Source of the DNA: Flavobacteriaceae bacterium
Lineage (GTDB): Bacteria > Bacteroidota > Bacteroidia > Flavobacteriales > Weeksellaceae
Direction: 5' to 3'
DNA length: 49,081 nucleotides
NCBI GenBank assembly: GCA_031276535.1
Contig: JAISMV010000008.1
Coordinates: 1 to 49,081 of the forward strand
Part shown: positions 1-49,081 of the stretch, in pieces
How positions within the stretch are numbered: the first letter of the stretch is position 1
Layout: every line of letters begins with the position of its first letter
Program-made: the position numbers and the translations under genes
The notes under the pieces: model-generated
The model's input: the letters and a program-made list of their open reading frames with translations, nothing else
What the model was told of the DNA's origin: nothing
Databases searched by the model: none

Positions 1-3000
1 ACCTTTACAAGTAGTTCTATTATAGATTCTTTGGAGTATTTAGGTTTTTCACTCGGATTTATTTTAGCATCTTTAATGTCATTCCATAAACTTATCTTAT
101 TTCTAATACCATGCGCCAAATGATTCAACCCTGCAACAATCACGCCCTGCCTTACACCTTTCCAGAAGTTGCCTCCGGCTATAACACTTGAAATTCCTCC
201 GCTTAATCCTCCGGAAGCAATGGATACGGCTTTAAAATAATTGCTTGCTCCGAATTTATTTGGGCCATAATTCCCATTAGCATCCTGATATGCTCCTGCT
301 CCTGAATAATTTGTCCCTAAGGCGCCTATGCCGCTGGAAACTAACGAAGACATCGCTCCGCTGGCAAAGCCCGCCATAAAGCTACCTCCTTCGATACTGT
401 TCATAAGACCTTCGCTCATGCCATGCATCCCCGCTTGGGCTAAGGCTTTGAGAATGCCGTTGGTTATGCCGCTTACCGCATCGCCTATACCGAAACTTAT
501 GGCACCGCTTACTGCGCCTACCACCACAGCTTTCCCCATACCATACCAAAAGGGAACTCCGTTTATAATATTATTGATCGCATTAGACACTAAGGCTACC
601 GCCGCACCGATTATAATAGCCGTTATGATCCCAAACTCCCCGCTCGGGTCAATATACAGCAGGGGATTATTGGTTACATACCCATAGCGGTTGAAGTTCT
701 GGGTATTAAATGGATCCTGTACAAAGTTGTCCGGTTCCAGGAATCTTCTCAGAGCGGGGTCGTAGATACGCCCGTTCATGTTTATCAGTCCCACGCTCAG
801 CAGATGCTCGTGTCCGGTATAGCCCCGGTCTGTAAGCAGTGAGTAGGTGGAGGTGTGCCCCAGAGTGGTTTTCTTTCCCGCGGCGTCTATCACTTCGGTC
901 AGGTTGCCCCAGGCGTCAAAAAAGCGTTGTTCCGCAATGGCTCCGTCGGCGGCGTTGGTTATTGCCACAATAGACTGCAGGTTGTCCCGGTGCAGGTAGT
1001 ATTTTTTACTTTCCGTCAGGGTAGTGCCCGTAAGCTTTTCTATCTTCAGGTAATGCGCCGAGTAGGCATCGCCGTCTATGTAGGTGCTGATCTTATACTT
1101 GTTTCCTTCTTTTATTACTTCCACCGAACCATCGGAGGTGTAGTACTTCCGTTTGGGCTTGGTCTGGATATTCGTACCGGTATCCCCGTAATACATCGCC
1201 GAGCGATTTCTCAATATACCGTATTCAAAGGCTATGCGGTCTTTGCCCGGCAGGTAGATCTCCGTCGGGGTCTTGAACATAGTGTAGGTTATCTGGTGGA
1301 ATCCCCGGTTTTGTTTCAGCTGGTTCCCCTGGTTGTTAAAGGTCAGCTTGTCCAGTCTGTAGCTGTCCGCGGGGTATTCGTAGGCTCCCACGTTGGAGTT
1401 ATAGGTTATTCTGCCCCGCTTGTCGTAGGTGTATTCGTTGAGCAGCACGTTGTTTACCCTTTCGGTCAGCAGACGGTCGAGCTGGTCGTAGGTAAAGGCT
1501 TCGTTCTTGCCGAAATTATGATTGTTTCGGCTCTTGAGCACGCCTTTTACTTCATCGTAATCGTAGCTGATGTTTACGGCTGTTTTGTTTCCGTTCTTAT
1601 GCGAAATGTTTTGAAGATAGAAAGTACTGCCGTAGGTGTTGTCCAGGGTATAGCCGTTTCCGTATTTCAACCGGGTTATCTGCCCTTGGGAGTTGAGGTT
1701 CTGCAATTCCCATATCGTGCCGCCGGTATCGCTGTCCAGCAGCTTCACCAGCTCTCCGTATCCGTTGTACTGGTTCTTTACCTTGGAGGTGGTGGTGTAG
1801 CTTATTTCCTTTACCGTGGTTTTCAGCGTGGTCTGGTCGGGTCTTCCCTGCGAATCATAGGTGGTCGTGGACTCGGAAGCCAGATAAGGGGTGGTCTCTT
1901 TTTTACCCTTGATGCGGTAATAGTTGTCGTAGAAGGTTTCGTAATTGTAATAGCTGCCGTTGCTATAGCCCGATACCTGCGTAGGGAGGGAAAGGCTGTT
2001 GTAGGTATAGGCTTTGGAAATGGAAATGCCGTTGCCTTCGGAAACTTCCGTTATAAGCTTTCCGTACGTATCGTAGGTATAGGTGGTGACGCCTTTCGGA
2101 GTGGTTTCCTGAGTGAGCCTTCCGAAATTGTCGTAGGCATATTGATAGGTTCCCGCCGAAGGGTCTGTCATTTTGGTCTTGTTTCCCCAGCCGTCCTGTT
2201 CGGTCTTGATCACGATGCCGTCGTAATTGGCTTCTTTTAAAGCTCCGTTGGGGTAGTAGGTGTATTTTATCTTTCCTCCTCCGTCGTTGTGCTCTATCAC
2301 ATGTCCCGAAGCGTCCAGCGTTTTGGATATTTTTTTATGTCCGTCCTGCACGGTCACTTTCAGTCCTTCGTAGCAGGTGGTAATTACTTTTCCGGTAAAG
2401 GCGGTTTGTTTCACCGGGCGGTTCAGCTCGTCGTACTCCGTGGTGTTCCACAACTTATTGCCTCCCTCGAAATAGGGCTCGCTGGTTCGGATCACCTTTC
2501 CGAAGATATCGTATTCCGTGTCGGCATAGACCGTTTTTCCCAGAGAGAGGGTTTGGGTTTGTATCTTGCGGTCGAACTTGTCGAAAACTTCCGTTACCGG
2601 CGCCATTCCCTGGGTTTGGGTGGTGATCCGGTATTTCCCGTCGGACAGGGCGGCTTTGGTAACAGTGGTCTTTATGCCCAGATGATCCTTGCTTTCGGTA
2701 AGGTTGTTCCAGCTGTCGTAGGTATAGGTGGTGGTCAGCCCCAAAGCGGAGGTTTCGGAGATCAGCTGCCCCAAGGTGTTGATGGTTTGGGTTGCTTTCA
2801 GACCTTCGGGAGAGGTTGTTTTTACCACATAGCGGTGCGTGGCGTCGTATTCGTATTGGGTGGTCAGCGGGGAAAGACTGCCCGAGGATACTTTTTCCGT
2901 CAGTATGTTTCCGTAGGCATCGTAGGTATAGTCGGTAACCACGGCGCCGGTGTTGTTTCCGTATTTTTTGGATTGGGTCAGCTGCCCCGAAGCGTTATAT

Positions 3001-6000
3001 ACGGATTCCTGTTTGGTAGTGAAAGTCGCTCCGCTGCGGGAAAGGATCTCTTCTACCTTTTCTATTTTTCCTGAAAAATAGTGTTTCCCTTTGGTAAAGT
3101 CTGCCTTATAGGTGAACCGGGAAGTCTGGGAAGTGGAAAAACCGTCGTCCACGGTGGTCTTTGCTTCTTTTAGATAGAGGGTCGTAGGGTCGTAAGTATA
3201 GGTCTTGGCGGAATTGACCTTCTTCAGATAATCTTTGGAAGTCTCGGAAGCGGTCAAAATAAGGTATTTATGATTTCCCTTATCGTATCGGGTATAGGTC
3301 AGGGCAGATTCCGTAAAGACCGAATTTTCATCCAGACTTCCGTAGGTGGTTTTGATCGGAGAATTGTCCAATTTAGGATCAAACGTGTTGATCTTCCAGA
3401 ATACGGGAGAGCTGAAGTCTTTTTTGTAATAGCCGCCGTCTCTCAGTTCCGATTCATACGGGTCGCTGACAAAGGTTTTCTGAAAACCCAGGTATCCTTT
3501 TCCTTCCAGATGTTGTATGCCGTTCTCGTAACGGTATTCGGAGGTTATTGCCTTGCCGTCGAACAGGGTATTGAGCTTATATGCCAGATACAGATTGCCC
3601 TGATTTTGATGGACATAGTAAGGATAGGAAAGCCCGGACTTAGTTGCGGTATATACCCGGTCCTGAGGGGTATTTTTATTTTTTTCCATAGGACGGTATT
3701 CTATGGTCTGCACCACGCCCGAACCGTTGTCGACCGCTTTCAGATAGGTTTCCGTGAAATGGTCGTTACTAATTTCTATTTCGGTGTTGATGCCCGTTAT
3801 CGGATCGTAAACGGTAACTCCCGATCTATAGGTGTTGAGCTGGTTGTAATCCGTATTCCCCATTAAAAGGGAAATGGGAGAAAACTTAATATCGTCCAGA
3901 AACAATTTGTCACCGGTATTTAATTTTACAAATTTGATGCTTCCGTTTGTTTGGGGAGTGGCTTTCAAAAGACTTACCTCGTTGGCTCCTCTGCCGTTCA
4001 GCAAGTTTTCGAGACTAAAAGAATTCAGATAACTATTTCCCATCCGGAATTTGGCAAATTTTCGGATAAAGATCAGGTCTGTTTTTCCGTCGTTGTCAAA
4101 ATCGGTAGGAATAACAAAGGAGGTACCATATTCGGTATGTTCATATTTTTGTTCATCTCCTTTTCCTGACCAGAACTTTTCCCAATCTGATCTTCTTTTT
4201 GTTGATATGACATCTTTTTGGGAGGGTTTTAAATAGGTGATCTTTTCTTTTGTCAGGTCTAAAGAAGTTCTCGTAAAGCCATTACCCTTGTTGGTATGCA
4301 GATACCAGGTCTGCGATTCCTGAGCCATTCGTGCCCAAATTTCTCCGGCTCCCCGATCCAGATTATAGACATTATGAGGGGTAATAAAATCGGTTAATCC
4401 GTCGCCGTTGAAATCTCCGTAAAAAGCGGGTCTGTCATAATAACTGTTTATATCTGTCGCATATGCTTTTTTCAGAGTTTTATCCACCGTATTAACTTTC
4501 AGCACTTCCATAACCGGATACTTAGCCCGCTCGTATGAAAACTGGTCGTTAGTGGTAAAGATCAGCTCCGGTATGCCATCTCCGTCAAATTCTATCGGAG
4601 TGCCGAGATGGTCGGACTCGGAGGTGAAGACCACCGGGTTGATCTCTCCTTCCGTACTGAGTTTTCCCAGCTCGATAAAGTAGAAAGTGCTCGGTCTTTC
4701 AAAACACGGATTGGTAAGTTCATCCCAAATGGTATGGGGTTCAACATCAATGTTCTTAACAACAGTATACCTGCTTCCTCCGTCTTTTTTTAAACATGCT
4801 TCCGGTGTATTCCTGATAAGCATATCCGTAAGCCCGTCGTTATTGAGATCGGTTACCACGACATTATGTGCGCCTATATCTTTGGATTTGTTATTTCCGA
4901 TGCATTCTATTTCTCCTGTTGTTTTATTGTACAGAGTACAATTCCTTAGATCACTTCCAAAATAATTTCCCAAAGCTTTAAAAGAAAAATTCTTTACCTG
5001 TCCGGTTACCAGATCCTTTATAGAAATGGTTGCCTTTATTTTTGGGATATAATAAGCGTTATTATACCTGTCGTATTCTCCGGAATAAGCTGTATTTAAA
5101 GCTATCAGCTGATCGTTTTCCGTAACCGTATTATTGATAAGGGTCTTTCCTGCAAAGAGTTGGGTGTCGCCGTCGGATACGAGGTTTATATAGGTTTTTT
5201 TCTCCGAATCCAGAATTTTATACCCGCTTGCGGTTTTTTCAACAAATATGGGATAGGTTTTTCCCTTTCCGTAAAAATCTCCTGTGGCTATGCTTCCTAA
5301 AGATCTTACATTATCTGACAATCCTTTATTCGGAGATGTTCTTTTTTTTATTTCCGTCGTTTGGGTAGTGTTATACGTAAATTTCAGGGGTTTCAGTTTT
5401 TCCCCCTTCCCGTTTTCCACTTCTACCGTTCCTAGTTGTTCCTGTTCATTGCTTAGCAGCTCATGATACAGAGTATATTTCCGGTAGATTCCGTCGTAAG
5501 TGGAAGAAACTTTTATTTGGGACAGAATGTTTGCGTTGGTAAATGATTCTCCGTTTTTATAAAATCCTACAGGATATTTTCGTTTTTTGAAAATAAATTC
5601 TATTTTATACGTATCTGCACTTACGGTCTTTCCCCCGTAAGAAATGCTTTTTATATACGTGATGCCGGATTCCTTGGTATATTCATAATGTATTTCATAT
5701 TCCAATGCATCAATAAAAGTACAGATATAATGTTGCCCATACGCAAGCTCTTTGTATTTTCCTATTTTTCCATCGGGATATTGTACAATAAAGGAATAAC
5801 CGCTTTCCGTTCCTTTGGAAATTTTCAGTTTGGAGAAAACCTGAGTTTCGTACGTGGTTTCGTTAATTTTGATCAGTCTTTGTCCGTCCAGATAAAAAGG
5901 ATCGGAACCGTTGAGCTGTGCTCCCCGGGTAATGCCGTCTATTTCCTTGGAGGTTCCTCCCTGGGTTATCAAGGACAGACCCACGATATTCCACCCCCAA

Positions 6001-6299
6001 CCGGCCTGCCCGTTTCCCGACTGGCTGTTGTAGGAAAGGGCTGCATTGGGCTGGAAACCGTTAAGCCCTTTAAATACTTCTATCGGTATGGTATAGGTCA
6101 AGGCTCCCATACTGTTTACCTCCATCTCCGCTGAGATGGTAGGAACTACCCCGGAAGAGGAAGTGCTGCCGCTGGGTTTATTAGAGGTAGATCCCGGATT
6201 GGAGGTGTAATAGGAGAGGGGAATGATCTCTTCCGTTATCTGCTGGGCAAATAAGCAGCTGTAGGAAATATAGAATACAAAAAGAAAAAGCTTTTTCAT
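1..6299 (-). CDS. Giant SpvB / FG-GAP / RHS-repeat protein, 3' end beyond window
   Basis: At least 2099 codons are open on the minus strand and continue past base 1. The start is the ATG at 6299, followed by a signal peptide of about 18 residues ending LFAQQ. Residues of about 50-115 match the SpvB/TcaC N-terminal domain (GALTYTIPIEVFKG, then GQAGWGWNIVG). FG-GAP/VCBS-type repeats (DFNGDGLTDFI, DFDNDGKTDLI) lie near 480-760. Many YD/RHS repeats (YTYDAYGN, YDQLDRLL) follow from about 1000 to 1800. The RHS core signature is near 1840-1885 (NGRIYDPALRRFLEPDNF, then DPSGEFG). After it comes a Gly/Ala-rich hydrophobic pretoxin-like stretch. In this family the variable C-terminus is often a toxin; here it lies outside the window, so its activity is unknown. 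It is the last gene of an operon, 13 bp after the lamin-tail gene. Its middle has clearly higher G+C (57% over 2701-2760) than neighbouring genes. Confidence 0.93.
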   Translation of the reverse strand, partial: MKKLFLFVFYISYSCLFAQQITEEIIPLSYYTSNPGSTSNKPSGSTSSSGVVPTISAEMEVNSMGALTYTIPIEVFKGLNGFQPNAALSYNSQSGNGQAGWGWNIVGLSLITQGGTSKEIDGITRGAQLNGSDPFYLDGQRLIKINETTYETQVFSKLKISKGTESGYSFIVQYPDGKIGKYKELAYGQHYICTFIDALEYEIHYEYTKESGITYIKSISYGGKTVSADTYKIEFIFKKRKYPVGFYKNGESFTNANILSQIKVSSTYDGIYRKYTLYHELLSNEQEQLGTVEVENGKGEKLKPLKFTYNTTQTTEIKKRTSPNKGLSDNVRSLGSIATGDFYGKGKTYPIFVEKTASGYKILDSEKKTYINLVSDGDTQLFAGKTLINNTVTENDQLIALNTAYSGEYDRYNNAYYIPKIKATISIKDLVTGQVKNFSFKALGNYFGSDLRNCTLYNKTTGEIECIGNNKSKDIGAHNVVVTDLNNDGLTDMLIRNTPEACLKKDGGSRYTVVKNIDVEPHTIWDELTNPCFERPSTFYFIELGKLSTEGEINPVVFTSESDHLGTPIEFDGDGIPELIFTTNDQFSYERAKYPVMEVLKVNTVDKTLKKAYATDINSYYDRPAFYGDFNGDGLTDFITPHNVYNLDRGAGEIWARMAQESQTWYLHTNKGNGFTRTSLDLTKEKITYLKPSQKDVISTKRRSDWEKFWSGKGDEQKYEHTEYGTSFVIPTDFDNDGKTDLIFIRKFAKFRMGNSYLNSFSLENLLNGRGANEVSLLKATPQTNGSIKFVKLNTGDKLFLDDIKFSPISLLMGNTDYNQLNTYRSGVTVYDPITGINTEIEISNDHFTETYLKAVDNGSGVVQTIEYRPMEKNKNTPQDRVYTATKSGLSYPYYVHQNQGNLYLAYKLNTLFDGKAITSEYRYENGIQHLEGKGYLGFQKTFVSDPYESELRDGGYYKKDFSSPVFWKINTFDPKLDNSPIKTTYGSLDENSVFTESALTYTRYDKGNHKYLILTASETSKDYLKKVNSAKTYTYDPTTLYLKEAKTTVDDGFSTSQTSRFTYKADFTKGKHYFSGKIEKVEEILSRSGATFTTKQESVYNASGQLTQSKKYGNNTGAVVTDYTYDAYGNILTEKVSSGSLSPLTTQYEYDATHRYVVKTTSPEGLKATQTINTLGQLISETSALGLTTTYTYDSWNNLTESKDHLGIKTTVTKAALSDGKYRITTQTQGMAPVTEVFDKFDRKIQTQTLSLGKTVYADTEYDIFGKVIRTSEPYFEGGNKLWNTTEYDELNRPVKQTAFTGKVITTCYEGLKVTVQDGHKKISKTLDASGHVIEHNDGGGKIKYTYYPNGALKEANYDGIVIKTEQDGWGNKTKMTDPSAGTYQYAYDNFGRLTQETTPKGVTTYTYDTYGKLITEVSEGNGISISKAYTYNSLSLPTQVSGYSNGSYYNYETFYDNYYRIKGKKETTPYLASESTTTYDSQGRPDQTTLKTTVKEISYTTTSKVKNQYNGYGELVKLLDSDTGGTIWELQNLNSQGQITRLKYGNGYTLDNTYGSTFYLQNISHKNGNKTAVNISYDYDEVKGVLKSRNNHNFGKNEAFTYDQLDRLLTERVNNVLLNEYTYDKRGRITYNSNVGAYEYPADSYRLDKLTFNNQGNQLKQNRGFHQITYTMFKTPTEIYLPGKDRIAFEYGILRNRSAMYYGDTGTNIQTKPKRKYYTSDGSVEVIKEGNKYKISTYIDGDAYSAHYLKIEKLTGTTLTESKKYYLHRDNLQSIVAITNAADGAIAEQRFFDAWGNLTEVIDAAGKKTTLGHTSTYSLLTDRGYTGHEHLLSVGLINMNGRIYDPALRRFLEPDNFVQDPFNTQNFNRYGYVTNNPLLYIDPSGEFGIITAIIIGAAVALVSNAINNIINGVPFWYGMGKAVVVGAVSGAISFGIGDAVSGITNGILKALAQAGMHGMSEGLMNSIEGGSFMAGFASGAMSSLVSSGIGALGTNYSGAGAYQDANGNYGPNKFGASNYFKAVSIASGGLSGGISSVIAGGNFWKGVRQGVIVAGLNHLAHGIRNKISLWNDIKDAKINPSEKPKYSKESIIELLVK

Positions 6300-6312
6300 A
6301 AGATGGAAAAGA

Positions 6313-7515
6313 TTATATTTTTACAATACTTTTGGAAAGGGTTTGTCCGCTGTTTAGGGTAATGATCAAAACATAGATCCCTTTGGGCTGTAAGGTCAGG
6401 TCTGCCGTAAACGTGTAACCGGACGCGTTCTTGGGAACGGACACAGTATAGGCTCCGTTTAAGGCGACTATTTTCATCTGTGAGATCAGGTTGTTTACTT
6501 CGTTGTCCCAGGTAAGGGTGACAAGGGAAGAAACCGGGTTAGGATAGATCTTTATCCGGTTTTTGATCTGTTCGGGGTCGTTCTGCAGGTTCGCTGCGGA
6601 GGAAGTTGTGCTTGTGGTAGTAGAAGAGCAATTCTCTTTTACGTCCATATTTCCCGCCGCATCGTGTTTAAAGCACTGCTTGGTCGTGGTCAGCACATAG
6701 GAAGAATTGGATTGTTCTGTTATTGGAACCGGATAATTACAGGTGTTTTTTAGAATCCGGTCTACATACTGCGACCAGGTAAGACGGGCGTAATTGTTCC
6801 GACGAAAATTCTTTACCAACGGAACATCCTGATAGTTTACCATAGCAGGTTTGTACAAGGCGGTCAATGGATTGGTTTTGTTATTCTCGTTGTAGGAATT
6901 TTCTCCTGATCTTTGCAGAGAGTTTATATTGTAATTGGCAGTGCTTCCGTCTCCAATGCTCGATTTCTTATCATAGTTGGACGGTAGTAGTCCTGTGTTT
7001 TCCCATTGTACTTTATCTACGTCTATCAATACCGTACTGAGAGGTGGTTTATCTTTAGGTAAAACGTCTTTAAGTAAACCATTTCCGGAAGTAAAAAGTT
7101 TCACCTTTTCTCCAAGATTATTGAGCACTAGCCTGAACTGATAGAGAATTTTCGTTTCCTGCCCTTTAGTATTGGGGAAAAATTTGGGAAAATAAAGGTA
7201 CTGGCTGTCGAATGGTTTATATGCCACCAGTAAAAAATCCCCGGATTTAATTACAGCGTCTGCGGGAAAATAATAGACTCCCGCATTATCTCTTAAATAC
7301 CAGCCGTTTAGCGGAATATCTTCCGTGGTATAGTTATACAATTCAATAAATTCTCCTAAATGATGCTCGGAATATTTATTGGAAGTATTGGAGGAAGGAA
7401 TTCTTTTCTTACTTTCAGAATAAGGGGTATTGTAGTAAACTTCCGTAATGGCTATCTGGGCTGTAGTTATCGTAGAAAAAACGGATAACATCAGTAGTGA
7501 TACAAGTCTTTTCAT
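6313..7515 (-). CDS. Lamin-tail-domain protein with T9SS type A sorting signal
   Basis: A secreted protein of 400 residues. I take the ATG at 7515, which opens a clean signal peptide (MKRLVSLLMLSVFSTITTAQ), rather than the TTG two codons upstream. Residues of about 21-150 resemble a lamin-tail domain: IAITEVYYN, GEFIELYNYT, PLNGWYLRD and a later SGDFLLVAY. This beta-sandwich fold is common in surface proteins and nucleases of Bacteroidota. The last 80 or so residues form a T9SS type A C-terminal domain (KIYPNPVSSLVTLTW, ending SKSIVKI), so the protein should cross the outer membrane through the PorSS machinery. The middle is unassigned. It sits between the TPR gene (24 bp upstream) and the RHS gene (13 bp downstream), all in one direction. 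It may help expose or anchor the RHS protein, but this is inference from position only. Confidence 0.88.
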   Translation of the reverse strand: MKRLVSLLMLSVFSTITTAQIAITEVYYNTPYSESKKRIPSSNTSNKYSEHHLGEFIELYNYTTEDIPLNGWYLRDNAGVYYFPADAVIKSGDFLLVAYKPFDSQYLYFPKFFPNTKGQETKILYQFRLVLNNLGEKVKLFTSGNGLLKDVLPKDKPPLSTVLIDVDKVQWENTGLLPSNYDKKSSIGDGSTANYNINSLQRSGENSYNENNKTNPLTALYKPAMVNYQDVPLVKNFRRNNYARLTWSQYVDRILKNTCNYPVPITEQSNSSYVLTTTKQCFKHDAAGNMDVKENCSSTTTSTTSSAANLQNDPEQIKNRIKIYPNPVSSLVTLTWDNEVNNLISQMKIVALNGAYTVSVPKNASGYTFTADLTLQPKGIYVLIITLNSGQTLSKSIVKI

Positions 7516-7539
7516 AAGCAAAACGGTTTTGTTGTTCTA

Positions 7540-8946
7540 TTATATGGAATTACTGATCTTAATTCTTAGTTTTAACAGTTGTTCTTTATGTATGGGTTTG
7601 GTATCATCCCTGTTCATATTTACCATTTTTACCTTTTCATAAATGGAATAGGGTTCCGTTTCCGAAGAATCATTGTTCAAGGCTATGTCAATAACCTTTA
7701 TTGCGTTCTCTTTTTCCTTCAATGAGGTGTAATACAATACGCATAAGGAATTGAACCGGTCTATGGTATGGGTGGAGGAGATCCCGACAAGCGTATCTCC
7801 TAAAGCCATGAGATTCGTATAGGTTTCGGAAGATCCGGAATAAATATTGTGAATTACTTTTCTTGTTTCCAGTTCAAAAATTTCCTGAGGTTTTTTTATT
7901 TTGGAAGCGGCTTCATTTAAAAGTTTTTCCGCCTCCGCCAAATTAGGGGTCTGCAATTTCTTATGTTTGGCTATAAGCACATCAAAAAGAGCGATCCCCG
8001 ACCAGAACGTATTTTGTTTTTGATGGTTATCTCTTAAGATCGCTTCTGCTTCTTCTGGTCGGTTGAATTGTTTGCACAGCCTTTTTACCATATGCAGGGA
8101 ATTTCCTGAACCCTGAGTGAAATTATACAGCTCTTTGGATCTTTTTATTGCCTGCGGAACATTTTTATTTTTCTTTAACGTCTTGATGGAAGTTACATAT
8201 AATTTGGAAATTTGTTTGGTCCTTTTTGTATTTATGTCCTTATGAGTAAGCTTTCGTAAGGATCTTCGGCGGTCGGTCTCCTTTTCGGTAAGCCGGATAA
8301 GATTGCGTTCTATCCGGGCGCCTTCTCTACTTAGGAATTTCTTTCTAAATTCTTCTTTATTTTGTTTTTTGAGCTGTTTAAACTCTCTGTTTTTTCTTAT
8401 GTTTGAAGAAGCCACGCCTAAAGATCTTCTCTGCTGCAATTTTTTGTATTGGGCAGAGAGAGGCACATTTTTATGGGTTAAGTTATCGGCTTTACCTAGA
8501 TAACTTATGGCTTTTTGCAGCAGATCGGAGGGATTTCCCAACTGACGGGCTAATTTTTTATTCCCCTGAGCTATGGCTGCATACTGGGTTGCCATGCGTT
8601 CATAAAAAACAGTATTTTTGGGATTATTATTCAATCCTGAGGCGTATAGATCCAATACTTTTTTCAGGTCGTTGTTATTTTTCTGGAGAATAATTTTTTT
8701 CAGACCGTCGTATGCTCGTATTTCATCCGGCTTTTGCGCGATAATTTCTTTATAGATCCGTTCGGATGCTTTTAAATTATTTTTTTTCCTATAGTCTGCG
8801 GCTTCTTTTAATTTTTTAGGTACATCAATACTGTTTTTTGGAAGAATTTTAAACAGTAAACTTTCAGCGGAAAGCGAAAAAAAAAACGATAATCCGGCTG
8901 AAGATAATAAAAGCGTAGAAATGAATCTCCTTCTCGTTGTATCCAT
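7540..8946 (-). CDS. Exported TPR-like protein with twin-arginine-type N-terminus
   Basis: A protein of 468 residues starting at the ATG at 8946. The N-terminus has a TRRRFI motif at residues 4-9 followed by a hydrophobic run (STLLLSSAGLSFFFSLSA). That fits a Tat signal peptide or a single membrane anchor. The body is helical and rich in Lys, Glu and Asn. Repeats resembling tetratricopeptides occur near residues 45-110 (ASERIYKEIIAQKPDEIRAYDGL, split here as ASERIYKEII and KPDEIRAYDG) and again in the last third (ENAIKVIDIALNNDSSE). A highly basic stretch lies in the middle (residues about 170-250). No catalytic motif was recognised. It is the first gene of the operon that continues with the lamin-tail and RHS genes, so it may be a scaffold or chaperone-like partner. 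The TPR assignment is moderate; the export signal could be Sec instead of Tat. Confidence 0.75.
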   Translation of the reverse strand: MDTTRRRFISTLLLSSAGLSFFFSLSAESLLFKILPKNSIDVPKKLKEAADYRKKNNLKASERIYKEIIAQKPDEIRAYDGLKKIILQKNNNDLKKVLDLYASGLNNNPKNTVFYERMATQYAAIAQGNKKLARQLGNPSDLLQKAISYLGKADNLTHKNVPLSAQYKKLQQRRSLGVASSNIRKNREFKQLKKQNKEEFRKKFLSREGARIERNLIRLTEKETDRRRSLRKLTHKDINTKRTKQISKLYVTSIKTLKKNKNVPQAIKRSKELYNFTQGSGNSLHMVKRLCKQFNRPEEAEAILRDNHQKQNTFWSGIALFDVLIAKHKKLQTPNLAEAEKLLNEAASKIKKPQEIFELETRKVIHNIYSGSSETYTNLMALGDTLVGISSTHTIDRFNSLCVLYYTSLKEKENAIKVIDIALNNDSSETEPYSIYEKVKMVNMNRDDTKPIHKEQLLKLRIKISNSI

Positions 8947-8966
8947 AACAAACTCTTTTTAATTAA

Positions 8967-9063
8967 TAAAAAAAAATAAAGAGGAATGCAGGATTAAAAA
9001 GGACGCTGCTGAGTCTACACATTGTAATGTTATCGACAGTTTTTTTTGAAATTCCTCTTTATT
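8967..9063 (-). ncRNA. Candidate structured RNA (6S-like hairpin or leader attenuator)
   Basis: On the minus strand a transcript starting near 9063 would begin with a 13-nt arm (9063-9051) perfectly complementary to 8987-8975. That second arm is followed at once by a run of nine T (8974-8966 region). Between the arms there is an A-rich 5' loop, a central imperfect hairpin (9039-9015, GTC/GAC closing pairs and an ACATT/AATGT stem) and a small GCAG/CTGC hairpin on the 3' side. Paired ends, a large internal bubble and a terminal T-tract are the architecture of 6S RNA. The size also suits a small RNA. The alternative is an attenuator for the downstream TPR-RHS operon, whose ATG is only about 20 nt further on. 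The secondary structure was drawn by eye. Confidence 0.45.
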
Positions 9064-9069
9064 CAAAAG

Positions 9070-9077
9070 CAAATATA
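9070..9077 (-). promoter_or_regulatory. Bacteroidota -7 element (TATATTTG) for the RNA / RHS operon
   Basis: TATATTTG reads 9077 to 9070 on the minus strand and fits TAnnTTTG. It predicts a transcription start around 9063, exactly at the first base of the 13-nt inverted-repeat arm. No clear TTG -33 box is seen at the usual 17-23 bp spacing. Confidence 0.5.
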
Positions 9078-9562
9078 AGAATAAAATATTAATAATTTAC
9101 GTTTTATCGTAAAAAATTTCATAATTATTGGAGAAAATAGTATTTTATATTGATTATTAAGCTAATTATTCTTATAAGGTATTCAAAATCTGAAAGTTAC
9201 CAATTAACAGAGATAAGATAAAAAAGGGGGTGTTTGGAAAAAATCATGAAATTTTTATGAATATATATAAAAAATTATATGTCATATGGGGAAAATTAAA
9301 CTATTTTCTACCCACTAGGCTGCTTAATTTTGGGGTATAAGTAAGAATATTTATTTATAGAACGCCTTATTTTGTTCGAAAATAACTACCGTAAAAATGA
9401 CGGAAATTTAATCCAAAGAGAAAAATTACAACACTAACCGCTATTCAATATTTGAACAAATTTGTCTTCGGCAAAAATATCAATAACTTAAAAATTAATT
9501 TAACAGGATGATGCGCTACGGGTGGGCAATGCATATTGTAACCGGAGCGAATGAAAAAACAA
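9078..9562. other. AT-rich intergenic stretch without recognised genes
   Basis: About 485 bp with stops in all frames. Only small hairpins were noted: TTTACG/CGTAAA near 9097-9114 and CCGT/ACGG near 9389-9403. A small G+C-richer patch sits at 9506-9550. I see no tRNA, coding remnant or transposon end. Confidence 0.6.
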
Positions 9563-9606
9563 AAAAACCTTAGACGTATTTGTAGAAAATAAGATCTAAG
9601 GTTTTT
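9563..9606 (-). terminator. Rho-independent terminator after the EEP-family gene
   Basis: A 12-bp perfect inverted repeat, AAAAACCTTAGA at 9563-9574 and TCTAAGGTTTTT at 9595-9606, encloses a 20-nt loop. On the minus strand it ends in a T-run and begins 18 bp after the stop of the gene at 9624. It could also act on the other strand. Confidence 0.8.
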
Positions 9607-9623
9607 ACCTGACGATTAGAAAA

Positions 9624-10817
9624 CTAATCTATTTCTTTAATGAGGATAGTGTATACCGGATAGTGGTCACTATATCCCCGGGTGTAGTTATTTCCTGAGA
9701 AAGATCGGAAAGGATATCCTTTATAAGGGCCTTCCTGAGTTACCAGATAAGGCGGGGAGAATACATTCATCTTATAAAAATGGTATCCTTTGTCTTCACT
9801 TTTCACAAAGCCGGGAGACATGATCTGCTGGTCAAAGAAATTGAAAGAATCCTGATAGGCAAGAGTACCCATTCCGTTTTTAAATAACGCTTCTGCGGGA
9901 TTAAAATAGGTGTTGCTTTTTACCTTTTCCTTTTTTGAGACCGTATTTAATACATCTTTGATGCTTGGGCTGTTGGGGTCGTCATTGAAGTCGCCCATTG
10001 CCAGTATTTTCGCATTGGGATCTGCTTTCTGAATATTGTCCATGGCTTTTTTCATAACCTCTGCCGCTGCAATCCTTCTCGGAAGGCTTTTTTGCTCTCC
10101 TCCGGACCGGGAAGGCCAGTGATTTACCAGAAAATACATCTTTTCACCTTCCAAAAGACCTTCAACCAGTAAGATGTCCCGGGTATAAACTCTATACCCC
10201 TCATCGCTGATGATAATAATGGGCAGCCTTTGCTGGCTTGTAAGCGTAAACCGTGTTTTGTCATATAGCAATCCCACGTCTACTCCGCGGGCATCAAATG
10301 AATTCAGATGGGCAAATCCGTAAGTACCTCCTCTTTTCCCTAATTCCTTACATAGATCCTGAACAACTCTTTCATTTTCAATTTCACATAAACCGATAAT
10401 GGCAGGTGAAACTTTGGTCTCGGATCTTCCTATATCGGATATAACCTTGGAAAGATTGGTTAATTTTTCATGATATTTTTTAGAATTCCATAATTTGGTG
10501 CCTTTATAATAGAATTCGTCCGTAAGGATGTGTGTCCTCACCACATGTTTGCCTTTTAACTTTTCAAAGGTCAGTTCTGCCTTATAAATATCCAGTCCTG
10601 AGGCTAGCGCACTGTCTTCCGGAATGCTGATCTGATATTTCGGATTGTGGGGGGATAACGCTCCGTTAATAATGTCTGCAGACTTGATCGTATCGTACAA
10701 ATTCTCGACATTATAAAACATAATTGTTGCTGCTCTGTAACTTTTCTGAGCCTTAATTTCTGTGGAAATGGCAACAAAAAAGCTCAAAAAAATGATTTTT
10801 GTCAATAAACCTCTCAT
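9624..10817 (-). CDS. Secreted endonuclease/exonuclease/phosphatase-family protein
   Basis: A protein of 397 residues. The ATG at 10817 is preferred over the upstream GTG at 10838 because it opens directly with the signal peptide (MRGLLTKIIFLSFFVAISTEIKAQ read in two halves: MRGLLTKIIFLSF, FVAISTEIKAQ). The DNase I-like EEP fold is shown by the ordered motifs MFYNVENLYDT, GLCEIENERV (metal-binding Glu), FLVNHWPSRSGGEQ (His), LAMGDFNDDP (Asp/Asn) and GYSDHYPVY (SDHxP, catalytic His). Members hydrolyse phosphodiester or phosphomonoester bonds in nucleic acids, lipids or sugars; the substrate cannot be read from the sequence. The signal peptide places it in the periplasm or outside. It is divergent from a TonB receptor and two lipoproteins, which suggests that it releases nucleotides or phosphate for uptake. 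The terminator at 9563-9606 closes it. Confidence 0.92.
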   Translation of the reverse strand: MRGLLTKIIFLSFFVAISTEIKAQKSYRAATIMFYNVENLYDTIKSADIINGALSPHNPKYQISIPEDSALASGLDIYKAELTFEKLKGKHVVRTHILTDEFYYKGTKLWNSKKYHEKLTNLSKVISDIGRSETKVSPAIIGLCEIENERVVQDLCKELGKRGGTYGFAHLNSFDARGVDVGLLYDKTRFTLTSQQRLPIIIISDEGYRVYTRDILLVEGLLEGEKMYFLVNHWPSRSGGEQKSLPRRIAAAEVMKKAMDNIQKADPNAKILAMGDFNDDPNSPSIKDVLNTVSKKEKVKSNTYFNPAEALFKNGMGTLAYQDSFNFFDQQIMSPGFVKSEDKGYHFYKMNVFSPPYLVTQEGPYKGYPFRSFSGNNYTRGYSDHYPVYTILIKEID

Positions 10818-10837
10818 AATTGTAATTTTTGTTACCA

Positions 10838-10845
10838 CAAAAGTA
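10838..10845 (-). promoter_or_regulatory. -7 element (TACTTTTG) for the EEP-family gene
   Basis: TACTTTTG on the minus strand fits TAnnTTTG and lies about 20 bp upstream of the ATG at 10817, giving a leader of about 14 nt. A TTG lies 26 bp further upstream, rather far for a -33 box. It supports the ATG over the upstream GTG, which overlaps this box. Confidence 0.5.
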
Positions 10846-10857
10846 AATAGAAATAAT

Positions 10858-10865
10858 TACATTTG
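10858..10865 (+). promoter_or_regulatory. -7 element (TACATTTG) for the TonB receptor operon
   Basis: TACATTTG on the plus strand predicts a start near 10872 and a leader of about 24 nt before the ATG at 10896. A TTG at 10829-10831 is 26 bp upstream, longer than the usual spacer. It is back to back with the box of the divergent gene, so both units may be co-regulated. Confidence 0.5.
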
Positions 10866-10895
10866 CTGAGACAAGTTAAACAAAAATTACAAAAC

Positions 10896-13700
10896 ATGAT
10901 TAAATTTAGGCTGAGCTGTCTGATAATACTCTTTTATCAGATAGCATTCGCACAAACAATGGTTTTTGGTTATCTCAAAGGAGAAGGAGGTAAACCATTA
11001 GACCAGGCTACCATAAGCTTAGGGGAAGACCGGGCAATACAAACAAAATCAGATCGTGTAGGATATTTTCAGTTTAGGGATGTTCCTGCGGGATCTTTTC
11101 TTATAACTGTAAATAAATCCGGATACGATCCTGTTACGTTTACTTTTGCAGTTTCTTCCGATGAATTGAAAAAGGATTTGGGGGAAATTAAGTTAGAGTA
11201 CAACCCGTCTTCATTAAGTGTAGGAGTTATTACCCTAACAGATGATGATCTGTCTACGGATGAGGGATCTACCATAGGGCAAACGGGAATAGGTTTGTTA
11301 CAATCTTCCCGGGATGTTTTCTCCCGAGCCGCAGCCTTTGAATTAGGCGCTTACTGGTTTAGGGTGAGAGGAATGGATAACCGGTACAATAACATTATGT
11401 TCAATGGGATTCCAATGGCCAAGAGCCATACGGGAAGACCCGATTTCGGTAACTGGGGAGGGCTGAACAATGTTGTGAGGTATCCGTATGAATTGGCGGA
11501 GAACAACGCCCTATCCGATTATTCCTTTAGTGACCCGGGCGGTACGACTTATTACGACACTCGTGCTTCCAGCTACCGAAAAGGATTAAATCTTTCGTAT
11601 TCATTTACGAACCGCACGTATCAGAATCGGGTAATGGCTACGTATTCCACAGGGATGCTGCCTTCAGGATGGGCTTTTACGGTTTCTGGTTCCAGAAGAT
11701 GGATGGAGGAAGGAGTGACTGACGGAACCTATAACGATTCGTATGCTTATTTTGCCGCTATTGAAAAGAAACTTTCCGATAGGCACAGAATAAACCTGAC
11801 CGCCTTTGGCGCTCCCAGCCGAAAAACCGGCTCAAGTCCGAATACTCAGGAAGTATACGATCTAAGAGGTAAAAATTACAATGCGTATTGGGGATGGCAG
11901 GATGGAGAAAAAAGAAGCGAACGGGTTAAAAGAATTTTTGAACCTATATTCATGCTGTCTCACTATTGGGACATTAGTGACAAAACTAAGTTAACCACTA
12001 CGGCTTCGTATCAGTTCGGGTATAATAAAAGTTCTCGTTTAAACAGATTTGAGGCGGATAATCCTTCCCCTATTTATTATAAAAATTTACCCAGCTACTG
12101 GTTAAATTCCGGTAATGAGTCCGAGGCGGAATATCTCCTAAACGCATGGAAAAGCAATGATACCTCTATCACACAGGTAAACTGGGATAGATTATACAAC
12201 ACAAATTATAATGCTCCCTACTATACAGACCCATACACGGGAGAAGTCGGGAAAAGAGCCTCATATTTTCTGGTAGACGACGTTATAGAAGATAAGACTT
12301 TTAATGCGGCAACTCATTTACAAACACGATTTACAGATAATTGGAAGTTTTTCTTTAATGTAAATTACCAAAATTTAGCTTCTGACAATTATAGAGAAGT
12401 TAACGATCTGTTAGGCGCCGATTTTGTAGTCAATAAAAATTATTTTTTAAACGGAGACGGATCGGATACTTCTATTGACGATTACAATATCATGAGACCC
12501 GGCAGTGTTGCCAGAAAAGGCGATAAGACGGAATACTATTATAAATTATACAAGCAGGAAGTAACGGCAAACGCTACGACAAGAGTCAATATAAATCGTT
12601 GGGATGTTGCGTTTTCTGTTTTAGTAGGCTGGAATGAATCGTATCGCGACGGGCAATTCAAACACGGATTGTATGCCGATAACTCTTATGGAAAAAGCGG
12701 CAAGGAAAATTTTCTGGAGCTGGGATTTAAAACAGGTATTACCTATAAAATTAACGGAAGAAACTTTATTGCCTTAAATACCGGATATTATGAATCTGCC
12801 CCTACTTTAAATGAGATATTTGCCAATCCAAGATTGGATAATACGGTTGCACCGGATTTAACCAATCAGAAAATCAATGCCAGTGACATTTCTTACATAT
12901 TAAGGGCTCCTTCTGTCAAAGCACGTGCAACAGGGTATTATACAAAAATTCAAGATGCTGTGGAAATATCCCGTTATTATTCACAGGGAGTTGGTCTTGA
13001 CGGAACGGCAGATGCTTTTATTTCGGAAGTGTTAACCGGAGTTGAGAAAGATTATTTAGGCGCTGAGTTTGGAATTGACTGGAAAATTTCACCCACATTA
13101 ACGTTGAGCGGAATTGCCGCGGTAGGGCAATATACTTATGCAGATAATCCTAATTTATATATCTTAAGCGATGCTTCTCCCGGATTGCACGATTACGGAA
13201 AAGCATATATCAAAGATTATAAGATCACAGGAACTCCGCAAAAAGGATATTCATTGGGATTACGGTACAGTTCTCCTAAATATTGGTGGGTCGGAGTTTC
13301 CGGGAACTTTTTACAAGACATCTATTCCGACATCTCCGCCTTATCCAGAACTATGAATTTTATATTGGCAGATGTTAATGATCCGGACAGTGTTTATTCG
13401 GGAGTTACTGAGGAAAGTGTAAAAAAGGCACTGAAACAAAAACAATATCAGGATGTGTTTATGTTGAATGCCAATATTGGAAAGACCTTCCGTTTTGGAA
13501 AATACAATATAGGGGTAAGTGCTTCCGTTAATAACGTATTAAACAACAGAAAATTGGTCACAGGATCTTTCGAACAGGGACGATATGCCAACTATACCCA
13601 GTTAGCAGCAGATCAGGCACGGGAAAATCCTCTTTTTGGACACAAATTGTATTATGACAAAGGAAGAACCTATTTTTTTAATGTATACTTTAGATTTTAA
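10896..13700 (+). CDS. TonB-dependent outer-membrane receptor with carboxypeptidase-like N-domain
   Basis: A protein of 934 residues. The ATG at 10896 opens a signal peptide (MIKFRLSCLIILFYQIAFAQ); the TTG at 10863 overlaps the promoter box and is rejected. Residues of about 21-100 form a carboxypeptidase D regulatory-like domain (VFGYLKGEGGKPLDQATISL, then VGYFQFRDVPAGSF). The plug follows near 140-235 (FRVRGMDNRYNNIMFNGIPM). The rest is a long barrel with alternating aromatic strands and a terminal strand ending YFFNVYFRF, as expected for an outer-membrane barrel. The family imports substrates using TonB energy. No SusD-like partner is present; instead two lipoproteins follow 22 bp downstream, and a secreted EEP-family hydrolase is divergent. 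The cargo may be a product of that hydrolase. A siderophore role is possible but nothing here supports it. Confidence 0.93.
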   Translation: MIKFRLSCLIILFYQIAFAQTMVFGYLKGEGGKPLDQATISLGEDRAIQTKSDRVGYFQFRDVPAGSFLITVNKSGYDPVTFTFAVSSDELKKDLGEIKLEYNPSSLSVGVITLTDDDLSTDEGSTIGQTGIGLLQSSRDVFSRAAAFELGAYWFRVRGMDNRYNNIMFNGIPMAKSHTGRPDFGNWGGLNNVVRYPYELAENNALSDYSFSDPGGTTYYDTRASSYRKGLNLSYSFTNRTYQNRVMATYSTGMLPSGWAFTVSGSRRWMEEGVTDGTYNDSYAYFAAIEKKLSDRHRINLTAFGAPSRKTGSSPNTQEVYDLRGKNYNAYWGWQDGEKRSERVKRIFEPIFMLSHYWDISDKTKLTTTASYQFGYNKSSRLNRFEADNPSPIYYKNLPSYWLNSGNESEAEYLLNAWKSNDTSITQVNWDRLYNTNYNAPYYTDPYTGEVGKRASYFLVDDVIEDKTFNAATHLQTRFTDNWKFFFNVNYQNLASDNYREVNDLLGADFVVNKNYFLNGDGSDTSIDDYNIMRPGSVARKGDKTEYYYKLYKQEVTANATTRVNINRWDVAFSVLVGWNESYRDGQFKHGLYADNSYGKSGKENFLELGFKTGITYKINGRNFIALNTGYYESAPTLNEIFANPRLDNTVAPDLTNQKINASDISYILRAPSVKARATGYYTKIQDAVEISRYYSQGVGLDGTADAFISEVLTGVEKDYLGAEFGIDWKISPTLTLSGIAAVGQYTYADNPNLYILSDASPGLHDYGKAYIKDYKITGTPQKGYSLGLRYSSPKYWWVGVSGNFLQDIYSDISALSRTMNFILADVNDPDSVYSGVTEESVKKALKQKQYQDVFMLNANIGKTFRFGKYNIGVSASVNNVLNNRKLVTGSFEQGRYANYTQLAADQARENPLFGHKLYYDKGRTYFFNVYFRF

Positions 13701-13722
13701 ATAAGAAAAAAAAATTTTACCC

Positions 13723-15075
13723 ATGAAAATAACAAAAATAATTCAAAGAATAATGATATTATTCGTCATATCACTTTCCTTTATGGCTTGTGTTCATGAT
13801 GATGATTATAATGAACCCACTAAAAATGAGGGGGAAGTACTGATCCCTACTATAACTATTCCACAGGTTCATGCAACCGCTCCTACTTATACAGGACTAG
13901 TAAACGACACCGTTCCGGAATCTATCACTTTCGCTAAAGGAGCAATTTTAGAAGGCTATGTGATTTCAACGGATCAGGGAGGCAATGTTTATAAAAATTT
14001 ATTTATTGTCACTGATGATGGAAAAAAAGGAGTAATGTTAAGTATAAACGAATCCAACATATACACCCATTATCCTTTAGGGGCTAAAATATACGTGAAA
14101 TTAGAGGGGTTGTATTATGGAAAGCAGAACGGTATGGTACAGATCGGTATGAAACCTACACAGTCTACAAAGTATATAGTGGATCAAATACCTCCTAATG
14201 TAATGGCATCTAATATTATTTTGGGAAAAGATAAAAAAGATGAAGAAGATCTGGTTATAAAAACAAATTCTTCGGGGAAACCGCTAACTGTGGATGATGT
14301 AAAGGGCAATGAAGCCTATTTGTGTACTTTGGCAGAGATCAGTGAAGTATCATTCAACGATGCAGGTTCTACTTTTGTACGCGGAGATGCTAATACTGAT
14401 AATCAGGTTAACAGCGTCAATATAGCTGCTTTTACAGCAAGAGTTAGTAATTATGCAAATTTTGCAGGATATAAAATTCCTTCAGGAAAAGGAAAAGTGC
14501 GGGGAGTTGTGACAAGATATGACAAAGGAACTGATAAAATATATCAGTTTCTGATACGGACTATTGACGATGTGAAATTTGATACTCCTGTGTTTGAAGA
14601 AACCTTTACAAATTGTAAAAAATCCGATGGTTCTTCCTTGTCAAGTCCTTGGGCAAAAATAGCAAATATTGTAGGCTTTGACGGGGGCGCTCTTGTAAAA
14701 TATAGCGATCCTACCGGATACACGGATGTAAGGTTTACGTCTTCCATTAATAACCACGCATGGTTCCCTGCCAACAGAAATTCTTCTTTGGTTATAACCG
14801 GAATTAACACTACCGGTCATTCCAAACTTAAATTATCATATAGTATAAGAACCAATTACCCTAATGTTTCCAAGGCAGATATTTTAAAGGTGAAGTGTAA
14901 TGGCGTAGATTTAACAATTCCTCCTTCATTGACAATGACAAACAGTGGTTATGTGACAGTCGAAATTGATAATATACCGTCTTCTCCTTCTCTAACCCTT
15001 GAATTTTCCACCACAGTGGATTTGAATACGGTAGGAATAAGATTAGATAATATTAAAATTGCAGAGGTCAAATAA
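13723..15075 (+). CDS. Surface lipoprotein with DUF5689-like and C-terminal beta-sandwich domains
   Basis: A protein of 450 residues. A lipoprotein signal ends in SFMAC, with Cys near residue 23, followed by acidic residues (VHDDDYNEP) of the kind found in flavobacterial lipoprotein export signals. Residues of about 45-285 resemble DUF5689, an OB-like domain often fused to nuclease-linked proteins (AILEGYVISTDQGGNVYKN, VKLEGLYYGKQNG, GVVTRYDKGTDKIYQFLIR). The last 160 residues (from EETFTNCKKSDGSSLSSPW) look like a choice-of-anchor J type jelly roll. It lies 22 bp after the TonB receptor, so it may cap or feed that barrel. The C-terminal domain is nearly duplicated as the next gene. DUF5689 is assigned from remembered motifs, not a search. 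Confidence 0.85.
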   Translation: MKITKIIQRIMILFVISLSFMACVHDDDYNEPTKNEGEVLIPTITIPQVHATAPTYTGLVNDTVPESITFAKGAILEGYVISTDQGGNVYKNLFIVTDDGKKGVMLSINESNIYTHYPLGAKIYVKLEGLYYGKQNGMVQIGMKPTQSTKYIVDQIPPNVMASNIILGKDKKDEEDLVIKTNSSGKPLTVDDVKGNEAYLCTLAEISEVSFNDAGSTFVRGDANTDNQVNSVNIAAFTARVSNYANFAGYKIPSGKGKVRGVVTRYDKGTDKIYQFLIRTIDDVKFDTPVFEETFTNCKKSDGSSLSSPWAKIANIVGFDGGALVKYSDPTGYTDVRFTSSINNHAWFPANRNSSLVITGINTTGHSKLKLSYSIRTNYPNVSKADILKVKCNGVDLTIPPSLTMTNSGYVTVEIDNIPSSPSLTLEFSTTVDLNTVGIRLDNIKIAEVK

Positions 15076-15091
15076 TTTAAAGATAATAAAA

Positions 15092-15688
15092 ATGAAAATA
15101 AAACAACTATTCATATATTTTATGGTTGGGATCTTAGGATTTTCTTCACTTATCTCTTGTGTAGATAATGAGGATTATTCGACCCCGCCGATTCCGCCGG
15201 AAGGATTTTTTAAAGAAACCTTTACAAACTGTCAAAAATCTGATGGTTCTTCCTTGTCAAGTCCCTGGCCAAAAATAGCAGATGTTATAGGCTTTGACGG
15301 GGGCGCTTCTGTAAAATATAGCGATCCTTTCGGAAATGCAGACGTAAGGTCTACAGCTGCTTTAGGCAGCCACGTATGGTTCCCTGCCGGCAAAGAGTCT
15401 TCTCTGGTTATAACGGGGATTAACACTGACGGTCATTCCAAAATCAGATTATCATATAGCATAAGAACCAATAATTCTGCTGCTTCCAATGTGAATATTT
15501 TAAAGGTGAAGTGTAATGGCGTAGATCTAACAATTCCTCCATTGACCGTATCAAACAGTGGGTATAGGGGTGTCTCAATACCTGATATACCATCTTCCTC
15601 TCCCATAACCCTTGAATTTTCCACCACAGCGGAATTGAATACGGTAGGAATACGGTTAGATGATATTAAAATTGCAGATATTAATTAA
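15092..15688 (+). CDS. Small lipoprotein duplicating the C-terminal domain of the previous gene
   Basis: A protein of 198 residues. The ATG at 15092 gives a lipoprotein signal (MKIKQLFIYFMVGILGFS, then SLISC) and is preferred over an ATG at 15059 inside the previous gene. After the lipobox and an acidic DNEDYSTPP segment the whole protein is one domain, about 160 residues, from KETFTNCQKSDGSSLSSPW to DDIKIADIN. It aligns along its length with the C-terminal domain of the upstream lipoprotein, including LVITGIN, LSYSIRTN, LKVKCNGVDLTIPP and LNTVGIRLD. DNA identity is also very high. It therefore appears to be a recent duplicate that gained or kept its own export signal. It is the last gene of the receptor operon, closed by the terminator at 15739. 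Function is unknown; a binding lectin-like role is only a guess. Confidence 0.85.
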   Translation: MKIKQLFIYFMVGILGFSSLISCVDNEDYSTPPIPPEGFFKETFTNCQKSDGSSLSSPWPKIADVIGFDGGASVKYSDPFGNADVRSTAALGSHVWFPAGKESSLVITGINTDGHSKIRLSYSIRTNNSAASNVNILKVKCNGVDLTIPPLTVSNSGYRGVSIPDIPSSSPITLEFSTTAELNTVGIRLDDIKIADIN

Positions 15689-15738
15689 AAGATAATAGAA
15701 AATTATCCCGAGTAAGATCAAAAATTATATATAACCAT

Positions 15739-15768
15739 AAAAAAGCTATCTTTTTAGATAGCTTTTTT
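15739..15768 (+). terminator. Rho-independent terminator of the TonB receptor operon
   Basis: A 13-bp perfect stem, AAAAAAGCTATCT at 15739-15751 and AGATAGCTTTTTT at 15756-15768, has a TTTT loop and ends in a T-run. It follows the last lipoprotein gene by 50 bp. Confidence 0.9.
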
Positions 15769-15799
15769 TATTACATTTCGTATTTTTACCATAAAAAAG

Positions 15800-16567
15800 A
15801 TGAATACCCAAAAAACAGCACTAATTACAGGAGCAACTTCAGGAATAGGTCGGGCAACAGCGGAAATATTCGCTAAAAACGGAATCGACCTGATTCTTTG
15901 CGGACGGAGAAAAGAAAAGCTGGAAGAAGTAAAAAAAGAACTGGAAAAATCGGTTAAGGTCATTACTCTTTTATTCGATGTAAGCGACAGAGAAGCCGTG
16001 TTTTCAGCAATCAACAGCTTGCCCGAAGAATGGAAGAAAGCATTAAATCTGGTAGTGAACAATGCCGGAAATGCTCACGGATTAGATCTGTTTCAGGATG
16101 CTTCTCAGGATGATTTTGACGCCATGATCAATTCCAATGTCAAAGGGCTTTTAAATGTTTCCAAAGCTGTTATTCCCCTTCTGATTGAAAACACATCCGG
16201 ACATATTGTAAATGTAGGTTCCATAGCAGGAAAAGAAGTCTATCCGGGAGGTTCTGTTTATTGTGCCACCAAACATGCGGTGGAAGCCCTAAGTAAAGGA
16301 ATGAGAATGGATCTGCTGTCTCAGGGGATAAAAGTCACCAATATAGCTCCGGGAGCGGTAGAAACGGAGTTTTCCTTAGTTAGGTTTAAAGGAGATACGA
16401 AAAAGGCGGATTCCGTATATCAGGGATTTGAACCTTTGGTTGCGGAAGATATTGCCGATGCCATCTATTTTGCCATATCCCGCCCGGATCACGTTCAGAT
16501 TGCAGATATGACTATATTTCCAAAGGCTCAGGCGTCCATAAACTTATTTGAAAGAAAAGATAACTAA
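15800..16567 (+). CDS. SDR-family NAD(P)-dependent oxidoreductase (YdfG-like)
   Basis: A protein of 255 residues, the classical short-chain dehydrogenase length. The cofactor loop TGATSGIG is at residues 10-17, and CGRRKEK after the second strand (Arg pair) favours NADPH. NNAG follows near residue 90, GSIAG gives the catalytic Ser, and YCATK gives the Tyr and Lys of the active site near residues 155-159. Overall similarity is to YdfG-type enzymes, which act on 3-hydroxy acids such as serine, allo-threonine or malonic semialdehyde; the substrate cannot be fixed from the sequence. It is monocistronic, starting 31 bp after the previous terminator. Its stop overlaps the stop of aroE on the opposite strand by 4 bp, so the two genes are tail to tail. 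Confidence 0.92.
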   Translation: MNTQKTALITGATSGIGRATAEIFAKNGIDLILCGRRKEKLEEVKKELEKSVKVITLLFDVSDREAVFSAINSLPEEWKKALNLVVNNAGNAHGLDLFQDASQDDFDAMINSNVKGLLNVSKAVIPLLIENTSGHIVNVGSIAGKEVYPGGSVYCATKHAVEALSKGMRMDLLSQGIKVTNIAPGAVETEFSLVRFKGDTKKADSVYQGFEPLVAEDIADAIYFAISRPDHVQIADMTIFPKAQASINLFERKDN

Positions 16568-17286
16568 TCCTGATCATTCCAGATATTCCAGGCAGCTTCT
16601 GCCTGCAAGTGGAGCATTTCCAATCCGTTTTTGGTTTTGGCTCCTCTTTCCTTTGCCAGCCGTAAAAATTTCGTTTCCTCCGGATTATAGATTAAATCAT
16701 AAACCAAATGTTGAGACGTTATGAATTCCAAGGGAAAAGGAGGAGAATCTTCCACCTTAGGAAAAGTTCCTACAGGCGTTGTGTTGATTAACAGAAAATT
16801 GGAAGAAACTATCTCCCGATTCAGGGAATCGTAACTATTCTCACCCTTTCGTGATATAACCGTATAACGGATTCCTAACTGTTCCAATATGTAGGTAACC
16901 GCTTTAGAAGCTCCGCCGCTTCCTAGGACCAGAGCGGAAGTGTGCTGTGTTTCCAGCAGAGGAAGCAACGAATCTTTAAAACCCGTGGCATCCGTGTTAA
17001 ATCCTTTTTTCTTTCCGTTGTGGATTTTCACCGTATTTACGGCCCCTATTTTTTCTGCTTCAGGACTCAGTTCATCTAATAAACCCATGATGTCCTGCTT
17101 ATAAGGAATGGTAACATTAAACCCTGCCAGATTCGGAAGTTTAAATAGATCCGGAAGTTCATTCGTATTCTGTATATCGAACACCTCATAAGAGTAATTG
17201 CTTAATCCTAAAGAAATAAACTTTTGAGTAAAGTATTTTTGTGAGAAAGAATACGAAATATTTTTACCTACTAAACCGAAATTCAT
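16564..17286 (-). CDS. aroE: Shikimate dehydrogenase
   Basis: A protein of 240 residues, short like other Bacteroidota AroE proteins (E. coli has about 270). It reduces 3-dehydroshikimate with NADPH in the chorismate pathway. Landmarks: GKNISYSFSQ at the N-terminus (substrate Ser pair), GFNVTIPYKQD with the catalytic Lys near residue 64, IGAVNTV, GFNTDATGF with the Asp near 96, the glycine loop VLGSGGASKAV near 121-130, INTTPVG, and GLEMLHLQAEAAW at the C-terminus. The ATG at 17286 follows a promoter box at 17322-17329 with a leader of about 30 nt. The gene converges on the SDR gene with a 4-bp overlap of the stop codons. Confidence 0.95.
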   Translation of the reverse strand: MNFGLVGKNISYSFSQKYFTQKFISLGLSNYSYEVFDIQNTNELPDLFKLPNLAGFNVTIPYKQDIMGLLDELSPEAEKIGAVNTVKIHNGKKKGFNTDATGFKDSLLPLLETQHTSALVLGSGGASKAVTYILEQLGIRYTVISRKGENSYDSLNREIVSSNFLLINTTPVGTFPKVEDSPPFPLEFITSQHLVYDLIYNPEETKFLRLAKERGAKTKNGLEMLHLQAEAAWNIWNDQD

Positions 17287-17321
17287 AATTTTTTTTAAAG
17301 AAAATCGTTATCATGAAAAAA

Positions 17322-17329
17322 CAAAGGTA
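17322..17329 (-). promoter_or_regulatory. -7 element (TACCTTTG) for aroE
   Basis: TACCTTTG on the minus strand fits TAnnTTTG and predicts a start near 17315. No -33 TTG is seen at 19 bp. The MITE-like repeat begins about 45 bp upstream of it, so the insertion may have replaced part of the original upstream region. Confidence 0.5.
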
Positions 17330-17373
17330 TGAAAAACAAAAAAACAGAAAGTTTTTTTTTTACCGCCGATTAA

Positions 17374-17564
17374 AAGCCTGTTTTAATTTTATTGCGATTA
17401 TTTTTTATTGCTATTTTTGCGATGGATTTTTTGCTTTTTATTAGAAGATTTAGCGGGCTAAATCAAGAAGAAAAAGAGAAAAAGACGCTCAAAAGAGCTT
17501 AAAAAGAATGCAAAATATAATTAGAAACTAAAAATAAATATTTGAATAAAATTTAAACAGACTC
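17374..17564. mobile_element. MITE-like repeat, copy 1 (191 bp)
   Basis: The ends are inverted repeats of about 20 bp: AAGCCTGTTTTAATTTTATT at 17374-17393 against AATAAAATTTAAACAGACTC at 17545-17564, with three mismatches. TTA lies next to both ends (17370-17372, with one extra A before the element, and 17565-17567). It has no coding capacity. A near-identical copy lies inverted at 48790-48982 (about 95% by eye). The centre holds a palindrome, GATTTAGC-GG-GCTAAATC, at about 17448-17465. It fills most of the 359-bp gap between aroE and the T9SS gene. It is probably a non-autonomous transposon, but the parent element was not seen here. Confidence 0.75.
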
Positions 17565-17597
17565 TTAGATGCAACTAAATATTGAATTGAGTTAAAC

Positions 17598-17636
17598 AAA
17601 AAGAGATCAAAAAACATAAAATTTGGTCTCTTTTTT
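17598..17636 (-). terminator. Terminator of the T9SS type B gene
   Basis: AAAAAGAGATC at 17598-17608 pairs with GGTCTCTTTTT at 17625-17635 (one G-T pair), with a 16-nt loop. On the minus strand it follows the stop codon at 17646 by about 10 bp and ends in a T-run. Confidence 0.75.
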
Positions 17637-17645
17637 AATGAAAAT

Positions 17646-19919
17646 CTATAACTGATTATAGTTTTTCACTAGAAACCATCCGGTGAGGATTTGCTGATTA
17701 TTCAGTTTTATTATGTACCAGTATGTCCCCTGAGAAAGAATACTTCCGTTGATCTTTCCATTCCATTGAAACAACTTTCCGTCGGGTTTTTGGTCAAACA
17801 GTAATTTTCCATAACGATTGAAAATTTTAATACGGGCTTCAGGATAAATATCAAAGCCCGAAATATTCCAGGTGTCGTTAATACCGTCGCCGTTGGGGGA
17901 GAAAAAATTAGGAATAAAGAAAATTACGGCTTGCCCGGATTCTCCTAAACATTGCGAATCCGAAGTTCTTACTTGTATTGTATACGTTCCTGAAGACAGT
18001 TGTGTAAAAAAAGGAGAATTTTGCCAGTGGATTCCGTCAAGGGAAAACTCAAAATTTCCTTCAATGTCCGTTACCGCCGTCAAAGTGGAACCGTCTGCAA
18101 TTATTTGCGTAATTTTTGGAACCGTACTATGGGTTATAATAAAAGTCTGGGTGAAACTGCACCCCTCATTGGAGAAGATTTTCACAGAATAAGTTCCTGC
18201 TTTTGAAACTACGAGAAAATCGGTTGTTTCCCCCGTATTCCACATATAGGAGGAATATCCCGGAATAGCAGTGAGGGTGAGAGGAGTGTCAGGGGAAATG
18301 CTTCCGGGGCAGACAGAAATTTTTTCCTCCACATCCTTTCCGGCATAGGGAAGTACCGTTACATGTACTTGCAGTACTTTTCCGCACAGGGAGGAATCAT
18401 AAAAAACGCCATAAATGGTGGTATTACCCGAAATAAAAGTAGAAGGTATGGGATTTTCTCCCAGTTCTAATTCCGATAGAGAAAAGAAAAATTTCACATT
18501 GAGAAAGTCCTGTTCTACGTTGAAAGAGGCGGTTCCATCCCCTTTTGTATCACAGGAACTTAAAGAAACAGTTTCTGAAATAGACGAAGAACCCGTTTCC
18601 AGCAGAATTTCAGCAATAGCATGACAATTGTGTTCATTAATTATTTTGACGAAAACGGTTTCCGAATTGACGGAATTCTGATAATTGGAAGGATTGGCGA
18701 TTAGGGAAGCACTCGGATCGGTTTCCGGATTTTTATTATAAAAAAGAAAATTAAACTCTTCCGGATTTGAAATAATGGCGGATTTAGCGTTATTCAGGTT
18801 AAAGAAAACTTTTCCGTCATTGTCATAATCGCATTTTTTCAGGGAAGTATTGTTAACCTGTGGAAAGGGAGAATATTCTATCCGGATTTCTCCTGAGGAA
18901 ATACAGGAGCTTCCCGACAGGATCACTTCTACGGAATAGGTTCCCGATCCCGATTGGGGAGTGATGGTAAAAGTGGACTCGGTTTCTCCTGTAATGGGAA
19001 CCCCGTTTTTAAACCATTGGAAAGAAGACGCACCCGGCTGATAAGCGTTTAGTGTTACGGTTTCCTGTCCGCACAGAGGATTACCGTTTTCTAAAAGCCG
19101 GTCTTCTCCCAAATCTGTTTCTGCCCGAAAACTTCCTCCTTTCAGAAAAATGGCAGAGTCGTACAGAGGATTTCCCTGATCTGCGATTACCAGTTTGATA
19201 TGGTAGACCACACCCGGAGTTACATTTGCCTGAGCGGTCAGGACAGAAGTTTGCCCGTTATAGGAAACCGCACTGTTATTATAATTATAATATCCGAAAT
19301 ATTGCTGATTTACGGCGGTGCATCGTCCACCGTCTCCCACTACGGTATTGGAACGTACAGGAATGGATGTCCCCGGTAATACGGCAAGATTTTTATAGGG
19401 TTCGGAAGAATTTTTTTCTTTTAATAAAAATGCAAATCCATCAGTGTAAGCGCAGCTTCCGGAATCCTGATCCCTAAGGTATTGTTCCGATGCGAAAATA
19501 TAATCAAAGCTGAGTTTGTTTGCAATAGGAGTGAAATCGAATTCTATAATGGTGGCGTTGTGTGAGTTGGCTATTTGCAATGCCTGCTCCAGATCGCTGT
19601 CTCCTTTCCATGAACTATTTCCCTCGCTTGTAGGAGGCGGGGATAAATTAGGTCCGGGAGCGGATTTTGCCCTTCCTGTAGCAAGAATAATACCATCCTG
19701 AAAAGGAAAATTACTATTTCCTTTGAAAAAATAACCATAACTTTGTTCCTCATTATAAAAAGAGGCTCCTTTTACCGTTATATTAGATACTGATGCACAA
19801 GGGGTGTTTATTAAAACTTTTTCGACAAGTTCCTGCACCGGATAATCGTCATCTATTTGAATATATTGGCAAAAAAGCGGGTTGAAAAACAAAATAAAAA
19901 AAACAGATATTTTTTTCAT
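17646..19919 (-). CDS. Choice-of-anchor L protein with T9SS type B sorting domain
   Basis: A protein of 757 residues. The ATG at 19919 gives a signal peptide (MKKISVFFILFFNPLFCQ); a longer frame upstream has no signal-like start and is rejected. Residues of about 20-290 match the choice-of-anchor L domain (GIILATGRAKSAPGPN, FDYIFASEQY, DGFAFLLKE, HIKLVIADQGN). Ig-like segments follow, with paired Cys (TLNAYQPGASSFQWFKNG; SYMWNTGETTDFLVVSKAGT). The end is a gliding-motility type CHU_C domain: PNFFSPNGDGINDTWNI, then IKIFNRYGKLLF and QGTYWYIIKL. Such proteins are exported by T9SS and attached to or released from the cell surface, often as adhesins. It is monocistronic and divergent from the LtaS-like gene, with a 106-bp gap. 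Confidence 0.92.
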   Translation of the reverse strand: MKKISVFFILFFNPLFCQYIQIDDDYPVQELVEKVLINTPCASVSNITVKGASFYNEEQSYGYFFKGNSNFPFQDGIILATGRAKSAPGPNLSPPPTSEGNSSWKGDSDLEQALQIANSHNATIIEFDFTPIANKLSFDYIFASEQYLRDQDSGSCAYTDGFAFLLKEKNSSEPYKNLAVLPGTSIPVRSNTVVGDGGRCTAVNQQYFGYYNYNNSAVSYNGQTSVLTAQANVTPGVVYHIKLVIADQGNPLYDSAIFLKGGSFRAETDLGEDRLLENGNPLCGQETVTLNAYQPGASSFQWFKNGVPITGETESTFTITPQSGSGTYSVEVILSGSSCISSGEIRIEYSPFPQVNNTSLKKCDYDNDGKVFFNLNNAKSAIISNPEEFNFLFYNKNPETDPSASLIANPSNYQNSVNSETVFVKIINEHNCHAIAEILLETGSSSISETVSLSSCDTKGDGTASFNVEQDFLNVKFFFSLSELELGENPIPSTFISGNTTIYGVFYDSSLCGKVLQVHVTVLPYAGKDVEEKISVCPGSISPDTPLTLTAIPGYSSYMWNTGETTDFLVVSKAGTYSVKIFSNEGCSFTQTFIITHSTVPKITQIIADGSTLTAVTDIEGNFEFSLDGIHWQNSPFFTQLSSGTYTIQVRTSDSQCLGESGQAVIFFIPNFFSPNGDGINDTWNISGFDIYPEARIKIFNRYGKLLFDQKPDGKLFQWNGKINGSILSQGTYWYIIKLNNQQILTGWFLVKNYNQL

Positions 19920-20025
19920 TATTTTTATCACAATATAAACAGCGCAAGTTACATTAAATGAAGTTAAGTTTGATTGAAAAAGTATGTATTTTTTGCCTGA
20001 GATTGAGACATTAACACAAAGAACT

Positions 20026-22089
20026 ATGAAAAAGCAACTAGCTTCCGGCATTAAAATTTTGATATTTTATGTTTTAGTCGGATTGATTTTACGAACTGTT
20101 CTACTTTTTTTACCGGTGACCAACGGGTATTTTTCCACAATTGATTATGTGAAGATCTTTTTGCTCGGAGCTGTAAATGATTTTTGTGTATCGGTGATAC
20201 TTTTTATTTTTTTATGGCTGTATCTGATTTTTATCTCCGATTCAAAGTATAAATTTCCCCAGGGATATATAATCTTGGGAGGTTTTGTGGGATTGCTGTG
20301 TTATCTGTTCTTTTTCAAGACGATATTCGATGATTATGGGATCGTAGTTTCTGTTGCTGTCAGAAGTTTTGTAGTGATAAAAGCGGTTTCTTTTGCGTTG
20401 CTGTTATTCATCCCTAAAATAAGACAAAACTGGAGATATTCCATGTATTGTTTTGTCTTTTTTCTTTATGTGTTTCTTATTATTCATAATGCCGTCGGTG
20501 AATTTTTATTTTGGAATGAGTTTGGCTCCCGATATAACGTTATTTCTGTAGATTATCTGATTTACGTAAATAAGATTATGAAAAACACCATGATGTTTTA
20601 TCCTGTCATTCCTCTGTTTTCCGTTCTTTTGTTAATCTCTGTTCTTGTTACCTTGTTTTTTGTAAAAAGATCCCGGAAGGATTTCACTTTTTTCCCTAGC
20701 ATCAGAACAAAAATAATCGGAAGCTGTATTTATCTCCTGATGTTGGCAGGAGCCGTTTTTTTATTAGGATTCAATGAGAAACAGGAAACTTCGGAGGAAA
20801 CTTTCGTCCATGAACTTCAGGCAAACGGAGTGCATAAATTTTATAAGGCTTATATGAACAGCCCGTTAGATTACGATCAACATTACATCAAGATTCCTGT
20901 TGAAAAAGCGTTCTCCATACTAAACAAAGAATATGGCAGCAAACGGTCGAAAAATGAGTATACGAAGACCGTAAGAGATACGGTTCCGGAAATCAGAAAA
21001 AATGTGGTTTTAGTTTCGATTGAAAGTATGAGCGCCCATTTTATGAAGCATTTTGGAAACACGAACAATCTTACTCCCAATATGGATAAGCTGGCAAATG
21101 AAGGAATGTTTTTCACGAACCTGTACGCAACGGGAGACCGAACTGAAAGGGGATTGGAAGCGGTAACTCTTTGTCTTCCGCCATTGCCCGGAAAAAGTCT
21201 GGTCAAAAGAAATAATCATAACCAATTACTTTCAACAGGGTATTTATTTAAACAAAAAGGATATTCCGTTCAGTTTTTTTATGGCGGACACCAATCTCTT
21301 AATACGATGGAAACCTTTTTTAGCCGTAAAGGATATCAGATAATAACTCCCCGGACCTTCGGTCAGGGAAAAATAACTTTTGCCAACAGTCCCAGGGTAC
21401 GTGATGAAGATGTGTTCAATAAAGCCATACAGATTTTTGACTTAAATGAAAAAAAGGGAACTCCTTTCTTTGGGCACATTATGACCGTCAGCAATCATCG
21501 TCCGTTTATGTATCCGGATGGTAAAATTGACATTTCCGATGATCGTAGATCACTCAAAGGCGGGGTAAAATATACGGATTATGCCATTGGCAGATTTGTG
21601 GAAGAAGCCAAAAAACATTCTTGGTTTTCCAACACAATATTTGCTTTTGTGGCAAATCATTGTGCCGATACCGGAAAGACAGAGGCTTCCTTAGCTTTAG
21701 AAAAATATCATATACCGGGCATCATATATGCACCGGGATTCATTCAGCCGAAAAAAGTAAACCTTTTAGCCTCTCAGATTGATATAATGCCTACAATATT
21801 CGGAAAATTACATTTTTCTTATACTTCTCATTTTTACGGGCAGGATATTGACAGTCCTGAATATGCCCCAAGAGCACTGGTGGCAACATATCAAAAGTTA
21901 GGATATATGAAAAACAATACGCTGCTGGTATTGACTCCCGATAAGAAAGCGGAACAATATGAAATAACGCAGCGTAATGAATTGGTTAAAACGGAAGAGA
22001 TCAATCAGACCATAAAGAAAGAAGCGATTGCCAATTATCAAACGGCCGCTCATATTGTTAAGCAAACTCTTTCGAAGATAAAAAACTGA
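20026..22089 (+). CDS. LTA-synthase-family membrane phosphoglycerol/phosphoethanolamine transferase
   Basis: A protein of 687 residues; the ATG at 20026 is chosen because the preceding in-frame residues are polar and untypical of a membrane start. About five hydrophobic segments span residues 5-235 (FYVLVGLILRTVLLFLP; FLLGAVNDFCVSVILFIF; VFFLYVFLIIH). The extracytoplasmic sulfatase-like domain follows: VLVSIESMSAHFM (metal-binding Glu), ATGDRTERGLEAV with presumed nucleophile Thr373, FGHIMTVSNHRPF and VANHCADTGK (metal-binding His/Asp). The family transfers a phospho-alcohol from a phospholipid to a glycan. In a Gram-negative host the product is not lipoteichoic acid; osmoregulated glucan or capsule decoration is likelier. 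It stands alone and converges on the exonuclease gene. Confidence 0.9.
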   Translation: MKKQLASGIKILIFYVLVGLILRTVLLFLPVTNGYFSTIDYVKIFLLGAVNDFCVSVILFIFLWLYLIFISDSKYKFPQGYIILGGFVGLLCYLFFFKTIFDDYGIVVSVAVRSFVVIKAVSFALLLFIPKIRQNWRYSMYCFVFFLYVFLIIHNAVGEFLFWNEFGSRYNVISVDYLIYVNKIMKNTMMFYPVIPLFSVLLLISVLVTLFFVKRSRKDFTFFPSIRTKIIGSCIYLLMLAGAVFLLGFNEKQETSEETFVHELQANGVHKFYKAYMNSPLDYDQHYIKIPVEKAFSILNKEYGSKRSKNEYTKTVRDTVPEIRKNVVLVSIESMSAHFMKHFGNTNNLTPNMDKLANEGMFFTNLYATGDRTERGLEAVTLCLPPLPGKSLVKRNNHNQLLSTGYLFKQKGYSVQFFYGGHQSLNTMETFFSRKGYQIITPRTFGQGKITFANSPRVRDEDVFNKAIQIFDLNEKKGTPFFGHIMTVSNHRPFMYPDGKIDISDDRRSLKGGVKYTDYAIGRFVEEAKKHSWFSNTIFAFVANHCADTGKTEASLALEKYHIPGIIYAPGFIQPKKVNLLASQIDIMPTIFGKLHFSYTSHFYGQDIDSPEYAPRALVATYQKLGYMKNNTLLVLTPDKKAEQYEITQRNELVKTEEINQTIKKEAIANYQTAAHIVKQTLSKIKN

Positions 22090-22112
22090 TTTTTATATTC
22101 CTTCGAAATTTT

Positions 22113-22808
22113 TCATTCTCTTTCCAGAGGGGATTCGTATCTCATCTTACGAAAAATATTGATAAGGGTAACAACATCATTTTCACAATACATTTTGATT
22201 TTCTCCATGTTTTTATCCTGATAATATACTTTGGAGACCTCGCTGCCTTCCATTTCACTTTTAGGAGAGGGTAAATTAAAAACGTATGCCAGTAAATCCA
22301 AAGAGGTATAGTGTTTAAAATCTCCGAACTTCCACAAGTCCAGAGTGTCCAGATGGGGAATTTCCCAGGGTTTTCGTCCCTGTATCTGTAATATCCGCGG
22401 AAGCTCTATCTGATGAATTACCATCCGCCTTGCCAGATAAGGAAAATCAAACTCCTTTCCATTATGGGCACACAATAATAAATTGGGCGGGAAATAGTTT
22501 GATTTTAATAGATCGTTAAAATCCCGTAGTATTCGGATTTCATCATTTCCGTAAAAGCTTTTAATACGGATTTTTTTATCTTCAATGACCAATCCGCAGG
22601 ACAGACAGACAATTTTGCCAAATTCCGAAAGGATTCCACTACGTTCATAATAATACTGCTCGGGAGAGATTTCTTCTTTCCTTTGAAATTGAGTTTTCTT
22701 TTCCCAGAGAATCTTTGTCCGTTCGGGAACTTCATTCCAATGCTCATACTGAGGAACAGTTTCTAAATCAAGAAATAAGATCTGCCTTAAAGGAATGGTT
22801 GACAACAT
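22113..22808 (-). CDS. Predicted 3'-5' exonuclease, PolB-like (DNA_pol_B_exo2 type)
   Basis: A protein of 231 residues with an RNase H-like DEDDy exonuclease layout. The first acidic motif is ILFLDLETVP at residues 10-19 (Asp and Glu). The second region is LLLCAHNGKEFDFPYLARR near 110-128 (Asp in FDFP). The third is MYCENDVVTLINIF near 208-221, with Tyr and Asp in the YxxxD arrangement. HLDTLDLWKFG lies between them. The family acts on single-stranded DNA or RNA ends and probably serves repair or RNA turnover; the substrate is not known. It is preceded by its own -7 box, and a further minus-strand gene lies 162 bp upstream. Confidence 0.88.
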   Translation of the reverse strand: MLSTIPLRQILFLDLETVPQYEHWNEVPERTKILWEKKTQFQRKEEISPEQYYYERSGILSEFGKIVCLSCGLVIEDKKIRIKSFYGNDEIRILRDFNDLLKSNYFPPNLLLCAHNGKEFDFPYLARRMVIHQIELPRILQIQGRKPWEIPHLDTLDLWKFGDFKHYTSLDLLAYVFNLPSPKSEMEGSEVSKVYYQDKNMEKIKMYCENDVVTLINIFRKMRYESPLERE

Positions 22809-22830
22809 TAATTGCGGTTTTTAAGTATTT

Positions 22831-22838
22831 CAAATATA
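22831..22838 (-). promoter_or_regulatory. -7 element (TATATTTG) for the exonuclease gene
   Basis: TATATTTG on the minus strand, 22 bp upstream of the ATG at 22808, predicts a leader of about 16 nt. No -33 box is obvious. Confidence 0.5.
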
Positions 22839-22970
22839 CGAAAATAAGCCTCATTGCCGTCATTGATTTTTTGAGAGGATTTTTCACCGTTATGCGGTGG
22901 AAAACAAATAAAAAAGAACAGATAAAGAATATCCGTTCCCGGAGTTATGCGTTGGGTCTAAATAAAAGAA

Positions 22971-23435
22971 TCACAGGTAAATTCCTGCCCAGCTTTCTTT
23001 CAGAGGCTGTCGGAATTTTTCTTTAAATTCTTCGAGAGTGCATACGGATAAGTTATAAACATACGTATCGGGCGAGATCTGTGCGGATTTTACCTTTTCT
23101 TTAAAGGTATCTATGGGTAATGTCTCAATTATACCTTCTTTTGGTTCAAAGCTTACCCACAGCCGGTTTAGTAGATCCAACCCGTATAGGGCATCAATTT
23201 TTCGTATACATTGATTGAGGCTGTCTATGGAACAACCGGTAGCTTTCGTCTGATTTTCATCTACATGTATAACGATAAATTTATGTTCAAGGATTTGAAA
23301 TTCAGATTTCAGATCCGCTCCATGAGCAGCCCAGGATTGTAGAAAACCGGAAAGAATTTGAGATATATCCTGTTCTTCAACAGGAGTGAGAATTCTGTTT
23401 GATTGAAAAATCCAAAGTTTATTTGTAGTATTCAT
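22971..23435 (-). CDS. Conserved flavobacterial protein, often labelled ABC transporter ATPase
   Basis: A soluble protein of 154 residues. From memory it resembles a short conserved protein that flavobacterial genomes often call ABC transporter ATPase. The sequence gives no support for that label: there is no Walker A, no LSGGQ and no Walker B. Visible features are an N-terminal RxLTPVEEQDISQILSGFL segment, SWAAHGADLKSEF, the hydrophobic strand HKFIVIHVDE, and IDSLNQCIRKIDALYG. The middle (FKFIVI..., NQTKATGCSIDSL) suggests an alpha/beta fold with one conserved Cys near residue 68. No signal peptide is seen, so it should be cytoplasmic. It has its own promoter box upstream. Function is unknown. 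Confidence 0.82.
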   Translation of the reverse strand: MNTTNKLWIFQSNRILTPVEEQDISQILSGFLQSWAAHGADLKSEFQILEHKFIVIHVDENQTKATGCSIDSLNQCIRKIDALYGLDLLNRLWVSFEPKEGIIETLPIDTFKEKVKSAQISPDTYVYNLSVCTLEEFKEKFRQPLKESWAGIYL

Positions 23436-23471
23436 TACTTTTTTATGCCGTCAAGGTTATTTTTGGTTCTA

Positions 23472-23479
23472 CAAAATTA
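23472..23479 (-). promoter_or_regulatory. -7 element (TAATTTTG) for the 154-residue protein gene
   Basis: TAATTTTG on the minus strand lies 36 bp upstream of the ATG at 23435 and predicts a leader of about 30 nt. No TTG at the expected -33 position. Confidence 0.45.
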
Positions 23480-23753
23480 GACATTTTTTCCCGATGGAAG
23501 AAAACCGGAACGAAGATTCCCATAGCCGGAATATTTACCGGAGAGCATAAATCCGCTAAAGAACAGCAGGATGCGCAAAAGCCCGGAAATGAAAAAATTT
23601 AAATTTTGCAGGCTGTGTTTGAACTTTTTGCCCTAAGGGAGAGACCTGTATAAAGCCATATCACAAATATGTTAAACACACAGCATGGGGAAAATAAGGA
23701 TATTTTTATGAAATATTTAAAACAATAATCTGTCATCTTGGCATATAAATTTC
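23480..23753. other. Intergenic region between divergent genes
   Basis: About 270 bp between the promoter boxes of the 154-residue protein gene and miaB. Only a very short open frame (from 23493, about 18 codons) is present. No tRNA, repeat or terminator was seen. It probably holds only upstream control sequence. Confidence 0.5.
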
Positions 23754-23761
23754 TATCTTTG
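23754..23761 (+). promoter_or_regulatory. -7 element (TATCTTTG) for the miaB operon
   Basis: TATCTTTG is a full match to TAnnTTTG. It predicts a start near 23768 and a leader of about 49 nt to the preferred ATG. A TTG at 23738-23740 is only 13 bp upstream, shorter than usual. Confidence 0.55.
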
Positions 23762-23816
23762 CATATTATTTATTTTTTGATTTGAAATATCTTCAATGGT
23801 TCAGAATGACCGCAAT

Positions 23817-25247
23817 ATGGAAAAAGAAATTATAGAGAAGCGTCAGGGAGAGGTATTAGTGCAAAAAGGAATCACTAAAAATGTAAAGAAGCTATTTCTG
23901 GAAAGTTATGGTTGTCAGATGAATTTTTCCGATAGTGAGGTGGTTGCTTCAATACTTCACAACGAAGGATACAATACCACGACCCAACCCGAAGAAGCAG
24001 ACCTGATTCTTCTTAACACTTGTTCTATACGGGAAAAGGCTGAACAAACCATAAGAAAAAGACTTTCACAATTCAATACGGTAAAAAAACAAAAGCCGTA
24101 TTTGGTTATTGGAGTTTTAGGCTGCATGGCAGAACGGTTAAAGACAAAATTTCTGGAAGAAGAGCATTTGGTGGATCTGGTAGTAGGCCCCGATGCATAC
24201 CGGGATCTGCCCAATTTGTTGAAAGATACGGAAGACGGTAGAAGCGCTATCAATGTATTGTTATCAAAAGAAGAAACGTATGCAGACATAAGCCCTGTCC
24301 GGTTAGGCGGAAACGGAGTAACCGCTTTTGTGTCGATCACAAGAGGGTGCGACAATATGTGTACCTTTTGCGTAGTGCCGTTTACCCGGGGGAGAGAAAG
24401 GAGCAGAGACCCGCATTCTATTTTAAAGGAGTGTCGGGAATTAGTAGAGAACGGCTATAAGGAGATAACTCTTTTAGGTCAAAATGTAGACAGCTATTTA
24501 TGGTATGGAGGAGGACCTAAAAAAGATTTTTACAAAGCCGGTGAGTTACAAAAAGCTACAGCCGTAGATTTTGCACAGCTTTTAGACTTAGTGGCAACCG
24601 CCTGTTCAGGAGCAAGGATCCGTTTTTCAACATCCAATCCTCAGGATATGCATGAAGAAGTACTTCATGTGATGGCAAAACATGAAAATATATGCAAATA
24701 TATTCACCTTCCCGTTCAAAGCGGAAATACCGCCGTATTACAAAGAATGAACCGCCGGCACACCCGGGAAGAATACATGGAATTACTGGATAAAATTAAG
24801 AAAATTATCCCCGATTGTGCCATTTCCCATGATATGATCTCAGGATTTTGCGGAGAGACCGAAGAAGAACATAAAGACACCCTGAGCCTGATGGAATATG
24901 CAAAATATGACTTCGGGTACATGTTTGCCTACTCGGAACGCCCCGGAACTCCTGCCCATAAAAATATGAAGGACGATGTTCCTGTGGAGATTAAAAAGAG
25001 ACGGTTGACGGAGATCATAGATCTCCAGCAAAAATTATCATTAGAAAGAATGCGGTCTTACACACAAAAGGTACATGAAGTATTGATCGAAGGAACCAGT
25101 AAAAAAAGTGAAAAGCAATGGTATGGAAGAATATCCCAAAATGCGGTGGCTGTATTTCCGAAAACGGAAAACACGAAGATCGGTGACTTTGTGAAGGTCT
25201 GGATTAAAGACTGTACCTCAGCCACATTAATAGGTGAAATAGTTTAA
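23817..25247 (+). CDS. miaB: tRNA-2-methylthio-N6-isopentenyladenosine synthase MiaB
   Basis: A protein of 476 residues from the ATG at 23817; an ATG at 23796 would add seven residues, and flavobacterial MiaB proteins usually begin at the later one (MEKEII). MiaB is a radical-SAM enzyme that methylthiolates i6A37 in tRNAs reading UNN codons. The N-terminal UPF0004 domain has [14 protein letters not shown] with its first cluster Cys, then NTCSIREKA and GVLGCMAER. The radical-SAM cluster motif is [14 protein letters not shown], three Cys in CxxxCxxC spacing. GLRYG-type features follow ([20 protein letters not shown]), and a TRAM domain closes the protein ([10 protein letters not shown] to ATLIGEIV). 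First gene of a long operon; the sigma-54 activator starts 10 bp later. Confidence 0.96.
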
Positions 25248-25257
25248 ACAGAACACC

Positions 25258-26532
25258 ATGGATTCATTACAAACTATAAAACAACGGTTTGGAATAATAG
25301 GAAATAATATAGCGCTAAACAGAGCGCTGGAGAAGGCAATGCAGGTAGCGCCTACGGAGATTTCCGTATTGGTAATAGGAGAAAGCGGAGTAGGAAAAGA
25401 GTTTATTCCGAAAATTATTCATAATCTGTCACCAAAAAAACACAAGCAGTACATTGCCGTGAATTGTGGTGCAATACCGGAAGGAACCATAGATTCCGAA
25501 CTTTTCGGACATGAAAAGGGAGCTTTTACAGGAGCGGATAAGATGAGGAAAGGTTATTTTGAAGTAGCCGACGGAGGAACTATTTTTTTAGACGAAGTAG
25601 GAGAATTACCATTACAAACTCAGGTTCGTTTGTTACGGGTATTGGAAAGCGGAGAATTTATGAAAGTGGGCTCTTCCAATATTCAGAAAACCAACGTTCG
25701 AATTGTTGCGGCAACCAATATCAACCTTCTGGATGCAATACATAAAGGAAAATTCAGAGAAGATTTATATTATAGGCTGAATACGGTTCAGATTGACATT
25801 CCGGCATTACGTGAAAGAAAAGACGACATTCCTTTATTGTTTAGAAAATTTGCCATAGACTTTTCAGAAAAATACAGAATGCCTTCAATTCACCTGTCAG
25901 ACGAAGCAATGAGCCACATCCAGCAATATTACTGGCCCGGGAATATTCGTCAGTTGAGGAATTTCACCGAGCAGGTTACGGTGGTTGAAACGAAACGCGA
26001 ACTTTCTTTAGACCGAGTGAAAGAATACCTCAGAGATGTTCCACAGACAACTTCTCTGATAAATATTTCAGGACAAAATGAAAACAAATCGGATTTTTCC
26101 AGTGAAAGAGAAATATTGTATAAATTTCTTTTTGACATGAAAAAAGACTTGAATGATTTAAAGGCATTAACTCTGAATTTAATAAAAAATAAAGGAGATA
26201 TCGGTTTGACGACTAATGAGAAAGATCTTTTTCAAAGAATTTATAAAGATCACGATATTTCTAAAACCGGTGAATCGTTGGTATATTACGATGAAAAATC
26301 AAGTGTATCAACAGTAACAACCGTTGATAATTACCATCAGGATGTAGATGATTACGAATATGAAGACATATCAAGTCAATCAGAATCGTTATCTTTACAA
26401 AAAAAGGAAGAAGAATTAATCAGAAAAGCTTTAGATAAATATAATGGAAAACGTAAGTTAGCTGCAAGAGAATTAGGCATTTCAGAGAGGACGTTATACC
26501 GAAAAATAAAACAATATGACATTGAAGAGTAA
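25258..26532 (+). CDS. Sigma-54-dependent AAA+ transcription activator without sensor domain
   Basis: A protein of 424 residues. The AAA+ domain starts almost at once: Walker A GESGVGKE at 41-48, the sigma-54 contact loop GAFTGA at 88-93, and Walker B TIFLDEVGE at about 108-116. YYRLNTVQIDIPALRERKDDI and YYWPGNIRQLRNF follow. A Ser/Asp-rich linker spans about 265-375. A Fis-type helix-turn-helix ends the protein (KRKLAARELGISERTLYRKI). There is no receiver, GAF or PAS domain, so activity must be set by expression or by a partner protein. It should drive RpoN promoters; rpoN itself is not in the window. This gene between miaB and lptE is a conserved arrangement in flavobacteria. The next gene starts inside its last codons. 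Confidence 0.94.
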   Translation: MDSLQTIKQRFGIIGNNIALNRALEKAMQVAPTEISVLVIGESGVGKEFIPKIIHNLSPKKHKQYIAVNCGAIPEGTIDSELFGHEKGAFTGADKMRKGYFEVADGGTIFLDEVGELPLQTQVRLLRVLESGEFMKVGSSNIQKTNVRIVAATNINLLDAIHKGKFREDLYYRLNTVQIDIPALRERKDDIPLLFRKFAIDFSEKYRMPSIHLSDEAMSHIQQYYWPGNIRQLRNFTEQVTVVETKRELSLDRVKEYLRDVPQTTSLINISGQNENKSDFSSEREILYKFLFDMKKDLNDLKALTLNLIKNKGDIGLTTNEKDLFQRIYKDHDISKTGESLVYYDEKSSVSTVTTVDNYHQDVDDYEYEDISSQSESLSLQKKEEELIRKALDKYNGKRKLAARELGISERTLYRKIKQYDIEE

Positions 26533-27025
26533 GGGAATAGGAGCTGTTTTAGGGATGCTGACACTGGCTTTGTCAGGATGTTATTCATTTACGGGATCTT
26601 CCTTGGATCCCGGCATAAAAACCCTTGAAATACGGTCTTTTCCTAATTATTCCGCTTATCAGAGTCCGAATTTGAGCGTGGATTTTACCACATCCCTGCA
26701 AAACAGGTTCAATCAAAGAACCCGATTACAGGAAACAAAAATTGATCCGGATATTCTTCTGGAAGGAGAAATAACCGATTTTTCTACAAATCCCGTGAGC
26801 ATTCGGAGTGGCTCGGATGAAGCAACCCAGAACAGATTAACCATAACGGTTGCCGTAAGGTATGAAAATAAAGTACAACCCGAAAAAAGTTTCGAAAGAA
26901 CCTTTTCCGACTATGAAGACTATTCAAGCACGGAATTATTGATTAACATTCAGGACGAATTGGCACAGAAAATAAATCAAAGAATCATAGATCAGATTTT
27001 TACAGCAATAGTAGCAGATTGGTAA
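26516..27025 (+). CDS. lptE: LPS-assembly lipoprotein LptE
   Basis: A protein of 169 residues overlapping the activator gene by 17 bp in another frame, which suggests translational coupling. The lipoprotein signal ends in LALSGC, Cys at residue 22, followed by YSFTGSSLDPGIKTL. The body has the LptE fold pattern of Bacteroidota: SFPNYSAYQSPNLS, a region LQNRFNQRTRLQ and the acidic strand ILLEGEITDFS, then RLTITVAVRYENK and an amphipathic C-terminal helix. LptE plugs the LptD barrel that inserts lipopolysaccharide in the outer leaflet. It is a member of the miaB-secG operon; lptD is not in this window. Confidence 0.92.
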   Translation: MTLKSKGIGAVLGMLTLALSGCYSFTGSSLDPGIKTLEIRSFPNYSAYQSPNLSVDFTTSLQNRFNQRTRLQETKIDPDILLEGEITDFSTNPVSIRSGSDEATQNRLTITVAVRYENKVQPEKSFERTFSDYEDYSSTELLINIQDELAQKINQRIIDQIFTAIVADW

Positions 27026-27026
27026 T

Positions 27027-28172
27027 ATGTATAATGACAGAATCATACAACTTTTAAATAACCCTGAAAACATACGCTTTTCAGACAAGCATTGTATTGA
27101 ATATGCGTTTACCCAATATCCTTATGTACAATCGTTTCAAATTCTTAACCTGAAATGGAAACAATTTTTCACCCCGGAAGAAATAGAAAAGGAAATAGAA
27201 AAAGTATCGGTCTATTCCACTCACAGAGAACTTATAAAAACTTTTTTAGAGCAGCCGGGAACAGCTGAAAAACCGGAGATCACACAAGAGAGAGAAGAAG
27301 AACCGGCTCAGAATGAGACTACGGAAACGGAAAATGTAGTGATCCCGGAAGAAATCCATAAACCGGAAGAAATTGAAGAAATTAGTAATGATATAACCGA
27401 AACAAAAAAAGAAGAAAAAGCAGAATCGGTTGAAATCCCGGAAGATATTTCGGTGAAAGAGGTTTCCAATGTAGACTTTTCTTCAAAAGAACAGAAAAAT
27501 AAAAAAGATGATTACTTTTACATGAATAAATTGGGAATATCCCATTTATTTAATGACACTATTGTTGAAGATGTCCAAAAACAGGAAGAAAATATCGAGC
27601 AGGCTATTGAAGATGAAACAGAGCCCGCAATCGTGGAAGAGAAACAATCCGAATTAAGCGGAGAAATAGAAAATACAGAAAAAATTTCGGAAGAAGAAGA
27701 GCCGAAAGAGGAAGAAAATGATACGGAAGAAGGAAAAAAAGAAGAATCAGTAGAAGAGCCGGTTTTGGAACAGAAAGAAACCATGGAAGAAACCGTTGTA
27801 ACACCGGTAGAAAGAATGACGTTTAACCAGTGGATTTCCTTATCAAAACAAAAAGTCGCGGTAAAATATGAAAAAAAAATCCCGACACAAGAGAAACAAA
27901 ATGATATAATTACTAAATTTATAGAAAATAATCCAAAGATCACAGTCCCTAAGAAAGAAGAGAAAGACACCAAGGGAATTGAGTTTAAAAAGGAGGATAT
28001 AAGAGATATTGCAAGTCTAATGACGGTTACGTTAGCGCAATTGTACGTAGAACAAGGTAAATATGAAACGGCAATAACAGCTTTTAAAATATTAAGTTTG
28101 AAATATCCGGAAAAAAGTAGTTATTTTGCATCAGAAGTCAAAAAGATAAAAAAAATAAAAAATTTAAAATGA
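27027..28172 (+). CDS. Acidic coiled/TPR-type protein of the lptE-secG operon
   Basis: A protein of 381 residues starting one base after lptE. The N-terminus (MYNDRIIQLLNNPENI to about residue 75) is a compact helical domain with FAQYPYVQSFQIL-like features. Residues of about 80-265 are extremely rich in Glu, with Lys, Val and Ile, and look disordered or coiled. Near 265-300 is MTFNQWISLSKQKVAVKYE. The last 60 residues contain one clear TPR-like unit (MTVTLAQLYVEQGKYETAIT, then AFKILSLKYPEKSSYFA). The same position between lptE and secG is occupied by a TPR-type protein in many flavobacteria. No signal peptide, so probably cytoplasmic. Role unknown; a scaffold linked to envelope export is a guess from position. 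Confidence 0.8.
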   Translation: MYNDRIIQLLNNPENIRFSDKHCIEYAFTQYPYVQSFQILNLKWKQFFTPEEIEKEIEKVSVYSTHRELIKTFLEQPGTAEKPEITQEREEEPAQNETTETENVVIPEEIHKPEEIEEISNDITETKKEEKAESVEIPEDISVKEVSNVDFSSKEQKNKKDDYFYMNKLGISHLFNDTIVEDVQKQEENIEQAIEDETEPAIVEEKQSELSGEIENTEKISEEEEPKEEENDTEEGKKEESVEEPVLEQKETMEETVVTPVERMTFNQWISLSKQKVAVKYEKKIPTQEKQNDIITKFIENNPKITVPKKEEKDTKGIEFKKEDIRDIASLMTVTLAQLYVEQGKYETAITAFKILSLKYPEKSSYFASEVKKIKKIKNLK

Positions 28173-28173
28173 T

Positions 28174-28494
28174 ATGACAACAATTTATGGAATAGTGATG
28201 ATATTTATAATAGTTGCCTGTGCCCTATTGATATTGGTTGTTTTGTCACAAAACCCCAAAGGAGGAGGATTAACTTCTACTTTCGGAGGGAGTGGCACCC
28301 AAATGTTTGGAGTTCAAAAAACAAATGATTTCATGGATAAAGCAACCTGGACATTGGGAGGCGTAATAGTGATCTTGTCGCTCTTTGCCTCAATATTGAT
28401 AGCTGAGCCAACAATTTACCAATCTCCAATTCAGGAAACTAACCTGCCGGCAGACACACAACAATCATCTCCTCAGGATACGAACAAAAAATAA
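28174..28494 (+). CDS. secG: Preprotein translocase subunit SecG
   Basis: A protein of 106 residues. Two transmembrane helices (GIVMIFIIVACALLILVVL at about 5-23, and GGVIVILSLFASILIA at about 57-72) flank the cytoplasmic loop with the SecG signature SQNPKGGGLTSTFGGSGTQM. The C-terminal tail is short and polar, PADTQQSSPQDTNKK. SecG assists SecYEG during protein export. It starts one base after the stop of the acidic protein gene. It is followed by a 63-bp AT-rich gap before nusB, with no terminator, so transcription may run on. Confidence 0.95.
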   Translation: MTTIYGIVMIFIIVACALLILVVLSQNPKGGGLTSTFGGSGTQMFGVQKTNDFMDKATWTLGGVIVILSLFASILIAEPTIYQSPIQETNLPADTQQSSPQDTNKK

Positions 28495-28557
28495 AAAACA
28501 AAAAATATATTATTTAACACTAAGATTTAATTAAAAAGTTCTTAAAAAATTACTGTT

Positions 28558-29463
28558 GTGTTAGGAAGAAGGCAAATTAGAGAAAAGATTCTACAGTCCC
28601 TTTATGCATATAATGTAGGGGGAAGCGAGTTAGAATATGTAAAGAAAAGAATGTTTCAGTCAATAGAAGAAATTTACGATTTGTATATTTACGAATTGAA
28701 TCTGCTATTAGCTGTAAAGGACTATGCTCTCGAAGTCATAGAAAGGAAAAGGCAAAAAAGATTTGCTACGGATGAGGAAAAGAATCCAAATCTTAAATTT
28801 GTTGAAAATAAGGTTTTCAGGTTATTGGAAAATAATAAAGCCCGAAAAGAATATTCAGACAAACATTTGGAATTATCATGGCATTTGAATAACAATTATC
28901 CTACCATGATTTTTAAACAATTTCAACTTTCCAGAAGTTATTCGGAGTATATGCAGAGCAACGAGTCTGATTTTGAGGAGGATAAGAGAATTGTGCTGAA
29001 ATTATTTTTAAAATATATTGCAGACAATGACATTATGTATGAATGGTTCGAAGAATTAAAACTATCTTGGGCGGATGACATACATATTGCGAACAATATG
29101 ACTCTGAAAACCATAAAATCTTTGAGGGAAGAAAACCCCTTTGATACCTTGATTCAGGTTTTAAAATCGGATGAAGGCATTGCCTTTGCCGAAGATCTGT
29201 TTAAAGCGACGGTTCGACATTATCCGGATTCCCTGAAATTGATAGAAGCAAGGTCTAATAACTGGGAATTGGACAGAATAGCGGAAATAGACAAAATTAT
29301 TCTGGCTATGGGATTTACCGAACTTAATCATTTCCCTCAGGTACCGGCAAAAGTGGTAATAAATGAATGCATTGAGCTGGCAAAAGTATATTCCAGTTCC
29401 AAGAGTAATATTTTTATCAACGGTATTTTGGATAAATATGCAAGAGATATAAATAAAGTTTAA
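28558..29463 (+). CDS. nusB: Transcription antitermination factor NusB (long form)
   Basis: A protein of 301 residues with a GTG start at 28558. Classical NusB is about 140 residues; the Bacteroidota form carries a large insertion or N-terminal extension, as here. MLGRRQIREKILQSLYAYNVGG at the start (split: MLGRRQIREKILQSLY, AYNVGG) is the RNA-binding N-terminal helix. The C-terminal half has the NusB core: LIEARSNNWELDRIAEIDK, ILAMGFTELNHFPQVP, KVVINECIELAKVYSSSKS and FINGILDKYARD. NusB with NusE binds boxA in rRNA leaders. It follows secG by 63 bp and precedes the DUF1573 lipoprotein by 15 bp, probably in the same operon. Confidence 0.94.
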   Translation: MLGRRQIREKILQSLYAYNVGGSELEYVKKRMFQSIEEIYDLYIYELNLLLAVKDYALEVIERKRQKRFATDEEKNPNLKFVENKVFRLLENNKARKEYSDKHLELSWHLNNNYPTMIFKQFQLSRSYSEYMQSNESDFEEDKRIVLKLFLKYIADNDIMYEWFEELKLSWADDIHIANNMTLKTIKSLREENPFDTLIQVLKSDEGIAFAEDLFKATVRHYPDSLKLIEARSNNWELDRIAEIDKIILAMGFTELNHFPQVPAKVVINECIELAKVYSSSKSNIFINGILDKYARDINKV

Positions 29464-29478
29464 AAATGCTAAAATAAT

Positions 29479-29946
29479 ATGAATAAAATAACAGTAGTAT
29501 TTTTTATAATAGCGCTGACAACCTTTGGGGTTATTAGTTGTAAAAAGGAAAAAACTTCTGTAGGAGAAACAGTAGAAGTACAAGAAGAAGAGAAAGAAGA
29601 AGGAGTAAGATCAGCCTCAAACACGTTAGACATAACCAAAGAATCTATCATTAAGTTTGATAAGGAAACCTATGACTTCAAAGACATTAAAAAAGGAGAA
29701 AAAGTCACACAAGTAATTAAATTCACTAACGTAGGAAAAAGACCCTTGGTTATTTCGGAAGTAAGACCTTCCTGTGGGTGCACAACCCCTAAATATACCA
29801 AAAAACCGGTGTCTCCGGGAAAAAGAGGATCCATTACGGTCACTTTCGACTCTTCTAATTTTGACGGAACTGTTTTAAAAACAGTTGCCGTTTCAGGAAA
29901 CTTTGAAACGAAAATAATTAAATTTCAAGCGAAAATCAACAGTTAA
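29479..29946 (+). CDS. DUF1573-domain lipoprotein
   Basis: A protein of 155 residues. A lipoprotein signal ends in FGVISC, Cys near residue 21, followed by a Lys/Glu-rich linker. Residues of about 55-150 are DUF1573, an immunoglobulin-like domain (FDKETYDFKDIKKGEKV, FTNVGKRPLVISEVRPSCGC, VSPGKRGSITVTFDS). PSCGCTTP is the family's hallmark turn with two Cys. The domain is common in Bacteroidota surface and periplasmic proteins but has no proven function. It lies between nusB and yajC, each about 15-17 bp away, an order frequently seen in flavobacteria. Confidence 0.9.
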   Translation: MNKITVVFFIIALTTFGVISCKKEKTSVGETVEVQEEEKEEGVRSASNTLDITKESIIKFDKETYDFKDIKKGEKVTQVIKFTNVGKRPLVISEVRPSCGCTTPKYTKKPVSPGKRGSITVTFDSSNFDGTVLKTVAVSGNFETKIIKFQAKINS

Positions 29947-29963
29947 AATTAAAAAACAATAAT

Positions 29964-30284
29964 ATGTTAACAATACCCTTACAAGCACAAGGACAAGAAG
30001 GAGGATGGATAACTTTCCTCCCATTAATTCTCTTATTTATAGTATTTTATTTCTTTTTTATCAGACCTCAGACAAAAAAACAGAAACAAGAAAAAAACTT
30101 TCAGGATACTATCAATAAAGGAACCCGGGTAGTAACCACTTCCGGCATACATGGAAAAATAGCCGAGGTTACAGACGACGGTGTAATCATAGAAACTATG
30201 GCGGGAAAAATTAAATTTGAAAAATCAGCGATTTCAAGAGAACTTTCCATAGCCAAATATCCTGAAAACGCACCTGCAAAATAA
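29964..30284 (+). CDS. yajC: Preprotein translocase accessory subunit YajC
   Basis: A protein of 106 residues with one N-terminal membrane helix (WITFLPLILLFIVFYFFFI at about 15-33). The cytoplasmic part has the YajC signature RPQTKKQKQEKNF, then GTRVVTTSGIHGKIAEV. The last part (VIIETMAGKIKFEKSAISRE) matches the C-terminal strand. YajC associates with SecDF and SecYEG. It ends the long plus-strand operon, and a strong terminator follows 20 bp later. Confidence 0.95.
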   Translation: MLTIPLQAQGQEGGWITFLPLILLFIVFYFFFIRPQTKKQKQEKNFQDTINKGTRVVTTSGIHGKIAEVTDDGVIIETMAGKIKFEKSAISRELSIAKYPENAPAK

Positions 30285-30303
30285 AGGATAGAGAAAACGA
30301 TAA

Positions 30304-30340
30304 AAACAAGCATACTCTATTCTTTAGAGTATGCTTGTTT
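30304..30340 (+). terminator. Strong Rho-independent terminator of the miaB-yajC operon
   Basis: A 16-bp perfect stem: AAACAAGCATACTCTA at 30304-30319 and TAGAGTATGCTTGTTT at 30325-30340, with a 5-nt loop. It lies 20 bp after yajC and 22 bp before mnmA. Confidence 0.9.
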
Positions 30341-30361
30341 AATTTTAATTATATATAAAAA

Positions 30362-31552
30362 ATGCGGATAGTAGTAGGATTATCGGGCGGAGTAGACTCC
30401 AGTGTTGCAGCATATCTGTTGCAGCAGGAAGGACATGAAGTAATAGGGCTGTTCATGCGAAACTGGAACGATGCCGAATTTACTCTTGAAGATGAATGTC
30501 CGTGGATAGAAGACAGTAATGACGCATTACTAATAGCCCAAAAGCTAGGGATTCCTTATCAGGTGATAGATTTGTCAGACATCTACAAAACAAGGATTGT
30601 AGACTACATGTTCCACGAATACGAACACGGGAGAACTCCCAATCCGGATGTTTTGTGCAATAGAGAAATTAAGTTTGATATTTTCCTACAAACCGCCTTA
30701 TCTCTGGGCGCAGATAAAGTAGCAACCGGACACTATGCAAGGATCGACTCTTTTGAAAAAGAAGGGAAAACCATTTACAGGCTTTTAGCCGGAGTAGATC
30801 CAAATAAAGATCAATCCTATTTTTTATGTCAGTTAAATCAATATCAATTATCCAAATCATTGTTTCCGATCGGAGCCATGACAAAACCGGAAGTCAGAAA
30901 ACTGGCAAAAGAGTTGGATCTGGTAACTGCCGATAAAAAAGACTCTCAGGGACTCTGTTTCATAGGAAAGGTAAGCCTCCCGGATTTCCTGCAGCAACAA
31001 TTGAAACCGAAAAAAGGAATAATTGTTGAAATATTCGCAGACAATCCAAAATACGAACAAAAAAAAGAACCCCGTTGTTTTGAAACCAAAAAAGAAGAAC
31101 TGAACTACCTGTCGACCCCGATAACCTATGAAAAAGAAGACGGGAAACCGATAGGAGAACATCAGGGGGCTCATTACGTTACCATTGGGCAGAGAAAGGG
31201 ATTGGGCATAGGAGGGCATATAGAACCTTGTTTTGTGCTGGATACCGACGTGCAAAATAATATTATCTATGTCGGAGAAGGGAAAGATCATCCGGGATTA
31301 TTCAGAAAAGCCTTGTTTATTAAAGAAAACGAAGTTCATTGGGTAAGAGAAGATCTAAAATTGAAAGAACGGCAGCACATGGAAGCAGAAGTAAGGATCC
31401 GGTACCGCCAAGCCTTGCAGAAAGCAATATTGTATCAATTTGAAGAAGGAATATTCATTCAGTTTGAAACACCTCAATCAGCCATCACCCGGGGACAATT
31501 CGCAGCTTGGTACATAGAGGGCGAATTGATCGGAAGCGGAGTGATCTCCTGA
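30362..31552 (+). CDS. mnmA: tRNA-specific 2-thiouridylase MnmA
   Basis: A protein of 396 residues that thiolates U34 of tRNA Lys, Glu and Gln. The ATP pyrophosphatase loop [12 protein letters not shown] is at residues 6-17. The catalytic pair is Cys in [13 protein letters not shown] (near 101) and Cys in [10 protein letters not shown] (near 199). TGHYARI and [18 protein letters not shown] are typical. A C-terminal OB-like domain has [15 protein letters not shown] and ends RGQFAAWY...LIGSGVIS. At about 230-260 there is a Lys/Glu-rich insert relative to the E. coli enzyme. No promoter was seen in the 22 bp after the terminator, so it may depend on read-through. The gene converges on recO, 7 bp apart. 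Confidence 0.96.
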
Positions 31553-31559
31553 TAAAAAC

Positions 31560-32273
31560 CTATTCGAAAATTAATTTTAGAATATCTAAAGAGACCGGTC
31601 TTTTAAAATTGGTTAAATGGATTTCATAATAAGTCAGAATTTCATTCAGCATCTGTGTCCGTTGAGAAGAGTTAAAGCAATTTTGGGAAAGATTAAAATC
31701 ATACGTAAGCAATGTATCCCATAGCCGCGCATTTTCCTCCCCCGAAAAATTATGAGGCGCTTCCGGAGAAAACACCCCTTCCGATAAATTAAAATACGGC
31801 AGTTCCGCATGAGTATGCAAAGGGTAAAAACCAATATGCCCGGAAAGTCCCAGTAGAAAATAGAGATGAAAATCCGCAAAATAATGCTCCTTATCGTCTA
31901 ATCGTATTAGATTTGTTTTCAGGAAGTCGTATAAGGAGGCGTTGGGGATTTCCTCATTTTTAAGGGTTTGATTCAATATTTCCCCGATAAATGTAACAAT
32001 CGAAGACTTTACAATATCGGAATAGGTGTTTTTGAAAATATAACCCTGATACATATCCTTTATTAATTCCAGAGAATGAGTTTTTTTAGGATAGAAAGTA
32101 ATATCCACCTCATTTAGGATAAAAAGAAGATGATTCTTTTTTCGTTTTCCGGAAAAGGAATTTTTTAAAATAAAACTCTTAAACCCGAATTTTTCCGTGT
32201 AGCATCGTATGATCAGAGAAGAATCTCCGTACTTCAAATAGGATAGAACAAAAGCTTTGGTATTTTCCGTCAT
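31560..32273 (-). CDS. recO: DNA repair protein RecO
   Basis: A protein of 237 residues. The N-terminal OB fold has AFVLSYLKYGDSSLIIRCYT and TEKFGFKSFILKN. The C-terminal helical domain includes YHFADFHLYFLLGLSGHIGFYP-like residues (FADFHLYFLLGLSGHIGF). RecO binds SSB and helps RecR load RecA at gaps. The zinc-binding Cys cluster found in some RecO proteins is absent, as in other flavobacterial forms. It starts 6 bp after porZ on the minus strand, so the two are one transcript. Adjacency of recO with porZ is common in the group. Confidence 0.92.
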   Translation of the reverse strand: MTENTKAFVLSYLKYGDSSLIIRCYTEKFGFKSFILKNSFSGKRKKNHLLFILNEVDITFYPKKTHSLELIKDMYQGYIFKNTYSDIVKSSIVTFIGEILNQTLKNEEIPNASLYDFLKTNLIRLDDKEHYFADFHLYFLLGLSGHIGFYPLHTHAELPYFNLSEGVFSPEAPHNFSGEENARLWDTLLTYDFNLSQNCFNSSQRTQMLNEILTYYEIHLTNFKRPVSLDILKLIFE

Positions 32274-32279
32274 TTTTTC

Positions 32280-34517
32280 TTACCTTATGATAGCTATTTG
32301 GGTTGTGGCATGTTTTTTACCTTCCGAATTACTCATTAAAACCAAATATACTCCGGAAGCAACCGGTTTATTGTTGAAGTTGTTTCCGTTCCAGGTAGCG
32401 ACACCTCCCGGCGCCCGGGTTTCATACACAAGGTTTCCTGCAACATCCGTAATTTTCACGTATGCATCATGAGCCAGACCCCGGATGGTAATATTTCCCG
32501 TATAGCCCGGTCTGACGGGATTGGGATATGCAACTATATTCCCGAAATTATCCCCCGTATTTGTAATGTCCCCACGATAGGAAACGATACCTCTGGGAGT
32601 AACGAAAAACACCTCTCCGGTCTCATCTATTTTTATATCAGCAATCGTATTGGAAGGAAGAGGGGAATTATCAACAGTAAATTTGTTTAACTGGACTTCT
32701 CCATTCTCGGAAAAGTAGAAAACTCCGGTATTTTGAGTTCCTATCCATTTCCTGTTGGCGGCATCAACGGCAATGGATGTGATTATGGTCGATCGAAGGA
32801 CTTCCTCCCCTAATCCGTTTTCAGAAATAATGATCCTTTCCGTATTGTAACTTCCGTTTTCCAATGAAGAATACGGATTCCGGAATATGCGCAGACCATT
32901 GTCCGTTCCGATCCAGGCTGTACCTGAATTGTCCAGAACAACGCAAATCACATTGTTGGAAGGCAGGCTGCCCCGCCCTTCGGTGGCGTCTATCAGGTAA
33001 ATGTCGTCATCGGAAGTATTCAGAGGAGTATTATTGTATTTATATACCACAAGGGCATTTCCTCTGGGAGCAGGAGCCCAGACATATCCTTTGGAGTCGT
33101 CAATATAGGGAGTTGTAGCTCCTCCGCCCAAACTGATCCTTTTCGGTAAAAGGCTTAAATATTTGAATTGATTGTCCGGAGTTTTGATCACAATAGCATT
33201 ATTTACCCCTGAACTTTCTCCCGCCCAAGACTGTAATATTATCAGATTTCCGTTTTTGTCAAAATCTCCTCCGGTCAGACGCTCAATGCTCTTAAAAGCA
33301 GAATTGTTGTGGTTATACAGCACGGAAAAACTTCCGTTCAGCATTTTTATAAGACCGTTGCTGTACGAGACGACATAGACTTCCTCCGGATTAAAAGGGT
33401 TAGGAATTACTTTTATGATGAACCGTTCATTATTTATACCTGTGTAGGGAATATGCCGCCATCGATTTCCGTCAAAATAATAATACCCATAAGTAGTAGC
33501 GGAGGGAGCATTATAATTAGCGTCTCTTCCTCCGGGAGCGACCCATAGTTTATTGCCTATGATGCTCAATGCATAGGAAGTATTATTATAAGGACCATCA
33601 GGCGCAAGATACTCGGTTCCTTTGAGAAGCCCGTGAAGCTGGGTGCCGGCATATAGGTTCCCGTTGGAAAAATAACCGGTATTTAAATTATCTGTATACG
33701 AAGCGGATTCTATGGGGGCGAAATTATCATTTAACACGGTTATTTTATTTTGTTGGACCACTAAAACAGTATTTTCTACGGAAACAATATCCTTTAAGTT
33801 TGGATAATTCCCTGCAGTATACCAGGAATTTCCTCCGTTATCACTTCTGAAAACAGTATTGGAACTTGCGGCGATAAGAGAATTATTGTTTATTGCCATC
33901 TGAGTATAATTAAGCCCCGATCCGTAGATATTCCATGCGGAAAAGTCAGGAATCATTCCATCAATAACATGGGATAATATGCCCTTATTTGATGCCGCAT
34001 AAATGGTGTTGTTTAAAACAACGGATTTGTTTACCTGAAAATAAGCAGCTCCCTGTTTAAAGTAACAGGTTTCTTTAAATTCCATTTTTTTAATGTCAAA
34101 AACAGTAATTCCGAAATCCAGAGATATTACGGCAAAATCACCGTAAGTATAAATATGATTAATTTTTTTATTCCCCGGATAAGACTGCTCAAAAGGTATA
34201 TCAATCACCAAACTGACTTTGTCTCCTTTTATCACATCCAGTTTTCCGTTATCGTAACCGATGATCAGAACATTATTGTTTTGATTGTAGGAAAAAGCCG
34301 TGATTTTTATTTCATGAAGTCCGTGTACCTTGGAAATTTTTTTAATTTCCCCATTATTTTCATTGTAGGAAAATAACCCGTTTTCAGTAGCGCAATAAAG
34401 AAGGTTATTAACCTTGGTGACGGACTTTATGTTGAAGTAAGAAAAATAATCCGTCCACCTAGTGTTTTGGGAGAGGCACAGAACAGGGATAAACAGTAAA
34501 AACAAAAGTTTTTTCAT
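32280..34517 (-). CDS. porZ: T9SS attachment-complex protein PorZ-like
   Basis: A protein of 745 residues; the ATG at 34517 gives the signal peptide MKKLLFLLFIPVLCLSQ, preferred over a TTG three codons upstream. The body is two beta-propellers of the two-component-regulator type: LLYCATENGLFSYNENNG, VLIIGYDNGKLDVIKG, TAWIGTDNGLRIFRN, KWIGTQNTGVFYFS. The C-terminus is a T9SS domain (VAYPNPVRPGYTGNITI, then ATWNGNNFNNKPVASGVYLV). In Porphyromonas, PorZ belongs to the surface complex that removes the sorting signal of T9SS cargo and attaches them to A-LPS; it keeps its own C-terminal domain. Its presence fits the two T9SS cargo proteins in this window. It lies upstream of recO in one operon. Confidence 0.9.
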   Translation of the reverse strand: MKKLLFLLFIPVLCLSQNTRWTDYFSYFNIKSVTKVNNLLYCATENGLFSYNENNGEIKKISKVHGLHEIKITAFSYNQNNNVLIIGYDNGKLDVIKGDKVSLVIDIPFEQSYPGNKKINHIYTYGDFAVISLDFGITVFDIKKMEFKETCYFKQGAAYFQVNKSVVLNNTIYAASNKGILSHVIDGMIPDFSAWNIYGSGLNYTQMAINNNSLIAASSNTVFRSDNGGNSWYTAGNYPNLKDIVSVENTVLVVQQNKITVLNDNFAPIESASYTDNLNTGYFSNGNLYAGTQLHGLLKGTEYLAPDGPYNNTSYALSIIGNKLWVAPGGRDANYNAPSATTYGYYYFDGNRWRHIPYTGINNERFIIKVIPNPFNPEEVYVVSYSNGLIKMLNGSFSVLYNHNNSAFKSIERLTGGDFDKNGNLIILQSWAGESSGVNNAIVIKTPDNQFKYLSLLPKRISLGGGATTPYIDDSKGYVWAPAPRGNALVVYKYNNTPLNTSDDDIYLIDATEGRGSLPSNNVICVVLDNSGTAWIGTDNGLRIFRNPYSSLENGSYNTERIIISENGLGEEVLRSTIITSIAVDAANRKWIGTQNTGVFYFSENGEVQLNKFTVDNSPLPSNTIADIKIDETGEVFFVTPRGIVSYRGDITNTGDNFGNIVAYPNPVRPGYTGNITIRGLAHDAYVKITDVAGNLVYETRAPGGVATWNGNNFNNKPVASGVYLVLMSNSEGKKHATTQIAIIR

Positions 34518-34549
34518 GAAAAACAAGTAAAAATGTTGAGTTTAAATTA

Positions 34550-34557
34550 CAAACGTA
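34550..34557 (-). promoter_or_regulatory. -7 element (TACGTTTG) for porZ-recO
   Basis: TACGTTTG on the minus strand is a full match and predicts a leader of about 26 nt before the ATG at 34517. No -33 TTG within the usual distance; the upstream DNA is extremely AT-rich. Confidence 0.5.
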
Positions 34558-34669
34558 AAAATACTATTATTATTAAAAATATTTTTTACTTTTAACAAAA
34601 AAATATAAAAAAGAAATATTTTTAGTTATTTACAATTTGATGGATAATTCAAGGAATTAATTAGAATTA

Positions 34670-35677
34670 ATGGCAGATAATAGAATAAAATGGATTGATT
34701 TTATAAAGGGATCTACTATTTTTACAGTGATGTTAGGGCATGTAATTTCCGGAATGATTCGATCCGGTTATTTCTCTGATTATGATTTTTTTTTGGAAAC
34801 ATTTTATGTTAAATTCCTTCGAAGCTTTAGTATGCCTGTCTTTTTTATGATTTCAGGCATTCTCTACTCAAAAAAAAGATATACACCCATTAAAGACATA
34901 AAAGTATCTATAGTAAAAAAGGGGATAGCTTTAGGAGTGCCTTATTTGTTCTTTTCGACAGGATATTGGATGATTAAATATATAATGGGGGATAATGTCA
35001 GAACTCCGGTTGATTGGCAGGATTTGTTGTTGATCTTTATTAAACCCATTGGGTATTTATGGTTTCTATATGTTCTTTTTTTTCTGTATTTATTTATAGA
35101 ACTTTTGGATTATGTTTTTAAAAATAATTTTATTGTTTTTTTTATTGTAACGATTCTTGCTGTAATAAGATGGTTTTATTCCCCGGATGTTTTTATTATA
35201 GAAAGAATTATGCAAATGGGAATTTATTTTTATATAGGAAAAATTGTTGTTAATAAAATGGATGTTTTTAATAATTATTTATTTACTGCTTTGTGTGTTA
35301 TAATATTCTTTTCATTACAAATCATTAATGTGTTTGATGAAATTAGTGTTGAAAATGGAGGATTTAATTTTATACTAGGGTGCAGTGCTGCATTTGCAAT
35401 TATTTCTTTGTCTAGGAAAATGAATACTAAAAACCGCTTTTATGTTTATTTTTCTCAAATGGGGCAGATAACACTACCTATTTACCTGATTCACCCCGCC
35501 ATCACTTCTGCTGTAAGGATAGCATTATTATACATAGGGCTGCAAAATGTATGGATACATCTTATTTTAGGGGTGATAATATCTTGGTCTCTATCTATTT
35601 ACATATACAAATTTGCTGAAAAGTATAGATGGTTAGATATGATTTTCTATCCGGTTAAGTATAAGAAAATTAGTTAA
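34670..35677 (+). CDS. Integral-membrane acyltransferase-3 family protein
   Basis: A protein of 335 residues with about ten hydrophobic segments. The N-terminus has the family landmarks IKWIDFIKGSTIFTVMLGHV (Asp and, after the helix, the catalytic His of LGH), and SMPVFFMISGILY. GYLWFLYVLFFLYLFIELL is the fourth to fifth helix region. LPIYLIHPAI near residue 280 is also typical. The family O-acetylates surface sugars such as lipopolysaccharide or capsule. It stands between two operons, with its own start 152 bp after porZ's ATG on the other strand. Base composition is much lower in G+C than neighbours (11 of 60 in 35101-35160), which could reflect membrane codons or foreign origin. Confidence 0.9.
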   Translation: MADNRIKWIDFIKGSTIFTVMLGHVISGMIRSGYFSDYDFFLETFYVKFLRSFSMPVFFMISGILYSKKRYTPIKDIKVSIVKKGIALGVPYLFFSTGYWMIKYIMGDNVRTPVDWQDLLLIFIKPIGYLWFLYVLFFLYLFIELLDYVFKNNFIVFFIVTILAVIRWFYSPDVFIIERIMQMGIYFYIGKIVVNKMDVFNNYLFTALCVIIFFSLQIINVFDEISVENGGFNFILGCSAAFAIISLSRKMNTKNRFYVYFSQMGQITLPIYLIHPAITSAVRIALLYIGLQNVWIHLILGVIISWSLSIYIYKFAEKYRWLDMIFYPVKYKKIS

Positions 35678-35711
35678 TGCAGACGTAACATGAAAAAAAG
35701 AAAGAAGTTTT

Positions 35712-35741
35712 TTGTTAAATAAAAAAAAATATATAAATTTG
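35712..35741 (+). promoter_or_regulatory. Full Bacteroidota promoter of rplM-rpsI
   Basis: TTG at 35712-35714 (within TTTTTTG) and TAAATTTG at 35734-35741 are separated by 19 bp, the consensus spacing of the group. The start is predicted near 35748, giving a 41-nt leader that contains a short CCC/GGGG hairpin at about 35745-35757. This is the best promoter in the window. Confidence 0.75.
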
Positions 35742-35788
35742 CAACCCTATTTCGGGGAATTATTTTTAATAAAGGTAAAAGAATAAAA

Positions 35789-36244
35789 GTGAATACACTA
35801 AGTTACAAAACCATATCAGCAAACAAAGAAACTGCCAATAAAGAGTGGTTACTTGTAGATGCAGACGGACAGAAATTAGGTCGATTAGCTTCCAAAATAG
35901 CTAAGATTTTGCGTGGGAAACATAAAACAAATTTCACCCCTCATGCAGATTGTGGAGATAACATTGTAGTTATCAATGCAGGAAAAGTGATTTTATCAGG
36001 AGATAAAACAGAACAAAAAGAGTATGTAAGACATACGGGGTATCCGGGAGGTCAAAAATTTGCAAGTGTTGCCGACGTTAAAGCAAAAGATCCTAAAAGA
36101 TTATTGGAATACGCGGTAAAAGGTATGCTTCCTAAAAATAAATTAGGAAGAAAAGTATTTAAAAACTTATACCTGTACGAAGGCACAGAGCACGAACAAG
36201 TGGCTCAACAACCCAAAACATTAGACATTAACGCTTTCATTTAA
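35789..36244 (+). CDS. rplM: 50S ribosomal protein L13
   Basis: A protein of 151 residues with a GTG start at 35789; the next ATG would cut into the conserved N-terminus. Landmarks: KEWLLVDADGQKLGRLASK, ILRGKHKTNFTPH, DNIVVINAGKV, RHTGYPGGQKF and GMLPKNKLGRKVF. L13 binds 23S rRNA early in 50S assembly. It is followed 8 bp later by rpsI, the conserved pair in bacteria. The strong promoter at 35712-35741 drives both; the short hairpin in its leader could mediate autoregulation, but that is inference. Confidence 0.97.
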   Translation: MNTLSYKTISANKETANKEWLLVDADGQKLGRLASKIAKILRGKHKTNFTPHADCGDNIVVINAGKVILSGDKTEQKEYVRHTGYPGGQKFASVADVKAKDPKRLLEYAVKGMLPKNKLGRKVFKNLYLYEGTEHEQVAQQPKTLDINAFI

Positions 36245-36252
36245 AAAATATA

Positions 36253-36639
36253 ATGGCAGTTACACATAAAATAGGAAGAAGAAAAACATCCGTAGCAAGA
36301 ATATATCTTTCCGAAGGTACCGGAGAAGTTACTATCAACGGAAGAGATTATAAAGAATACTTTCCAACAGAGGTATTACAATATAAGATCACTCAGCCTT
36401 TCCAATTGACACAAACCCAAGGACAATACAACCTTAAAGTAAATGTATATGGAGGAGGAATCACCGGGCAGGCAGAAGCAATCCGGTTGGCTATTTCCAG
36501 AGCTTTGGTTGCAATTGCGGAAGAAAACAAACCCGTGTTGAAATCAGAAGGACTTCTAACCCGGGATCCAAGAATGGTGGAAAGAAAGAAATACGGTCAG
36601 AAAAAAGCACGTAAGAGATTCCAATTCTCCAAACGGTAA
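36253..36639 (+). CDS. rpsI: 30S ribosomal protein S9
   Basis: A protein of 128 residues: IGRRKTSVARIYLSEGTG at the N-terminus, VYGGGITGQAEAIRLAISRA in the middle and KYGQKKARKRFQFSKR at the end, the basic tail reaching the P-site tRNA. It is co-transcribed with rplM, 8 bp apart. A weak hairpin at 36659 may end the unit before rpsB. Confidence 0.97.
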   Translation: MAVTHKIGRRKTSVARIYLSEGTGEVTINGRDYKEYFPTEVLQYKITQPFQLTQTQGQYNLKVNVYGGGITGQAEAIRLAISRALVAIAEENKPVLKSEGLLTRDPRMVERKKYGQKKARKRFQFSKR

Positions 36640-36658
36640 TCTTTCCGAAATAAAAAAT

Positions 36659-36687
36659 ATAACCACTCTGTTTCAGGTAGTGGTTAT
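36659..36687 (+). terminator. Weak terminator or attenuator between rpsI and rpsB
   Basis: ATAACCACT at 36659-36667 pairs with AGTGGTTAT at 36679-36687, with an 11-nt loop, followed by a few T. Nine base pairs, AT-rich; partial read-through into rpsB-tsf is likely. Confidence 0.6.
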
Positions 36688-36802
36688 TTTGATTTTTTAA
36701 ATAAATTAATTAATATAAACTTGCCGTTTAGTTTAGCATCCAAACTCAGAACCATTTTTGAAGTTGATTGCACAAACTGCGGAACGTAAACTAAAAAAAG
36801 AC

Positions 36803-37606
36803 ATGGCAAAAGTAGATGTAAAAGACCTCTTAAATGCAGGAGTGCATTTCGGTCACCTTACCAGAAAATGGAATCCACACATGGCTCCCTATATCTTTAT
36901 GGAGAAAAATGGAATCCACATCATTGACTTACACAAAACATCCGTAAAATTAGACGAAGCATCCAATGCTTTAGGCAAAATTTCAGCTTCAGGAAGAAAA
37001 ATCCTTTTTGTCGCTACAAAAAAGCAGGCTAAGGATATTGTGGCAAAACACGCAGAATCCGTAAACATGCCGTACATCACGGAAAGATGGCCGGGAGGTA
37101 TGTTAACTAACTTTGTAACTATCAGAAAGGCAGTAAAAAAGATGAATTCCATTGACAGGATGAAAAAAGATGGAACTTTTGAAACTCTGTCTAAAAAAGA
37201 AAAATTGCAGGTAGATCGTCAAAGAGCTAAATTAGAAAAGAATTTAGGTTCTATTGCCGATATGACTCGTTTGCCTTCAGCCATATTCGTAGTGGATATC
37301 TTACGGGAACACATTGCAGTAACAGAAGCCAAAAAATTAGGAATTCCTGTTTTTGCGATCGTAGACACCAACTCAGACCCGCAATTAGTGGACTATCCAA
37401 TACCGGGAAATGACGACGCTTCTAAATCCATAGACCTGATACTGGAAACAATAACCAATTCCATTAAAGAGGGACTAAGCGTAAGAAAAGCGGAAAAAGC
37501 GGAAAAATCCAAAGCTAAAGAAGATTCAAACGAAGAAGATATTCTGGTAGAAGAAGTGGAGGAAGAAATACTATCCGAAGACGCCGGAGAAGAAGTGGAA
37601 GAATAA
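36803..37606 (+). CDS. rpsB: 30S ribosomal protein S2
   Basis: A protein of 267 residues. The ATG at 36803 opens the conserved start (MAKVDVKDLLNAGVHFGH); an ATG at 36758 would add 15 unconserved residues. Landmarks: RKWNPHMAPYIF, GIHIIDLHKT, FVATKKQAKDIV, ERWPGGMLTNF, ADMTRLPSAIFVVD and FAIVDTNSDPQLVDYPIPGNDDA. The last 40 residues form an acidic tail rich in Glu, longer than in E. coli S2. It is followed 31 bp later by tsf, the universal pair. No clear -7 box was found in the 110 bp before it. Confidence 0.97.
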   Translation: MAKVDVKDLLNAGVHFGHLTRKWNPHMAPYIFMEKNGIHIIDLHKTSVKLDEASNALGKISASGRKILFVATKKQAKDIVAKHAESVNMPYITERWPGGMLTNFVTIRKAVKKMNSIDRMKKDGTFETLSKKEKLQVDRQRAKLEKNLGSIADMTRLPSAIFVVDILREHIAVTEAKKLGIPVFAIVDTNSDPQLVDYPIPGNDDASKSIDLILETITNSIKEGLSVRKAEKAEKSKAKEDSNEEDILVEEVEEEILSEDAGEEVEE

Positions 37607-37637
37607 AAATATAGTTTAATAAAAAATCAAGATTAAA

Positions 37638-38456
37638 ATGTCATATTTACCAAAAGCCGCTGATGTAGCAAAATTAAGAAATGCTACCGGAGCAGGAATG
37701 ATGGACTCAAAAAAAGCCTTGATCGAAGCAGAAGGAGATTTCGATAAAGCTATTGATTTATTAAGAAAAAAAGGACAAAAAGTTGCCGCTAACCGTGCAG
37801 ACAGAGAAAGTCATGAAGGAGCAGTAATTGCAGCCGTAAATGAAACCAATACCAAAGCCGCTATAATTAAACTGAACTGTGAAACGGATTTTGTTGCTAA
37901 AAATGAAGATTTTATAAAATTAGCAAAAGAATTTGCCGCTTTAGCATTAAAATTCAACACAAAAGAAGAATTATTAGCAGCAGACTTCCATGGTCTTCCG
38001 GTAAGTGAAAAATTAATCGAGCAAACCGGAGTTATAGGAGAGAAAATTGAAATATCCGAATTTAAAACATTGGAAGCTCCTTTTGTAGGTTCTTACATCC
38101 ATGCAGGAAATAAAATAGCTTCAGCAGTAGGAATATCAAAAACTTTTGAGAAAGCTCCGGAAGTTGCAAAAAATATTTCCATGCAGGTAGCAGCCATGAA
38201 CCCGATAGCATTAGATGAATCTCAGGTAGATGCTTCCGTTATCGAAAAAGAATTGGAAATAGCAAAAGAACAATTACGCCAGGAAGGAAAACCGGAAGCA
38301 ATGTTGGAAAACATAGCAAAAGGAAAATTAAATAAATTCTTTAAAGATAATACTTTGGTGAAACAGGATTATATCATGGGAGAAAAAACTTCGGTTGAAG
38401 ACTACGTGAAATCTGTGGATGCGGAAGTTAAAATAACAGGATTTATAAGGATATAG
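37638..38456 (+). CDS. tsf: Elongation factor Ts
   Basis: A protein of 272 residues that recycles GDP-bound EF-Tu. The N-terminal UBA-like domain has KLRNATGAGMMDSKKALIEA and DLLRKKGQKVAA. The family signature LNCETDFVAKNEDF is near residue 80 (the TDFV segment inserts in EF-Tu). GSYIHAGNKIASAVGI and NISMQVAAMNPIAL follow, and the end has VKQDYIMGEKTSVEDYVKS. It lies after rpsB and before a terminator 21 bp downstream. Confidence 0.97.
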   Translation: MSYLPKAADVAKLRNATGAGMMDSKKALIEAEGDFDKAIDLLRKKGQKVAANRADRESHEGAVIAAVNETNTKAAIIKLNCETDFVAKNEDFIKLAKEFAALALKFNTKEELLAADFHGLPVSEKLIEQTGVIGEKIEISEFKTLEAPFVGSYIHAGNKIASAVGISKTFEKAPEVAKNISMQVAAMNPIALDESQVDASVIEKELEIAKEQLRQEGKPEAMLENIAKGKLNKFFKDNTLVKQDYIMGEKTSVEDYVKSVDAEVKITGFIRI

Positions 38457-38476
38457 AATAGGGTTAATTTAAAATG

Positions 38477-38513
38477 AAAAAAAGGATGTCTCAAAAAACG
38501 AGCATCCTTTTTT
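38477..38513 (+). terminator. Rho-independent terminator of rpsB-tsf
   Basis: AAAAAAGGATG (38478-38488) pairs with CATCCTTTTTT (38503-38513), with a 14-nt loop and a T-run. It follows tsf by about 20 bp. Confidence 0.85.
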
Positions 38514-38667
38514 GCTTTTTAGGAACTGTATTTGAAATGAGTTTTCAGGTATTCGATTCTCAGTGAATGTCCCCTTTGGTATGCTTTTTTGCTTTCTTGC
38601 CACACAGGTTTTTCAGAGAAAATACATTGTCTTCTTGGGGTTTATATTTACAGACGTCTTTAAAGAA

Positions 38668-40527
38668 TCAAACTATTAAAATAGGTATGTGGGCTTTATG
38701 TCTGAGCTTGTTTGCCGTAACGCCAAATATAAAATCCGCCAAACCTTTATGACCGTGTTTCGCCATTAGTAAAACCTCAATCTCATTTTCTTTAATTAAT
38801 TCCGGAAGACTTACAGAAGGATTTCCAAATCCTAATTTTGTTTCAATATGAGTATATCCCTCTTTATGAAGAAGCGTTTTATAGTCATTGAGTCTTTCCT
38901 GATCAAACTTCACCTCATAATCGTCAGCCAGTTCCCCATAGTATTTGGCAGAAGCGCTTTCCGTTACATGAAATAATACAATGACGGAATTTTTTTCGGC
39001 AAGAAGATTCACATAGTTTAATACCCGTTGGTCTCCATCGCTGAAATCCAGTGCTATTCCTACGGTTTTGAACGGTTGTATCTTCGTTATATTTTTTTGT
39101 ACCGGTAAATTGTGAATATCGAAATGCAGCTTTTTTGTTTTTATAACCCAGGGGTACAACACAATACTGATTAAAAATAACAGCAAAGCCAGAGAAATTC
39201 CTCCCAGAAGTATCTTAACTCCCATTGTTACAGCCGGATTATGAAATAGGGCGATTTCCTCATCATAAATTAATTTGATGTTTAAAATTACAATTAAAGA
39301 GCAGACTATCCAGGATAGGATCTTCACAGGTAATTTAATGACAAACTCACCCATTTTTTCCGCATCACTTACAAAATGAATAAGAGGAATGATTGCGAAC
39401 CCCAACTGCATGCTTAGAAGCACCTGACTGAAAATAAGCATCTCATCCACAGAACTGTCTCCGAAAATACTAATAATGATCACGGACGGAATAATGGCAA
39501 GCATACGGGTTATTAATCTCCTCAAAGCCGGATTCATCCGGAAATGAAGATACCCCTCCATTACAATTTGTCCGGCAAGAGTTCCGGTAATGGTAGAACT
39601 TTGTCCCGCAGCGATCAGAGCGATAGCAAAAAGAAAGGGAGCCAGAGAACCCAGTATATTGGACAACATTTTGTAAGCATCATGCAATCCTGCGATCTCA
39701 TACAACCCCACTTTGTGAAACGTAGATGCGGCGAGGATCAATATGGCGGCATTTATGAAGAATGCCATATTGAGAGCAATAAGACTGTCAAAAAAATTGT
39801 ATTTAATAGCATTCTTAATAGACTGAAAATCCTTTTTTATTTTCCTTGTCTGCACTAATGCGGAATGTAAATACAGATTGTGAGGCATTACAGTAGCCCC
39901 TATGATACCAATCGCTATATAAAGAGCCTCATTATTGGGTATTGTAGGTTTTAATCCTTTAGAAACCTCGATTAAATCAGGTTTTGCTAAAAACATTTCT
40001 ATAAGAAAACAACTTCCGATGATCCCAACCAGAGTAATGATAAACGCTTCCATTTTTCGTATGCCAAACCTTTGCAGCAGTAATAACAACAGAGTGTCCA
40101 GAGCCGCGATCCATACACCCCAGATCAGATCCAGCCCGAAGAGGAGCTGTAACCCGATAGCCATTCCCAATACCTCGGCTAAATCGGTTGCAGCAATGGC
40201 GATTTCAGCAAAAACATACAAAATATAGATCATCCACCTAGGATAATATTCCCGATTGGTCTGAGCCAGGTCTAATCCCCGTACAATCCCCAACCGCGCA
40301 CTGAGAGATTGAAGAAGCAAGGCGATAATGTTACTCATCAACAATACCCAGATAAGAGCATAGCCAAACTTGCTGCCTCCCGCAATGTCCGTTGCCCAGT
40401 TCCCGGGATCCAGATAGCCTACGGCAACTAAATACGCAGGCCCGAAGAAAGCAAAAACCCTTCTCCATTTTTTAGAATTGTCGGTACGTACAGACTCATG
40501 TACTTCTTGTAGAGATTTCTTACTCAA
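38668..40527 (-). CDS. Nramp metal-ion transporter fused to a universal stress protein domain
   Basis: A protein of 619 residues with a TTG start at 40527; a stop lies two codons upstream and no ATG is near. Residues of about 20-450 are Nramp (MntH-type proton-coupled Mn2+/Fe2+ importer) with about eleven helices: DPGN at 40-43 in helix 1 and MPHN at 214-217 in helix 6, the two metal-binding motifs, plus AEIAIAATDLAEVLG. Residues of about 485-619 form a UspA domain (VGIALDFSDGDQRVLNYV) with the nucleotide loop in the pattern GHKG-9 residues-GVT near the end. The soluble domain would face the cytoplasm and may gate transport by ATP. Fusions of this type are known in Bacteroidota. Confidence 0.93.
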   Translation of the reverse strand: MSKKSLQEVHESVRTDNSKKWRRVFAFFGPAYLVAVGYLDPGNWATDIAGGSKFGYALIWVLLMSNIIALLLQSLSARLGIVRGLDLAQTNREYYPRWMIYILYVFAEIAIAATDLAEVLGMAIGLQLLFGLDLIWGVWIAALDTLLLLLLQRFGIRKMEAFIITLVGIIGSCFLIEMFLAKPDLIEVSKGLKPTIPNNEALYIAIGIIGATVMPHNLYLHSALVQTRKIKKDFQSIKNAIKYNFFDSLIALNMAFFINAAILILAASTFHKVGLYEIAGLHDAYKMLSNILGSLAPFLFAIALIAAGQSSTITGTLAGQIVMEGYLHFRMNPALRRLITRMLAIIPSVIIISIFGDSSVDEMLIFSQVLLSMQLGFAIIPLIHFVSDAEKMGEFVIKLPVKILSWIVCSLIVILNIKLIYDEEIALFHNPAVTMGVKILLGGISLALLLFLISIVLYPWVIKTKKLHFDIHNLPVQKNITKIQPFKTVGIALDFSDGDQRVLNYVNLLAEKNSVIVLFHVTESASAKYYGELADDYEVKFDQERLNDYKTLLHKEGYTHIETKLGFGNPSVSLPELIKENEIEVLLMAKHGHKGLADFIFGVTANKLRHKAHIPILIV

Positions 40528-40549
40528 TTGTTAGATCTTTCTAATTCTG

Positions 40550-40557
40550 CAAAAATA
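40550..40557 (-). promoter_or_regulatory. -7 element (TATTTTTG) for the Nramp-UspA gene
   Basis: TATTTTTG on the minus strand lies 23 bp upstream of the TTG start, predicting a leader of about 16 nt. It supports the TTG as the true start. No -33 box at 19 bp. Confidence 0.45.
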
Positions 40558-40586
40558 AGCGAAATTATCTAATAAAAAATAATAAA

Positions 40587-40910
40587 TCAATCACTTTCCG
40601 GTCTCCATATATGATCTTTAAAGTTGACAACTCGGTTGTTTTTTATTTCTATCCCCTCATTTTCAAGCAATTCCCGCATTAAAGAAGGGGTGAAAAAGTG
40701 ATCTTTCCCCGTAAGCATCCCATTTCGGTTTACTACCCGGTGGGCAGGTATCCCCTCCAAAGCATGAGCCGCCTTCATAGCATACCCCACTATTCGTGCA
40801 GAATTTCTTGTTCCTAAATATTCCGCAATAATACCATAAGTAGTTACTTTTCCACAAGGAATTTTTCGTACGATTTGGTAAACTTTTTCATAAAAATTAT
40901 CATTTTCCAT
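40587..40910 (-). CDS. Alkyltransferase-like (ATL) protein, MGMT family without catalytic Cys
   Basis: A protein of 107 residues, the size of ATL proteins, covering only the C-terminal DNA-binding domain of O6-alkylguanine-DNA alkyltransferase. Landmarks: IPCGKVTTYGIIAEYLG, SARIVGYAMKAA, then IPAHRVVNRNGMLTG and the LLENEGIEI segment. In active MGMT the loop reads PCHRV; here it is PAHRV near residues 55-59, so the alkyl-acceptor Cys is Ala. ATL proteins bind O6-alkylguanine and recruit nucleotide excision repair. The Arg of GYAM...R-type recognition helix (SARIVG) is kept. It is a single gene 59 bp upstream of the Nramp gene's start, on the same strand in the order ATL then nothing: it ends before reaching it. 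Confidence 0.9.
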   Translation of the reverse strand: MENDNFYEKVYQIVRKIPCGKVTTYGIIAEYLGTRNSARIVGYAMKAAHALEGIPAHRVVNRNGMLTGKDHFFTPSLMRELLENEGIEIKNNRVVNFKDHIWRPESD

Positions 40911-41121
40911 AAATTGGTAAAAAAAATAAGACCTTTTTTATCATAAAAATAAACAAAAAACTTGATAAAGTGTAAACAAAACACTATAAATTATATGATA
41001 TGTAAAAAAACAATAAAGATGTATTTACCTGAAAATGAATTCATAACACCCCAATTTCTTTTTTTTTTCAATTTTTTTCAATGTTTATTATACATCTATA
41101 AAATATTTTTTATATTAGTAG

Positions 41122-41260
41122 CAGGTGAAGTTAAGACTTCAAACATAAACCAAAAAATGAGAAGTTAGATATTTTACTTTCTGGTAGTATCTAAAGTTTT
41201 GAGTTAATTGAAAGTAAAATAAAGAAATGATTCTAAATGATTTAGGATCATTTCTTTTTT
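41122..41260 (+). ncRNA. Structured leader or small RNA with terminator, upstream of the fused synthetase
   Basis: Three hairpins follow each other on the plus strand. A small one is GAAGT/ACTTC at about 41127-41140. The second is a perfect 11-bp stem, ATTTTACTTTC at 41171-41181 and GAAAGTAAAAT at 41210-41220. Directly after it comes a long hairpin, AAAGAAATGAT at 41221-41231 with ATCATTTCTTT at 41247-41257, its stem extended inside by a CTAA/TTAG pair, followed by six T. The flanking genes diverge, so no protein-coding transcript needs a terminator here. It is either an attenuator for the gene at 41337 or the 3' end of a small RNA. No TAnnTTTG box was found upstream. A 68-codon frame at 40962-41168 is not convincing. 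The rest of the 40911-41336 gap is AT-rich and blank. Confidence 0.5.
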
Positions 41261-41336
41261 GAAAAGCCGTTTTTATTAAATTGAGATAATACTATTATAC
41301 GATAAGTTGCAAAATAAAATTAAAACCACAAAAGAA

Positions 41337-44300
41337 ATGAGTACGTATCAAAAAGAATTTCAGAGAAGTATTTCGGATCCTGATACATTTTGGGGAGAAC
41401 AGGCAAAGAATATAGGATGGTTTAAAGAACCGTCCGTTGTTCATTCCGTAGGTCAAAATGGATTAGACGAATGGTTCAAAGATGGTAAGGTGAATATGTC
41501 TTATCTGTGTATAGATAAACATATCGAAGACGGATATGGAGACGACACCGCCATTATTTACGATTCTCCGGTCACGCAAACAAAATCCAAAATCACGTAC
41601 AACCAGTTAAAACACAAAGTTGAAAGACTTGCAGGAGGACTGAAGAGATTAGGGGTGCAAAAAGGAGATACCGTGATTATCTACATGCCTATGATTCCTC
41701 AGACCATTATGGCAATGATGGCCTGCGCCCGGATTGGAGCCATCCATTCTGTTGTTTTCGGAGGATTTGCCCCTAAAGAATTAGCTACAAGGATTGACGA
41801 CTGTAAACCCAAGGTAATTATCTCCTCAACATCAGGAGTAGAAGTAAACAGGGTTATTCCTTACAAACCCATGGTAGACGAAGCAATTTCCCTGTCCGAG
41901 CACAAACCCGGATATGTAATATTATATAACAGAAGATTAGGAGCCGTTTGCCCCGAACAAGATTACGATGTAGACTTCAATACCCTGATCAATCTTTCAG
42001 AGCCTGCCCCTTACGTAGAAGTGGAATCCACACATCCGTTGTTTATTCTCTATACGTCAGGAACCACAGGAAAACCCAAAGGGGTGGTACACGATACCGG
42101 AGGATACGCCGTAGCCCTGAAATATACCATGTCCAGTATTTACGACAGTACACCGGGAGACGTATTCTGGGCAGCTTCCGATTTCGGATGGATCGTAGGA
42201 CATAGTTATATCGTATATGCGCCTATGATAAATAGAAATGCAACTATTGTATACGAAGGAAAACCCGTAAAAACCCCGGATGCAGGAGCTTTCTGGAGAG
42301 CCATAGAAGAATATCAGGTAAAGGTATTTTTCTCCGCTCCGACAGCCTTCAGGGTAATCAGAAAAGAAGATCCTAACGGAGAATTAATAAAACAAAGAGA
42401 CCTCAGCTGCCTTAAATACCTGTTTGTAGCAGGAGAAAGATGCGATGCCGCAACCTTGGAATGGCTGCAGGAACAATTTCAACTGCCGGTGGTTGACCAC
42501 TGGTGGCAGACGGAAACAGCCTGGGCTATTATGGGTAATTTCATGGGGTATGACGGAGGATTCCCTATCAAACCGGGATCTGCAGGAAAACCGGTACCCG
42601 GATACGACGTTCAGATCTTAGGAAACGACGGAGAACTGTTAGGAGCCGATGAAGAAGGAGCAGCGCTTATTAAATTGCCGTTGCCTCCGGGAACGCTCAC
42701 CACATTATGGAATGCGGAAGAAAGATACAAAGAAGGATATTTAACGCAATATCCCGGATATTACTTTACCGGAGACGGTATTTACAAAGATTCCGACGGC
42801 TACTACTTTATCACCGGACGGTTAGACGATGTAATTAATGTAGCAGGACACAGACTTTCCACTTCCGAGATGGAAGAAGTTATAGCCAAAAATCCGTTGG
42901 TGGCGGAATGTGCCGCTATGGGGATTGAAGATACTATTAAAGGACAGGTGCCTTTCGCCGTAATACTAACTAAAGATTCTGCCGTGGAAGTAGAACCCTC
43001 CAAACTGGAGCAGGAATTAAAACAAAGTGTACGAAAAGAAATTGGTGCCATAGCTTCCCTGAGCCGTGTCGTTCAGTTGAAAAGATTGCCTAAGACCCGT
43101 TCAGGAAAAGTTTTGCGCAGATTGATCCGAAACATAGCAGACGGAAAAGAATTTGCAATTCCTTCTACTATCGAAGACCCGACCGTAATTGATGAAATCG
43201 TTCAAGTGTTTAAAGAAGAGGGAATTGGAGTATACGGACTCGGAGGCGGAAAAGCAGAAAAGAATATTGACGACTTAGTAGTAACAACTCATGCAAAATA
43301 TGAAAAGTTATACAGCAAAAGTATAGAAAACCCTAACGAATTCTGGGAAGAAATCGCTAAAACCTTTTTATGGAAAAAACCATGGGATACGATTTCCGAA
43401 TCCGACTTTGATAAAGCACAATTTAAATGGTTCCTGGGCGGAAAACTAAACATAACGGAAAACTGTCTGGACAGACATTTGGAAAAAAATGGAGATAAAG
43501 CAGCCATCCTGTTTGAGCCGAATGAACCCAATGAACCCAACAGGGAAATTACCTATAAAGACCTGTACAAAGAAGTATGTAAGCTGGCAAATGTATTAAA
43601 ATCGAAAGGTATTCGGAAAGGAGACAGGGTGTGTATTTACATGCCGATGATTCCCGAACTGGAAATAAGCATTTTGGCTTGTGCAAGAATAGGAGCGGTT
43701 CATACGGTGGTATTTGCCGGATATTCATCCAAAGCATTAGCTTACAGGATCAAGGATTCCGAAGCAAAACTGGTAATTACAGCCGACGGTTCCAGCCGGG
43801 GCGCTAAATTTACAGATTTGAAATCCATCGTAGATGAAGCTTTGGAGAATGCTCCTTCCGTAGAATCCGTGATCATATACGAAAGAACCAAACACGGAGT
43901 ATCCCTAAAACAAGGAAGAGACGAGCTTTGGGATGTTTTAGTGAAAGATGCGGATATACATTGCCCGGCAGAAGAAATGGACTCCGAAGATACTTTGTTT
44001 ATCATTTATAGTTCCGAATCTTCGGGAACGCCGAAAGGAGTTGTTCATACTTGTGGAGGTTACATGGTATATGCCGCGTATACATTCAAAAATGTCTTTC
44101 AGATAGGAAGAGAAGATGTTTATTTCTGTACCGCCGACATAGGCTGGCTGGCAGGGCACACATACGGAGTATATGCACCGTTGCTGACAGGGACATCCTT
44201 CGTTCTGTTTGAAGGAGCGCTTTCTTATCCGGACTACGGACGTTTCTGGAATATTGTGGAAAAATATAAAGTAACCCATTTTTACACCGCGCCGACAGCT

Positions 44301-45164
44301 CTACGTACATTGGAAACCCAGCCTCAGCATTTTGTGGAAAATCACGATCTAAGCAGTTTGAAAGTGCTGGGATCCGTAGGAGAACCTTTAAACGACGAAG
44401 TATGGCATTGGTATAGCGAAAAAATAGGAAAATCCAACTGTCCTGTTGTAGATACCTGGTATCAGACAGAAGCAGGAGGAATTATGATCTCCGCCTTGGC
44501 AGGGGTAACTCCGATAAAAGCCACATACGCAACCAAACCGTTCTTGGGAATAAATGTATGTCTGGTAGATGCAGAAGGAAACGAAATAACCGAAGAACAC
44601 GGAGAAGGAAGTTTATGTATTAAAAATCCATGGCCGGGAATGGCAAGAACCATTTACGGAAACCATGAAAAATACAAAGAACTGTATTTCTCTTCCTATG
44701 CAGGTAAATATTTCTCAGGAGATGTAGCTATAAGAGATATTGAAGGCAATTACAAAATTATCGGACGTTTAGACGATACCATTGTCGTATCAGACCACAG
44801 ATTGTCCACATATCCGATTGAAATTGTGATTGATGAACACATTCTGGTAACAGAAACAGCAATTGTAGGGTATCCTCATGAAATTAAAGGAAACGCTCTT
44901 TATGCATTTGTCGTTACCTATGAAAAACCGACGAACGAAGAAGTTACACGAAAGGAAATACAACAACACGTGGAAAGAACGATCGGAGAGATCCTCAAAC
45001 CGGATAAGATTCAGTTTGTTTCAGGATTGCCGAGAACCCGAAACGGTAAAATAATGAAAGGAGTTCTGCAAAAGATCGCCTCCGGAGATGTTGCCGATCT
45101 AGGGGATATATCTGATATTATTAATCTGGAAGTGCTGGATGAAATAATTGAAGGCAGATTATAG
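41337..45164 (+). CDS. Tandem fusion of two acyl-CoA synthetases (PrpE-like + Acs-like)
   Basis: One frame of 1275 residues from the ATG at 41337 (a TTG at 41307 is less likely). Residues 1-630 form a full PrpE-type propionyl/acetyl-CoA synthetase: P-loop YTSGTTGKPKG at 239-249, WWQTE at 389-393, GRLDDVINVAGHR, and the catalytic Lys591 in LPKTRSGKVLRR. A linker of about 25 residues (GIGVYGLGGGKAEKN) joins a second complete Acs-type module, 655-1275. There the P-loop is YSSESSGTPKG at 891-901, the pocket reads WYQTE at 1041-1045, VSGHR is VSDHR, and Lys1238 is kept in TRNGKIMK. The reaction is acid + ATP + CoA to acyl-CoA + AMP + PPi. The second module keeps the catalytic Lys but has altered ATP and CoA loops, so it may have changed specificity or be structural. 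Monocistronic, with a structured leader and a terminator. Confidence 0.92.
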   Translation: MSTYQKEFQRSISDPDTFWGEQAKNIGWFKEPSVVHSVGQNGLDEWFKDGKVNMSYLCIDKHIEDGYGDDTAIIYDSPVTQTKSKITYNQLKHKVERLAGGLKRLGVQKGDTVIIYMPMIPQTIMAMMACARIGAIHSVVFGGFAPKELATRIDDCKPKVIISSTSGVEVNRVIPYKPMVDEAISLSEHKPGYVILYNRRLGAVCPEQDYDVDFNTLINLSEPAPYVEVESTHPLFILYTSGTTGKPKGVVHDTGGYAVALKYTMSSIYDSTPGDVFWAASDFGWIVGHSYIVYAPMINRNATIVYEGKPVKTPDAGAFWRAIEEYQVKVFFSAPTAFRVIRKEDPNGELIKQRDLSCLKYLFVAGERCDAATLEWLQEQFQLPVVDHWWQTETAWAIMGNFMGYDGGFPIKPGSAGKPVPGYDVQILGNDGELLGADEEGAALIKLPLPPGTLTTLWNAEERYKEGYLTQYPGYYFTGDGIYKDSDGYYFITGRLDDVINVAGHRLSTSEMEEVIAKNPLVAECAAMGIEDTIKGQVPFAVILTKDSAVEVEPSKLEQELKQSVRKEIGAIASLSRVVQLKRLPKTRSGKVLRRLIRNIADGKEFAIPSTIEDPTVIDEIVQVFKEEGIGVYGLGGGKAEKNIDDLVVTTHAKYEKLYSKSIENPNEFWEEIAKTFLWKKPWDTISESDFDKAQFKWFLGGKLNITENCLDRHLEKNGDKAAILFEPNEPNEPNREITYKDLYKEVCKLANVLKSKGIRKGDRVCIYMPMIPELEISILACARIGAVHTVVFAGYSSKALAYRIKDSEAKLVITADGSSRGAKFTDLKSIVDEALENAPSVESVIIYERTKHGVSLKQGRDELWDVLVKDADIHCPAEEMDSEDTLFIIYSSESSGTPKGVVHTCGGYMVYAAYTFKNVFQIGREDVYFCTADIGWLAGHTYGVYAPLLTGTSFVLFEGALSYPDYGRFWNIVEKYKVTHFYTAPTALRTLETQPQHFVENHDLSSLKVLGSVGEPLNDEVWHWYSEKIGKSNCPVVDTWYQTEAGGIMISALAGVTPIKATYATKPFLGINVCLVDAEGNEITEEHGEGSLCIKNPWPGMARTIYGNHEKYKELYFSSYAGKYFSGDVAIRDIEGNYKIIGRLDDTIVVSDHRLSTYPIEIVIDEHILVTETAIVGYPHEIKGNALYAFVVTYEKPTNEEVTRKEIQQHVERTIGEILKPDKIQFVSGLPRTRNGKIMKGVLQKIASGDVADLGDISDIINLEVLDEIIEGRL

Positions 45165-45186
45165 AAATCACAGAAGTTTTTATACA

Positions 45187-45226
45187 GAAGAAAGGCGCCC
45201 GAATTTTTCGGACGCCTTTCTTCTTA
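45187..45226 (+). terminator. Strong terminator of the fused synthetase gene
   Basis: GAAGAAAGGCG at 45187-45197 pairs with CGCCTTTCTTC at 45213-45223. After one mismatch (45198/45212) the stem continues with CCGAA/TTCGG, leaving a 3-nt loop. It is followed by TT. The gene's stop is 23 bp upstream. It may serve argH from the other side too. Confidence 0.9.
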
Positions 45227-45255
45227 TAATTATTAGTCACACAGACTCTCTAAGC

Positions 45256-45328
45256 CCATTGCAAAAGTAAAAGTTTAAAACAAATCATAAAAGCCTGATT
45301 AATATGTTAAATTTTGCAATGGTTTTTT
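45256..45328 (+). repeat. Perfect 11-bp inverted repeat with T-run in the synthetase-argH gap
   Basis: CCATTGCAAAA at 45256-45266 is the exact complement of TTTTGCAATGG at 45312-45322, which is followed by six T (45323-45328). The loop is 45 nt. A terminator for the synthetase already lies upstream, so this could be a second terminator or a small RNA. Nothing else is seen in the 45227-45403 gap except an 8-bp repeat (CTTCTGAA/TTCAGAAG, 45383-45410) over the argH stop. Confidence 0.45.
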
Positions 45329-45403
45329 ATAGCTGTACTAAATCCGGAGGGGACAAGTCAGGAAAAATTTCCGTAGCAGGGTCTTCTGAATTTATAAACC
45401 GCT

Positions 45404-46684
45404 TCAGAAGCATTCTTCCATTTTTTCTTTAATTTCTTTCAGACAAAGATTATTGATACTTCCCTCATGGGTGTGGGTGGTTTTTCCGGGAGACCGGAAT
45501 GTTCCTTTTTCCACCTGTTCCCCGATGATCTTATACGCATCCCGAAAGGGAACCCCTTGGGCAACCAGTTCATTCAAGGCATCTACGGTAAACAGGTAAT
45601 CATATTTTTTATCTTCCAGTATGTTCTCCCTTACCCGAATGTCTTTAACGGAATAATGAGCCATATCCAGACAGGCTTTCAGGTTTTGAACGGCAGGAAT
45701 CAACCCTTCTTTTAACAATTGCAAATCCCGGTGGTATCCGCTGGGCAGGTTGTTGGTGATCAATGTCAGCTCGTACGGAAGAGCCTGTATTTTATTACAT
45801 TTTCCCCGTATTAACTCAAAAACATCCGGATTTTTCTTATGAGGCATAATGCTGGATCCGGTGGTGAGATGAGAAGGCAGGGAAAGGAAATTAAAATTCT
45901 GGCTCATATACAAGGTGACATCCATTGCCAGCTTGGATAAGGTTCCGGACAAGCTGCTCAGGGCAAAAGCGGTGCTTTTTTCAGATTTTCCACGGCTCAT
46001 CTGGGCAGCAACGGAGTTATATTTTAAAGTTTTAAAGCCCAGTTTCCGGGTGGTATACGTGCGGTTTATCGGGAAGGAACTCCCATATCCGGCAGCAGAA
46101 CCCAAAGGGTTTTGGTCAACTATTTTTAAAGCGGCATTCAGCATAATTACATCATCAATCAGGCTTTCGGCATAAGCGGAAAACCACAGTCCGAAAGAGG
46201 AAGGCATGGCAATCTGAAAATGAGTATAACCGGGCAGCAACACATTCTTATACTTTTCAGCCAAATCCATCAAAAGATCAAACAGCTGCCGGGTCTGATC
46301 CTTGATCTGAGATAATTCCTCTTTTAGATATAAATTCATATCCACTAAGATCTGGTCGTTGCGGGAACGTGCCGTATGTATCTTTTTTCCTGCGTCTCCG
46401 GTCTTTTGGGTCAGTAAAAACTCTATTTTGGAATGTACATCCTCAAAATCGTTTTCAATGCTGAAATTTCCTTTTTCTATTTCTGTTAAGATTTCATTCA
46501 GGGCAGACACCAAATCCGTTTTTTCCTGTTCGGTGAGCAACCCGGCATTATGCAGCATGTCAGCCTGAGCTATGGAGCCTAGTACATCGTATCGGGCCAG
46601 AATTACGTCGAGTTCCCGGTCATTTCCTACAGTGAACCGGTCTATTTGCTTATCGGAAGGTATGCCTTTTTCCCAGAGTTTCAT
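45404..46684 (-). CDS. argH: Argininosuccinate lyase
   Basis: A protein of 426 residues, slightly shorter than the usual 455-460. It cleaves argininosuccinate to arginine and fumarate, the last step of arginine synthesis. Landmarks: LWEKGIPSDKQIDRFTVGND at the start, VHSKIEFLLTQKTGDAGKKI, the TARSRNDQ motif near residue 105, LPGYTHFQIAMPSSFG (catalytic His), PLGSAAGYGSSFPI and the fumarase-family signature GSSIMPHKKNP near 275. The C-terminus is compatible with a full fold. It is the third gene of the argB-M20-argH unit, starting 9 bp after the deacetylase. No terminator with a T-run was found on its strand beyond the shared hairpin at 45187. Confidence 0.96.
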   Translation of the reverse strand: MKLWEKGIPSDKQIDRFTVGNDRELDVILARYDVLGSIAQADMLHNAGLLTEQEKTDLVSALNEILTEIEKGNFSIENDFEDVHSKIEFLLTQKTGDAGKKIHTARSRNDQILVDMNLYLKEELSQIKDQTRQLFDLLMDLAEKYKNVLLPGYTHFQIAMPSSFGLWFSAYAESLIDDVIMLNAALKIVDQNPLGSAAGYGSSFPINRTYTTRKLGFKTLKYNSVAAQMSRGKSEKSTAFALSSLSGTLSKLAMDVTLYMSQNFNFLSLPSHLTTGSSIMPHKKNPDVFELIRGKCNKIQALPYELTLITNNLPSGYHRDLQLLKEGLIPAVQNLKACLDMAHYSVKDIRVRENILEDKKYDYLFTVDALNELVAQGVPFRDAYKIIGEQVEKGTFRSPGKTTHTHEGSINNLCLKEIKEKMEECF

Positions 46685-46693
46685 TTTGATTGT

Positions 46694-47776
46694 TTAAGAT
46701 TTTAGTATGGTTTTTTTGAGTAATTCAATATATAACGGAATGGCGTCTATGACCTCCTGTTTATAAATAAATTCATCAGCCGTATGAGAGCGTAGGGAAT
46801 CTCCGGGACCCATCTTCAGCGACTGGCAATACAGAACCGCCTGATCGGAAATGGTAGGAGAGCCGTAAGTGGTTCTTCCCAGTTCAATTCCCGCCAGCAC
46901 CAAAGGATGTTCTTTCGGGATGGAAGAAGATTTCAGGTGCAGAGATCTGGGAGTAATGGTAACTTTGTCCGAAGACACGGACTTGCGGATCATGGCGTAT
47001 ATTTCCTCATTGGTATAGCGATCATTCACCCGGATGTCCACGACCAGTTTGCATTCATCAGGAACCAGATTATGTTGTTGTCCTGCATTGATCTGGGTAA
47101 CGGTCATTTTTACGGCTCCCAGCGTTTCGGAAATTTTATCAAAAGTATGGGTTTTAAACCATTCTATGACTTTCAGGGAATTATAAATGGCATTGTCCGG
47201 ATTGTTATGTGCGGCGTGGCTGGCAGTTCCCTTTACGGAAATGTCCAGTACCAGCAATCCCCGTTCTGCAATAGCCAGATTCATCAGGGTGGGTTCTCCC
47301 ACAATGGCGCAGTCCAGTTTGGGCAGATGTTGTAAAATGCTGTTCAGACCTTTTTTTCCGCTGTTTTCTTCTTCGGCGGTAGCCGCCATGATCAAATTAT
47401 ACGTCAGGTCTTTATTGTCGTAATAGTAGGTAAAGGCGGCTAATAACGAAACCAGACACCCTCCGGCATCGTTTGACCCCAGTCCGTAGATCTTCCCTTC
47501 TTTTTCTATGGTTTGAAAGGGGTCGTTGGTGTATCCTTTGTTCGGGAAGACCGTATCCTGATGCGAATTTAGCAGCAGGGTGGGTTTGGATTCATCAAAG
47601 TATTTATTGACCGCCCAAATGTTATTATTTTCCCGCTTAAAAGGAATCTGATGATGAGTAAACCAAGCTTCTATCAATAATGAGGTATTTTCTTCTTCTC
47701 CTGAAAAGGAAGGGGTCTCTATCAGGTTGTGAAGTAAAATCAAGGCTTTATCTGTCAGTTTTGCTATTGTTTGCAT
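46694..47776 (-). CDS. M20-family deacylase of arginine synthesis (ArgE-like)
   Basis: A protein of 360 residues of the M20 metallopeptidase family. Zinc-site motifs: LLNSHQDTVFP (His and Asp, residues about 71-81), YGLGSNDAGGC (bridging Asp), TAEEENSGKKG (Glu-Glu) and VGEPTLMNLAIAERG. A dimerisation domain (DISVKGTASHAAH) follows. The last zinc His lies in DSLRSHTADEFI. Members of this subgroup remove an acetyl or succinyl group from ornithine or citrulline. In Bacteroidota the pathway often uses N-acyl-citrulline as the substrate, made by a special carbamoyltransferase, so deacylation of acylcitrulline is likely. The position between argB and argH supports the arginine role; the acyl group cannot be read. 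It starts 3 bp after argB. Confidence 0.92.
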   Translation of the reverse strand: MQTIAKLTDKALILLHNLIETPSFSGEEENTSLLIEAWFTHHQIPFKRENNNIWAVNKYFDESKPTLLLNSHQDTVFPNKGYTNDPFQTIEKEGKIYGLGSNDAGGCLVSLLAAFTYYYDNKDLTYNLIMAATAEEENSGKKGLNSILQHLPKLDCAIVGEPTLMNLAIAERGLLVLDISVKGTASHAAHNNPDNAIYNSLKVIEWFKTHTFDKISETLGAVKMTVTQINAGQQHNLVPDECKLVVDIRVNDRYTNEEIYAMIRKSVSSDKVTITPRSLHLKSSSIPKEHPLVLAGIELGRTTYGSPTISDQAVLYCQSLKMGPGDSLRSHTADEFIYKQEVIDAIPLYIELLKKTILKS

Positions 47777-47779
47777 AAG

Positions 47780-48562
47780 TTACATGGAAATATGGGTATG
47801 GAGAACCTTCGGGTTTGCAATTATTTCAGGATTTGCTATCCTGATCTCCTTAACTCCCTGTTGGAGCGCTTGAAAACAATTTTCAAGCTTGGGCAGCATC
47901 CCGGAGTGAATAACATTTTTTTCTTTTAACTCTTGGTACGAAGCAAGGGTTAATTCTTCGATTACACTGTCTTCGTTATGAATATCCGTTAAAACTCCCT
48001 TTTTTTCGAAACAATAGATCAGGGTAATGTCAAAGAGGGGGGAAAGTCCTACAGCCAGCGACTGGGCAACGGTATCCGCATTGGTATTTAACAGCTGTCC
48101 TTTTTTATCGTGGGTAATGGCGCAAAAAACAGGAGTGGCTCCGGTTTCCAGAAGGCTTTTTATCCAATCGGCGTTAATGCCGGTTATATCTCCTACAAAA
48201 CCGTAATCAACGGAACCGGTTTCCCGTTTTTTGGATAAAATGCTGTTTCCGTCAGCCCCTGTCAGTCCGATAGCCTGGGTATCGAATTTCTGCAGCAGGG
48301 CTACAATCTTTTTATTGCACAGTCCGGCATACGTCATCACGGCAACTTCGAGCATTTCTTTATCGGTTACTCTTCTTCCATCGACCATAACAGTTTCTAT
48401 TCCCAGTTTTCCGGCTAAGCGGGTGGCTTCTTTTCCTCCTCCGTGAACCAGAATTTTGAACCCTTCCATTTGAGAGAAATCCTGTAAAAACCGGTCAAGA
48501 ATTTCCGGGGTATCGATCACATTCCCGCCGATTTTAATTATAGTAAGTTTTTCTTTGCTCAT
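47780..48562 (-). CDS. argB: N-acylglutamate kinase (acetylglutamate kinase)
   Basis: A protein of 260 residues. The ATG at 48562 is chosen (MSKEKLTIIKIGGNVIDTP, split at the loop); a TTG three codons upstream overlaps the promoter box. Amino-acid kinase landmarks: IIKIGGNV (phosphate loop), ILVHGGGKEATRL, GLTGADGNSIL, LNTNADTVAQSLAV and VIHSGMLPKLENC. The enzyme phosphorylates the gamma-carboxyl of N-acetyl- or, in some Bacteroidota, N-succinylglutamate. First gene of the arginine unit. The promoter box lies so close that the mRNA may be nearly leaderless. argC, argD and the carbamoyltransferase gene are not in the window. A decayed gene lies upstream in the same direction. Confidence 0.94.
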   Translation of the reverse strand: MSKEKLTIIKIGGNVIDTPEILDRFLQDFSQMEGFKILVHGGGKEATRLAGKLGIETVMVDGRRVTDKEMLEVAVMTYAGLCNKKIVALLQKFDTQAIGLTGADGNSILSKKRETGSVDYGFVGDITGINADWIKSLLETGATPVFCAITHDKKGQLLNTNADTVAQSLAVGLSPLFDITLIYCFEKKGVLTDIHNEDSVIEELTLASYQELKEKNVIHSGMLPKLENCFQALQQGVKEIRIANPEIIANPKVLHTHISM

Positions 48563-48568
48563 TGTGTA

Positions 48569-48576
48569 CAAAGGTA
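48569..48576 (-). promoter_or_regulatory. -7 element (TACCTTTG) for the argB operon
   Basis: TACCTTTG on the minus strand ends only 6 bp before the argB ATG. With the usual 6-7 bp from box to start site, transcription would begin at or next to the A of ATG. No -33 TTG in the AT-rich sequence upstream. A second promoter further up is possible. Confidence 0.4.
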
Positions 48577-48598
48577 TAAAATATTTTTCTCCTCTTTT

Positions 48599-48786
48599 TT
48601 ATTGTTTAAAGAATTCCTCTACATAGTCTTTGCCCATGGTTTGAATAATAATTGAACTGATATTTTTAGGATCTTTAAGTTTTGTAATTTAATTTCCGGC
48701 ACAGTTTGATCAACAGTCAACGCTTTATTTTTTAGACGCACAAGGGAGTATTCTTTCTACTTTGTAATTCCTTTCACCCCCGGTAT
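48599..48786 (-). pseudogene. Decayed C-terminal remnant of an unidentified gene
   Basis: On the minus strand one frame ends at 48599 with DPKNISSIIIQTMGKDYVEEFF-type residues, protein-like in composition, but it has a stop about 30 codons upstream. The neighbouring frame continues the coding look with KALTVDQTVPEIKLQNLK (about 48729-48676). A further frame shift before it gives VERILPCASK. The three parts could be joined by two small frameshifts. The 5' side is cut by the MITE-like repeat at 48790. The remnant ends 37 bp before argB in the same direction. I do not recognise the family. It could also be chance coding. Confidence 0.35.
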
Positions 48787-48789
48787 TTA

Positions 48790-48982
48790 GAGCCTGTTTA
48801 AATTTTATTCAAATATTTATTTTTAAGTTCTAATTATATTTTGCATTCTTTTTAAGCTCTTTTGAGCGTCTTTTTCACTTTTTCTTTTTGATTTAGCCCG
48901 CTAAATCTTCAAATAAAAAGCAAAAAAATCCATCTCAAAAATAGCAATAAAAAAATAATCGCAATAAAATTTAAACAGGCTC
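48790..48982. mobile_element. MITE-like repeat, copy 2 (193 bp)
   Basis: GAGCCTGTTTAAATTTTATT at 48790-48809 is the exact inverse of 48963-48982, a perfect 20-bp terminal repeat. TTA flanks both ends (48787-48789 and 48983-48985), a plausible 3-bp target duplication. The interior is about 95% identical by eye to copy 1 at 17374, in opposite orientation, and has the same GATTTAGC/GCTAAATC palindrome (about 48890-48907). No gene inside. A 3-bp duplication of TNA form and the GAGCCTGTTT-like ends recall IS5-family elements; this is inference. Together with the remnant and promoter it accounts for most of the 48572-48998 gap. Confidence 0.85.
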
Positions 48983-48998
48983 TTAAATTCGAAAAAAT

Positions 48999-49081
48999 AT
49001 GAAAAAACAAACTTTGGCTAACTTCATCGCTGTATTTATCGGAATTTATTTTATAGTTCGTGCGTACTCTTGGTACACCGA
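48999..49081 (+). CDS. Start of a small membrane-protein gene, cut by window edge
   Basis: An ATG at 48999 opens a frame to the end of the window (27 codons). It begins with KKQTLANF and a hydrophobic run IAVFIGIYFIVRAYSW, which looks like a signal anchor. It starts 16 bp after the MITE-like repeat, so its promoter may lie in or beyond the insertion. No family can be named from this much. Confidence 0.5.
   Translation, partial: MKKQTLANFIAVFIGIYFIVRAYSWYT

Follow-up and report, generated by a model that had tools for sequence, protein, structure and literature searches.

In the flavobacterial genome analyzed here, a single gene encodes a PrpE-like and an Acs-like acyl-CoA synthetase on one chain, which raises the question of whether both halves are working enzymes and, if not, what has become of the altered one. 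The window, i.e. the whole stretch of DNA analyzed (49,081 nucleotides of contig JAISMV010000008.1), had been described in an earlier note, made from the sequence alone, as coding for either a two-headed enzyme or an active PrpE half with a regulatory or re-specialized second half. The gene in the window is referred to below as copy A.

Frame and layout of the fused gene

Copy A is one uninterrupted frame of 1275 amino acids on the forward strand (41337-45164, no internal stops), starting at ATG 41337 or, alternatively, at TTG 41307, with the stop codon ending at 45164. The Pfam families ACAS_N, AMP-binding and AMP-binding_C matched two stretches each, and this doubled architecture, together with the frame call, bore out the earlier claim of two synthetase modules in one open frame. 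Profile matches of module 1 extended to approximately residue 626, and those of module 2 began at residues 643-655 depending on the profile; the resulting linker is approximately 16-28 residues long, where about 25 had been proposed before. The best-scoring solved relatives were PrpE 5gxd over residues 3-626 and the Acs of S. enterica over residues 643-1273. The features discussed below are as follows.

41337..45164, + strand: copy A, fused PrpE-Acs gene, 1275 aa plus stop; frame also uninterrupted in L006 and L007
41337..43214, + strand: module 1, PrpE-like, residues 1-626; P-loop, Asp480, Arg495, Gly504 and Lys591 all present
43215..43280, + strand: linker, residues 627-648 as set here from match boundaries, the 3' edge uncertain by several residues
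43281..45161, + strand: module 2 (residues 649-1275), similar to Acs; active site altered, with changes in 17 of the 162 invariant columns
44007..44039, + strand: P-loop of module 2, residues 891-901; Glu894 (44016-44018) replaces an invariant Gly
44460..44462, + strand: Tyr1042 codon, at the position of acyl-pocket Trp414
44793..44795, + strand: Asp1153 codon, at the position of Gly524

The earlier note had named a sequencing error hiding a stop between the modules as a possible refutation. Because the same open frame occurs in two further genomes (87% and 79% identity), such an error in copy A is very unlikely, and a hidden stop or frame error was discarded on the strength of this recurrence.

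Occurrence of the fusion among relatives

When overlapping samples were combined, the uninterrupted fusion was found at 14 loci in 12 distinct flavobacterial genomes: this genus contributed five of its nine genomes, the genera coded g18 and g54 three and two, and the families f13 and f2 one apiece. Counting the genome of the window each time, fused frames were present in 8 of 60 near relatives and 5 of 246 members of the order, as well as in at least 8 of 296 members of the family, at least 2 of 395 of the class and at least 3 of 395 of the phylum; the whole copy A protein was the query, and these last three figures are restricted to matches of E 1e-290 or lower and would thus miss weaker fusions. 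The fusion is therefore a recurrent trait of several flavobacterial genera rather than an isolated oddity. An already described family, which the earlier note had also envisaged, was not encountered: no PrpE-Acs fusion was met among the best literature matches, most subscription journals lying outside the coverage.

In many relatives, and generally in the adjacent prpE-acs pairs of Flavobacteriales, prpE and acs are neighbours arranged in the order seen in copy A and frequently share a reading frame, but stop codons keep them apart as two separate frames. At L011, L012, L036-L041 and L083-L103 the joined prpE/acs match occupied one frame with one to five stops, a short step from fusion. Apparent further fusions in G033, G136, G208 and G213 were left uncounted, since the fetched sequences consisted of two frames separated by stops.

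Grouping of the fused rows as a single clade was rejected for module 2 (p-AU 6e-6) but not, at the 0.05 level, for module 1 (p-AU 0.061), so that a single origin of all fused genes is rejected on module 2 only. As the fused rows do not form one clade for module 2, the neighbouring pair probably fused more than once, and two or more fusions, or else a subsequent split, are likely although not certain.

Active-site changes in copies A and B

A second fused gene, copy B, was found in the genome of the window (G000, at C79:19-3801) and is 55% identical to copy A. Changes in both copies were counted over invariant columns, i.e. those identical across all background rows and the reference (85 rows for module 1, 56 rows for module 2); the background comprised all extracted modules not belonging to A or B and, for each of the two modules, one solved reference, with a few genomes represented twice and most rows from Bacteroidota. 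In all three A proteins, 5 of 127 columns were changed in module 1 and 17 of 162 in module 2 (two of the 17, G319A and K604R, being common to B), whereas in all B members the changes amounted to 45 of 127 in module 1 and 2 of 162 in module 2. The difference between copies was significant for each module (Fisher p = 9e-11 for module 1 and 5e-4 for module 2), while the difference between modules was strong within B (p = 2e-16) and represented a weak contrast within A (p = 0.044). At the sequence level, then, the two paralogues are each impaired in a different domain, clearly in the case of B and less so in the case of A.

The changes in module 1 of copy B included replacement of the catalytic lysine by Ser, Asn or Glu, of the ribose-binding Asp by Gly or Ala, of the hinge Asp by Gly, of Arg515 by Ser or Asn and of the P-loop Lys by Arg. 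Judged by these residues, the module is a plain pseudoenzyme and the PrpE half of copy B is almost certainly inactive; its Acs half looks intact, and the active site there is normal.

Module 1 of copy A had the NCBIfam PrpE family PRK10524 as its best family, although its score (716.2 bits) was under the cut-off of 955, and it barely exceeded the cut-off of the Acs subfamily PRK00174 (659.8 vs. 657). In the module 1 tree it grouped among flavobacterial PrpE rows, and its active-site set was that of 5gxd at the compared positions, except for Ile instead of Val at position 310. The PrpE half of copy A thus looks intact; its differences from PrpE are the score below the family cut-off and the fusion at its C-terminus.

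Module 2 of copy A scored above the whole-protein cut-off of NCBIfam Acs TIGR02188 (846.6 vs. 724.95 bits) and shares with Acs (S. enterica 1pg4 and 2p2f) its fold, its length and most of its catalytic residues. Unlike Acs, it is fused behind a PrpE module and carries Gly266Glu, Trp414Tyr/Phe and Gly524Asp (S. enterica numbering), at three positions where the 56 background Acs rows show no variation. Glu and Asp were present in all three A proteins, and the Trp414 position held Tyr in L001 and L006 and Phe in L007. In addition, Ser replaced Thr264 and Thr268, and three of the four acyl-pocket positions differed together from the other Acs rows (310 Leu, 311 Ala, 414 Tyr/Phe); several of the 17 changes are conservative. 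The equivalents of Lys609, Asp500, Arg515 and Glu417 (K1238, D1129, R1144 and E1045), as well as that of D517 and the P-loop Lys, were retained, and because of this the module may still adenylate something. With its altered site, the Acs half of copy A is probably weak or inactive.

The residues K591, K1238, Y1042, E894 and D1153 had all been placed correctly in the earlier note, but its reading of Thr for Lys in the P-loop of module 2 as an oddity did not hold: Thr (L010, L034, L035) or Gln (L008) also stands there in fused homologues whose module 2 is otherwise normal, so that Thr represents ordinary variation and was no longer taken to indicate damage. At the positions of Acs Asn521 and Arg526, most flavobacterial Acs rows have Ile and Asn (VSGHN); the latter position in module 2 of copy A is Arg in two of the three proteins and Lys in the third.

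The assignment of Acs residues to the AMP, pocket and CoA sites is presumed here from known Acs structures. We further equate the conserved tunnel glycine of related enzymes with Gly524 of Acs, and take Gly409 of 4-chlorobenzoate CoA ligase to be its equivalent. In PMC10455477 and PMC6122825, Trp414 is supported as an acyl-pocket residue and a conserved tunnel glycine is described in related enzymes. Replacement of Gly409 by Leu in 4-chlorobenzoate CoA ligase impaired the thioester step alone, according to PMC6122825, and PMC10455477 describes Gly459 to Ala in Macs as having little effect, with a kcat of 0.41 compared to 2.15.

Probable duplication and genomic setting

Within the genus, copy A was carried by G000, G004 and G005 and copy B by G000, G005, G006 and G001; neither was found in G002, G003, G007 and G008. 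Copies A and B were sisters both in the module 2 tree (support 100/99; 31 of 62 extracted modules used) and in the module 1 tree (96/80; 34 of 91 modules used), where the long B branch could aid the join. The stems of copy B measured 1.98 changes per site for module 1 vs. 0.10 for module 2, and those of copy A 0.34 and 0.35. Between G000 and G005, identity was 87% for the A genes and 88% for the B genes, as expected if both had descended with the genomes.

In the window, copy A lies between the Nramp and methyltransferase genes on one side and argH on the other, and in G005 between a NUDIX gene and Nramp. The Nramp gene, the methyltransferase-like stretch and kin of the G005 NUDIX gene occur together without copy A in G006 and G007. 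Copy A may also have been acquired by transfer from a sister lineage outside the sampled genomes. The Nramp gene of the window (38668-40527, - strand) encodes a metal transporter and a universal stress protein (Usp) domain on one chain, with similar genes in G005, G006 and G007. The short frame next to it (40587-40910, - strand, 107 aa) matches a 6-O-methylguanine methyltransferase DNA-binding domain and is likewise encoded in G006 and G007, at the site that lacks copy A. No RNA family reached the gathering score at 34000-49081. Copy B adjoins an aspartokinase-like gene in G006, G001 and G005 (families determined for one of the three); this neighbour was not found on the short contig C79 of the genome of the window.

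Selection and predicted folds

Values of dN/dS (NG86) were 0.03-0.06 for module 1 of copy A, 0.06 for module 2 of copy A (one pair), 0.07-0.12 for module 1 of copy B and 0.03-0.09 for module 2 of copy B; dS approached or exceeded saturation and no value was obtained for several pairs, all computed values lying below 0.12. Given these low values, both spent halves, i.e. module 2 of A and module 1 of B, seem to be maintained. Based on identities, the spent half of copy B showed approximately 1.6 to 2.4 times the amino acid change of its partner half. The full fold was kept in AlphaFold2 models of module 2 of copy A (mean pLDDT 80.9; first-ranked match Acs 5jrh) and module 1 of copy B (mean pLDDT 82.3; first-ranked match PrpE 5gxd); such models speak to fold and not to activity, and the changed positions of module 2 fall within or close to loops of lower confidence.

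Association with the propionyl-CoA pathway

Methylmalonyl-CoA mutase (PF01642) and epimerase (TIGR03081, above cut-off) were found in G000, G004 and G005, exactly the carriers of copy A, and in none of the six other genomes of the genus; one weak epimerase-like match in G003 was below cut-off, and G001 and G006, which carry B only, have neither enzyme. The association was significant over the nine genomes (Fisher p = 0.012, uncorrected for kinship), but as these genomes are related it counts for few independent events. The co-occurrence fits a role of copy A as propionate activator and of copy B as acetate activator.

Acetate kinase was present in eight of the nine genomes. In the remaining one, G004, neither acetate kinase nor copy B (at E 1e-10) was found and A was the only copy, so that acetate activation there would come from module 2 of A, from another enzyme or from a gene missing from the assembly. 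The argH of G004 (L060, L129) was 56% identical to that of the window, compared to 80-86% for the other seven genomes of the genus; G004 may be a distant member of the genus or the carrier of a different argH.

Interpretation of the fused pair

Copies A and B are best explained, with a probability of about 0.62, as descendants of a duplicated bifunctional PrpE-Acs fusion whose activities were partitioned between them, the spent halves being kept under purifying selection. Points against this reading are the catalytic residues retained in module 2 of A, the weak contrast within A, the A-only set of G004 and the small number of independent events among nine related genomes. Neighbouring prpE and acs genes would have fused in an ancestor of the genus; the bifunctional gene would have been duplicated into A and B, a step supported by the trees; and the two activities would have been divided between the copies, this order of events being our reconstruction. 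In copy A, the PrpE-type half would feed propionyl-CoA into the methylmalonyl-CoA route, as its residues and the co-occurrence with the pathway suggest. In copy B, the Acs half would work normally and the PrpE half, having lost key residues, would no longer adenylate. With the acetate half of A looking damaged and the propionate half of B looking dead, the two jobs appear to be split between the copies. Since the spent halves remain in frame and under purifying selection, they probably still matter to the working half, be it for its folding, its assembly or its control. More tentatively, they could be obligatory pseudo-synthetase partners on the same chain, serving assembly or the sensing of substrate or energy, each working head then needing its dead or altered twin, and A and B may co-assemble into an acetate/propionate pair under the control of pseudoenzyme halves.

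Of the readings offered in the earlier note, the one in which the PrpE half is active and the second half altered agrees with the sequence, whereas two working heads are less likely for copy A. One version of the latter is that module 2 has been re-specialized, its altered pocket activating another acid, which would make copy A a working enzyme with a new second substrate. The preserved catalytic Lys, Asp, Glu and Arg, the joint shift of three of the four pocket positions, the dN/dS of 0.06 (NG86, from the one computable pair) and the predicted Acs-type fold (mean pLDDT 80.9) are all in line with it, yet it has to accommodate a Glu at P-loop Gly266 and an Asp at Gly524 in all three A proteins, and we consider it rather unlikely. 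A plain fused activator of propionate and acetate, both halves working as their families do and the odd residues being tolerated, appears improbable: module 2 exceeds the NCBIfam Acs cut-off (846.6 vs. 724.95) and A is the sole copy found in G004, but at Gly266, Trp414 and Gly524 all three A proteins differ from the residue that every one of the 56 background rows keeps, and the active site in the Acs half of copy B is normal. As for an error of assembly or annotation, or gene decay, G000, G004 and G005 are represented by fragmented assemblies (152 and about 230 contigs); nevertheless, the same frame recurs in three genomes for A and in four for B, one of the genes lies on a contig of 3.29 Mb, and dN/dS is low, which makes this explanation highly improbable.

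Parallels and significance

The best parallel for the proposed partition between A and B would be that of Rel with RelA/SpoT, the synthetase/hydrolase enzymes of ppGpp. According to PMC3153485, a bifunctional two-domain ancestor was duplicated; RelA still carries a hydrolase domain that is inactive and sits on a long branch of the tree for that domain, while the synthetase activity of SpoT is weak and has been lost in some species, leaving a hydrolase only. Similarly, A and B would derive from a duplicated bifunctional enzyme with opposite domains impaired, known here from sequence, and module 1 of B has a long branch. Unlike in the Rel case, the halves of A and B are homologous synthetases for different acids, and module 2 of A is altered rather than plainly dead.

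The fusion itself is real and recurrent, and what appears to be new is a duplicated fused pair with reciprocal active-site change. Such a pair would offer a natural experiment on the division of work in a fused enzyme once it has been duplicated, with two versions of one protein in which opposite halves are spent; intact fused and unfused relatives serve as references, and the presence of a pathway goes with one of the copies. The family label "acetate-CoA ligase" would mask which acid each copy activates.
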